From the NCBI GenBank assembly GCA_963693305.1, contig OY855914.1:17958260-18022259 (forward strand): a stretch of 64,000 nucleotides of DNA. Direction: 5' to 3'. The translations under genes were made by a program, and so were the position numbers. Under the pieces are notes generated by a model that was not told the origin of the DNA, searched no databases, and worked only from the letters and a program-made list of their open reading frames with translations. This stretch comes from Meandrina meandrites (lineage: Eukaryota; Cnidaria; Anthozoa; Scleractinia; Meandrinidae). Shown piece after piece: positions 1-64,000 of the stretch (the first letter of the stretch is position 1; the number at the start of each line of letters is the position of its first letter).

Positions 1-11231: not shown

Positions 11232-11375
11232 ATACAAATTATAACGGCAACTTATTTCTACTGATTTGCTGTTGCTGCTTCTTCTGTTATATATTACTGT
11301 TGCTTTAATAATCACGAATCATTTGAATCTGTCAGTGTGGTTGGGTATGACGGCAGACGATAGTCAGCATTGAAA
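11232..11375. repeat. Right end of duplicated block, copy A
   Basis: The sequence from about 11232 to the shared ACATGTGTAC near 11375 matches 26696-26862 and then similarity stops abruptly. This gives the right-hand limit of the duplicated block in both copies. Confidence 0.65.
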
Positions 11376-11557
11376 CATGTGTACTTTTCTAACATATTTT
11401 TAAGTAGTAATCGCCTCTATCTACTCGCCAATGTTTTTATCTTCGTTCTTATACGCACTTGGCAAATTATGTTTTATTTTCTTAAGAGAGTTTTAAGTTT
11501 GTATAAATAACGAACTTCGTTTATTTATGTTTTTCAATATTCTTTTCTGTTTCTAAG

Positions 11558-11731
11558 TCGACGGTGGCTGGAGCGAATGGAGCAAATGGAGTATGTGCAC
11601 AAAGACAATCAGTGGCATACAAACAAGGACAAGAGAATGCGAGAACCCAGAGCCAGCGCACGGTGGAAAACCCTGCAATGGAACCAGAGTAGTTGTAAGG
11701 GAATGTGGGGACATGTCAAGTTGCCATGAAG
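11558..11731 (+). CDS. Thrombospondin type 1 repeat exon
   Basis: A 174-base exon, phase 1 at both ends, lies between a TTTCTAAG acceptor and an AAG-GTACAT donor. It encodes about 58 residues beginning DGGWSEWSKW, then the arginine-rich TRTRECENP, HGGKPCNG and RECGDMSSC. This is a near-complete type 1 repeat with the stacked tryptophans. Canonical repeats have six cysteines. Here the second of the first pair is missing (CTKTI instead of CSxTC), leaving five, which could leave one unpaired. Such repeats are extracellular and bind glycans or proteins. One exon per repeat in phase 1 is the usual animal architecture and links it with 1652-1726 and the SRCR exons downstream. Confidence 0.85.
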
Positions 11732-12782
11732 GTACATATAGTTGGCCACTCTACAATATGCATATGATATTTTGTTTCTGTTTTCTGTTTGTTTGTTTGT
11801 TTCTTACTGCCGCTTTAGAAGATGATAATACAATAGGTTTCTCCAATAGCCAGACTGACAATCGAGCTTAAGTAAAATGTAGTGCGATAATAAATTGTAC
11901 ACGTGATTCTTATAGTAAATGTTTCATTTTAGCTTTGAGTGCAACACCAAAAATACATGTTATTATTATAAGTCACCTTAACCGCTCAAGATGACACGTT
12001 GTATTCCTGCCAGCGAAAAAAATAATAATTTTACTGATGCTGGTCAAAAACCTTTTCTTGGCAAATTTGCGCTATGAAAATTCCGAGACAACGCAAATGA
12101 TTTTTTTCTGTCTGTTTCTAACGATATGAAGTCCGATAACAACCAAATAGAAGAGAATCAAAGCAAAGAAAACAACAAATGTTGACGAGTTTCGTGAATT
12201 TATTTTGCGGCAAAACCGGCAAATACAAACTGAAATCGCAAAGTGACATGAAGGTATGGTAGCAGTTTTATGTGGCGGACAAGTCAGAGAAGTCTGCGAC
12301 ATACCTGAAGAAAAATGAACTGAACATTCCGTTGTGTAAACTTTTCAACGGCACGGAATATGAACCAGGCACTGTAACATCTTTTCAGCTTTAGAGTTAG
12401 GGTGAGGCCTCTAACACGGACGTTGAGCAAGTGTGGGTCCAACGTTAACATTTGAATGATGAAGAAAAGTTCAAGTTTTTTTTTTCGTGGGTTGCGATCT
12501 CAACAATTACACTTTCAATATTCAACTCGTATCAGGGAAAGATTTGCACCACAGAAGCGCCAACGACAGATGAAATGAGCATTCTTGTTTTATAAGGCTT
12601 CAATTCAAACCCAGCATTGCTTCGCAACTTTAAGCCGTTTTCAATACCCTTTTTAGGGCCAGAAAAAAGCGCATTTTCCTATTTGGTCGCATCGTGCTCT
12701 TTACTTCGACTTGATTTATTCAAGAATTTAACACTCCGTCATTTAACATGCAAACAAAGGAAAGGATGAATTTCATTTGAAT
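11732..12782. other. Intron, no gene seen
   Basis: The stretch between the thrombospondin exon and the next repeat cluster shows only short frames without recognisable domains. Confidence 0.5.
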
Positions 12783-12789
12783 TCAAATA

Positions 12790-12931
12790 CTACACATTAC
12801 TAGAGAGGGATTCTCTTGTTTGTGAAAACTGGTTGTAAATACACGACCGATACTATTTCCAAGTTCACGCAGTTCTCTGCGTACGTATTCGGCGGATTTC
12901 GGATCATTGAATGGCAAGGTGATGCGTATAG
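12790..12931 (-). pseudogene. Penelope-like reverse transcriptase fragment
   Basis: On the minus strand about 45 codons read IRITLPFNDPKSAEYVRREL followed by RELGNSIG. The 43 kb Penelope-like protein has the matching segment IRIVLPFKDQRSADALRRNL with LNDLNKKIG, in the region between reverse transcriptase and nuclease. Nothing else of the element is retained. The fragment stops where the inverted-repeat element at 12932 begins, so that element probably inserted into it. Confidence 0.6.
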
Positions 12932-13810
12932 TATGGGGCCCAGTTCTCGGCAGGGTCCAGTTCTCGGCCACTTTATGTTCAACGCCTTTCTTTGCGCCAA
13001 AAATGACTTTTTTAAATATATATATTTTTTTTATTTTTCCAGAGATAGACTGACTCACTTACTTTTGTTATCTTGAGTTCTGAGTTGAAGCTACGCGAGC
13101 TGAACTTTTTTTCAAAAACTTGCTTTTTTAAGGCTCCTGAGAAATTATTCGCTTAAATTCGTATTTTAAAGGTATACACTTACCAAATGAGTCCATTTTT
13201 GGCGTATGGAGTGAATAATGTTCTAGCTTTCTTTTAAAGTAAACGTTTTGTTATACGCTTGTATTTTTCGGCCAAAATTGACTCCGTAATATTTCCTTGC
13301 GACGTCTGCGTATTTGCCAATTCGCACGCAAATCACCAAGGGGGCCGAAAGTATTTTAATAATTAAGATAAATTAAATTTCTGAGCTCCGGCTTGGCCAC
13401 TGTCTAAAAGACCCAACTTTTTAACGACCTTTTTACTGCACCCATGCGCGTAAAGCGGATTACAAACTTTCTTTTCCAGATTAAAAAAAAAAAAAAACTT
13501 AGCCCCTTTAACATAATTTGTGATCGTAATTACAAAAATAAGTTTTAAAAGTGATTTAATATTTGGAAAAAGTGGTTAAACCTTCTTTAATATAGAGAAA
13601 TGCGCACACCCTTTTTGTGCCCGAGAACTGGGCCCAATGCCCAAGAACGGGGCCCGCAAAAGGTGCGGTGTAGTTTTCACCAGTCGATTTTTTTACACAT
13701 ATAAGCTGAATTCAGAAGCTAGTTGCGGACGCAATTTTTAAGTTCCTGTGGTTCTTCTGACGTAAGAAATACAAGATTACGTCTTTTGTGGCCGAGAACT
13801 GGGCCCCATA
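12932..13810. mobile_element. MITE with 20-bp perfect terminal inverted repeats
   Basis: TATGGGGCCCAGTTCTCGG at 12932-12950 is the exact reverse complement of 13792-13810, and one more base pairs inside. The left end also carries a 17-base tandem duplication of the inner part (12951-12967), after which CCAC continues the similarity with the right end. A further inverted copy of the motif lies at about 13620-13650. No transposase frame is present. The element is about 880 bases long. No target duplication is obvious. Confidence 0.65.
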
Positions 13811-13861
13811 AAACCCTGGAGTCGAAAAATGTTGTAACCGTGCCTTTCCGGCTTTCATGCC

Positions 13862-14045
13862 TTTTTTCGTGATGCCTTCTTGCGTGATACCTTTCAGGGT
13901 GATGCCATTCTGCGTGATGCCTTCTTGCGTGATGGCTTTAAGCGTGATTCCTTTTTGCGTCATGCCTTCAAGCGTGATGCCTTTTTGCGCGATTCCTTTA
14001 AGTGTGATGCATTTTTGCGTGATGCCTTTAAGCTTGATGGCTTTT
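13862..14045. repeat. 15-bp minisatellite
   Basis: A degenerate 15-base unit of the type GCGTGATGCCTTTWA is repeated about twelve times. On either strand it reads as a five-residue repeat (for example ITLKG/ITQEG), which creates spurious open frames. Confidence 0.85.
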
Positions 14046-15061
14046 CATGTATTGCTTTTTCCTGTTTGGTCGCTTTCCTCCTATGGAATTTGAGTTGTTG
14101 AATGTCCGATTCGACTAATTTTATTGCCATTACTGGTAATTGAATTTTGTCATAGATATACCTAAATACGTTACGTACCTTGTAAAATTTGCATGGTGAC
14201 ATTACATTTGTTCTAAAATGTCTTGCAAAATCTTCCGTTATCAAAATATTTTCTGTAGAAAATTTGTTAATAATAAAACAATAATCGCGCTTAATGTTCC
14301 GGAATATCGTCTGATACAGACGAGGCCGCAGGACGAGTTGACTAAAATGACCTCGCTAATTCGCAGAAAAACTGTTTAATATACGCTACATTATAAAGAA
14401 TCATAAAGAAACCACTGAAACTGGATTGAAGCTTGTGACAGTCTGTGCATGCCACAGCCTAACAGGTGGAGCTTTCTAGGGATCCGCACCACTCTAACCA
14501 AAGCTTGTTTTTTTAGAAAGTTGATCAATGAAACAACTAACTTGCCCTCGGAGTCCTTTTGTGAATAGTTTAAAATTTCAATATGGTCAGTAGACGGTTT
14601 TGTTGCAATTCGCTTAAATGCTACTACAATAATCGAAATGAGAACGCAGTAGCTCGCTAGGGATACAAAGAGCGTTTAAAAAAGCAAAGAATCGTTTAAA
14701 GAATTACAAAAAAGCGAAACAAAAATATCTTATTTTCAAGATGTCAATGTCAGAAGTTATCGTTTTCGCAAATTAATCAACGTGTTTGCTCTAAGGTAAA
14801 CAACAACAACAATAACAACAAAACATTTGTATACGGACCAAGTGGTTTGTTAGCTGCAACTCTCTTTATATAGACTCCACTAAAAGTTAGAATCGCGGGT
14901 TTATTGAAAGTATCATGTGTACTTTTTTATCTTGTAAAACTTAAATCTATTCAATGAGAATATCACATCATTTTCACATTTCCATAGGAAAAGTATGTTA
15001 AAATTAACAAGTCGGAAAAATCAACCGGACCAATTTAATAATATCCGTGTTTGCTGAATAG
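14046..15061. other. Intron, no gene seen
   Basis: The stretch is AT-rich with small CAA/AAC-rich patches near 14800. No domain-bearing frame was found. Confidence 0.5.
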
Positions 15062-15316
15062 AGTTTCCACTGCGCCTTCAAACAAAGGAAACCCCATCCC
15101 TCGGTACTATGGAAATATACAAGAATAATACCTGGAAAAAACTATGCACGGCAACTTGGGATACCGCTGAAGAAAATTTGACCTGCCAGGCAATAGGTTA
15201 CTCTAACAGCGGAGTTTATGACAACAGCACTACCTCCAACACAACTGTTCACCCTCATTGTACGTCCTTGACAAACTGCCTCAATAACAGCCATGGAAAC
15301 TTTCAAACATGCAAAG
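15062..15316 (+). CDS. SRCR-like exon, divergent
   Basis: Starting after an ATAG acceptor and ending at AAAG-GTATGT, this phase 1 exon encodes about 85 residues. It begins FPLRLQ and contains MEIYKNNTWKKLC, WDTAEENLTCQAIGY and a threonine/asparagine-rich tail with three more cysteines. The GxxEIYxNxTWxxLC and W(D)xxxxxxxC patterns are those of the first half of a scavenger receptor cysteine-rich domain. The second half is unlike the canonical motif and has several N-glycosylation sequons (NNT, NLT, NST, NTT, NNS). Only five cysteines are present. It probably forms an extracellular module of the same protein as the neighbouring exons, but it may be a degenerate or specialised module. Confidence 0.6.
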
Positions 15317-16341
15317 GTATGTATTAGGCAACTCAGGCATTAGCTCGAGTCCCAAATCTCGAAATAAACTTCCAAGAGAATTGCACATCCGACAATTGCA
15401 AACTAAGAAAATAGAATTTTTACTTGTTCGTTCACCACAATTGCCACTGAAGAAAAACAACTTAGAAGCCTTACACAAAACACCACAAAATCATTCGATT
15501 GCATGACTTGCTCTTGTATGTCACGTGATCGATTGCGAATAAATCTGAAAAGTTTTAGAACTCACTAACCACCGACACTTCCCCACCCTTTAAGGTATCT
15601 TCCAAGTTTGAACGAGGGTTTTACTCTCCGATGGTCAATTTATAATGTTAGTTATTTATTTTTGGAAACGTTTTGCGACGAGAAGAGATTCCTCTTGGCC
15701 ATTTGCATTCCAAGGCAACCGTATTTTGCGAAAGATTGTTTACCGGTTTTTAATTTTCCGGTTTATCAAGTTCCTCTTACAAAGCATTAATAGGCATTCC
15801 GTGTAAAAACCGACCAGTCACGTGTTGTTGTACGTGTTGGACTCAGGAAGATTTTGTACACAATTCAGGTTAGCTTAATAAAAGTTGTCATGTTTGTCAT
15901 GTTTCATAGTCTATTTTTTAATCGACGGCTGGTTTAAAATATTTTTAAATACAATTGAAATAAATAAAAACAGCGTTCAAAATGACCAGATAGCAATGAA
16001 ATTTGCTATTTTTGTGTACTTGTTGAAAGCTATTCTACCACTATATGAAAAGTGCCCACAAAGTTTGTTTCAGTTTTTTGTAGACCAGTCCTCGGTCTAA
16101 TAAAATATTAGAAATTCGATTCCAGATTAGGTCCCAGTTTTGCGAATTTGTAATTTTCGTTGAGGCACCTAGCCAATGGAGTGCGTGGCATCGATAGGTG
16201 GGTGTACGAGAAAAATCATAACTAATTTTCAAAAACATGAGACAAGTTTAATTTTACGCTTAAAATAAACTTGGCTACTGATTTAAATTTGGTTGTCATA
16301 TGGTGCCTTGAGTTTCAGGCCAAAGTCATTGTTACGAAGAA
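15317..16341. other. Intron, no gene seen
   Basis: Short open frames occur but none has a recognisable domain. The base composition does not differ from that of the adjoining introns. Confidence 0.5.
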
Positions 16342-16485
16342 CGGATTAGCTTACCCTACGCTCCCTTCGGAAAAAGTGACCAAACGCAAGTATTAGAACA
16401 AAGCAAGCCAGCAGATTAGCTTACCCTACGCTCCCTTCGGAAAAAGTGACTAAACGCAAGTATTGGAACAAACCAAGCCAAACAA
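16342..16485. repeat. Tandem duplication of about 72 bp
   Basis: A unit beginning GATTAGCTTACCCTACGCTC occurs twice in direct tandem with a few substitutions (CCAAACG versus CTAAACG). Confidence 0.85.
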
Positions 16486-16842
16486 ATACGATTTTTGTAT
16501 TTAGAACGTGATGTTTAACTTCTGTAGAGAAAATGAAAGAACTTCATTTTTCCGCCGAAAATTGACCGGTCGCTTTTTACACGGAATGCCTCTTAATAAT
16601 TTTGTCTCAGTTAATAGCTGTTTCTATGAGGTTTTTTTTTATTATTATTTTAAACCAATAAGTAAACTAATAACTTCAACTTTCCTTACCCGTGGTCACC
16701 CAATTGCAACCTTAAAATTGCTCTCTATAATACATAAATGCTTATGAGCGTCACTTACTAAACAAGGCAAACAACAGGGATTTATTTTAATATATTCCCT
16801 ACAATTTTGTACAAGTTCCCGTACGCTAAAATGGTGCAAAAG

Positions 16843-17124
16843 TGGACTACGGTGGTAGAGTGGAAGTTTTTTACCGGGGGAAGTGGGGAAAGATTTGCCG
16901 TAATGAATGGGATATTACGGATGCACAAGTAATCTGCCGTCAGCTTGGCTTTGAAGATACTTTGGCTGAATTCCTCGGTTCCGATGTTCAGGATAGCGAT
17001 ATACCTTTCCTGATGTCTGATGTTGCCTGCAATGGAGATGAAACTGAATTGGCATACTGCAAGCGCAAAGATGGAAAGGCTGACTGTTCAGACGACAAGG
17101 GCGCCGAGGCACTGTGCGAACCAA
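16843..17124 (+). CDS. SRCR domain exon
   Basis: This exon encodes about 94 residues with the canonical order [30 protein letters not shown], an acidic central loop, [15 protein letters not shown] and ALCEP. It has six cysteines, as in group A scavenger receptor cysteine-rich domains. These are extracellular ligand-binding modules of cell-surface or secreted proteins, often in innate recognition. The donor CCAA-GTAAGT is strong and phase 1. The acceptor proposed at AAAAG/TGGAC is phase 1 but has a poor pyrimidine tract, so the start is uncertain. The usual N-terminal VRLVGG strand must be supplied by an upstream exon. No later exon of this gene was found in the window. Confidence 0.85.
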
Positions 17125-18146
17125 GTAAGTATTAGATAATGTTTGAATTATAAATATTAACTAGTTACGGACTTCAAAGCTTTTCCTGAAACCTTGAGCG
17201 GATCATCATTGCCAAGAATGATCTGATATGTAAACTATGTATGTTTTAACTATTTCGAAGTATATTAACCGTTAATAAGTCCGGTAAAATCTCGATGGGA
17301 ATGACTGTTGTTGAATGATATGATGGAACTTTCAGTAGCCCATGGAAATTCGATATGTGAACTATTTATTCGGAATGTTTGACACTGCAATCCACGGTTG
17401 ACCAAATATTGTCGTTTTTTTGCCTCGTTGCGAGCGTGTACACACGTGACACGAGGTATATGTAGTAGTTCGGCTGCATTCCTATCATTCTAAACTGCAA
17501 GACTACATGTAGGATTCCTTACATTCCGAATGTAAGATTAATGTAAAATTCGTCGGATTTTGGCGCGTTTATCAAGCTACAGTCCAGGTTGAGCTTCAGG
17601 AGGTTGGGAGTGTTTAAAGTATTTATGAAAGACACAGACGCCTTTTACGTTTCCGTTCTTGCAATAACATTTTTACCTTTGTGACAGAGATTATAGCTGT
17701 TGTAAAAAGCTTAACACGCGGTGGCGAAAACACTGTTGCCCGAAAGGGCGTTACTCAAGGTTTTAAAACTGTCTTGGATCTTTGATTTCTAGTTTAGATT
17801 ACTTATATCACGTATTTTTCACAGTTGTTTCTAAATGCGTAAAATACGACTACATTTGCGTTTACAAAAACACATACGAGTAATTAATGGAAACAGAGAA
17901 GATAGCAAAGGTAGCAATGACATTTCAGCCATGGTCTAAGGGGAAAGAGAAAAGAGCTCGGGAAGTGCTGCGCTAATGTGTTCTTAGATAAAATAAATGC
18001 AGCCAGCTGGGGCCACCTTGCATTCGTCTGTAGATGTCTTTTATGCGTTAGAAAAGGGACCATCTATCTGTATATCTATATCATGGGGGCGGTCTTGCAA
18101 AGGGAGGCATGCTCCCATCACTGCAAGATATAAAATAATAATGGGT
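17125..18146. other. 3' flank or intron of the SRCR gene, no gene seen
   Basis: No further SRCR or thrombospondin exon is recognised here on the + strand. The frames present are short and without motifs. Confidence 0.45.
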
Positions 18147-18163
18147 GGGGGGGGGGGGGGGGG
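18147..18163 (+). repeat. Poly-G tract, 17 bases
   Basis: A run of 17 G is preceded by GGGT. Similar runs of 17-20 bases occur at 25513 (as C), 26927, 30634 and 33264. Confidence 0.95.
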
Positions 18164-18169
18164 AGTAAA

Positions 18170-19641
18170 AGACCTTAAAAACAATAAAATATGTACATAA
18201 TTTAAAAAAAGATTACTAAGAATTACTAAGAAATGTTAATTATGATTAAAAAAATAGAACCTAATAAAAATGTCAATCATTCTAATCTAAGCGCGTTCTT
18301 AAAAAAATGACTTTTTTCAACATCTAAAACGTTGTTTCGTAAGGCATTCCATTCTCTGATAGTTCTACAATAGAATGAGTTCCTATAACTCTCTGAGTTT
18401 GGAGTTCTTTCGATGAACCTGTCTTTGTGAAAAGATCGAAGTTGACAATTACGCCTTTTGATATAGCATGAGATTTCTAATGCTGATTCACCATGAATAG
18501 CTTTATGAAGTAAGGTGAGGCGAGCAGATTTCCTTCTGTTTTGAAGGGAGGGCCAATCCAAATCGTTAAGTAAATTGGGAACAGTTCCAGGTGTTCGCTG
18601 CCAACAGTTCTTCACAAATCGAGCAGCTCGCCGTTGGACGTCTTCTATTTGCTTTATATGCTTGGTAGTCCATGGATTTCACACTGGGCTTGCATGTTAC
18701 AGATGAGGGCTCACTAGTGCTTTATAAGCTAATTCTTTAATTGATTCAGGGCAGTTGCCAAGATTTCTTCGCAGAAAGCCAAGAGTTTGGTTTGCTTTGG
18801 TAACCTTATTGTTAATATGATGGCCCCAGTCTAGTTTAGAGGATAGCTCAACGCCAAGATATGGATGTTGTGACACTGATTCTAGGGAGTGACCCATAAA
18901 TTTGTAATCATAAATAACAGGATCACGTTTTCTGGTTATCCTCATGACAAAGCATTTACTTGGATTAAATTGCATCAGCCATTTCTGCGACCAATATTCA
19001 ATAGTGGATAGATTGGATTGAAGATCTTCAGCATCATTGGTTGACTCTATAACACTATATAAGATTGTATCATCTGCAAATAGGCGTAAAGCAGAGGAGC
19101 AGTGATCACCGACATCGTTTACTTATAAGAGAAACATCAGTTTTCCTAAGACCGTTCCTTGAGGAACACCAGAAGATACGTGAACTGAGTGGGATGAGGC
19201 ACCATTAACTACAACGGACTGTTCTCTGCATGTAAGCCAGTTTGCTAGCCAATGTTTAAGACTACCACGTATGCCATAATAATCCAGTTTGCGAATAAGA
19301 CGTTGGTGAGGAACAACATCAAATGCCTTAGAGAAATCCATAATTATGAGGTCTGTCTGCTTACCATTGTCAAGAGCCTTGGCAATTTCCTCAATTGCAG
19401 TTACGAGCTGGGTTTCACAAGAAAACTTCTGGCCGAAGCCATGTTGAGAGTTGACAAGAATATTGTTTGAATCCAGATGGGTCATTATATCATGAAAAAT
19501 AATATGTTCCAGGATTTTGCAGGGTACAGCAGTTAATGAGATAGGACGGTAATTACTGGCAAGGTGCTTGCTGCCTTTTTTTTAAAGACAGGTGTTATAT
19601 TGGCCTTCAACCAGTCTTTTGGCACTGTTCCAGATTCCATT
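18170..19641 (-). pseudogene. 5'-truncated, decayed CR1/L2-type LINE reverse transcriptase
   Basis: Read on the minus strand, the remains include NYRPISLTAV and SQHGFGQKFSCETQL, then DLIIMDFSKAFDVVPHQRL (palm motif A). SSGVPQGTVLGKLMFLL, FADDTILY (catalytic motif C, near 19075) and LGVELSSKLDWGHHI follow. The C-terminal tail ends near 18277 with REWNALRN. These are the standard blocks of Jockey/CR1/L2-type LINE ORF2 without a visible endonuclease half. Frameshifts at about 19585 (an A run), 19125 and 18680 break the frame. The 5' truncation joins directly to the duplicated block at 19642, so this insertion cut into copy B. Confidence 0.85.
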
Positions 19642-19909
19642 CGATTTAGCCGTCGATGGTCAGCTTTCCCACTGCATTTATCACCTCTCGACAGCAACGA
19701 AACTCCAGCGCACCAACTAAATTAGGTCATTGCAATTTTCACATTAGTACCTGTAAAGTAAATGCAGAACAAAAGAGCTAACTTTATGCCGTTGGTTTCT
19801 CAAATTCTAGCCCAGATGACTTGAGTGACTCTCTTGTCGCGCTTGCTTCGAGAGAGCGATGCGATCATCTCTTTGTTAAATGCATAAATATGTATGAATG
19901 CTAGGAAAA

Positions 19910-20170
19910 TTATACGGGCCATGAGTTCACGGGATCCGTTCTCTGGTATCTCGGCTCAAATACTATAGGCGAAAGGCCATCTAGTAGATCTACATCAGCC
20001 TCTTCGTCTTGACCAGCATCTTCCTCATCTTCCGCGCGCGGTTCGTCTTCATACGGCGTGTATTGACTGTACACAACTTCAACGTCTTCCTCTTCTTCGT
20101 CCTCAACATCTATTTCTTCGTGGAGGTCTGATCTTTCAGACGAAGCGCTCATTTCGGAGTCGCTCGACAT
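19910..20170 (-). CDS. Acidic protein fragment, mobile-element associated
   Basis: The frame encodes 86 residues beginning MSSDSEMS. It is extremely rich in glutamate and aspartate up to about residue 62 and then reads DGLSPIVFEPRYQR before a stop. The copy-A homologue shares the start and N-terminus, so the start is supported by conservation. It looks like the disordered N-terminus of a longer transposon protein whose downstream exon or body is missing. No function can be assigned. Confidence 0.35.
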   Translation of the reverse strand: MSSDSEMSASSERSDLHEEIDVEDEEEEDVEVVYSQYTPYEDEPRAEDEEDAGQDEEADVDLLDGLSPIVFEPRYQRTDPVNSWPV

Positions 20171-20880
20171 GCTCTTTCGCCTTGTAAAACCTTAGCGATT
20201 AAAGCGCAAAGAGACGCTGTCCACAACAAGACGTCTTAGGCGTCTAAACTCGTCCCAGTCTCATGGACATTTTTTAAGGAAAATTAGGCTTTTCGCAGCG
20301 GCAAAAAATCACGACTAAACTTTATTTTTAAGCCGTTTAAAGTTTACAGCCGTTTTATTAACATATTGGAAGGTAAACTACCACATCAAAAATCTCTTTA
20401 TACGCACTTTAACAAGCTTCGTTCTTGATAGAGCTCACGTAGTAGAATGTCACTGACTTGACGAAGGAAAAAAAAAGTTCATATTACAAGCAATTATCGA
20501 AGGAGGTTTCTGTGATATACAGAATTTCGAAAGCCGAGGTTGGTCTTTTCAGATGAAAAAAATGTTACCAGCCGAAAGCAAAACTTGGATCCATGGCCAA
20601 ATTGTTACAAAATAAACTTAGTATCTTCTACTTCACCCTCGTATTCATCATTATATTCTACAATTTCTTCTTCTTCTATTTCTGTGGATTTTTTTTTCTG
20701 ATTTGGCGCATCTTACTGCATTTCGTGTTTTTAAACACTATACTGAGTACAGCAATAAATGAATCCGTGCTAAATACCGCGCTCTACAAATGACACAACA
20801 TCAAGAGAAATAATTTATTACATATAAAGCGAGAATTTTGGGCAATAAAGCTTGTAAATAGAATTCTACATTAGTTATAT

Positions 20881-20960
20881 TTCACATGTGAAAAAAGTGA
20901 TACGTCCAATCAGCTTCGCGTATAGCTTTCTTCACATGTGAAAAATGTAACCAATCAGCA
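20881..20960. promoter_or_regulatory. Paired TTCACATGTGAA palindromes with CCAAT boxes, copy B
   Basis: The two 12-base palindromes begin at 20881 and 20931, again exactly 50 bases apart, with TCCAATCAGC between them and ACCAATCAG after them. Conservation of motif and spacing between diverged copies argues for a functional site. Confidence 0.4.
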
Positions 20961-21715
20961 CAAAGAGTATAACGACTAAACCAATCAGAGGGCGAGAACT
21001 CAAAAGGTTTCCAACAGAGTTGAAAACAGCGAGCGGCCAGTTTTCTCTCGACGGCAGTTTTTTCTTTCAAAATGTGACCACACGGTTTGTTCCTTTGCAA
21101 TACTTTGCCTTTTATAAAGAGCTTCCTGGAAAGGTAAGCCAATGGAAACATGCTAAGCAAAACTTGAAGAATACTATTATGATAAAAATCATTCTTCAAA
21201 GGCGGAGTTAAGGCGTCAGTTAAGACAAACAAGCGTCGATAAGTGAAAGCGGAGACAAGACTTTCTTCCAAACTTACAACGGACTTTCTAAGAATATCCA
21301 ACCACTTTTGGGAACGCTATGGGAACGTTAATTACATTTTTTAAATGTGGATTTATGTTGTAATTATTGTTTAATTAACCGACTCCTTGTGTCATCACAA
21401 TTTGTTCAAAATTTGCCAGTTGATTCACAAATATAGTTCATTCGCTTGTACGACGTTTCTTCGATGCCATACGAAAATTTTGCTTTTAACAAGTAACGCA
21501 GTTTGTTTATGTAAAAATATTTTCGTCTAGGAACGTTTGTCGCCAGTAATATTTCTTTTCTGATAAATAGCGATTTCATTTGGAAAGCAATGTACATTTT
21601 CCAGCTTTGTTTATCGCCCTGCGGCGTAACTTAACTGTAATTTCAAAGGTTATTAGCCAGAGAATTCACGTAAAGTGTACAATGGCTGAATTACTGTTAT
21701 ATAATTATAATATAT

Positions 21716-22445
21716 AGATTTAGGCAGGCCTAAAAGCGGAGCTCCTATTTATTGTTTTTTTGTTTTGTTTTTTGTTTTGTTTTTGTTTTTTGCTTGAGTT
21801 TGCACTGTTTCCCAATTAATACGTAGCCACACTATTTCTAAGCGTATACGGTTGCCCATATAGGTACATGTAGCTGCACTTTATTGGGTTGCTCATGCAC
21901 GTACGCTCGTAGGCACACACATGAAATTTTAGTGTTAAAACTTTTCATAACTCTAAGGGTTATTCAGTGTAAAAAGGACCTTGATGAAGGCGAAGAAATT
22001 TGTTTTGATTTACTTCAAAACAGTCAAGGCAAAACGTTCCACTCAATGCATTGAACAAAGAAAATCACACAACAAAGAACACCACAACAAAGAAAATCAC
22101 AGCGGCAAAACTAACTAAGCAAATTCATTGGGAGCCGGTTTGAGTCATTTTTAAGCAGTCTTTTTGTGTAAGAATTGTGACAGTTTGTGATTTAGGAAGT
22201 GGTGCTCGCTGTCTAATAAGCTTACAATGTAGTTTTGAACCATCTTGGTTTGGTTACATGACTACTACGCTGCATGTTTCATCGTACACATTGCTAAATA
22301 CCCTAGAAAATTTTATGCAGAGAAGTGAATTAATTTTCTTCGTTTCTAACAGGCAAATGTGCGTTAGGAAAAGTCTGAACTCGCTCACCGTAGCACAGGC
22401 AACTCGCAATATAAAAGCCGGTGTAAATACTCGTTTACGAATGTA
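21716..22445. other. Non-coding insertion, TTTTG-rich at its left end
   Basis: A TTTTG-type microsatellite covers about 21750-21795. No domain-bearing frame was recognised in the rest. The segment is absent from copy A. Confidence 0.5.
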
Positions 22446-22730
22446 AAAATTTATCACGCGTACGAGATTTCAACACACTCACCAAAATTACAAAAATGCA
22501 AGCGAGTGAAATAGAGCAGTTGGATAATAAGTCGTTTAATCGTTGGTGTGAAGTATCGTTGCCGAAAGTTTTCTCGTTTTTTGCTTTGATTTGTTTGCTG
22601 GATTTTTCTGCAAATACAGCGCTCGGAATCATGTTTTTGATCCGTGTAGCTCAATAATTGATTATTCTTTTTAAAATCCAACGATGAACCTCACGGTTAA
22701 CTCCACTAACTAAAAAACACAACATTTGAA
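22446..22730. repeat. Dispersed repeat shared with 60088-60370
   Basis: Both copies start CGCGTACGAGATTT. They share AACACACTCA, GCAAGCGAG, GATCCGTGTAG and the terminal AATCCAACRATGAACSTCAC block in the same order and orientation, at roughly 70-75 percent identity by eye. The repeat is non-coding and its class is unknown. Confidence 0.65.
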
Positions 22731-22917
22731 ACAAAACATTTAATAGGCAAAAGTTCACAAAAGTGATTAAAGCTAAGAGGTTTGAAAGTAGCCATTTAAC
22801 GAAATTTAAGCTTATAATTGACGGGAAGATCTGAAAACCGACATAACATCGAATTCGCTCATAAATGAAGTATAAGCAGATTCTCATAACAAAATGTGTA
22901 CATTTACGTTTGTTACC

Positions 22918-23207
22918 TCATATTTTGAGAGGGCTTGTAAATTCTGCAGGGCAAAGCTTTCAACCAAGCCAAATAACATCGGAGACGAAGCAACGAAAAC
23001 GGTAGTTTCGTCCAATGTTCGCAATAATCTCACACTACGGACATATACATAATTTGAATTATCAGCGAAGATCAATATCTTTCTTCCTTTTGGTGTAGCT
23101 TTTAACAGTCTTTTATCCGTCACTTCAGCAGCTTCAGTCAACTTGACCGGCTCTGAGCACACAGGAACCGAAAGCAGTGCTTCAACTCTCGCTGTTTTTG
23201 ACTCGTA
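22918..23207 (-). CDS. Possible coding exon, unrecognised
   Basis: An open minus-strand stretch of about 97 codons runs from a possible acceptor (CGGAG/TACGAG) to a possible donor (TATGAG/GTAACA). Its product has a non-random look: GRKILIFADNSNYVYVRSVR followed by a hydrophobic, leucine-rich second half. It is not part of the repeats identified around it. I do not recognise the family. It could be an exon of a host gene on the minus strand, a mobile-element remnant or chance. Confidence 0.25.
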
Positions 23208-23895
23208 CTCCGATATATCATGTTCAGGTCAACAATTATTTCGGATCTCCCCGTTAAGAGGTTATCCTAAATCACTTGGCATAAGTTTTCATGATGTAGA
23301 TAAGTAAATAAAGCGAGAAATATTCACGAAGATCTATATCCTCCAGCACGCTTCCTCACCATCTTTCAATTCAGCAGCGAACAACGTGCAAACACGTCAG
23401 TTTGCTGTCTTTTCAAACAATTGCTTCGTTTAAGTTGAAATGAAATGTCCAGATCATTTTTGAGCCCGCGATCAACTATAAAACCATCATCTGGTTAGCG
23501 GTCAACTTCACAAAAAAAAAACATGTGACCTCGATGAGCACCACATGTGAGCCCACGATATGGCCACGTGATACTGGTCAGCGGATACCTTGTTTTGACA
23601 GCTGTCAATTGACTATAACATGGATGTCAAAGTTGTAAGCTCTGTTTACGTACGTACGTACGTAAGTGGGGATAAGTAGAGATGTGCCGTAGAGATGGCA
23701 TTCATCTGCTCCCGATCTCCCACAGCCTATTCTCCTCCCCCCACGGCCGGTCGGGCTGCCTTAGGACTCCACTCCCCCTCCCCGAGAGTCTGTTGGCGCG
23801 GACTGGCGTACGCTGACGTCATTACCAAAATTTCTCGCAGCGATAGGTTACCAAAATTCCTTAACCATGGTGCTCCGCTGGCGCTTCGGATCTCC
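23208..23895. other. Non-coding, with a GC-rich CRE-bearing segment
   Basis: Around 23700-23890 the sequence is more GC-rich than its surroundings and contains GCTGACGTCATTACC. It looks like part of a repeat, but I have no second copy in the window. A short (GTAC)n-like run lies at about 23648-23664. Confidence 0.4.
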
Positions 23896-24375
23896 GCTAA
23901 TAAACAAATTTACAGCATAGTTAGTGCTTTGTACGGATTTTTATTCACCCGTTGCAAAACTTTGGTAAACTCACTCATTCACTGCGCTCACTCGTTCGTT
24001 TTCCAAAGTTTTGCAACTTGTGAATAAAAATCCGTACGTCGCACTTTTTATGAAATAATCTATATATATATCAAATATTTTTCGCGCGAAATTTGTCGAA
24101 ACACGTCACGTGATTTACCCAAAACTGCGGAGTATCTGACAATACCCTTCCAAGTCATATTCCCGAGTTTTCAATCTTGGCGATTCACGTTCCTTGTCCC
24201 AAGCGAGGCTCCCAGCAAATTATTAAATTGAATATACCTGAAGATTTTCAATAGACTACCAACATGTTTGAATGCCGACAACATTACTTTGACGTTCAAA
24301 AACTTTGAGAAAAAAAAAAAAAAAAAAAAAAAACTTTCAAAGTAGGCGGCCTTGCGTAGAAACAATTGAACAATA

Positions 24376-26198
24376 ATCCCGTGCAAAATTTGATCATGAT
24401 AAATCATGACTCATCATGACTCTTAGTCATGACATACTCATGACAGAAATTAGCATTTTTGAGTCTAATGCGCATGCGCTTTAGACTCTATGTAGTGGAA
24501 AAAAGCTGTTAGCAATCCCCTGGTAATGGTTCGGGATCGATAATCGTTCGGTGTAATTGTGCATAAACAATAGCCCGCCTCATTGCGGGCTTGGTGCGGT
24601 GATCATAATCCAATCAGGAAGCAAGGATGTTGTTAACGAAGCAACGGTCGAACGGAGCTCGAGGACGACACGCACTTGTAACAGAAATTGTCATGTATGT
24701 AATTGGAATAAATGTTTTACACTGCAAAATAATATGAATCCACGTTTTCAAATGTGAAGCCACTTAAGATGTTTTCCCTCCAGCTGCATGTTTTTTTTTT
24801 TTCTTATATTCCCTGGGAAACGCAACGTGAAATCGACATCTTTCGATGAAAAAAATCCGGAACTGAAATTTGTGTTCATAAGCAAAAAATAACTTTGAAA
24901 AAAAATGGAAAATTCAATTAGATTGTAGTCAGCAATTGATTGTTCAATTCAACTGAAGTAGGATTTCATTCAGAGAATGCAACTTTCATTAAAAAAGAGT
25001 TTTGTTTTCACCATTCAAGATTCAATCTTGAGCTTGAAAACAAGACAGTGTAATCAAATTACATTTCGCGCGAAATTTGCATAATCATTGAAACTTGCCA
25101 AAAAGTAGTTAAGACAGAATATTAATGAAAACTCGCTTTAATGGTTATTGAATTCCAATCTGATTGTTATTTCCATGTATTGACTATTTGAAAGCTGTTC
25201 TCAGTCATGAAAACAAAACTCTTTCATTCCACTGCTTGCAGTGTTTAATAGACGTGAAAATATTTCGCTTAATTAAATTACATTCTGCACGCAATGTTTC
25301 CTTTGCTCTCCTGTGTCGAAACGTTTAAGGAAATTGAAATCTTTGTTGAGCAGTATTGCATAATTGCAAAGAAATTGAAAAAAAAAAAATTCTGTATCGC
25401 GCTCTGTAAAAACATTTTTTTTTCCGGTGTCATCTTCCTGCAGACAATTTTTTACATGCCTGCAAAAAATTTAGTTGGGCTTTTTTTGCTTTTGCAAACA
25501 AATTTTTCAGAACCCCCCCCCCCCCCCCCCCCTCCTCTAAATCTGTACGATCTTCCTATGGTCTACAATGCACTAATCTTTTAACAGGAATCGATGAACT
25601 CAAACCCTAAGTACGATGAACTCAAACCCTAAGTAACATCTTTTTCCTATTTCAAATGTAGCATTTCGTCAACTTTCTAAATGTATATACTTAAGAGAAC
25701 AAATATTATCGACTTCTTCTGAACCACTCTTACTAAAAAGGTAAGCCTCTATTACACCTCCTGCTCTATGCCGTAAATACCGAAACTACTTCAACATATT
25801 TCAACCGCCGGCGCGCACTAACAGTCCATGACGCATTAGACTCATGTACCCACTGGGTACTATTTTTTTAAAATGGTAATGAGGTTGGCCTGTCATGACA
25901 TGTCATGACAAGTCATGATAATCGAAGTTGTGTATTCAGAGTGAAATGCTATGAATTACTCAACATCGAAGTCATGACTTATCATGACAAGTCACATTCT
26001 GTCATGAACAGTCATGGGATGTCGTGACTTAAACAACAAGATTATGACTTTGTCATGGAAAGTCATGACTCCGTTATGACTAGTCATGACATTGTTGTGA
26101 TGAATCATGACTTTTTATGACAAATCATGATATGTAATAAAATATCACTAAATATCATGACTGACCATGATTTTTCGTGACCACTTTTTGCACGGGAT
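24376..26198. mobile_element. Non-autonomous DNA transposon with TCATGA-rich ends, copy B
   Basis: ATCCCGTGCAAAA at 24376-24388 and its exact reverse complement at 26186-26198 bound the element. TCATGA heptamers cluster immediately inside both ends (24392-24445 and 25890-26175), as in copy A. No transposase is encoded, so movement would have depended on an enzyme supplied elsewhere. Confidence 0.6.
25513..25532 (+). repeat. Poly-C tract, 20 bases
   Basis: A pure run of 20 C lies inside the copy-B-specific insertion. Confidence 0.95.
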
Positions 26199-26862
26199 AG
26201 CCTCCATTTTGCTTCAAAAGTATGCATTGTTATTTGACTTTTTGACATTACCGGTTTCTCGAATATCAAAGTTTGCCTCGAGTTCGCTTCTCGGAACAGT
26301 TAATGTCGGCTGACAAATATCAGTGCATATTTTAGCGCCAAATGGAGGCTTTTTTTTATCTGTAAGCTTTCAGAATAGAAACAGAAAGTGCAATGTAAAA
26401 CCATACGTGTAACGCTTTGGGTAAAGTCAGACATATAAAATAGTAATTGAGTCCCCTGCTGTTGCTAGTAAAACAAAATCCGGCACGAAAATCAAATTTA
26501 TTGATGGTTAACGTTTTAACTTGCTCCCAGAGTACAACTGTTCATATACAGTGGATTCCAGGCCTTGTCCTCTTTGTCCAAGTAAGTAACTTCAACACCA
26601 AGTCATTAAAACCATATTGGTCATAAAGAGGATAAAGTACGAAATTCATGAGCTGTGTTAGGCAAATGCACGTTAATCACGTTAGTGTTACTTAACAAAT
26701 TATAACGGGAACTTATTTCTACGATCACTTCAAAAGAAACTGATTTGCTTTTGCTGCTTCTTCTGTTATATATTACTATTGTTTTAATAATCACAAATCA
26801 TTTGAGTCTGCCAGTGTGGTTGGGTATGACGGCAGACGATAGTTAGCATTGCAACATGTGTA

Positions 26863-27246
26863 CGCACATATAAAATACTGGTTCTAGCACAACTTTATGT
26901 GTAAACATCTTAACCCTATTCGGACCGGGGGGGGGGGGGGGGGGTAAGTGCCCGCGCTGAATTTGAACGTTTATAACTTTTTCAAGATTCAACCAAACGC
27001 TGCCAAACTTTACAGGTTTTTCTAAAATTTATCTGGGAATAAATTGGTAGGATAGGTTGTTGTGTCTGGAACTTGACGTTACCATGGCAACGTCATTTTG
27101 ACAGGCATGTTTTTCCAAATTTGTAATTTTTGTGTTTCCATTAATAAAAATTAACTTTAATTCAACTATTTTCACCTGTTTTATAGATTTTGAGTGTTTT
27201 TCAGTTATTTTGGGTGGTTTTCTGATGTTTTGGAAAAATTTTGAAA
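26863..27246. other. Non-coding junction with an 18-base poly-G tract
   Basis: The duplicated block ends near 26862. A G run covers 26927-26944. No gene is seen. The left terminus of the viral element should lie between here and 27650 but could not be identified. Confidence 0.45.
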
Positions 27247-27342
27247 TCCAAGATGGCGGATCCAAGATGGCGGCTGTTTTGACATCATGATGTAATTGTC
27301 CCGTGATATGACGTCATCACCGCACGTGACGTATATAAAAAG
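27247..27342 (+). promoter_or_regulatory. Putative element promoter: two YY1-like sites, CRE and TATA box
   Basis: CCAAGATGGCGG occurs twice in tandem (27248-27259 and 27262-27273), matching the YY1 consensus. TGACGTCA, a perfect CRE, lies at 27309-27316, and TATATAAAA at 27332-27340. The cluster is about 310 bases upstream of the polymerase start on the same strand. The order and spacing fit an RNA polymerase II promoter. The link to the polymerase gene is inferred. Confidence 0.45.
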
Positions 27343-27650
27343 ATCCAAAAAAGCCCGGTATGAATAGAGTTAAAAACAAAAAATTCGGCCCTTTACGCCC
27401 TCATTTTTTGGGTTAAAATTTTTGTACACATAAAATGTGCCACAACGCAGTATTTTATATGTGTGTGTGTGGTTTGAGAGAAAATAACGCGAGCATGGAA
27501 GTAAACAAAGAGCGTGACCCCAAACCGAGCGAGCGGATGTGTCACAAAAAAATATTTTCTATTGAAGAAATGTATGTACTGTCTATATACAAAAGTGTGC
27601 CAGAATTATTTTACAATTGAACAGTTATCTGCACTAGTATATACGCCGAG

Positions 27651-29695
27651 ATGGCAGCCGCAAGATTTTCGTCCAATGTTTTAGAACAGTTTTACAGTCC
27701 ATTAACGAGGGAGCAAAATAGAAACCTTCCTCAGCCAATACGACCTGAACTAGTTCCTTTACGTGACAGGTTTAAAATAAGCCAAAGTAATTTCCAGGAA
27801 TGGCTTCGTGTTTGGATAATGGATGTATCCAAAACAAATCCAAACAATAAAAACATTCTGGTGTTTGCACAAGAAAATAAAGAAAAGTTCACTGATTTCA
27901 TTGAACAGGAAATCCTTAAGTTGGGCAGCGTAAAGGTGAGCTTCGGGCTACAAGTACAGTTTAAAATAGAAAGAAACGGCAAAACGGAAGAAACGACGCA
28001 CTATTTTAAAGAGGACCAGCCGCACGTTTTTAACAGGGATAAAAAAGAAGTGATAGAACAAAAATATGAAGAATTCATAGAAAGAATAAGGGGGGAAATA
28101 GAAAACTGGTCATTGGAAGGATCAGGATGGGAGGTTGAAAGGATAGAGACTGCATACGTGAATGTCGCAAAATATCAGCCACTGCGCGGAGGAACCTATT
28201 TACCTCTTCCAGCCAATTTGGCAAAAAAGAAAACAATAATTAACGTGAAAACAGAGACAACGAATGCCTGAAGTGGGCTCTAAGAGCTGCTATATTTCCT
28301 CCACAAGATGGAAAGAACCCACAAAGACCAAGCAAATATCCGGTTAACGATGGTATTAACTATGGTGGTATCGATTTCCCAACACCGGTAAAACAGATAG
28401 ACAAGCTTGAGGCGCAAAACGGAAACCTGGCAATAAACGTATTTGGCTGGAAAAACAACACCGTGATTGTGCACAGGATAAGCAGAAAAGAGCCGGTTGT
28501 GCCGAGAATAAACCTGATGTTGATTGAGTCAGGGGAAATTCAGCACTATTGTTTCGTAAAAAGAGAAAGCGCTTTGCTGTTTGATAAGGCAATAAATAAT
28601 AAAACTTTCTACTGCATAATGTGCTTAACTCGTTTTACAAGAGCGGAGGTGCTCGAGAACCACAAAAAATACTGCAACGGCGTGAACGGCAGGCCGACAA
28701 GGATTGAGATGCCAGAAGAGGGGAAAACATCCTCGCTTTCCAAAATTACCACAAACAGATGAAGGCGCCCTATGTGATATATGCGGACTTTGAGGCACTG
28801 GTAAAAAAAGATACGCGGCGGTGAGCGCGGGCCGGATAGCAAGGACAAAAGCTACACATACAAGACCGAATGGCATGAAGGGTGCGGGTATTCGTACATT
28901 GTCGTGAAAAGCGATGGCGAAGTTACAGGGTCAAAAGTTTACAGGGGTGAAAATGAGGTGAGAACGTTTTTAAGCGACATTCTGCAGGAAGAAACGAAAA
29001 TCAAAGAGAGTCTGGCCACACCAAAGCCGATTGTGATGACAGACGAAGACTGGAAAAAATTCAAAAGTGCAACTGATTGTCATATTTGTAACAAAATATT
29101 GATAAAAGACGAATACTTAGACTCTTTGCCTGTTTTTAAAATCGAAGAAGGCGGGGGAAAATGTAATTATCGGGGCCAATGGCACAAAAGGTGCTATTAC
29201 ATGGTACAAAACAGCAGCAGAAGGAACTAAAAATGAAAAAAGAAGTAATGATAGAGGAAAATGGCATTATCGAACTAAAAAAAGGAGGCAGAAAAAAAAG
29301 GACAACGGGATTCTCACACTAAAACGTGTAACAAAGAAAAAGGACCAGGAGCAGTCAAAGGCACAGGTGAATTGTAAGTTCTGTTAAAAGCCTCTACTTC
29401 AGAAAAACTTCAGAGACGCGGTAAAAGGCCATCGCCACATGACGGGCGCGTACCGCGGGGCCGCGCACAACGCATGTAATCTGAAAATGCAAATAAAACC
29501 CAAGACTGACCAGATACCAATTGTGTTTCACAACCTGAGGGGATACGTCGCACACCATTTAATGCAAGCGATGTCAAATTCGCAGAAAGAGGTGAAATGC
29601 GTAGCCAACAACATGGAGAAATACATTACCTTATCGGTTGGAGGTCTGCGTTTCATTGACAGCTTGAACTTTTTGCAAGGAAGCCTTGATTCTCC
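27651..29695 (+). pseudogene. polB: Family B DNA polymerase, N-terminal part (exonuclease and HNH modules)
   Basis: The gene starts MAAARFSS with an intact first frame of 206 codons, rich in charged residues and ending YLPLPANLAKKK, a block typical of animal Polinton polymerases. A frameshift near 28262 leads to CLKWALRAA and a C2H2-like CIMCLTRF...HKKYC segment. Further shifts near 28730 and 28810 flank APYVIYADFEAL at about 28770-28796, the DxE exonuclease I motif. After an in-frame stop near 29385 comes CKFC...KPL and HMTGAYRGAAHNACN (about 29430-29480), which resembles a recombination endonuclease VII HNH module. The gene is then cut by the transposon at 29696. The protein would copy the element's linear genome. 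At least three frameshifts and one stop make this copy inactive as assembled. Confidence 0.85.
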
Positions 29696-30633
29696 ATGAG
29701 GGGACGCAAGCGGCGTCAACTGTAAGTTCCTGATTTCTTTAAGAAGATTAGGTTGTGGTTACCGAAAGTGTTATAATCTGTCAATAACATTTGGGTCATC
29801 TTGTCATCACCAGTGTCACGCAGGGTGTTACGCGGATCAATTTCCATTCTGGCGGCAGAATAAATTACAATGTTCGCGGCGAATTCGCTTTAGCGGCAAT
29901 TCAGGAGAGACAGAAGAAGCTCATCTAGTAAGGAATCATTTCTAGCCATTTTTATGTCGCATAAGGATTTCGACCTTTTAAGATAGAAGATGCTCTAAGC
30001 AACAGTTTTCGCTTTATGCAAGGTGATCATTTCTTGGTTCTATCGAACGATCATGTGGATTTGCAGAGTGGAAATTATGGTGAGTTACAGCCGAGAGTTG
30101 CGACGACACCGGCGCCTTCAATACAGAAAGCCGTTCAAAATGCTAAAAATGCTTCGACATATTACAGATGGTTCGTACCTTTCATTTGTACAAGGAAGAT
30201 GAATTGTTTTGTTTTCCGATGCGAGGACACTCGTTCTGCAACACTAAGAAAGCGCTCGACCTCGCGCAATCCGTCGAAATGCTGTGTTTGGTTTAGTTCA
30301 GTTTTAAAGTCGTACTCAAGAAACGCATGTATAATGCCCGGGCTATCACATCATGGATCATTCATTAAACAGTCATATAAGGAGGTCGCCAGGTAAGTCA
30401 GTCTATCAAACTTTATTTTAGGTCAGTGAATTTATAATTCGTGGTGTGTGATTGCTCCATCCGGTTCTAACATTTGGTCCCATCTTTGTGCAAAAACACA
30501 GCTTTCGCCTTTAAGTTAATGGTTTTTAATACGCGGAGCGCGCCAGTAAAATTTGCGAAACAGAATATTTCGCTATATTTACTTTCTATTCGTGTTCTGT
30601 AAGGCACTGTTCGTTATTTATGGCTAAGGGGAT

Positions 30634-30652
30634 GGGGGGGGGGGGGGGGGGG
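30634..30652 (+). repeat. Poly-G tract, 19 bases
   Basis: A pure run of 19 G lies inside the inserted transposon. Confidence 0.95.
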
Positions 30653-30972
30653 CGTTTAGATGAATGAAAAAGAGGGGGGTTGTTTTTTAAATAAGTAGAA
30701 ATGAGAGCTAATGAGGGGGTAAGCTTTTAGAATCTGTTGTTCTCAACACTTGTTTAGCCCGCCAATTTGCAGACAAATTTAATATGTTAATCTCTGTTTT
30801 GAAAATTATATTCCCTCTATTAACAAAGAACCCGGTCTTAGTTGGAAAGCCAAGAAACAGTGACGTGCCGTAGCGTTATTTAAAGGTTCCAATGTATAAA
30901 TCCCTTTACATGCATAAAGGATATTACATGGCCGCGCGGAGATGCGAAATTTCTCTTCGAGTAAGTTGAAGC

Positions 30973-31686
30973 GCAATTCTAATGATACAGCAGCGCTTAA
31001 TATTTTCTCCATCTGAGCTGGCGGGTGGCACACCTCATACAGTTCGATGTAACCTGCAATTCTAATGATACAGCAGCGCTTAATATTTTTTCCATCGAAA
31101 CTGGCGGGTGGCACACCTCGTACAGTTCGATGTAACCTGCAATTCTAATAGTAGAGCTGCGCTTAATATTTTCTCCATCTGAGCTGGCGGGTGGCACACC
31201 TCATACAGTTCGATGTAACCTGCAATTCTAATGATACAGCAGCGCTTAATATTTTCTCCATCGGAACTGGCGGGTGGCACACCTCATACAGCTCGATGTA
31301 ACCTGCAATTCTTATAGTAGAGCTGCGCTTAATAGTTTCTCCATCTGAGCTGGCGGGTGGCACACCTCATACAGTTCGATGTAACCTGCAATTCTTATGA
31401 TACAGCAGCGCTTAATATTTTCTCCATCGGAACTGGCGGGTGGCACACCTCATACAGTTCGATGTAACCTGCAATTCTAATATTAGAGCTGTGCTTAATA
31501 TTTTCTCCATCTGAGCTGGCGGGTGGCACACCTCATACAGTTCGATGTAACCTGCAATTCTAATGATACAGCAGCGCTTAATATTTTCTCCATCAGAACT
31601 GGCGGGTGGCACACCTCATACAGTTCGATGTAACCTGCAATTCTAATAGTAGAGCTGCGCTTAATATTTTCTCCATCGGAACTGTA
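30973..31686. repeat. 83-bp satellite array with dimeric higher-order structure
   Basis: About 8.6 units of exactly 83 bases begin at 30973, 31056, 31139, 31222, 31305, 31388, 31471, 31554 and 31637. Two unit types alternate from the second unit on. One carries GATACAGCAGCGC, usually followed by GGAACTGG; the other carries AGTAGAGCTGCGC followed by GAGCTGG. The real period is therefore 166 bases. The array opens the same short frame repeatedly on the minus strand. That is a by-product of the 83-base period and not evidence of coding. Confidence 0.95.
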
Positions 31687-32739
31687 ATTGTAATTTTAAT
31701 GATACGGATATTTTTTCCTGCACTTGGTGGATTTTATTTTCAGTCTGCAACCCGGAGATACTCATCAGAGGCACGATATAATTGTTTTAGTCCGTAAAAG
31801 GGTCCCGTTTTCGCCATATAAAGGAAATAGAAGACGGCTGCACGAAGGCTACATGCTTGTGGGTACACTTGTACATTGTACAATATGCTGAAGATAGAAA
31901 CATTACGGCCTTCTGCGCCCATAAAATTTATTTAAATAGAAGGCCTTGCTTTGATACTGATCTAAAAATCACTTTCATGACTTTACGAGCCTGTTAGTGT
32001 GTCGCTACGGCTTGTTCGTGGTTTGCTACAGCAAAATGTATAGTATTTCTCAGTACATTCTTCCCTAAAGCCCTCAAGACTGGAACGACGAGCTTCAGTC
32101 AGAGTACAGCTTAGCGCAGAGGTACGTGGAATTCGTTTTTATTTAGTAAGTTTAGTACGCTCGCAGTTATCATTTCTCTACGCACCAGTTTGCAAAAGGC
32201 CGCTACGCTCGCAGTATAAGACTTGAACTGCTCTGGCCTTTAAAAAAATGTTTCATAGGAAAATTCCTTTATATTATTGCAGGCCGCTCATCATGCAACT
32301 ATTTGTTTGGTAAGTTGTTTGCCGTTATAATACGCGTTCGTCCATTCCATAATTCTATCGCTTTTTTCTGATAGGCTCGGTTATCGGACTACCGATACAG
32401 CAGTCCGGTTGTATTTTTTTTCGGCCTCCGGAGTAATTCGCTCTGTATGGTTTTAGAATTCGTTTCTCCTCATGCTTTCTTCGGCAATTATCTATAAGCG
32501 GGTTCCTTGTGGGCTCGAATTCCTTGCTGGTGTACATCGACAACATTTTAACAAACCGAAATCACAGACGTTTACCACAGCGCGCTTTATATAATCGCAA
32601 CATTACAAAATTATTTAGTCGACAGTGTTATGATCAACTCTTTTCTGGTCTTCATCAGATTAATTATATTTTTGACAGTGGAACGGATTATGACACCTTT
32701 CGCAGCTCAAAGCGAAGGAGCGTGGTGTTAGGAATGTTA

Positions 32740-32768
32740 GGAATGCTAGGATAATATCCTAGCATTCC
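32740..32768. other. Perfect hairpin with 14-bp arms near the transposon end
   Basis: GGAATGCTAGGATA (32740-32753) and TATCCTAGCATTCC (32755-32768) are exact reverse complements separated by one base. The right terminus of the inserted transposon lies about 40 bases downstream. Near-terminal hairpins can serve as transposase or termination signals. Here the role is unknown. Confidence 0.8.
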
Positions 32769-32807
32769 TTTAAGTACTTACAGTTTACGCCTTCTGCGTC
32801 CCCTCAT

Positions 32808-34762
32808 GTGTAAGAGCAACGCCGAAGGAGTCACTAAAAATCACATCAACCATTTCAAATGGCAGTGACCTGCTTTACAAAAAGGGGATTTACCCTTACG
32901 AGTACATGGACTCATGGGCGAGATTTAGCGAAACAAGTCTTCCTGACAAGCAGATGTTTTACAGCAAGCTCAACGACGAGCACATAACAGAAGATGAGTA
33001 CGCTCACGCGCAGACAGTCTGGGAGACCTTCGAATGCAAAACATTGGGAGACTATCATGAACTTTACGTAAAAACGGATGTTGCCCTGTTGGCAGATGTA
33101 TTTGAGAACTTCCGTAAACTGTGTCTGGAGCAGTACGGGTTAGATCCGGCACACTATTTCACATCACCAGGACTCTCATGGGACGCCCTCTTGAAAAAGA
33201 CGGGTGTCGAGCTTGAGTTGTTTACAGACCTTGAAATGCATCTCTTCGCGGAAAGGGGAATTCGGGGGGGGGGGGGGGGGGAATCTCGATGGTAAGCAAG
33301 AGATACTCAAAGGCAAACAACCCGCTGGTACCGGACTATGACCCCAGCAAACCAAACAGTTACATTATGTTTCTAGACGCGAACAACCTCTACGGTTGGG
33401 CAATGAGCTTGCCGCTCCCCAAAAGTGGTTTTAAATGGAAACGTGTCATGCCGACGGAGGAGGAAATTCTGAATAAAAAGAAGAACGCAAAGAATGGATG
33501 GATCCTTGAGGTCGATTTGGAGTACCCAGCGGAGCTGCATAAAGAACACAACAGCTACCCGCCGGCGCCCGAGAAAAAGGTCGTGAAAAAGGAATGTATG
33601 TCGGAATACCAAAAGAGGTTGATAAAAGACCTAGAGCTGAAATCCTCGGACAGCAAGAAGCTGCTGCTGACACTTGAGGACAAAAAAGACTACGTCGTGC
33701 GTTACAGAAACCTGCAGTTTTATCTGAAGCAGGGCATGAAACTGAAGCGAGTGCACAGGGTGTTGGAGTTCGAACAAGAATGCTGGATGGAGCCGTACAT
33801 CCGGATGAATACAGAATTCAGAAAGCAAGCAAAGAACGACTTTGAAAAGAACTTTTACAAGCTAATGAATAACTCAGTTTTTGGCAAAACCATGGAGAAC
33901 CTGCGCAACCGTGTTGATGTAAAAATAGTGCGCAGCAATGAGAAAGACAAAATAAGGAAATTGGTCGCCAGCCCTTTGTACTCAAGGCATGTGATATTTA
34001 CAAACGACCTGGTTGGAATCGACATGCGCAAAAGCGGGCTGCTGCTCAACAAGCCGGTCTACACGGGGATGACAATACTTGACAACAGCAAGATCCTGAT
34101 GTACGACTTTTTCTACAATCATCTGAAAAAGCAGAACGGAAAAAACTGCGATCTCCTGTACACAGACACAGACAGCCTTCTGCTTGAAATCAAAACGGAT
34201 GACGTCTACAAAGACATAAAATCAAACGAAAAGCATTATGACACGAGCGACTACCCGAAGGAACATCCGCTCCACTCAACTGCGAACAAAAAGGTCTTGG
34301 GCAAAATGAAAGACGAGTGTGCCGGAACCCCCATATCAGAGATTGTTTATCTGAAGCCGAAAATGTACTCTATCATGAAGGCAGACGAAAAAAATATCAA
34401 AAAAGCAAAGGGTGTAAAAGAGCGTTGTCAAGAAACAAATAAAGCATGAACAGTACAAGGAAACGCTTTTCGGTACGCAGCAGCTGTGGCACGGAATGAA
34501 CATTCTATGAAGCGAGGGTCATGAGATTTATGGCATGCATGTAAACAAAATTTCGCTTTCCCCATTTGATTCAAAGCGCTGGATAGCAGATGATAGGATC
34601 AATACAAATGCTTACGGGTACACTAGGCCTTTATTCACAAATACCGAAATGAAAGAAATAGAAGCTTTATTCACTACTACAGAAATGAAAGAAATAGAAG
34701 CTTTATTAACAAATACTGAAATCAAAGAAATAGAAGAAGCTTTAACAGAGATGCAGAAATAA
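32808..34762 (+). pseudogene. polB: Family B DNA polymerase, C-terminal part (palm and thumb)
   Basis: After the inserted transposon the frame resumes with ATPKESLKITSTISNG and runs through the 129-codon frame at 32906. It breaks at an 18-base G tract (33264-33281) and continues from 33289 for 386 codons. Visible motifs are DANNLYGW at about 33376 (motif A aspartate), [14 protein letters not shown] near 33855 (motif B) and YTDTDS at 34159-34176 (motif C catalytic aspartates). The catalytic residues are thus all intact. A final frameshift near 34425 separates the tail GTQQLWHGMN...GHEIYGMH...SKRWI. That tail ends in three roughly 16-residue tandem repeats containing EMKEIEAL. The motif spelling is that of protein-primed Polinton-type polymerases. 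Confidence 0.9.
33264..33281 (+). repeat. Poly-G tract, 18 bases, inside the polymerase reading frame
   Basis: The tract replaces a short glycine-coding G run in the family, to judge from the flanking residues RGIRGG and SMVSKRYS. The extra bases put the two sides in different frames. Confidence 0.8.
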
Positions 34763-34769
34763 AGAAATG

Positions 34770-35744
34770 TTATAGTTGCTCGGGGGGTAATTGTGTATTT
34801 GGAGGCACAACCAGCAGTTCTTCACGCACAAAGCCTCGCTTGGGTCCGTCGTGCAAATAGTAGAGAACGGGCTGATTCGGTTTGGTAAAAGATCGTTCAA
34901 TGTTGTAAACTTTCAAAGACCAGATTGGCTCAGTGGCTCTTTTCACACCACCTTCAAGCTCGCCAGGTTTTTTCAAATACCTAACATTCAAAAGAGAGGG
35001 GAGCTTTTTTTCCATTTCCCCAACAGGCCTCAAATAAGGTGTTGATGGCTTTGCATAAACATTTTTTTCCTTTGATGGCAACGGCAGGTTTCTGGCCGAT
35101 AAGGCTTGTCAATTCGTTGTTCAGAGCGACCACAACTTCAGGAAGCCTTTTTACCCACGCAGTGGACCGCTGGCCCTCAGGCATGCGCATTTCAACGGCG
35201 TACTGGTGCCCGAACAAGCGCTCAGCCAGGGCGCGGTAGAAACGTTCAACAATGGCCTGGTTACGGTGAATGTCAACTCGCCCGCGCCGAATGTACGTTT
35301 TGTGATTTTCCATTTATTTTGTAACAGCGCCAATGAATTCGCGCCCAGGGTCAACCTGCAGCAGTTCAGGCCATTTCAGAGGCGCGCGCTTGTAAATTCT
35401 CTTAAAAGCCAGGGCAACTTTCGAGGTCAAGGGTTCAGCCTCTTTGTATCGGCTGGCCACGTCGACAACGGTGAGGGCATATTTAAAAACTTTGCGCCCG
35501 CGGGGCAGTTTGTCATGCGGCAGAAAAAGAAGATCTGCCTGGTGGACAGCATTGGGTGTAGGCACGTCGAATTTCGGCCGAGGAATGCGCTTCGGTGCGG
35601 AAAGGAAGATCTGCCAGAGTACTTGCTTGAACAGCCACTTTTTTGCGGTTTCTTCTGGTAACTTGGCGATAATTTTTTGATCGCAGCAATACCTTTTCAG
35701 TAGCCCCCAGGGCTATAGTATATCTTTGCGAGTTTGTCGTCCAT
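34770..35744 (-). pseudogene. int: Retrovirus-like DDE integrase of the viral element
   Basis: The gene starts MDDKLAKIYYSP at 35744. A TGA stop occurs at about codon 15 and a frameshift near 35660. The catalytic core then reads HQADLLFLPHD, ALTVVDVASRYKEAEPL (first aspartates), LLQVDPGREF (second aspartate) and QAIVERFYRALAERLF (glutamate), so the D, D and E residues are all visible. An in-frame TAA at 35314-35316 splits the core. After a further shift near 35060 the C-terminal chromo/SH3-like part reads WSLKVYNIERS...VLYYLHDGPKRGFVREELL. The enzyme would insert the element's ends into host DNA. Two stops and two frameshifts make this copy non-functional. It ends 8 bases from the convergent polymerase stop. 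Confidence 0.9.
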
Positions 35745-35772
35745 TGTTTAATATAAGTAGGGAGTAAAAAGT

Positions 35773-36195
35773 TTAAAGGAACCGGAAGGCAGCGTAGCCC
35801 AGAGCAAGAGCCCCGGCACCGACGAACATGAGTTCACCATTTTTCTGCTGCTCGCTTGGTTGATAGAAATCTGAGAACTTGGGCTCTTTGGGTGGTATCA
35901 TTTGTTTGTCATGGTGCGCCTGGTTGTACAGTTTAAAGGCGTAGTCAGTGTTGGTGAAGTTCTGCTTGGACTGCGCCTTAATTTGCGTGTTAGTCGCAAT
36001 CCAGTCGAGAAGTTTGGTGCGGTCACGGGAGTATTTGGCGTAAGCCGCTTGATACGCCTCGAGAGCTTTATCATGTCGTACTTTTTCGTCAAGTGCAGCG
36101 TCACCTCCGCCAAGTGCCTTCGCAAGATAATTGCCACCGATAAAAGCCGCAGCATTCAACACAGCCCCACCAACCATCATCGCGATACTTGCCAT
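35773..36195 (-). CDS. Small membrane-associated protein of the viral element (140 aa)
   Basis: The intact frame starts MASIAMMVGGAVLNAAAF, a glycine/alanine-rich hydrophobic helix. A soluble, charged middle with many lysines, tyrosines and glutamines follows. The protein ends in a second hydrophobic segment, GELMFVGAGALALGYAAFRFL. Two membrane-anchoring ends around a polar centre suggest a virion membrane or minor capsid protein, but I recognise no named family. It is the first of a run of small same-strand genes between integrase and ATPase spaced 28-52 bases apart, which looks like co-expression. Confidence 0.65.
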   Translation of the reverse strand: MASIAMMVGGAVLNAAAFIGGNYLAKALGGGDAALDEKVRHDKALEAYQAAYAKYSRDRTKLLDWIATNTQIKAQSKQNFTNTDYAFKLYNQAHHDKQMIPPKEPKFSDFYQPSEQQKNGELMFVGAGALALGYAAFRFL

Positions 36196-36237
36196 CGTAT
36201 TATGTATCAGAGCAGAGTTTTTTTCAAATCATTAATT

Positions 36238-36459
36238 TCAGACGCTGGTGGGAAGGATTTTTTTGTCCTCGAGGTACTGTTTGAGCGCAATGCTCCCTGC
36301 CATGACGGCGGTGAACTTCACGTAGTTCATTGCACTGCTGCTTGGGTCAGAAGTAAAATTCTCTTTCACAACTTTTTTTGCGACCCAGCTGATGCCGGCG
36401 GCCAAACCAGTGATAGTAGCAGCATCCATGATGGTTTTAACAAGCTTGTTGTCTGACAT
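36238..36459 (-). CDS. Small membrane protein of the viral element (73 aa)
   Basis: MSDNKLVKTIMDAATITGLAAGIS is chosen as the start; an upstream in-frame start would add 11 hydrophobic residues. The product has two hydrophobic helices (about residues 8-25 and 48-60) separated by a lysine-rich stretch, and a charged end DKKILPTSV. The frame is uninterrupted. Function unknown; a virion membrane protein is likely from context. Confidence 0.6.
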   Translation of the reverse strand: MSDNKLVKTIMDAATITGLAAGISWVAKKVVKENFTSDPSSSAMNYVKFTAVMAGSIALKQYLEDKKILPTSV

Positions 36460-36507
36460 TATTTTTGCTAGTATAGAAATGGAAACATACAAAAGTTTAA
36501 ATAAGAA

Positions 36508-36663
36508 TTAATGTGTTTCTTCTGCGTCCGGGTTATATAATGTGGCATTCAAAAGATCGCGGAGTGTATTAAAAACCTTCACGTTGAAGTCGTACCATAT
36601 CAGTCCGATTCCAAAAATGGCCGCGGTTGAGATAAGAACTTGGGGAACATCAACTTTTTTCAT
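36508..36663 (-). CDS. Small membrane protein of the viral element (51 aa)
   Basis: The start MKKVDVPQVLIS gives one hydrophobic helix (VLISTAAIFGIGLIWY, about residues 9-24) and a short polar tail ending DAEETH. It is too short for homology by eye. Its position within the same-strand cluster of membrane proteins supports it as a real gene. Confidence 0.5.
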   Translation of the reverse strand: MKKVDVPQVLISTAAIFGIGLIWYDFNVKVFNTLRDLLNATLYNPDAEETH

Positions 36664-36699
36664 GGTATAGGAGGCAGATATAATATTAATTCCAAACAT

Positions 36700-37191
36700 T
36701 CAATCCAAATGTTTTAAAACTCTGGGCTTTGTCGCGCAAACAGGTTGTGGCTCAACACGTGCGGGCTCAGGTGTCTTTTTGCTGAATACGGCCTTGAGCT
36801 CTTCGCGTTTGTAATAAATCCCGATCAGTGAAACGACTAAGCTGGCAACAGCAAGCCATTGGGTGGTGCTTAGACTGCTATTTTTTTCTCCGGCACTATT
36901 TGGTGTTTCGTCTGCCGTAGGCGGGGCTGGCTCAGGGGCCGGGGCGGCGGCCTTTGCCTTGTTGTTTGCAAGTATGATAGCAGCCTCAGCTGCGGCTTTT
37001 TTCTGTTGTTCGCGGGCACGCCGCGTTCTTTCAGCAACCAATTTGCCTGCAGCCACACGCTTGGGATTTTTTACGCGCTGCGGGGTTGAAGTTGGAGTTG
37101 GAGTTGCTGCTTGCTGTGTGATATCGACCTGCGAATGTGCCGTCTGGGTCTCGCCCTGCGAATGTGCGCTTTCGGATTGTTCGGTTGACAT
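36700..37191 (-). CDS. Low-complexity single-pass membrane protein of the viral element (163 aa)
   Basis: MSTEQSESAHSQ starts an S/T/Q-rich N-terminus. A basic KNPKRVAAGKLVAERTRRAR segment, an alanine/proline-rich stretch and one transmembrane segment near residues 111-126 (WLAVASLVVSLIGIYY) follow. A proline-rich tail ends the protein. The KNPKRVAAGK-type basic block recurs, in my recollection, in proteins of related elements and could bind nucleic acid or be processed. The frame is intact. A start 15 codons upstream is also possible. Confidence 0.6.
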   Translation of the reverse strand: MSTEQSESAHSQGETQTAHSQVDITQQAATPTPTSTPQRVKNPKRVAAGKLVAERTRRAREQQKKAAAEAAIILANNKAKAAAPAPEPAPPTADETPNSAGEKNSSLSTTQWLAVASLVVSLIGIYYKREELKAVFSKKTPEPARVEPQPVCATKPRVLKHLD

Positions 37192-37236
37192 TTTGAAACA
37201 AAGCGTATATGTTAAGGAAATAAAATTATTATGCAA

Positions 37237-37839
37237 TTACTCAGAATTTGTCTGCAAGTGTTCAGCAGTTGGTGAGGTATGCTGAGGAATTTCTTCTAAT
37301 TTTGCTTCATACATTCTATCCAAATGTGAGCTAAAATCAATTTGTTTTGTTGTGATCAGCGCCGCGTTGGCCAGAGCAAGAAAACGGCCGCACTTAAAAG
37401 CAAGGTTGCCGGCCAGATTGGAGAGCTCTTAATTGATGTTGTAGTCGATTCTGAGTTCTTTTTGATAACTGTCGATGTCTTTGATGTCAACAGCCATTCC
37501 GACCGCTTTGGTTACAAGAAAAATGCAGCTGTCGATGAAACTTTCTGTTGTCTTGGAGCCCACGTAGGTCTCGTACCTTTTGATGTATTTCTCAACATCT
37601 TTTTCGCTCAGGCGCTTTACCTGTTCATGTGTTAACTGCACGCCGATGGCCTCTTTGGCTTTGCCTGTCCATACAAGCACGTTCAGCTGCTCACGAAGAG
37701 CAGGAATGTCAGGTCCGGGGGCGGTTAAGCTGGTTAAGTCTGGCACAATACTACTACCAGCTGGCCCGCTCGACGGCTCGGCTTCCAGTAGGTCCAGGTT
37801 TAAGTTCTTAAGTTCTGCGCACAACTCTTGTTCACCCAT
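37237..37839 (-). pseudogene. Unrecognised roughly 200-codon viral-element protein, one stop
   Basis: MGEQELCAELKNLNLDLL begins an acidic N-terminus. A helical domain follows, with LREQLNVLVW, LTHEQVKRLSEKDVEKYIKRYETYVG and SKTTESFIDSCIFLVTKAVGM. An in-frame TAA at 37429-37431 (codon 137) interrupts it. The same frame then continues for about 64 codons (ELSNLAGNLAFKCGRFL...) to a natural stop, so this is a single nonsense change. The gene overlaps the end of the ATPase gene by 8 bases. That tight coupling is usual for virion morphogenesis genes, but no function is recognised. Confidence 0.6.
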
Positions 37840-38464
37840 TGTCACTATATACAACTTTTATTTTTTTTAATTCAAAATGAATGCCGTCGGGGTGGCGAAG
37901 CGAGAACACAAGATAAGAGAACTTTCGCTCTTTCAGCTTTGAAATCAGATCTTTGTACTCATCGTGGGAGAGTTTGCCGGCGTAATCATCAAAGATAGCC
38001 TTCGTGGTTTTGGCCGAGGTAGTGTAAAATAGAACGATAGACGCCACGTTCTCCCGGAAGGAAGGTGTGATGCTGGTTATCTTCTGGGTCAGCACCCAAA
38101 CGCTGATGCCGATATGTCGAGCGGAAAAGCCAAGATTCACCTGCTGGCCTGTGCGCCCTTTCACATCTTTGGAGGCTGCGCAGTCATCGAGGATTATGAG
38201 CGTGTTGGTGCCCTCAAACAGCGAGCTCACGACCTTCAAAAAAATTTCCACCTCGTGCTGCTTGCATATTACCACAAACATTCTCGGATCATTTTCACCA
38301 ATTCGGTGGTAGGTCTTGTTGTGCGCGAATGTTGGGCAGATAAGTACGATATAGTCGAACTTTCCGTGGAAAGGCCCTTAGATCTGGTCCACCACATACC
38401 TCGATTTGCCTGAATTCGTCGGGCCTACAACGAGAGCGTTAAAAGGTATCTTGCTCGGATCCAT
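37832..38464 (-). pseudogene. HerA/FtsK-superfamily packaging ATPase
   Basis: This 211-codon frame starts MDPSKIPFNALVV. It has a Walker A loop GPTNSGKS at residues 14-21 and a Walker B TLIILDDCA at about residues 88-96. A sensor-like SVWVLTQ ends at about residue 127. This is the layout of the A32-like genome-packaging ATPases of Polintons and related viruses, which push DNA into the capsid. One in-frame TAA at codon 29 (38378-38380) breaks it just after the P-loop; otherwise the frame is intact. It lies directly after the probable capsid gene (5-base gap) and overlaps the next gene by 8 bases, forming a morphogenesis cassette. Confidence 0.85.
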
Positions 38465-38469
38465 TTATA

Positions 38470-39744
38470 TTATAACTGAAAATATTCTAATTGCCTTCCT
38501 AATATATTCATCTGCGCGTCGCTGATTACGTAAATGTGGCAGTTCACATTGCCCGAGCCGCTTGCATTTCTCTCGAGCTCCAACTGTACCCCATCCTTTG
38601 TGTTTACAAGTCGCGTGCCGCTTCCGTGCATCGAGTGGTCAGTCATGGAACGCAGATCGATCATAAACCCGAACTTGTCTTCTGTATAAAACTTTGTTGC
38701 ATTCATGTGCTGTGTTTTGTTTTCGGCTTTGAGAAAGAAGCGTTTTACCTCCTCCCAGACATCAATTTCTTCAAGTTCGTTGTTGTACAGCCTGTTGGGC
38801 GAGCCGTTTACTGTGACACTGACTTTCGTCAGGTCTGGGTTTAAGTAAGTTTCTGCCTGCCTTGCGCCAGCTACATAGGGCTCGACAAAAAGTAGCAAGA
38901 TGCCTTTGAGGGACCTTCTCTGTGGGTTAACTCTGAGATTCAGCCTTGTGTCTGTGCCTTTGGCAAAGGTAACCACTGCGTCACGCTGGTCATATGCAAA
39001 TTCTATCCCACTTGTGTACGTGCTGAAGGCTTCATCTGCCAGTGTTTTGCTTCTTATCATCTTGTACTCCAGCTGGACGTTTTTCAGCTTGTATTTAAGC
39101 TTCGAGGGGTCTGAGCCTCTGACGACCTTAGAGGCTGGCGCAATTGTCAGTTCGAACACAAGATCGCTGAATAGAGCCTGCGGATAAAAGGTCCCGTGGT
39201 CGTTCAAAATCTGGTGGTCAAGGCGGATTCTGTATTTGGTTCCGTAAATCCCGTTCAGTTTGATTTCTGCAGAGACGCCTGAGGTCTTCTTATCACCCGC
39301 GTTTGAGCGAGTTTTGTTGAGATCCTCACCCTGGATTCCATCTTGCAGCATGTTGTCGCGCTCCTCCTGCGATAGGAAGAGGACCTCGAATATCTTGTAA
39401 ATGTCGTAATCAACTGTGTCCTGCACGATTGTGCCAGAGTAACTCACAACAAGTTTTTCAACTAGCGCCCGACCAACATTGTCGACAAGAAAGTTGTTGG
39501 CATGGCCTCTGCTCAAATCGATGTTGAAGCGCAGCGCGTGTGAGCCGGGAACAATGACCTCGTTTTCATTCAGCCTGGGCACCGAAACATAAAGCGTTTC
39601 CTGCGGATTGGCTTCTGTGCGATCGAAAGTGATGCGTTTCATCGCGCGCTCTGCTTTTAGAGCGCCAAGAGTTTTTTCACTGCGTGTTGGCCGAAGGTTT
39701 TCTTGTACACCGTCCGTTACTGTAAGAAATATAAAAGTGTTCAA
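38470..39744 (-). CDS. Probable capsid protein (jelly-roll), open over 424 codons
   Basis: The frame is open over its full length with no frameshift or stop. It reads through LGALKAERAMKRITFDR, VPGSHALRFNIDLSRGHANNFL, VGRALVEKLVVSYSGTIV and a polar middle. Later blocks are TKYRIRLDHQIL, YPQALFSDLVFELTIAP, LKGILLLFVEPYVAG and a terminal NCHIYVISDAQMNIL. Alternating beta-strand blocks and a VPGS...NNFL...VxxLVVxxxG pattern are typical of double jelly-roll capsid proteins of this virus group. I assign it as the likely major capsid protein from pattern and position, not from a computed match. No ATG opens the frame. A TTTCTTACAG acceptor-like sequence ends at 39720 just before TDGVQEN, so the true start is probably on an upstream exon. 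Confidence 0.6.
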   Translation of the reverse strand: MNTFIFLTVTDGVQENLRPTRSEKTLGALKAERAMKRITFDRTEANPQETLYVSVPRLNENEVIVPGSHALRFNIDLSRGHANNFLVDNVGRALVEKLVVSYSGTIVQDTVDYDIYKIFEVLFLSQEERDNMLQDGIQGEDLNKTRSNAGDKKTSGVSAEIKLNGIYGTKYRIRLDHQILNDHGTFYPQALFSDLVFELTIAPASKVVRGSDPSKLKYKLKNVQLEYKMIRSKTLADEAFSTYTSGIEFAYDQRDAVVTFAKGTDTRLNLRVNPQRRSLKGILLLFVEPYVAGARQAETYLNPDLTKVSVTVNGSPNRLYNNELEEIDVWEEVKRFFLKAENKTQHMNATKFYTEDKFGFMIDLRSMTDHSMHGSGTRLVNTKDGVQLELERNASGSGNVNCHIYVISDAQMNILGRQLEYFQL

Positions 39745-39930
39745 TTAAAATTTCAATTGTAAATATAAAATCACGCGATGGCAGAAGGTGGCGAATTTTG
39801 TATGGACCAACCAGATCTTGACCACGATATTGACCATGATGACGACGATGATGGTGATGATGAACAAGAGGGCAACAGAACCCAGCCATTTCAGCCTGGC
39901 AAAGCGTCCACCCCCTACCATGGTGGTGAA
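39745..39930 (-). CDS. Possible small transmembrane protein, antisense overlap
   Basis: A minus-strand frame of about 60 codons starting MVGGGRFARLKWLGSVALLF contains a strong hydrophobic segment (VALLFIITIIVVIMVNIVVKIWLV). It is antisense to the Asp/His-rich N-terminus of the + strand gene. The GAT/CAT-rich repeat at 39825-39865 would give a hydrophobic frame by chance, so it may be an artefact. It could also supply a 5' exon for the capsid protein. Confidence 0.2.
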   Translation of the reverse strand, partial: FTTMVGGGRFARLKWLGSVALLFIITIIVVIMVNIVVKIWLVHTKFATFCHRVILYLQLKF

Positions 39931-41175
39931 CAACATGAAATGCAAACTATGCAGCACGAACAGAGTGGACTTCCAGAAACATCATTTGATGAAAATATAC
40001 CTTTGTTGGGGGGCTTTATTCATCAAGATGACAAACCAGCTCTTCTTGAAAGAGCAAGAGCTTTCTATAAAAGGAGGTTTCCAAGAGTTGACTTCGGGAA
40101 ATTAGGCCCAATCGGTTTCAGCAAAAGGCCTGGGAATGAGACTACAATCGTTTCATTTGGAACAAAAGGTGGCGAGACTGACATTTTCAGAAAAGATGAG
40201 AAAGGTCTTCTCAAAAAAAATTTACAGACAAGTTCAAAACATCCCTTGGTCCAGAAGCTGAATCTCTGATTGCTCAAGACAATGAAGAAATAAGAGCAAA
40301 CCGGCAGAGATTAAGAGAAGCTGAAAAACAACTCAGGGATGCAGAAAAACTAGCCTCTGAAAGCGAAAAAGCCGCCCAAGAAGTTCAAAATTTGAGAAAC
40401 AGAATAGAACGAAGTCAAGTTCAGATCGAAAATATTCAAGAAGAACAAGGTACAAACGTTGAAAGTGAATCAGAACTGCGGAGACTGCAGCAACTGAAAA
40501 AAAAAATATCAAAAGGATTTTGAAAATGCAAAAAGAGAAGTGGCGGCTCTCGAGAAACAAGCCAAAACCAAAGCCAAAGAACAAACCAGGGTCGACCAAC
40601 TTAGAGCAAGCCTGGCGGCCAAAGAGAGCGAAAGGAACACAATGGAATCGAGGCTCAACGACACAAGAACATTGGATGAGCTGAAAGAGCAAGAAGCTGA
40701 TCTGCAGCGCCAAAACGAGGAAGATCAGGCAGTTATCGACAATGAAGACGCCTCACCTTCTGATAAACAAGCTGCCGAAGGAAGAGTAGCGGAAAGACAA
40801 GAGGAGCTTGCTCGTTTAAGAACTCAGATTAATGAAAGAGAAAGAGCGCTTCCACTTTGTGAGAGGTTAAAGGAGATATTCAAAAAATATGGTGTGACCG
40901 TTACAGCAATCGTTCTTGCTGCTGGGGTGACAATTGGTGCAGTCATTGGGGCTATTACAAACGCTTTGAGAGCCAACAGTAAAGCGTTGGGAAAAGGTCT
41001 GAAAGATATTGGCTCAAAGGTTGCATCAGCTCTGCCAGGTCTTATTGGCTCAATTGTGAGCTTTCTTTTCAAAGCCGCCGGTCAAGCTATCGGTTTTCTG
41101 GCTGAGCACACCTGGCTGCTGATTTTGGCTGTGGTTGCCTTTCTTGTCGAAAAATACATTAAGAAGCGGCGTTAG
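39778..41175 (+). pseudogene. Coiled-coil membrane protein of the viral element
   Basis: MAEGGEFC starts an Asp/His-rich N-terminus. FDENIPLLGG, RRFPRVDFGKLGPIGF and a long coiled coil (about 40260-40850, rich in E/K/Q/R/L heptads) follow. The C-terminus has hydrophobic helices (TVTAIVLAAGVTIGAVIGAI, LPGLIGSIVSFLF, WLLILAVVAFLVEKYI) and ends KKRR. It is the only right-arm gene on the + strand. Frameshifts occur in A runs at about 40213 and 40497, so three frames make up the protein. Both lie in homopolymers and could be assembly errors. A membrane-anchored fibre or scaffold of the virion is a guess; no named family is recognised. Its stop overlaps the convergent gene's stop. Confidence 0.6.
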
Positions 41176-42824
41176 CGCATAAAGGTGTAAATCAAAGCCG
41201 CAACCCCGACGGCAGCAACAGCAATAGTTGCTTTGTTACTTTCGTGTGTTTCAGTGCTATTTGTATTTGGTACTGGCTCATCAGGTGTTTGCTCTTCAGT
41301 CGCGGGCCCCTTTTTTCTGTTCAGGCGTGGGCCCCTTTTCTTGCATTGCTTCCTTGTGTATCGGGTTTGAGGGGTGGCTGTTTGGTGGGTTTATCTTTGT
41401 TGGTCCTCCTGCCATCAGCTTTAGCCCTGCTTTTTATGTGCTCTTATTCACTTGGTCGTTAACCCCGAGCTTCATGCCTGGCATAGCTTGTTTGAGCTGG
41501 TTGTTGTAACCAATAACACTTCCCGAATTTATTACCATCCGCGCAGGCATCAGCCAGGCGCCCGGACACACAGCAAGGTTAAGCCTCACCCTGCCTCGTC
41601 GACAGCAAATTGGTACCTTTGAACAGACTTTGCCAGATCCGGTTGCCTTATTGAGTCTCCCACTAGCACAAGGAACTCACTTTGCGCTTCCTTTGCGCGC
41701 CCTCCTGACCCAAGTATGCTGCTTCTAACGTTCACCTGTGAACCCAAAACACAGTAAACGAACGCCTCTATCGACTGGTTTATTCGCGCCAAACCCGCCT
41801 GGGTCAGACCTTCTGCTACATTGGGATAAAACATGTCTGCCTGTCCATAGGCAGCGTCATCCGGCTCGATATAATAAATCAAGTTACCTTTTGACCCTGA
41901 ACCGCCTTCGTCAGAAAATTTATTAAACCAGGGTAACCGACTGACGTTTTAGCTCGTCCAACGTTAATGACATAGATGTAAACGCTTCCCAGGCCGTGGT
42001 TTGCGCCTCCTGTAAAACGAAAATCGCTTGACAGGTCGACTCCGAACTCATTGCATATTCTTTTGTATGAAGCGACGTCGTATTTGTTGTTAAACTGGTT
42101 AAAAAATAGGGTCGCCAGGCAAAGCGCTTATGCTTTGTATTCCTCCCATCTGAAACAATATTCGCCTGACAGTAAAATATATATGGAACTTGTAAAAAGC
42201 TCGCACATTCGGGGGCAAAGTTATAGTAGAGTTGTCATCGAAAATTTCACGACTGATACCACACCCAGTTGTCGCGCACCAGACAGCAAAATTCAGCTGC
42301 TGTGGCCAATATTTAATATTTGGGCCGGCTAGGCATGTTTTAGACTCTTTCCCTGAATGGTGGGTAAGTTTGGTTTTTTGAAATATCTCTCTGAACTTTG
42401 TTGTGAAATACTGGTCTGGTGTTACGTAAATATTCAGTTGGTTATTAATTTTTTTTTTTTTAAACTCTGTGCGGAATCGTGAAAGCCAACAGCAGGAATG
42501 GGCAAAGAGTCTCCTTTTAAACCACTTGGTGTAAGTTGTTGAGGGAACCCTTCTGATGATTGGTCAACACCCAGCGCACTTTTCATTTCCGTGCTCCAAT
42601 ATTTGCTGTCTGGACCAAAAAACGTTTATCAAATGGCCTGGCCCTGCTTTGAAATAAATTTCTGAGGTTGCTGTGTGGTCTTTGGCGAAATCGGTCTGTG
42701 GCTCAAACTTCGATTTATCGGCCTTCGGGTATTTTGCAAGAAAAGTCTTCCAAGCCTTTTTTTCTGCGACTTTGGCAGTGCTGTCAGCTTGTGGTGTCTG
42801 TAACCATTTAAGAAGCGCATCCAT
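41172..42824 (-). pseudogene. Large structural-type protein of the viral element, multiple frameshifts
   Basis: MDALLKWLQTPQAD starts at 42824, and the first frame ends near 42600 in GPGHLINVF. Scattered frames continue the same protein: YWSTEMKSALGVDQSS, NNQLNIYVTPDQYF, FRFTGGANHGLGSVYIYV, and the 98-codon piece IYYIEPDDAAYGQADMFYP...QVNVRSSILGSGGRAKEAQSEFL (41586-41882). A hydrophobic C-terminal helix ends at the stop 41172-41174. Total length is near 540 codons. At least five small indels disrupt it. Position among capsid-type genes and a terminal anchor suggest a minor capsid, penton or membrane structural protein. This is inferred from context only. Confidence 0.55.
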
Positions 42825-42840
42825 GTTTTATATTTAAAAA

Positions 42841-44612
42841 AAATATTTTCTCTAATTATAAAATGGTTTGAGAAGGAATATTAGCGATATAAAAAGTGAA
42901 CAACGACGTTTCGATGACTCCATGTCATCATTATCAAGTTAAAAATTAAAATACAAAGTTGATGCTTTATATAGTGATCGAAAATATTTAGGGTGTGAAA
43001 ATCTATTTACATAGTCAATTCAAGTAAACAGTTTGGCACGGACGGAGTCTGATTGTGTGTTGAGTTTTGGCTTTATGTTCCTGATGAAGAGCATTTCATA
43101 AAGTAAACAATCCAGCTTCGTGCGGCATTTCTTTAAAACAGTGAACTGTTTTTGTACACTGTAGCCTTGCAGCTTGTGGTCTTCTTTTAAGTGTTGACCA
43201 ATCGCAGAATATTTATGCTCAGCGATGCGTTGAAAAAGATGTCGGGATGTGAACCCGACATAATCTGCATCACACAGATTACATGCGAATTTGTAAACAA
43301 CGCAATGTTGATTTATAAGGGGAGGCTTGGCTTCTACCACTTTGAGGTCGTCCATAATTTTTCTGCTTGTAAACACTGGCTGCAGGTCACTTCCGATTTT
43401 CTTGTTGAGGTCGTTGAGATTACGGCGTAAAGCGTCAGCCGATCTCTGGTCTTTAAACGGCAAAACAATTCTGATGGGCTTGTCTTGCTGGGCTTCTTCC
43501 GGTGGTCTTGCTTGATCTCGTGTGCGGATAAAGTTGTTGATGGTTGATTCAATAAGGCGCGGAGGATACTTTAATTTAAGAAACATTGATCTTAAGGTGT
43601 TGCATTCATTGGCAAAAACATCTGGAGAAGATGAGAGACGATGAGCACGAATTAACATTGTTTTCAGGAGTGAATTCTTGTACTTGTTGTCAACGTGACT
43701 TTGATAGTGCAGTAAGAGGCCTTTGTTTGTTGCTTTTCTGTGGACGCGTGTTACTAGCCGATTTCCTGTAATTTCAATTTCCATTCCAACAAAGGGTAGC
43801 TTGTTGTTAGTTGCTGTTTCCATCGTAAAGCTGATTGAAGGGTGGGCTTCATTCAACGTTGTTAAAAGGGCTTCAGCAGATCCAAGGTCGGGTACCGTAG
43901 CTAAGGTGTCATCCACGTACCTTCTGTAGAAAGTGGGCATCTTGCCCTCGCTTTCCAGCTTCTCCTCGACTGAACACATGAAAACATTCGCCATGAGTGG
44001 ACCCAGGGGTGAACCCATTGCAACTCCATCGATTTGTTCATAAAGATGTCCGTTAAACTGGAAAAGTTGATGTTTTGTAGCAACCCTCAATAACTCAACA
44101 AGATCATCACGAGTGATGTTCAACTGATGGGTTTCGTTAAACCAGTTTCCAGCAAAGGCTTTGTTGGCTAGAATCTGGATGGTTTCTTCCAAGGGGACAC
44201 TTGTGAATAATGCCGACACATCGTACGATACAAAAATATCATTTTTGTTGAACTGAAGCTGTTGGATTTCCTGAGCAAACTCGAAGATATCAGAGATTGT
44301 GTATTTGTTGGTCGAGAAGGGCTTTAACTTCTCATCTAGCCATTTTGCTAAGGCGTAGTTGTAGGTGCCGGTCGCGGAGAGAATAGGTCTCATGGCCAGA
44401 TGCTTTTTGTGTGTCTTAGGTAATCCATAGAGATGTGCTAATCTGGTCCCTTTTGGACAGAGCAATTCAGCGATGTGTTTAGGAAGAATTCTGCGGACGA
44501 CTGAGTCGAGATGTTTTTCTTTTTCCAACAAAGGATGGTAATGTTTTGGGGGTCTACCTCTTCCTCTTGGCCTTTCCGAGTCAACCGGCTTAAATTTTGT
44601 TGCGTCATTGAT
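42841..44612 (-). mobile_element. Penelope-like retroelement
   Basis: The element's 3' side begins near 42895 with ACGTTTCGATGACTCCATG, a sequence type common at Penelope-like ends, about 70 bases from the start of the viral structural gene. The coding region runs back to about 44612, where a head-to-head second copy begins. It carries reverse transcriptase and GIY-YIG endonuclease. Confidence 0.8.
43020..44612 (-). CDS. Penelope-like reverse transcriptase with GIY-YIG endonuclease
   Basis: The frame is open from the head-to-head junction (INDATKFKPVDSERPRGRGR) to the stop at 43020, about 530 codons. Reverse transcriptase blocks are HLYGLPKTHK, MRPILSATGTYNYALAKWLDEKL, FVSYDVSALFTSVPL (motif A), DGVAMGSPLGPLMANVFM (motif B) and RRYVDDTLA (catalytic YVDD). 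A linker (IRIVLPFKDQRSADALRRNL, VVYKFACNLC) leads to a GIY-YIG nuclease starting DADYVGFTSRHLFQR, with a late YEMLFIRNIKPKLN carrying the conserved glutamate. The protein primes reverse transcription at nicks made by its nuclease. No stop or shift is seen in the C-terminal 500 codons. The N-terminus is cut at the junction, so the copy is 5' incomplete. Confidence 0.95.
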   Translation of the reverse strand: MNDATKFKPVDSERPRGRGRPPKHYHPLLEKEKHLDSVVRRILPKHIAELLCPKGTRLAHLYGLPKTHKKHLAMRPILSATGTYNYALAKWLDEKLKPFSTNKYTISDIFEFAQEIQQLQFNKNDIFVSYDVSALFTSVPLEETIQILANKAFAGNWFNETHQLNITRDDLVELLRVATKHQLFQFNGHLYEQIDGVAMGSPLGPLMANVFMCSVEEKLESEGKMPTFYRRYVDDTLATVPDLGSAEALLTTLNEAHPSISFTMETATNNKLPFVGMEIEITGNRLVTRVHRKATNKGLLLHYQSHVDNKYKNSLLKTMLIRAHRLSSSPDVFANECNTLRSMFLKLKYPPRLIESTINNFIRTRDQARPPEEAQQDKPIRIVLPFKDQRSADALRRNLNDLNKKIGSDLQPVFTSRKIMDDLKVVEAKPPLINQHCVVYKFACNLCDADYVGFTSRHLFQRIAEHKYSAIGQHLKEDHKLQGYSVQKQFTVLKKCRTKLDCLLYEMLFIRNIKPKLNTQSDSVRAKLFT

Positions 44613-44614
44613 AG

Positions 44615-45012
44615 ATGCCTCGACTCAGTCGTCCGCAGAATTCTTCCTAAACACATCGCTGAATTGCTCTGTCCAAAAGGGACCAGATTAGCACATCTCT
44701 ATGGATTACCTAAGACACACATAAAGCATCTGGCCATGAGACCTATTCTCTCCGCGACCGGCACCTACAACTACGCCTTAGCACAATGGCTAGATGAGAA
44801 GTTAAAGCCCTTCTCGACCAACAAATACACAATCTCTGATATCTTCGAGTTTGCTCAGGAAATCCAACAGCTTCAGTTCAACAAAAATGATATTTTTGTA
44901 TCGTACGATGTGTCGGCATTATTCACAAGTGTCCCCTTGGAAGAAACCATCCAGATTCTAGCCAACAAAGCCTTTGCTGGAAACTGGTTTAACGAAACCC
45001 ATCAGTTGAACA
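44615..45012 (+). pseudogene. Head-to-head second copy of the Penelope-like reverse transcriptase
   Basis: From LDSVVRRILPKHIAELLCP onward the + strand repeats the minus-strand gene almost residue for residue (THIKHL versus THKKHL, ALAQWL versus ALAKWL). It runs until the gap at 45013. The two arms are separated by about 100 bases unique to the minus copy. Penelope-like elements often form partial inverted dimers, but a collapsed or misjoined assembly next to a gap is also possible. Confidence 0.8.
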
Positions 45013-45212
45013 NNNNNNNNNNNNNNNNNNNNNNNNNNNNNNNNNNNNNNNNNNNNNNNNNNNNNNNNNNNNNNNNNNNNNNNNNNNNNNNNNNNNNNNN
45101 NNNNNNNNNNNNNNNNNNNNNNNNNNNNNNNNNNNNNNNNNNNNNNNNNNNNNNNNNNNNNNNNNNNNNNNNNNNNNNNNNNNNNNNNNNNNNNNNNNNN
45201 NNNNNNNNNNNN
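45013..45212. other. Assembly gap, 200 N
   Basis: Exactly 200 N interrupt the inverted Penelope-like copy. A round gap length usually means a scaffold join of unknown size. Confidence 0.99.
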
Positions 45213-45535
45213 AACGGGGCCTATATGCTCATATACAGTGCGACCCTCCGACTTGTGTTACTTTATTACATAGTACCACCCAGAGGTAGCAAGGCTTGAC
45301 AGCCGCACAATCTTTACCAGTGTAAAACATTATAAACCCTTTCATATTTTCATTCAAATGAGCATGTCTTGTAGAATTTTCCTTTCTTAAAAGACATTAT
45401 TGCTGGATATTTGTAAATCTGTTTTAGTAGTAGTTGGTTGAGTATGGTATGACATTTTCTCATGAAAGCTAATTAGTTGAACAGGCGTCACTTTACAAAA
45501 GAATATTTAAAATTTGTAAGAGGCGCTTGCTGGAT
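45213..45535. other. Non-coding, nothing recognised
   Basis: This is sequence after the gap with no motif or frame of note. It does not visibly continue the Penelope-like gene or the viral element. Confidence 0.5.
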
Positions 45536-45700
45536 AGAGTGGGAGGCGCCGTGACCTTATGTTTAGCGTGCTGGACTCCTGATCGAACGAACCAGTTCCG
45601 CCCCTGGCCGGAGCCATTGTCGGTATTGTGATCTTGGGCGAGACACTTTACTCTCATAGTGCCCCTCTCCAGTACCCAGGTGGATAAATGGCCGAAATGG
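45536..45700 (+). mobile_element. tRNA-derived SINE
   Basis: TTTAGCGTGCTGGACTCCTGATCGAACGAACCAGTTCCGCCCC resembles a tRNA with A-box and B-box regions and a C/G-rich arm (quoted here as one motif of two parts: TTTAGCGTGCTGGAC and ACCAGTTCCGCCCC). It is followed by CTTGGGCGAGACACTTTACTC, a body sequence common in marine invertebrate SINEs. Internal RNA polymerase III promoters are degenerate, so it is probably inactive. Confidence 0.6.
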
Positions 45701-46633
45701 CCTGTATAAGTCAGTATATTTCAGGGTTGGCCAACTTTAATACCAGGATCTAATACACTTGTGGCAGGATTCCTTATATGTCAGTATTCACGTCAGTATA
45801 CATAATGTATACTGTCTGAAACAGGAGATATACTGCAGGTCATGTATACGGATGTTTACGGTAACATGTTTCCTTCTATGTCAGTTTACATGCCAGTATA
45901 CAGTTTGTATAATGACATGTGGAATGAAAATGTACTGATTCTGCAAATTTCATGGATAATGATTTTTATGCCACAATTAAATTTGTTTTCTGGTTCTTTA
46001 TGCTAGGGTTTGTGGGTACAGAAAACGTTTCAAGCATAAAAATATTTGTGCACCAACTTCACATAACCTATTATTTTGCTTTGAAACAAAAATTGACTTC
46101 AGCTTTAAAATTAAACTGGAGTCCCCTCTAATGTTAATTTGTAAACAAATAGATCTTCCTTCTCATAAACAAACACTTAACTTTATTGTGTTCACCTCTG
46201 CCATTTATTTTAACGTTCTATAAATAAAGAGTTCCACAATTTACTGCTGTGGACCATCTTAAAAACAAAATCTCAAAAGGACTATAAAAAATATTTTCCT
46301 CGTTATTGCTGGAGATCCCTGATAGTGTCGGTAAACTTTCTTGAAAACTTTCATCAGCGTGTAGCACCTATCACATAAGAAAGAAAGAAAAACAATTTAC
46401 GAAAAAAAAAAGTGAAGGAGCACTGAAATAAGTGCTGAACTAAATATACAGGCTGAGGCAATGTACCTCAAGTATTGCCCCAAAAGGTGTGGAGACTGGA
46501 AAGGAATAACCATCTTCTCCAGCAAAGTTGGCAGGGCTTTCAATAAGACCCTGTACCCGCAAGAGCTCTGACAGGTATTCTGTCATGGATCACTGGCTAA
46601 AATTACAGTACCGCTCCAAAGTAAGTTACCACC
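45701..46633. other. Non-coding, GTATAC-rich at the left
   Basis: Several GTATAC palindromes occur at 45715-45905, as they do again at about 58850-58995. No gene is recognised in the rest. Confidence 0.45.
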
Positions 46634-46728
46634 GTCTCGCGAGACGAGAATCTCGTCTCGAGAGACGAGACTCTAGTCTCGAGAGACGAGACTCTCGACT
46701 CGAGAGACGAGACTCTCGTCTCGAGAGA
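46634..46728. repeat. Palindromic 21-bp minisatellite
   Basis: About four units of 21 bases of the form CTCGAGAGACGAGACTCTCGT are repeated. Each unit contains inverted GAGACGAGA/TCTCGTCTC parts, so the whole array can fold into cruciforms. It reads as a seven-residue RLERRDS-type repeat on both strands, which produces spurious frames. Confidence 0.9.
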
Positions 46729-47779
46729 AGCTTTAAAAACTGTAAGTACGATGGCTTGATCTTCTCGCGAGATTTTAATTGCCTATTGTAAAACATAGCG
46801 AATGATACGCGAGTGAATTGAGCGCAAGGTTTGAACGCTTGCGACAAGTTGCCCGACTGTTTAGCCGATCATTAGAAACTTGTGAATTACATGAACACTC
46901 GCTTAGCCTTAAATTCGTCTTAAAACTCTTTGATAGCTTTTTATTTGATTTAAAAAAAGATCGGCTTTGGCCTCCACGATGTTTCAAATCGATTGGATCG
47001 AAATTCGCTTCGACTAAATAAGCTTCTGCGGAACTCGATCGATCTGTCTCTTAGCGCGTTCATACATAGTATTTCAACCCTGGAATTTCAATTCGGCAAC
47101 TTCGTAAATCTTCTAAACCTCAAGAAATGGATTTTACTCCTAAATAATACTCGCATTCATGAAATTTTCTTGATAAGTTTGGAAATCAAATGGTTAACGG
47201 CTTTCGATGTTTCAGATACGCAAGTTGAACTTGTTGGTCGATGGAAGCTTTCACGCTTCGGTAAATTTTGTTCAAGATTTGCATGCGTGTTTGACGTGCT
47301 GTCCACAAATATTCAACTTTTTATGCCAAACAAAAATTATTTCGCTTGCTTATTGTTGAAACCTTTTTATCCAGTATCAAAGGTGACTTTATTTGCGTTC
47401 GAAAGTGTTCAAAGCATTGAAACCAACCAGGGACTCAGTTGGGCCTCGCGCCGCTCATGAAAAGCAAACAATTCATGTGTTGTTGATTTCAGGGTCGGCA
47501 AGATGTCGTGGCATTTTTCTTATCAGACTTTAAAATCTAGCACGAAAGAATAAACAGGCCCGTTTCTTTTTACTGAGGATAAAACACAGGGGGCCCACAC
47601 AAATGGAGCGACTGTTGATGTTCAAAATTATAAAGGAATGTATGGGAAAACCGTAACGTTTCTATTAGAATGAACTATAGCGAGTAATATTTACATTTAT
47701 GCTCAAAATAAACGTAAACTTACCTCAATAGTTGTGCCTTGTCGTCCTTGTAGCTCAAAACGGCGAATTTTAGCGATTT
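46729..47779. other. Non-coding, one motif-free open frame
   Basis: A 155-codon + strand frame at 46993-47460 has an unusual leucine- and phenylalanine-rich composition and no recognisable domain or splice context. I do not support it as a gene. Confidence 0.4.
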
Positions 47780-47830
47780 GGAGGGTTTTTGCGATGCTGT
47801 CTACTGTTGACAGCATCGCAAAAACCCTCC
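47780..47830. other. Perfect hairpin, 22-bp arms and 7-base loop
   Basis: GGAGGGTTTTTGCGATGCTG plus TC (47780-47801) is exactly reverse-complementary to 47809-47830 across the loop TACTGTT. A perfect 22-bp arm could be a recent fold-over mutation, a terminator-like structure or a short small-RNA precursor. The loop is short for an animal microRNA. Confidence 0.85.
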
Positions 47831-47989
47831 ACTCAGCTTTTGTGAGATCTGCAGATTTAATTGGAAAATAATCGTCACATAAAATTATATGTATGGATGG
47901 CAAAGAAGTGTATATTGATAAATAAGAAAGATATTACGAAAGATGCTACTAAGATCAAATTCGCATATTTACTTTTGTAGCCGTTTTAA

Positions 47990-49275
47990 AATATTAACAA
48001 GTACTCTTTATGAGAAGCAAAACGCCGTTCACTGTTTTTCAATATCTCTTTTATTTCCAGAGATATTCAAGTTTTTAAAATTTGCAAATTGGCAGAGTAA
48101 TGACGTCATATACATGTACTCAACCGAATGCTGATTAAATACGAAGAAAGTGATATCTCAGCCAATTTGTATTGAAAGTCTCTGATTTTTTGCAGTAACA
48201 CTCCTCTAGTTTTGTTTCACAATATGAGCTTTACAACTTGGTTACCATGGCAACATACTAGGTTCCAGATCCCCTCAATGCTAAAGGCTTTTCTGGCCAA
48301 TTCTGACATTCTTTTTTAATATTTGTAAAAAAAGGCTTTACATGCGAGATCTGGCAGGCATATCAATGGATTTGGCAGAGGTCTTGCCTGGGTTTAATTT
48401 TTCCGAACAGAAAAATTTTAAAATATTAAAAACAAATTGATGGGGACTGGAAAAGAGTGAGTTGCCATGGTAACTGTGGCTGCCGCGTTCTTTGTTTTTA
48501 TTTGTATTGTTTTGTTTGCGAATTCATTACTTCGTCATTCGTATTGTTTTGTGTACTTATCGTGCTTTCGTGCTATTTATATTGTTAGGTTTTTGTGCAT
48601 AATTTCGCTTTGTTTCCTAGTTTTATTTGCGTAAGTTTTAGTTTTAATTTTCATTCTCTATCGACGTTCTGTGCCGTCCACATCGAGTTTTTCTAAGTTT
48701 ATTCATCGTCCTTTCGTTGCTCTCGTTCCCGTAGTCATACAACGTTTGTAAGTATCTTTAGTTGTTATTTTCTGTTATGCTTTTTATCTTGTCAATTTCA
48801 GTCGTTAATTTAGTATTTTTATCGTAACTTGTAATTTTGTTATTTCCTTTAGCAACCGCATTATCATCGCATTTTCATCGCTTTTTCGTCGCATTTTCGT
48901 CGTTTACCTCGTGTGGTTTTTAAATAAAGGTTTGCGTGTGTGAACAAGTTTGACTTCTACAGTAACATATTTTTATTACAACTGTAGATGTGTCATCTGT
49001 GGAACTATTAGTCTGCTAAGTTTCATTGGTCTCTGCAGAAAAATGACCGAGATAACTTAATTTTTGTACTTGACAAAAAATTGGGTTGAGTAGATGATGT
49101 CATCAGTCCCCTAATTTGCATATTTTATGATTTTTTTAAGCTAAAATATCTCAGGAACTAAAATAGATATTCAAAAACAGAAAACAGCATTTTGAATGTC
49201 TCGTTAAGTACTCTTTGAAACGCCTAAAATTCCAAGGGGTGAAAATTTGATCATAGTCGCACTTTAAGCTCGGTA
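47990..49275. mobile_element. Foldback-type element with long imperfect inverted ends, copy 1
   Basis: The left part (48020-48130, CGCCGTTCACTG...TACTCAACC) and the right part (about 49085-49270, ending GATCATAGTCGCACTTT) are inverted copies of each other over roughly 120 bases or more. Each contains an ATTTCCAGAGATAT or equivalent block and a TGACGTCAT-like site. The body from 48130 matches 60755-61140 in inverted orientation. About 480 bases at 48480-48960 are extra in this copy. No transposase is encoded. Confidence 0.55.
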
Positions 49276-49349
49276 ATGAAATGTGAAAGACAAAATATTC
49301 AACATGTCGCGAGCGTGCGACAAAGAAAGAAATCTGAGTCCCGGACAGG

Positions 49350-49436
49350 AATCAAACCCATGACCTCCCAAACGCTGGGTGGGTGCTCTATCCACTGAGC
49401 TACAAGAATGCATGGTGAGCAAGGCCATTTACTGTA
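49350..49436 (-). mobile_element. tRNA-derived SINE head
   Basis: On the minus strand TGTAGCTCAGTGGATAGAGCACC gives a tRNA-like D-arm and A box in two overlapping pieces (GTAGCTCAGTGGATAGAG and GAGCACC). GGTTTGATTCCTGTC gives the B box. The cloverleaf is imperfect and a SINE-like GGGACTCAGATTT tail follows, so it is not a working tRNA gene. Confidence 0.65.
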
Positions 49437-49589
49437 ATACTGTAGGTTCATACATGAATATTACACCCATCCTGCAATTACTGCTAGAATCGGCAGTGTC
49501 GATAGCGCCCTGTATGAGGATAAATAAAGAAAGATGGTTGCCATTTTAAGATTGGTAATGAAATGTGAAAGATGAAATATTCAACATTG

Positions 49590-49660
49590 TTTCAAGCATG
49601 GGAGGTCATGAGTTTGATTCCCGTCGGGAACTCAGATTTTTTTTCTTTCCACTGCTCACA
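49590..49660 (+). mobile_element. tRNA-derived SINE fragment (B-box half)
   Basis: GGGAGGTCATGAGTTTGATTCC followed by CGGGAACTCAGATTTTTTTTC is the 3' half of the tRNA-derived head found at 49350-49436 and 49835-49915 (shown here by its parts GGGAGGTCATGAG, TTTGATTCC and GGAACTCAGATTT). The A-box half is missing. Confidence 0.55.
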
Positions 49661-49819
49661 ACATGCCAAGTATTTCATCTTTCACATTTCATTACCAAGC
49701 TTAAAATGTACCACCTTTCTTTATTTATCATCATACAGGACGCTTTTGACACTCTGGATCCTAGAAGTATGCAGGATGCGTGTCACATACAGTATGAACT
49801 TTTCTAGTAAATGACCTTG

Positions 49820-49925
49820 CTCACCATGAGTTCTCATACCTTAGTGGATACAGCACTCGCCTGGTGTTTGGGAGGTCATCGGTTCGATTCCTGTCAAGGA
49901 CTCAGATTTTTTTTCTTTGTCCCAC
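49820..49925 (+). mobile_element. tRNA-derived SINE
   Basis: CCTTAGTGGATACAGCACTC (A-box region), GGTTCGATTCCTGTC (canonical B box) and the shared tail GGACTCAGATTTTTTT are in order on the + strand. It is the third copy of this family within 600 bases. Confidence 0.65.
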
Positions 49926-50303
49926 ACTCACAATATGTTGAATATTTCATCTTTCACAAAAGATGTAATATCAATGCTGACACTTATGCATTGTACTGTA
50001 ACCTTAAAATGAGGTGGCACTGCAAGAGATCGAAATACCTTCCCTTTCATTCCAAGATGTATTCATCATGTTTACTTGGTTTTAAGAACAATTTTACTTT
50101 CAACAAGTTCAATTGAAGCTACACCTTTTAACTCAAAGCACTACAAGTGGTGCACTGCCATAAACAATCCAACTGAAAATCAATCTATGCAGCTGTACTA
50201 AACTACTTGTAAGATGAAAGTTCAGGTTACATGTACCGGTAGGTGTGTTTAATTGAAATCAGAGCCACCATAGCAATGTTTAGTTGAATAACTGTTTATG
50301 GTG
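49926..50303. other. Non-coding, nothing recognised
   Basis: No motif-bearing frame is seen between the SINE cluster and the inverted-repeat element. Confidence 0.5.
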
Positions 50304-50572
50304 GTACCATGTATGGTTGCCGAAAAGAAGCAAAATTCGATACTAAAATATTTTCATTCGATAAAATATATTTTCATTCGATAAAATATATTTTTATTCG
50401 ATAAAATATATTTTTATTTGATAAAATATTTTTTCATTTGATAAAAATATTTTCATTCGATAAAATATATTTTTATTCAATAACGTCACGTGTCCTCTGG
50501 AGGCATGGCTACAAAGCATTGCAGCACAGTCACAAAGCCCGCCATTATTCAACTTGTAAAGTCAAAATCCTA
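50304..50572 (+). repeat. Left inverted repeat with AT-rich tandem units
   Basis: About seven imperfect units of ATTCGATAAAATATATTTTC-type sequence are followed by a unique 90-base stretch shared with the right arm. Confidence 0.75.
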
Positions 50573-51933
50573 ACCAATCTAAACTTGCTTTTCAATTGCG
50601 TTGTGGAGGCACTATCTGTTTGGGTGTCATGAAAACTAAGACCTAAGACTTAAGACCGACTTGACTTTTTGACTTTTTTTTAAGATTCGATTTGAGCATT
50701 CTGAACCAAAGGACTGAAAGAACCAAAATGTGGTCGATTTATGAGCAGAACGGCGTTATTGATTAATGTTAAAGAATGTTACACAACATCAGTATTACTT
50801 TGGCGTGACTTTCTGTCAGCAGTTAACAGTGTTTGAAATCTCATTGTTGCTATTACGTTTTAAGAACTTACCCCTCCCTCTTTCAGTGACTTTGTTGTCT
50901 GCGCACGTGGGATTTTTGCAGCTGGCCAATCGCGGCCCGGGACATACTCGTGCGTAGACTGACGTGATTATTGTGTGATTTCCCGGAATTTGTCGCTTCG
51001 CCTTTTTGTATTTTCTTAGAATTTTGATGTGGGAATTATTCGCTTTTGTTTCGGAATTCCCTTGTAGGCCAGCTTTTATTTACATGTGTTTATTCCTCTG
51101 GAATGCAGTAATTAAAAGCGTTGAGTTTTGAGTCTACAATCAAGAGTAATTTCTAACAAACAGAGTTTTGCAAACCGCTAAACAGAGGCTATCACCCCGA
51201 ATTTTGAGTAGCAATTGAAGGTGTAGTTAGGTGTTGTAAAGTTTTGGGGGTCACTTGAAATTGCTAGCGTTGTTCTATTTTATTTTTAACTGAGGCGATA
51301 GACTTTCTAAACGTTGTTCGCCTCTCGTTTGTAAGCAAGTCTACTACTGTTATGAGGTGAATTCATTAGCGATTTCAGCGACAGTGTTGACAGATGTATC
51401 ACATTCTAGACACATGGGAGACTGTTACTGATCAGATGGGGTCTTATCACGAAAACTAAGACCTGAGGGCGAGCCACGCCGGGGCCTAACCACCCCTCCA
51501 GGCGGTCATTAATGTGTGACAAAAAAATTTCCAATATGGCGGCCAAAATGCGTGCGAGGGCTTCTGGGTTAAACATTTTTCCCTTCTTCCTAAATCTAGC
51601 CGTGTGAAGACTGCCCGGTAACTCCAGGAGAGAAATGGCGGGCAAATTTAGTTTGTAACTTAGACGACAAGCTTTATTTTGATATGTAAATTGCCTGGGT
51701 TAAGGCATGGACACCTCGACGATAAACCATGTTAGGTGTTGTTGAAGACCACGAGTTAACTGTTGAACAAGGCAACAAAAGGTGAGTTTTAAACTCGTTT
51801 TTCTTGACTGTATGTACTTCACGATGAAAATCCAAAATGATACGATTTTAGTTCCATTCTTCCTCTGCCTGAAAGTTTGACTTTACATCACAAAGAGCAT
51901 TGAACGAAAAAAAATAAATCATGTGTGTTTCAG

Positions 51934-52530
51934 CATACCGTGTGCACGTTAAACATTGGTCCTTATCAACATGCGAAAAAATTGGCATGCAGAATGCACA
52001 GGCCGAGCAAATCAAAGCAGTTAAAGAACTTGCAAATCGTGTTGTTGAGAAGGACACAGAGTTGGACAAAATCACCAAACGGTTAAGAGCTACTACAATG
52101 AAAGTAGAGAGAAGGAAAAGGAAGGTACGTGGTTTTTTTTTTTCAGATTTATACCCACCATTGTAATGTACAATTTCTGTATTATTATAATTGGTAACTT
52201 TACATTGGCAGAAGATGTTAGCAAGCTTCACAGAGCTTTTCATTGAAAATCCCTTTTTCATCATTTAAAAATAATAAAAATGTGCCTTGTAGGCTAGGTG
52301 CGGGTGGTGTCATTAACCCAATGTAACCTGCAGTTCTGTAGCAAATTACACCGTCCAGCGGTTAGGTGTACATTTGAGTTAGATTAGTGAGATCACAAAA
52401 ACTGTAGTTAGTCTTAATTAGCATTAGTTCTGTTAGTGAGTTAGGAAATGTTCTTTTAAAAGCTCACAGAAATTGAAAACGGAGCTGATCAAAGTGAAGA
52501 GCCAAGAAAAATGGCAAGAAGACCAACTCT
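51934..52530 (+). pseudogene. Coiled-coil N-terminal exons of an element-encoded protein
   Basis: An exon from a TTTCAG acceptor (51931-51933) to an AAG-GTACGT donor (52124) encodes VHVKHWSLSTCEKIGMQNAQ, then a charged coiled coil (KELANRVVEKDTELDKITKRL). After about 335 bases a second stretch from TCACAG (about 52464) continues LKTELIKVKSQEKWQED in the same style. The product would be an intracellular coiled-coil protein. It precedes the next frames on the same strand and is probably the N-terminus of the same element gene. Confidence 0.35.
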
Positions 52531-52548
52531 AATGAGTAAAATAAGTCC

Positions 52549-53056
52549 ATGGCAAGTAATAGTGAGACACTGATAATGTCAGCAAGTCAGTTCAGGAGAA
52601 GAAAACAAAGAACAGTTCAGGCTGTTAAAGCCATTCACTGTGACAGCCATGTTTACACCCCTGAGAAAGAACAATCAAAATCCGTAAAAGATGGCCTTTG
52701 GACTACTCTTATTGGCTCTGCTGAAACTGGAGAGATGAAGGAGTACATAATAAGCAATTCCAACAGAAATGATGTATGAGTTCAGTTATTCCATCCATAA
52801 TAAACAGCAAGGTGAAAGAATATGAAAAGAGTGAAGCTACATGTAACCAGATAATTAAGGAGCATGCTTGTTCTATTTACTATATGAGAGTGGCCTGCTT
52901 GGAAAAAGAAAATACACCAGCATAAGAAATAGTTCTGACATCCTGAATGAGCCAGGGGCAAAACAGAGAAAAAGTCACAAAGCTGAAATCATTGCAGCAT
53001 CACCTATCACAGTGAGAAGAATTCCAGTGATTCTTAACCTTCCAAAAATTAAATGA
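52549..53056 (+). pseudogene. Broken body of an element-encoded protein of unknown function
   Basis: Two frames carry parts of one protein. The first reads MSASQFRRRKQRTVQAVKAIHC and VKDGLWTTLIGSAETGEMKEYIISNS. The second, from 52868, reads LLYESGLLGKRKYTSIRNSSDI and a basic tail. A frameshift and a stop lie between them. In my recollection, cnidarian genomes contain many predicted proteins with this ...GRRKYTAIRNSSD-like block, which points to a multicopy mobile gene. I do not know its activity. Confidence 0.4.
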
Positions 53057-53185
53057 CAGCAGCAACAAGTTCTGCAATTGTGGTCAGTTAAAACTAAATG
53101 TCACTGATGAGGGCTGCACAATTTGCACAAATGACATGATGAAATAAATGCATGGAAAGGTCTTCTCTGAGCTCAAAAAAATATT

Positions 53186-54012
53186 ACAAAAACATGTTTC
53201 AGAAAACTGTATTTAGTTTAAGGGTTCAAAACATTAGAGATGACAAAAAATTGCTTCATGAAATAAAGCTAACCTCTGAACTCAAACAAATGTAAATAAT
53301 TTATTGTTGACAAGTTTTGAACTGCAGCAAAACATATTTCTAAAAAACATGTTGTTTCAGAAAACTGTATTTAATTTATTAGGGTTCAAAACAAGAAATG
53401 ACAAAAAGTTGCTTCATGAAGAAAAGCTAACCTCTGAACACAAACAAATGTAAATAATTTATTGTTGTCAAGTTTTGAGCTGCAGCAAAACATATTTACA
53501 TGTATAAGGATATGCTTCAAAGAAACGCAGAATTTACTACACTTTATGTCTAGTATTTTATTAAAGTATTGGAAGTTTATAAAGTAAACACAAGGTTCAA
53601 TAAATTTTGTGCAATTTCGTTGAGAGCTCTATAAGAGTTCCATTGTTATTTAAGAGTAACTCGATCTGAACTCAAAGAAACGTTATATTTTATTGACAAG
53701 TTTTGAGCTGCAGCAAAACATACATGTATTTATAAAGACATGTTTCAGAAAACTGTATTTTGATAGTTTATTGTTGTGGAAGCTAAAACAAATGCTGTAA
53801 CATATTTATAACAACATTCAGAAAACAGTGTATTTAATTTAAGGGTTCAAAACAAGAGATGACAAAAAATGGCTTCATGAAAGAAAGCCAACCCTTGAAC
53901 TCAAACAAATGAAAATAATTTATTGTTGAAACGGTTTGAGCTGCAGCAAACATACAGTATTTATAAAAAAACATTTTTCAGAAAACTGTATTTGATAGTA
54001 TTGTTGTCAAGT
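53186..54012. repeat. Irregular tandem repeat, period about 160 bp
   Basis: The blocks CAGAAAACTGTATTTA, GGGTTCAAAACA, TTGCTTCATGAA, AATAATTTATTGTTG and GAGCTGCAGCAAAACAT recur in order from about 53195, 53355 and 53815, with partial copies between. They differ by small indels. Confidence 0.75.
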
Positions 54013-54352
54013 TTTCCTGTATGTTTTTTTTTTCTGCATGGAATAAAACATCAACTTGCCTTAACAGAAATGTACCTAAGATACATGTATGTTAGTGCTG
54101 TGGGATGCCATGCTTGTTCCAGTAGCCATAATGGAAATTAATCATTACAACTTCAGTGTTCTTGTTAAACTTAAATTCCATTGGCATTTCCTCCGACACA
54201 ATAACTTCACACCTTTCCAATGAATCCCGAAACTCCTTTTTCAAAACACTGTTTCTGTCCACCTCAACACCGTCGATATCCATCCTTGCAAACAAATATT
54301 TCGCTTTTCGAATATCTTTGATCTTGTAGATCAGCTGACTTTTTGTTTTGCT

Positions 54353-54594
54353 GAATAGGCCATTTTACAGTTGTCTACTCAGTGACCTGGCTTTTGAATG
54401 GTAGTGAGGCTGGAGTTGACCTTGCATTGATACAAACCCGCTGTTTTTGTTTTGTAAATGAAGTTGTTCTGATGCTAACTAGTTTGAATTTACATGAGAA
54501 AGCAGAGAGGTTTGTATCAATGCAAGGTCACCTCCAGCCTCGCTACCATTCAAAGGCCAGGTCACTGAGCAGACAACTGTAAAATGGCCTATTC
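54353..54594. mobile_element. MITE with 86-bp inverted arms
   Basis: GAATAGGCCATTTTACAG opens the left arm (54353-54438) and its reverse complement closes the right arm (54509-54594). The 86-base arms differ at only a few positions, and 70 bases lie between them. It is non-coding, so it depends on an outside transposase. It is nested in the 5.5 kb element. Confidence 0.8.
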
Positions 54595-54771
54595 GTGGCC
54601 AAAGTTTGTGCGACAAATAATGCCCTCACTTAAACAGGAAAAAACATCTGCTGGTAAATCCATTGAAAATTCTCCAAACCATGGATTTGCTAGCTTTGGC
54701 TTCACGTGTAGGTGACGAATAATTTTTTGGTGCATCTTCCTCAATGCTCTAGCAACCATGTCTCTAGGAGG

Positions 54772-54969
54772 TTATAGCTGCTGCACATTTTCAAATCGCG
54801 ATTGCTGACTGAACTTTGCTTCCAAAGTTTGGGCCGTGCTTTCAAGCTCGCTGAAAAAGTCATTTACTCGTCTGATTCCATCGCCAGTTGAAACTTCCTC
54901 CAAACATTTGCTTTTTAATCTTAGAAGGGCTGGACGAACTGGGTCAGTAAACTTAAGTTTTGCCGCCAT
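54772..54969 (-). CDS. Small protein frame starting inside a YY1-like site
   Basis: MAAKLKFTDPVRPALLRLKS starts 65 codons rich in charged residues, with a helix-forming second half (NDFFSELESTAQTLEAKFSQQ). The ATG sits within AAGATGGCGGC, a YY1 site in the position typical of promoters and start regions. It could be the first exon or N-terminus of another element-encoded protein. The stop follows directly, and no continuation is recognised. Confidence 0.3.
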   Translation of the reverse strand: MAAKLKFTDPVRPALLRLKSKCLEEVSTGDGIRRVNDFFSELESTAQTLEAKFSQQSRFENVQQL

Positions 54970-55003
54970 CTTGGATTTTTTGTTTACCTAGCCGCCATCT
55001 TGG
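54962..55003 (-). promoter_or_regulatory. Two YY1-like sites
   Basis: GCCGCCATCTTGG occurs at 54962-54974 and again at 54991-55003, 29 bases apart. Read on the minus strand both are CCAAGATGGCGGC, and the first contains the start codon of the 65-codon frame. The same duplicated motif precedes the viral polymerase gene at 27248. Confidence 0.5.
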
Positions 55004-55509
55004 ATTTTACCCAAGCAACATTGTGCGCGCTTGATGGCCGATTTGAGGGGTGGTTTGGCCCCAGCGTGAGCATAAACAAGCTTTCTTAGCACAGCGAAAA
55101 TTGATTTACCTTGCTCTTTTAAGACTGGATACTACCATTCCAAAAACAAACTACAAAATGTATGCGATTTATGAGCGAAAATACATTCGGTTATAAAAGG
55201 AATGAGAGTTGAACTGTATGTCACGCAACCTTTCGGGTTCTAAATCTGCCTAAAAATAATCATATCAGTCTTGACTGCAATGGGTCTATGTTCGTTACTT
55301 CTTTAGGCCTTCAGAGTGCATAAAAGTAGCCCAAAGTACCGTTAAAATGATCACCCACGATCGGCCCATAGTGAGTCGACCGAGTCGACTTATTCGTGTT
55401 TTTTGTTGTTGTTGTTTCTTTTTTGTGCGACGCAAGTCTTCTCGTCTTTAAAAACACATTAACATTTCTAAAAGAACATTACCCGGTAATCGGTTTTTGG
55501 GGGTCTTAG

Positions 55510-55822
55510 TTTTCGTAATTTTGACTTCACAAGCTGAATAATAGCGGGCTTTGTGACTGTGCTGCAATGCTTTGTAGCCATGCCTCCAGAGGAGACGTGA
55601 CGTTATCGAATAAAAATATATTTTTTTATCAAATGAAAATATTTTTATCAAATGAAAAAATATTTTATCAAATAAAAATATATTTTATCGAAATGGAATG
55701 TAAATATACATGTATGTTATCGAATGAAAATATTTTGGTATCGAATGAAAATATATTTTATCGAATGAAAATATTTCATTATCGAATTTTGTTACTTTTC
55801 GGCAACCATAACCATGCATAGT
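55510..55822 (-). repeat. Right inverted repeat with AT-rich tandem units
   Basis: This is the inverted partner of 50304-50572. It has more and somewhat more diverged AT-rich units. Confidence 0.75.
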
Positions 55823-56265
55823 TGAGTCGAAAGGATCAAGCAACCTTAAAATAAATGCTGCAAAAACATTAGCACATTGATCTTGGGTAAAAAAGCTGAC
55901 TGTGGAACTATCGTAGCTATCGTTGTGCCCATGCTACCCTGGATCCAGCGGTTTTCTTTCTCTTTGAGTTGCGAAGTGCCGTGAATGAGTCGCAAAGCAA
56001 TGACAACAAGCTGCCACAGCAATGGGCAAGAAAAAGTTTTTTCTTGCTGCTTCAACCACCACAAAAGAAAGAAGAAAACCTCTGGGGGTAGTGTATGCAC
56101 ATGGTCAAATAAATAAAAACCTAGAGCAATAAACTATTATCATTTGTCTCATGATGTACATGTAGTTACTAACTGTGATGTGAATTGCGACGTTTGGACT
56201 GCATACTGCTAGTCTTCATCAGGCGATAAGGTCGACTTGTTACATGTAACATGTATATACAATGT
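55823..56265. other. Non-coding, nothing recognised
   Basis: Frames here are short and without motifs. Confidence 0.5.
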
Positions 56266-56269
56266 ATAG

Positions 56270-56750
56270 AGCACGATGCTCTGCTGTGTGTGCATTAGTC
56301 TCCTTTGCAGCCGTTGTTTGGGCTTGTCACACAACGCTCCCTCCTCCACCAATGGCTGCTTAAACCAGAACCACATTCCTTTCCTTTTGTTTCGACCCAA
56401 GTTGCTTTGACACCTATCGACAACATACATGTAAGGTTTCATATCAGACGTGTTTTACTTAGGTAAATCTTTGTTTTATTCAATGTCTGGTGTGTGTCAA
56501 ATTCAAAAGGCGGCGAACTGCCGTGCGTTTGACGTTGCCGACGCTAGGGTCACGATAAGACACAACTTTTGATTGGTTTAGTCGGCGCGTTTTGGCGCGA
56601 CTGGCTCAGAAAAATGTGAGCGAAGCTGTGATTGGCTAAACTATGGAAAGGAATGTGGTTCTGGTTTAAGCAGCCGTTTGTGGGGGAGAGAGCGTTGCGT
56701 GACGAGCCCAAACAACGGCTGCAAAGAGACTATGTGTGCATGGATGCCCA
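56270..56750. mobile_element. Foldback element with about 105-bp arms
   Basis: The left arm (about 56290-56395, containing GCAGCCGTTGTTTGGGCT and ending AAACCAGAACCACATTCC) pairs with the right arm (about 56648-56745, GGAATGTGGTTCTGGTTT to AGCCCAAACAACGGCTGC). The spacer of about 250 bases includes a GGCGCGTTTTGGCGCGA patch. It is non-coding. Confidence 0.65.
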
Positions 56751-57975
56751 CAATAAAAAAACACACCAACAGGAGACGTACTATACAACAGTAGAACGCC
56801 AAAGGAACAACACTACGCCAGAACACCGAAAATCAAAATGCACCAATCATGGCTGTTTCATGGAGAATTTAAACAAGCTCAAAGTCAATACATGTAAATG
56901 CATAGTTTTTAGTCAAATGTGAGTACAAGATGTAAGTTTCAAATATCATGAACTATTGACTATCATTTGACCAGGGCTTAAGTTGGCAACCAGACCATCC
57001 TTTATTTGTACATCTAAGGGTGCCCTATTGGGCAGTCAGTGTAAAAAGCAGACTGTAAAATAATATGCTCCTCATCCCTCATTATTACATTTTCATCACA
57101 AGATTTCATAAGGACTGGGACTGTATATGCATGAATGCAGTCCTTACAGTAATAGTTATGGGACGAGTTTTACTTGCATAACAGGTATGGTATTTGCTGG
57201 TCTAAAATCTAGAATGGTTTTTGCATGTAACTATCAATATCCTGCAATATCCAACGAGCAAAATGTAGACAAACGACATGAATCTTCATGTAAATACGTA
57301 AACTACGAAAGACTTCAGCTTACCTGTACATGTAGAGTTTTCAGCAATATCAGATAAGTTGTCCAAAACCCTAAGAGATGATATATGTTACTTGAAAGAA
57401 AACTTTCCATCGCCTATGCCTGGTGACTGAGAATGTAGATCGATCCTTGAGCACGAAGCAGTTGGCAAGTTTCACACTGTTTTCAGAACAACACAGGCAG
57501 CCTCGATGGATGATTTACTGCTCGATCGGGTTTCCTTCGTCGATATTTCATCAAATTACACTTCTTACCGTTCCCGAAAAACATAATTTGCAGACGTTCT
57601 GCGTCAAAAACTAACAGAACGAAGTAACATTTCGAGAATTCAGATTTAAACGTTACAAAATCACCAACGAATCTTCGCACCTTTCGAAAATGGCGGTAAA
57701 TCGGTAGAACAAAGGATTTCGGTAAAGTGCTTCATGTATGAGTGCATGTTTGATACTTTTAAAAGCAACACCGCTGAAAGCGGTCCGTACCAGTGCGGAC
57801 AACAATGCGTAAAAATTCGTAAAGAGAATTAAAGACGCGTAAAGAGATCACGGAGAAGCAAGTCAAAGTATAAACTCTCACATACCCACTAGACATCTAC
57901 ATTTCACGTCTTTGTAGGTATTTGTCTAAATAGGAGGTGGTATCTTTATCTACGTCGCCGTTTACGCAAATGTAA
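56751..57975. other. Non-coding, nothing recognised
   Basis: Several motif-free frames under 80 codons are present. No repeat with a partner in this window was found. Confidence 0.45.
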
Positions 57976-58344
57976 TAGGGACCTTACGAAACCACGTCGG
58001 CGACTGCAACGAGAACGTCACCAAACAAAAGGCGTAATGAGCAGTACAATAGCTTAGCACGTGCGTCATCCATCTTGGTACATTTCTCCGTCGCCCTTTG
58101 CAAAACAACGACGTGAAATGGCCAAATTTTGCGTAGTCTGGAGAACGTGAAACACGACAACGAATTTTTCTTCTTTTAAGTTTGAATTTAATAATGCGCT
58201 TACATATTCAGTTAGAGATTAGTTCTGACAAAAATGACGCACTAAATAAATTAGGATAGCTGCGAAAGTATTAACTAAAATATAAATTCATTTTTCAGTC
58301 GCCGTTATCGTCAGCGTCGCCGTCGTGGCTTCGTAAGGTCCCTA
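57976..58344. mobile_element. MITE of about 370 bp with GGGACCTTACGAA ends
   Basis: TAGGGACCTTACGAAACCAC at the left matches the reverse complement of the right end (GTGGCTTCGTAAGGTCCCTA) with one mismatch, and the similarity continues to about 34 bases. A TA dinucleotide at both outer edges could be the target duplication. That would fit Tc1/mariner- or PIF-type transposition, but this is not certain. Confidence 0.75.
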
Positions 58345-59901
58345 ATATCCCGTACAGAGTCACAGTGAGTCACAGCATGAAAACATAACTTTACTGTGGT
58401 GTAAAGCTGAAGTAAAGATGGCCTAAATTTGGAATTTAATCAGCTTTACGCTACCTTTACTTTTTTTAAAGCTGAACCAGCTTTACACTCATGTTTAAAG
58501 CTTGCTTAAAGAGATTGAAACATTTAAGCCACATTTACGCAAGATTTACGCACGGTAGCGTAAATGTCAGGTTTAACGATCGCGTTAAGTTGGATGACCA
58601 ACTTTAAGGAGATTTAAGCCCCCTTTAATTTTTCGTAAATCTCCATTTTCGTGCTGTAAGACTGAACGTGTTCTCTGCAAGTTCACGCGTCTATACGGAA
58701 CAAGGAACATTGTCGTAAAGAGGGCCTTCTAATTACTGTTCTTTACACAAGAGTTAAAGATGCGTAAATTCGCGATGTCGCATATAATTACCAGCAATTG
58801 GAGTTAACTTCAGTCAAAACAGATATAAGGTGTCCTTACACTCGGTGTACGATAATCTACACACAACAGTATACATTAGTATAAGGAAATAGTGGGATAC
58901 TGTTCATTATACAGACCGTATACCGACCCGAACTTCAGTACACACCAGTATACCTTTCCGTACACATTACGTATACGGATTCATTATACCCCCGTATACA
59001 TGTCATTTCATGCAGTATATAAGTTTTTTTTTTTTTTTTTTTTTTTTTTAATCACACGCCCTCGTTCCATCTTGAAGAAGAGTAACCAGATGCCATGCCA
59101 TGTAATATCCTGTCAGCACAACACGAGAATTTTAGAAAACACGAGCCGCCAGCGAGTGTTTTCTTAATCTCTGAATTATCGCATGAATGTCTCAAACTGA
59201 GAAAAATGATCTACACCCATTGAGCAGTAGAAGAGTCAAAATATCAAGCGAAAGAATTGACTGTACTAACAGCTGCGCTGAAAAGAAAATGATCAATTTA
59301 CAGCAGGGGTAGCTGTAGTGTCAACTATTCCCAGTGTGCTGGCCTCTGGATGGAGCGGTCCGGATTGGTCAACTTTTAGAAATGTTTCCGCCGATCAAAA
59401 GAATCAATTACCCAATCACTGTGAAAGTTTGGAGTCACATGCTATGAGGTCTGTTGTCATGGAATTCTCTTGACTACTCATAGGCTGCCTCGTCCACTGC
59501 AAAGGTCCTTGGTCGCGTGCAGTGCGTTTTGCGTTATGGGAATGATAGTGCAAAATTTGCTTGGGCTGTTGCGAACAGGAAGGCGGACGAGCTACGCGGC
59601 TCGCTACCTAACCATCTTCCCCCGCGCCCCCTGTTTTCTCCAGTAGTACTGCACCGATCCAAAACGGCTCTGTGATTGGCTATCCTTCACTACTTCCGTG
59701 CCGCAATATACCCAACCAATCACATGTAAGCTTTGGCTTGTCTTCATTTTTGGCGCGCTTGTTGACGATAAGTCGTTGAGTGTGGTAGTCGTATTAAAAC
59801 ATCGTCTTTTGCGATAATTTCTTGTTAATCGGTATTATAAGCTTCTGCCTTTTGCTTCTTACTACCTTAGTGTTCTCAAAGCTACTTTTTTGGTAATTCG
59901 T
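58345..59901. other. Non-coding; TTTAAGC-rich and GTATAC-rich patches, poly-T
   Basis: From 58390 to 58650 the words TTTAC, TTTAAG and AGCTTTA recur without a clear unit. From 58850 to 58995 GTATAC-type words recur. A T run of about 27 bases lies at 59023-59049. No gene is seen. Confidence 0.45.
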
Positions 59902-60037
59902 ACCGACTGTGCCGAGCATACCGACTGTACCGACTGTACCGACTGTGCCGGGCGCACCGAGCGTACCGAGCGTACCGATCGTACTGACTGTGCCGAGTGT
60001 ACCGAGTGTACCGAGTGTACCGAGTGTACCGAGCGCA
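59902..60037. repeat. 9-bp minisatellite
   Basis: About fifteen units of ACCGASYGT (ACCGACTGT, ACCGAGTGT, ACCGAGCGT) follow in tandem. The unit reads as a three-residue repeat in all frames, so the surrounding open frames are not evidence of coding. Confidence 0.9.
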
Positions 60038-60087
60038 TCGATTCCCTAGCGTACCGCCTGAACTCATGCACTTAACTAATCCAACAT

Positions 60088-60370
60088 CACGCGTACGAGA
60101 TTTAACACACTCAACGAATAAAAATAGAGATTGCAAGCGAGTAAAATAGAGCTTTTGGATAACTTCAAGAATAATGAATCGCTTTAAGACATTTTGGTGT
60201 GCAAAAGGGTTAAGTAGTGTTACTATTTTTGGCTTGGACTTGTTTGCGAGATTTTTCTGTAAGCGTAGTTTGCTATTTGTGAAGTTGATCCGTGTAGGAA
60301 AAAAAAATACTATTTTCAAAATCCAACAATGAACGTCACAGCTCACTCCACTAACTAAAACACAAAATTC
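60088..60370. repeat. Dispersed repeat shared with 22446-22730
   Basis: This copy has the same order and orientation of conserved blocks as 22446-22730. It adjoins the 9-bp minisatellite directly, as the other copy adjoins unrelated sequence, so 60088 is near the true end of the repeat. Confidence 0.65.
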
Positions 60371-60464
60371 GCAACGAAATATTTAATAGAAAATAAAATG
60401 AACAAAAGTGGTTAAAGCTAGTCTAAGATGTTTTAAAATATAGCATTAATTGAATTTTTACAGT

Positions 60465-61170
60465 TTAAAGTGGTACTATGATCAAATTTTCACCCCTTGC
60501 AATTTTAGGCATTTCAAAGAGTGTTTAATGAAAGATTTAAAATGCCGTTTACCGTTTTCAAATATCTATTTTAGTTCCAGAGATATAAAAAATCGTAAAA
60601 TATACAAATTAGAGAACCGATGACGTCATCTACTCAACCCAGTTTTTTGTCAAGTACAAAAATTAAGTTATCTCGGTCAGTTTTCTGCAGAGACCAATGA
60701 AACTTGGCAGACTAATAGTTCCTCAGGTGACACACCTACAGCTGTAATAAAATTATGTTACCAAGGCACCTCACTCTTTTCCAGTCCCCATCAATTTGTT
60801 TTTAATATTTCAGAATTTTCCAGTTCGGAAAAATTAAACCCAGGCAGGACGTCCGCAAAATATATTGATATGCTTGCTAGATCTCGCATGTAAAGCATTA
60901 TTTACAAATATTAACAGAGAATGCCAGAATTGGCCAGAAAGGCTTTAAGCATTGGGGAATCTGGAACCTAGTATGTTGCCATGGTAGCCAAGTTGCCAAG
61001 TTCATATTGTGAAACACAACTATAGCAGAGTGTTACTGGAAAGAATCAGAGACTTTCCATACAAATTGGCTGAGATATCACTTTCTTAGTATTTAATCAG
61101 AATTTGGTTGAGTATATGACGTCACTACTTTGCTAATTTGCATATTTTAAAAACTTGGATATATAGTAAA
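60465..61170. mobile_element. Foldback-type element, copy 2 (inverted relative to 47990-49275)
   Basis: From AAAGTGGTACTATGATCAAATTTTC to the CTAATTTGCATATTTTAAAA block, this is the reverse complement of copy 1 without its 480-base extra segment. Both ends carry a TGACGTCA site and an AGAGATAT-like block in inverted orientation. Confidence 0.6.
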
Positions 61171-62269
61171 TTATTCGGGAATCGTAGGGGTTCTTTTAAT
61201 AAGTACAATTCGCAAAACCTCACTTTTGTCACACCGGTAGCTGTTCTTACTGCTTTTCCCTTTCTCTTTATCATGATGGTTAATCTGTTTTTCTGCACTA
61301 AAATCACTGTGCATGAATTACGTGTTAAGAGACGTTTCCATTGGTTAGTTGCCCCGTAAACAACTGTTGTTTTTATCAAGGCCAAAAAATGCGAATAAAC
61401 AAAGAACTTTGTCAAGCCGTTCTTCTCTGTTCGCTTGCGCTTAGCAACCAATTGACTGTTTCTGCGCGCGCTCTGTTTCCTGGCACCGTTATGTCGCACT
61501 TTCAATTCCTTTCACAAAAAAAGTTTCGACCCCTCCCCGCTGACTACAACAGATCTTCAAAGATATAGCCACTAATATATTTTTACAAAGGAAATCTTTA
61601 CAAAATGTGCTCGTTAGCGAAAAAATGTATATAGAAGACTTTCGAATTTTTCACATCAGAAGAGATTGTGCGGCCTGTCAAGCCTCGCTACCGCCTTCTT
61701 TCGCGGAGATCAACAATTCACTTGCATTAAAGACGGTTTCCTGTCCGTTCGGGCGGTGTTACTTTTTCTTTTCAACCCTGAAAATACTATCTAGCCAGTG
61801 AATAGATTTAATATCATATATAGACCTAGAAAGACAATAAGGACGTAGCGGATGACGATACAAAATCGTCAACTTTATGTAAACAAAAGTTAAGCAAAGC
61901 AGATAAGAAAACTTAAAGCATCTGGTTTATATATGTAAACTCTTCTGTTATTAAAATAATAATAATAATAATAATAATAATAATCAGGCAATAACTTTTT
62001 AGCTTTTTATCTGGTAAAGTATTTTGGTTGTTAATTTTTCTGTCTCCAAGTATTGAAAGTTTTTGCCGTTGACCAGTTCTATTTCAGACTCTATTTTCTT
62101 TCCCGGATCTTCATTCGTCATGCAGTCGCTCTTCCTTAAAAGAAAACAATAAGTTTACACGATTTTAGCACTGTTGTGCTAATTGAGGACACTGAAAAAA
62201 AATAGATATTATAAATCGAACAAAAACTTGTAAAAATTTCCAACTGGCAGGAGGTTGACTGTTTACAAA
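61171..62269. other. Non-coding, with an AAT microsatellite
   Basis: An (AAT)n tract lies at about 61955-61984. Short frames at 61125-61505 and 61607-61801 have no recognisable domain. Confidence 0.45.
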
Positions 62270-62475
62270 GCGCGAAGGAGTTGAATTCGGGACCGACAAA
62301 CACAAGTAGGTGGTGGTGGGAGGGTGACCAGTTGGCTTCTTACAAAGCGCGGAGGAGTTGAATTCTTGGATCACCAAACACATGCACAAATTCATTTGGT
62401 GACAGGAAGGAGGATTTAAGCCGGGACCTTCGGATTACAAATCCAGCGCCCTAAACACTGGGTGACGCTTCCTTT
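62270..62475 (-). mobile_element. tRNA-derived SINE
   Basis: On the minus strand the order is GTCACCCAGTGTTTAGGGCGCTGG in two parts (CACCCAGTGTTTAGGGC, GCTGGATTTGTAATCC), then a degenerate B box GGTCCCGGCTTAAATCC. The body contains two copies of a GAATTCAACTCCTCCGCGC-like segment (62273-62295 and 62343-62362 on the + strand). It is diverged and probably inactive. Confidence 0.6.
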
Positions 62476-64000
62476 AACGGGAAATTGTAATAAAAAAAGA
62501 ATTAACTTTATCTCTCTAGTAGTGCAATATGAAAACATGCTTATATATATTTATCAGGTCCCGGCTGTTCGAAAGCCGATTAGAGCTCCATTGGCACACC
62601 CTAATCCAGGAATTAAATTAATCTTTTGATTAAATTCTTTTCCTGTTCGCTTTGAGCTAATTTTAACACTGTGCATGGTAACGTTAATGTTAACACTTTT
62701 GTTTCCTCTTTTGGCATATGGCTTTTTTACCGGAAAATCAGTCTGTAAGTGACTGTTTTATTTCGTATGATTACTATGCTTCACAAGAAACCTCTAGTAG
62801 GATTGTGATGATTAATTAGTGTGAATTTTCACCTTGGACCCCTATGGGAAAATCTGAGGATATAAGCAATTGTTTTTTTAATGTATAATTGTACGAGGCA
62901 CAGTAACCTGATAGCTAGTGTTATTAGGTAAGACACTTAACTCTCACACCGGCAAATGGCTAGGGAGAGTTACCTAAAGTGTATAACATCCCATCTACGG
63001 GGGGGGGGACCAACCATACTCTAATCTACGCCTTAATCATAGATAACTATGGTGAAATCTTGAACAATAGTTTGAAGTCGACGGAATATTTTACTTAGCA
63101 AAACTATGAACATGCGGTAGTAGTACTTTTCGTGACGTTAATATCCGTACGGCACGGTTAAAAGGCACTTCTTTTCCACGGTGTATAGACTCGCAATCGC
63201 GCTAGAGGCGCAAACCATATGATATCATACTCGCCAATGGTAAGATGTCGTTTTCTATACTTGATGATGATGTCATCAGGTGGACAGTAGTCCAGTTCCA
63301 CAACTCTCTCTACCGCGCCCTATATAAGGGTTAAAGCCAGGAGCGAGTCTAGGATAACTTGCCTGCGCATGCTCAAAACAGAGCAATGAAAAACGACAGA
63401 GAAGTATGGCGTTTCTTACATGTAACGCGCGCGCTAGGGTTAAAATTGCTAGCTAACTACGCGACCAAGCCTACGACCTTTAATGCTAGAAAAGTTGTTG
63501 TGAACTTTGTGTAAACCATAAATGAACATGTGCTAAATCCAGGATTACCAGAACAGCCGGAGACACTAATCAAATGTTACCGACCGCATAAAACTAAACC
63601 AACCAATAATATTACGGCTTGCGTAGCTCATGCGCGATAAATTCGTCATTTAAGCAAGAGATTTGAACTCCAGCAGAAAAGTAAGTACTGAGTTTTTTAA
63701 CGTGTATTAAGCAGCTAGAGATCACTGTTTTCGTCATTTGTTTTTATCGGATAATGCCCAGGTTAAACTCTTCAGAAGTTGTTCTGGTGTTCCTGCTGTA
63801 CTATATAGTCGTGTAGTTGAATTGTCATTTGTGTTCGCTCGTTTAGAAAAGGTGTTGTCGTATATGGTTTTGTCTTTTCTCTGGTTTGGCGGAGTAGGGA
63901 GGGAAATGGCTGATTTCTGAGCATGCGGATGCTCAGAATCCCTCTTCTCGCGCATGGTTTCAACCCCTATATAGGAGGCGGAAGTGAGAGTTCATGGACT
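62476..64000. other. Non-coding, nothing recognised
   Basis: A 10-base G run lies at 62999-63008. Frames at the end of the window (63734-63955 and overlapping) are open on both strands but carry no motif. A host exon beginning here cannot be excluded. Confidence 0.4.

What the first reader, a model, noticed from the sequence alone, without database searches (positions are those of the whole stretch)
27245..42840. Near-complete Polinton/adintovirus-like genome embedded in an animal chromosome
Polymerase, integrase, packaging ATPase, probable capsid and at least six further virion-type genes are recognisable in one 15.6 kb block with a defined gene order. The genes not shared with textbook Polintons (four small membrane proteins, the coiled-coil membrane protein and the roughly 540-codon protein) are conserved enough in frame to be read. 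They may be lineage-specific virion components. No protease is visible.
Basis: partly seen in the sequence, partly recalled or inferred. Interest (0 to 1): 0.8.

Follow-up and report, generated by a model that had tools for sequence, protein, structure and literature searches.

The report
Decayed coral Polinton-type virus, hairpin ends
This stretch of a coral chromosome holds a broken copy of an integrated DNA virus that exists in at least a hundred related copies in the same genome, and some better-kept copies end in large DNA hairpins whose two arms change together, which hints at an unusual way of copying the genome ends.

The parts
26862..27466 (.). Left terminal hairpin of this copy: outer arm about 26862-26917, centre and inner arm about 27380-27466, about 0.45 kb inserted between them
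   Evidence: Arms align in 46 of 55 columns; tip like copies c1 and c4; a host repeat ends at 26863
27477..27655 (.). Inner part of the left terminal inverted repeat
   Evidence: 83-89% identical to pieces of the right ends of six of nine copies (c0, c1, c2, c4, c5, c8)
27651..34449 (+). PolB gene in pieces (27651-28271, 28244-28759, 29388-29696, 32774-33292, 33289-34449 by BLASTP; 28805-29227 by position only), fused layout as in L001
   Evidence: BLASTP to L001 PolB; PF03175 below cut-off
29695..32808 (.). Nested insertion inside PolB, 33-nt inverted ends, 83-bp tandem array inside
34773..35712 (-). Retrovirus-type integrase, broken into three frames
   Evidence: rve E=5e-4 on 35317-35712; the other two frames have no rve match and are assigned by position
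35773..36195 (-). 140-aa ORF with hydrophobic segment
36238..36459 (-). 73-aa ORF, weak hydrophobic segment
36508..36699 (-). 63-aa membrane-type ORF
36700..37191 (-). 163-aa ORF with one hydrophobic segment; sequence like it near the capsid in 29 of 30 fetched loci (this one included), mostly cut by the stretch end
37429..37839 (-). 136-aa ORF, shortened relative to the family's usual 185-200 aa
37832..38464 (-). Packaging ATPase (Pox_A32 type), one in-frame stop; the P-loop piece lies upstream of the 181-codon open piece
38470..39744 (-). Major capsid protein, double jelly-roll by model; 390 aa from first ATG, 417 aa in most relatives
39769..41175 (+). Coiled-coil-type protein with hydrophobic segment, in pieces; in about half of the relatives one frame is open for at least 440-455 codons, up to the stretch end
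41178..42824 (-). About 540-codon protein with C-terminal hydrophobic segment, broken; 517-590 aa in seven of nine other copies
42868..44393 (-). Truncation point, followed by a Penelope-like reverse transcriptase (43020-44393)
   Evidence: the name Penelope-like is mine (recalled), Pfam gives RVT_1

Best explanation
A decayed, right-truncated copy of an integrated double-stranded DNA virus of Polinton type, one of at least a hundred in this coral genome. Shown: replication and integration genes, an A32-type ATPase and a double jelly-roll capsid (by model); a conserved block around the capsid; capsid, ATPase and other genes under purifying selection between copies; four relatives bounded by inverted repeats, 5-bp target duplications and terminal palindromes; arms that co-vary between copies. 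Inferred: the copies descend from lineages that spread as virions, so the capsid had to work; the integrase inserted a linear genome; each genome end folded into a hairpin so that one arm templated the other during replication, which keeps arms and ends alike; several small membrane proteins suggest a virion with a membrane.
Against: The capsid model is of modest confidence (pLDDT 56, pTM 0.45), most full-length alignments have rmsd over 7, and the window capsid has no Pfam match of its own. Five of the 13 tips were found by the palindrome or tip motif itself, so only eight are independent, and five of 18 tips sought were not found (two lie beyond the stretch fetched). One control window reaches 0.58, above five of the 13 tip scores (0.50-0.55); another control found long self-inverted matches in 5 of 200 flank windows. 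Covariation is less clean with the 165-nt hairpins c4 and c5 (6-28 one-sided changes, 0-10 two-sided changes that do not pair). The copies sampled were the best matches and of usual length, which favours low dN/dS. No virion, transcript or free genome was seen. A protein-primed polymerase needs no hairpin, so the end mechanism is unexplained.
Confidence: 0.82

Rival explanations
1. It is a transposon that keeps capsid genes only as passengers and spreads within the germ line by its integrase and polymerase, with no virions.
For: High copy number in one genome; no virion or free genome seen; no relative found in IMG/VR by capsid or ATPase.
Against: Among six gene families tested the capsid has the lowest dN/dS between copies (0.14), and 97 of 106 scored copies have no stop. 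PolB and integrase were not tested.
Confidence: 0.12
2. The terminal palindromes are a host or transposon hairpin (MITE) that sits at the ends by chance, not part of the element.
For: Coral DNA holds other palindromes; arms differ between copies.
Against: In c2, c5, c6 and c7 they lie exactly at the tips of both inverted repeats, inside the 5-bp target duplications.
Confidence: 0.05
3. Selection on the base pairing, rather than copying of one arm from the other, keeps the arms matched.
For: Two-sided changes are what pairing selection also leaves.
Against: In the 166-nt trio one-sided changes (0-5) and G-T steps (0-1) are few, as copying predicts.
Confidence: 0.25

Closest known systems
Polintons / Mavericks
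   Same: PolB plus retrovirus-type integrase, A32/FtsK-type ATPase, double jelly-roll capsid, inverted repeats of several hundred bp, 15-16 kb; one tip class starts AGTAGT, as the commonest vertebrate Maverick end (passages of PMC8097293)
   Different: 5-bp rather than 6-bp target duplications, terminal palindromes (the words palindrom- and hairpin do not occur in the held text of PMC8097293), no protease found, capsid 417 aa, several small membrane proteins
Cnidarian Polintons incl. the Stylophora coral polinton/adintovirus
   Same: Host group; cnidarian capsids fall outside the main Maverick-Polinton cluster (passages of PMC10120064); the Hydra PY protein hits only PBCV-1 VP54 in HHpred (passages of PMC4028283)
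   Different: In the Stylophora element the terminal protein is a separate gene (passages of PMC11071308); here, in copies c0, c1, c2 and c5, one open frame spans the N-terminal piece and the next PolB piece
Meldviruses with D13-like Hexonrif (Meld23486)
   Same: Adintovirus-like PolB and integrase joined to poxvirus-like virion proteins (section 16 and a figure legend of PMC11071296)
   Different: Its sequence was not in hand, so relatedness was not tested; no terminal hairpin of it in the passages read
IMG/VR contigs L001 and L003
   Same: PolB 43-45% identical to the window's; L001 also has integrase and Pox_A32 ATPase
   Different: Capsid candidates of 477 aa (L001; no significant similarity) and 439 aa (L003, by inspection); no strong terminal palindrome seen, only AT-rich self-matches, one of 99 nt and 73% near an end of L003; contig ends need not be virus ends
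Poxvirus, NCLDV and parvovirus hairpin ends
   Same: Terminal hairpins (NCLDV example: passage of PMC12747079; parvoviruses: passage of PMC4061559; poxviruses recalled)
   Different: Here the polymerase is of the Polinton type; bidnaviruses, which took a Polinton PolB, have no hairpin ends (passage of PMC4061559)

Membership tests
Polinton/Maverick | Protein-primed family B polymerase | tested here: met
   By homology: pieces in series with the fused PolB of L001; PF03175 below cut-off
Polinton/Maverick | Retrovirus-type integrase | tested here: met
   rve E=5e-4, below Pfam's cut-off
Polinton/Maverick | Packaging ATPase | tested here: met
   Pox_A32 18 of 18
[quoted passage not shown]
   Fold level, modest model; Capsid_N at E up to 1 in 14 of 46
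Polinton/Maverick | Single jelly-roll penton | tested here: inconclusive
   No profile match; model of the 540-codon family too poor (pLDDT 48)
Polinton/Maverick | Ulp1/adenovirus-type protease | tested here: inconclusive
   No Pfam match among the ORFs scanned; the middle of other copies was not fetched
Polinton/Maverick | Long terminal inverted repeats | tested here: met
   In c2, c5, c6, c7 in full (about 230-560 bp), in part in c0 and c1, none in range in c3, c4, c8; not in the window, whose right end is lost
Polinton/Maverick | 6-bp target site duplication | tested here: not met
   5 bp in 4 of 4 copies; so I call it Polinton-type, not a canonical Polinton
Adintovirus | Hexon recognisable by BLASTP to adintovirus hexons | not tested
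   No adintovirus hexon in hand; the definition is in PMC11071296 section 16
Adintovirus | PolB with N-terminal OTU-like domain | tested here: inconclusive
   Alignment to L001 runs through the N-terminal part of the fused PolB; the domain itself was not tested
Giant viruses (Nucleocytoviricota) | Large genome with a core gene set beside the double jelly-roll capsid | tested here: not met
   The capsid model resembles theirs but four relatives measure 15.0-16.2 kb

The most novel reading that the evidence does not exclude
Coral Polinton-type viruses form a lineage whose linear genomes end in hairpin telomeres replicated by copying one arm from the other, combined with a terminal-protein type polymerase, a retrovirus-type integrase and a giant-virus-like capsid and ATPase in a virion that carries a membrane. 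They would link Polintons with hairpin-ended viruses.
Probability: 0.35. Interest if true: 0.8.

Novelty: new variant of a known kind. Interest (0 to 1): 0.6.

Why it matters
Polintons are placed near the origin of many eukaryotic DNA viruses, and how their genome ends work is inferred rather than shown. A family with a hundred or more capsid copies, clear ends in several of them, and hairpin tips that seem to record arm-to-arm copying gives a natural data set for that question. Capsid constraint in such a large set also bears on whether Polintons travel as virions in animals.

Tried and rejected
Tried without result: capsid and ATPase scans of IMG/VR; sequence search of solved structures with the capsid (one match at E 0.068, a ribosomal protein, taken as chance), the L001 capsid and an intact relative of the 540-codon protein; profile comparison of the capsid with the L001 capsid (E 0.21, probability 0.3%); model of the 540-codon family (pLDDT 48, pTM 0.26), used for no fold claim; Rfam (one weak tRNA match); dN/dS of the coiled-coil gene (script stopped, no usable pair of closed frames inside the stretches). 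A genome-wide count of hairpin centres and three further end stretches did not complete. Families absent from the capsid fold lists are not taken as excluded.

Rejected: the 206-codon ORF as a separate terminal-protein gene: its tail and the next frame align in series with one fused PolB, and in other copies one frame spans both (c0 695, c1 613, c2 389, c5 823 codons). Rejected: 27245 as left end. No right inverted repeat was found in the window.

Literature on hairpin or palindromic Polinton ends: searches polinton+hairpin+terminal inverted repeat (20 papers, all listed), polinton+palindrom+terminal (34 papers, 20 listed), maverick+terminal hairpin+transposon (2 papers); passages read in PMC8097293, PMC4061559, PMC6431247 and PMC12747079, the rest seen as listings. 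None describes it for Polintons in what I saw. Subscription papers and the adintovirus paper (not held) were not seen.

Full report
What the window is. The window is C12:17958260-18022259 of a 551 Mb, 56-contig genome. The region 28-42 kb has higher G+C than its surroundings.

Genes. PolB pieces on the plus strand align in series with the 1286-aa fused polymerase of IMG/VR contig L001: residues 216-268, 266-435, 568-656, 690-831 and 835-1211, at 27-59% identity. The gene is broken by frame changes and by a 3.1 kb insertion with 33-nt inverted ends and an 83-bp tandem array. On the minus strand lie integrase pieces (rve in one of three), four small ORFs with hydrophobic segments, a 136-codon ORF, the ATPase with one internal stop, and the capsid. 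A coiled-coil-type gene (plus strand) and a ~540-codon gene (minus strand) follow, both in pieces.

Copies in the same genome. The capsid search gave 811 candidates, of which 106 were scored; all 106 match at 88-100% identity, one being the window; nine have internal stops. The tool scores only the best candidates, so this is a lower bound and leans to good copies. Of 30 fetched loci, the window among them, 30 carry ATPase sequence, 30 p136-family sequence, 30 at least one coiled-coil piece and 29 a p163 piece (not L014) near the capsid. Frame lengths: capsid 417 aa in 26 of 30, ATPase 198-210 in 23 of 30, p136 family 185-200 in 24 of 30; coiled-coil frames reach 440-455 codons in about half of the loci but run to the end of the stretch, so they are lower bounds. 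dN/dS (Nei-Gojobori, my script; only copies of usual length): capsid 0.141 (27), ATPase 0.219 (23), p136 family 0.305 (24); 540-codon gene 0.274 (7 of 9), 222a 0.36 (7 of 9, range 0.25-1.05), 222b 0.16 (8 of 9). Constraint of this kind is expected if copies descend from lineages that needed the proteins; it is not expected of drifting passengers.

Ends. I fetched left and right end stretches of nine copies (c0-c8). Left and right match as inverted repeats in c2 (507 bp), c5 (411), c6 (230) and c7 (560), at 97-99%; c0 and c1 begin such a match at the edge of the right stretch (74 and 207 bp, 100%); c3, c4 and c8 show none in range. Target duplications: ACTGG, AGATC and TGAGG in c2, c6 and c7 by script; the script gave no match for c5 as set, but GAATT once its right tip is moved by one base, as the hairpin limits show. 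None extends to 6 bp. Elements are 14.98-16.18 kb tip to tip (c5 one base less). Right of the 540-codon gene, relatives carry two plus-strand ORFs of about 222 aa (7 and 8 of 9 by my filters) and, variably, minus-strand ORFs of about 110-190, once 285, aa. The nine such proteins that I tried have no credible match in the window (one at E 0.46), where similarity to all nine copies stops at 42867-42868.

Hairpins. In c2, c5, c6 and c7 the tips are fixed independently, by inverted repeat and target duplication, and all 8 carry a terminal palindrome of 161-202 nt. Five further tips (c0 and c1 left, c3, c4 and c8 right) show one of 145-206 nt at the expected place, but were themselves found by palindrome or tip motif. 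Of 18 tips sought, c0 right and c1 right lie beyond the stretch, and c3, c4 and c8 left were not found. Arm-complementarity scores are 0.50-0.87; of 1496 random windows of coral DNA one reaches 0.50 (it has 0.58) and none 0.6. A second control found a self-inverted match of 100 nt or more in 5 of 200 flank windows. Against shuffles the c1 fold is only just beyond the maximum (51 against 50 pairs), the others clearly. Two tip classes exist, ACACAC... and AGTAGT.... Between the three 166-nt hairpins c0, c2 and c8, 18-23 pairs differ on both sides and still pair, 0-5 differ on one side, 0-2 differ on both sides without pairing (both directions); with c4 and c5 (165 nt) one-sided differences are 6-28 and unpaired two-sided ones 0-10, partly, I think, from shifted registers. 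The AGTAGT class and c1 were not in that count. The window's own left end keeps both arms (46 of 55 columns) with about 0.45 kb between the outer arm and the centre.

Mechanism. Shown: order around the capsid, constraint, ends in four relatives, palindromes, covariation in a small set. Inferred: insertion by the integrase; spread by virions; hairpin folding of each end during replication, with one arm as template for the other, and exchange between the two ends, which would explain near-identical inverted repeats within a copy beside different arms between copies. Why a terminal-protein polymerase would need hairpins is open. One thought is that a displaced single strand can rebuild a double-stranded origin at each end alone; this is untested.

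Known or new. Polinton-type elements with capsids particular to cnidarians are known (passages of PMC4028283, PMC10120064, PMC11071308), and chimeras of such polymerases with poxvirus-like virion genes were described as meldviruses (PMC11071296 section 16). The hairpin ends I did not find described for Polintons in three searches. I therefore rate it a new variant of a known kind. On re-checking I found that five of 13 tips are not independent; I kept the odds, since the eight independent tips all agree.

Noticed in passing
window 44117-45012: Two 394-bp inverted copies (99%) of a reverse-transcriptase element flank a 108-bp spacer, with a 200-N gap right after; this looks like an assembly artefact or a nested inversion.
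   Followed up: partly
G000: 148 matches to the DNA_pol_B_2 family (79 of 1193 candidates scored); the eight fetched (L004-L011, open frames about 960-1425 codons) do not match this element's PolB pieces at E 1e-3, so other Polinton-like families probably coexist in the genome.
   Followed up: partly
L001 and L003: IMG/VR viruses share the PolB lineage but have different capsid candidates and long repetitive fibre-like genes (Peptidase_S74 in L001), a mosaic of modules.
   Followed up: partly
window 26918-27380: About 0.45 kb with poly-G and a doubled ATCCAAGATGGCGG motif is inserted in the left hairpin; origin unknown.
   Followed up: no
window 5252-7375 and 18700-19581: Reverse-transcriptase ORFs (RVT_1) of other retroelements.
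   Followed up: no
window 49337-49409: Weak tRNA-like match (29.4 bits) in a region of nested inverted repeats, possibly a SINE.
   Followed up: no
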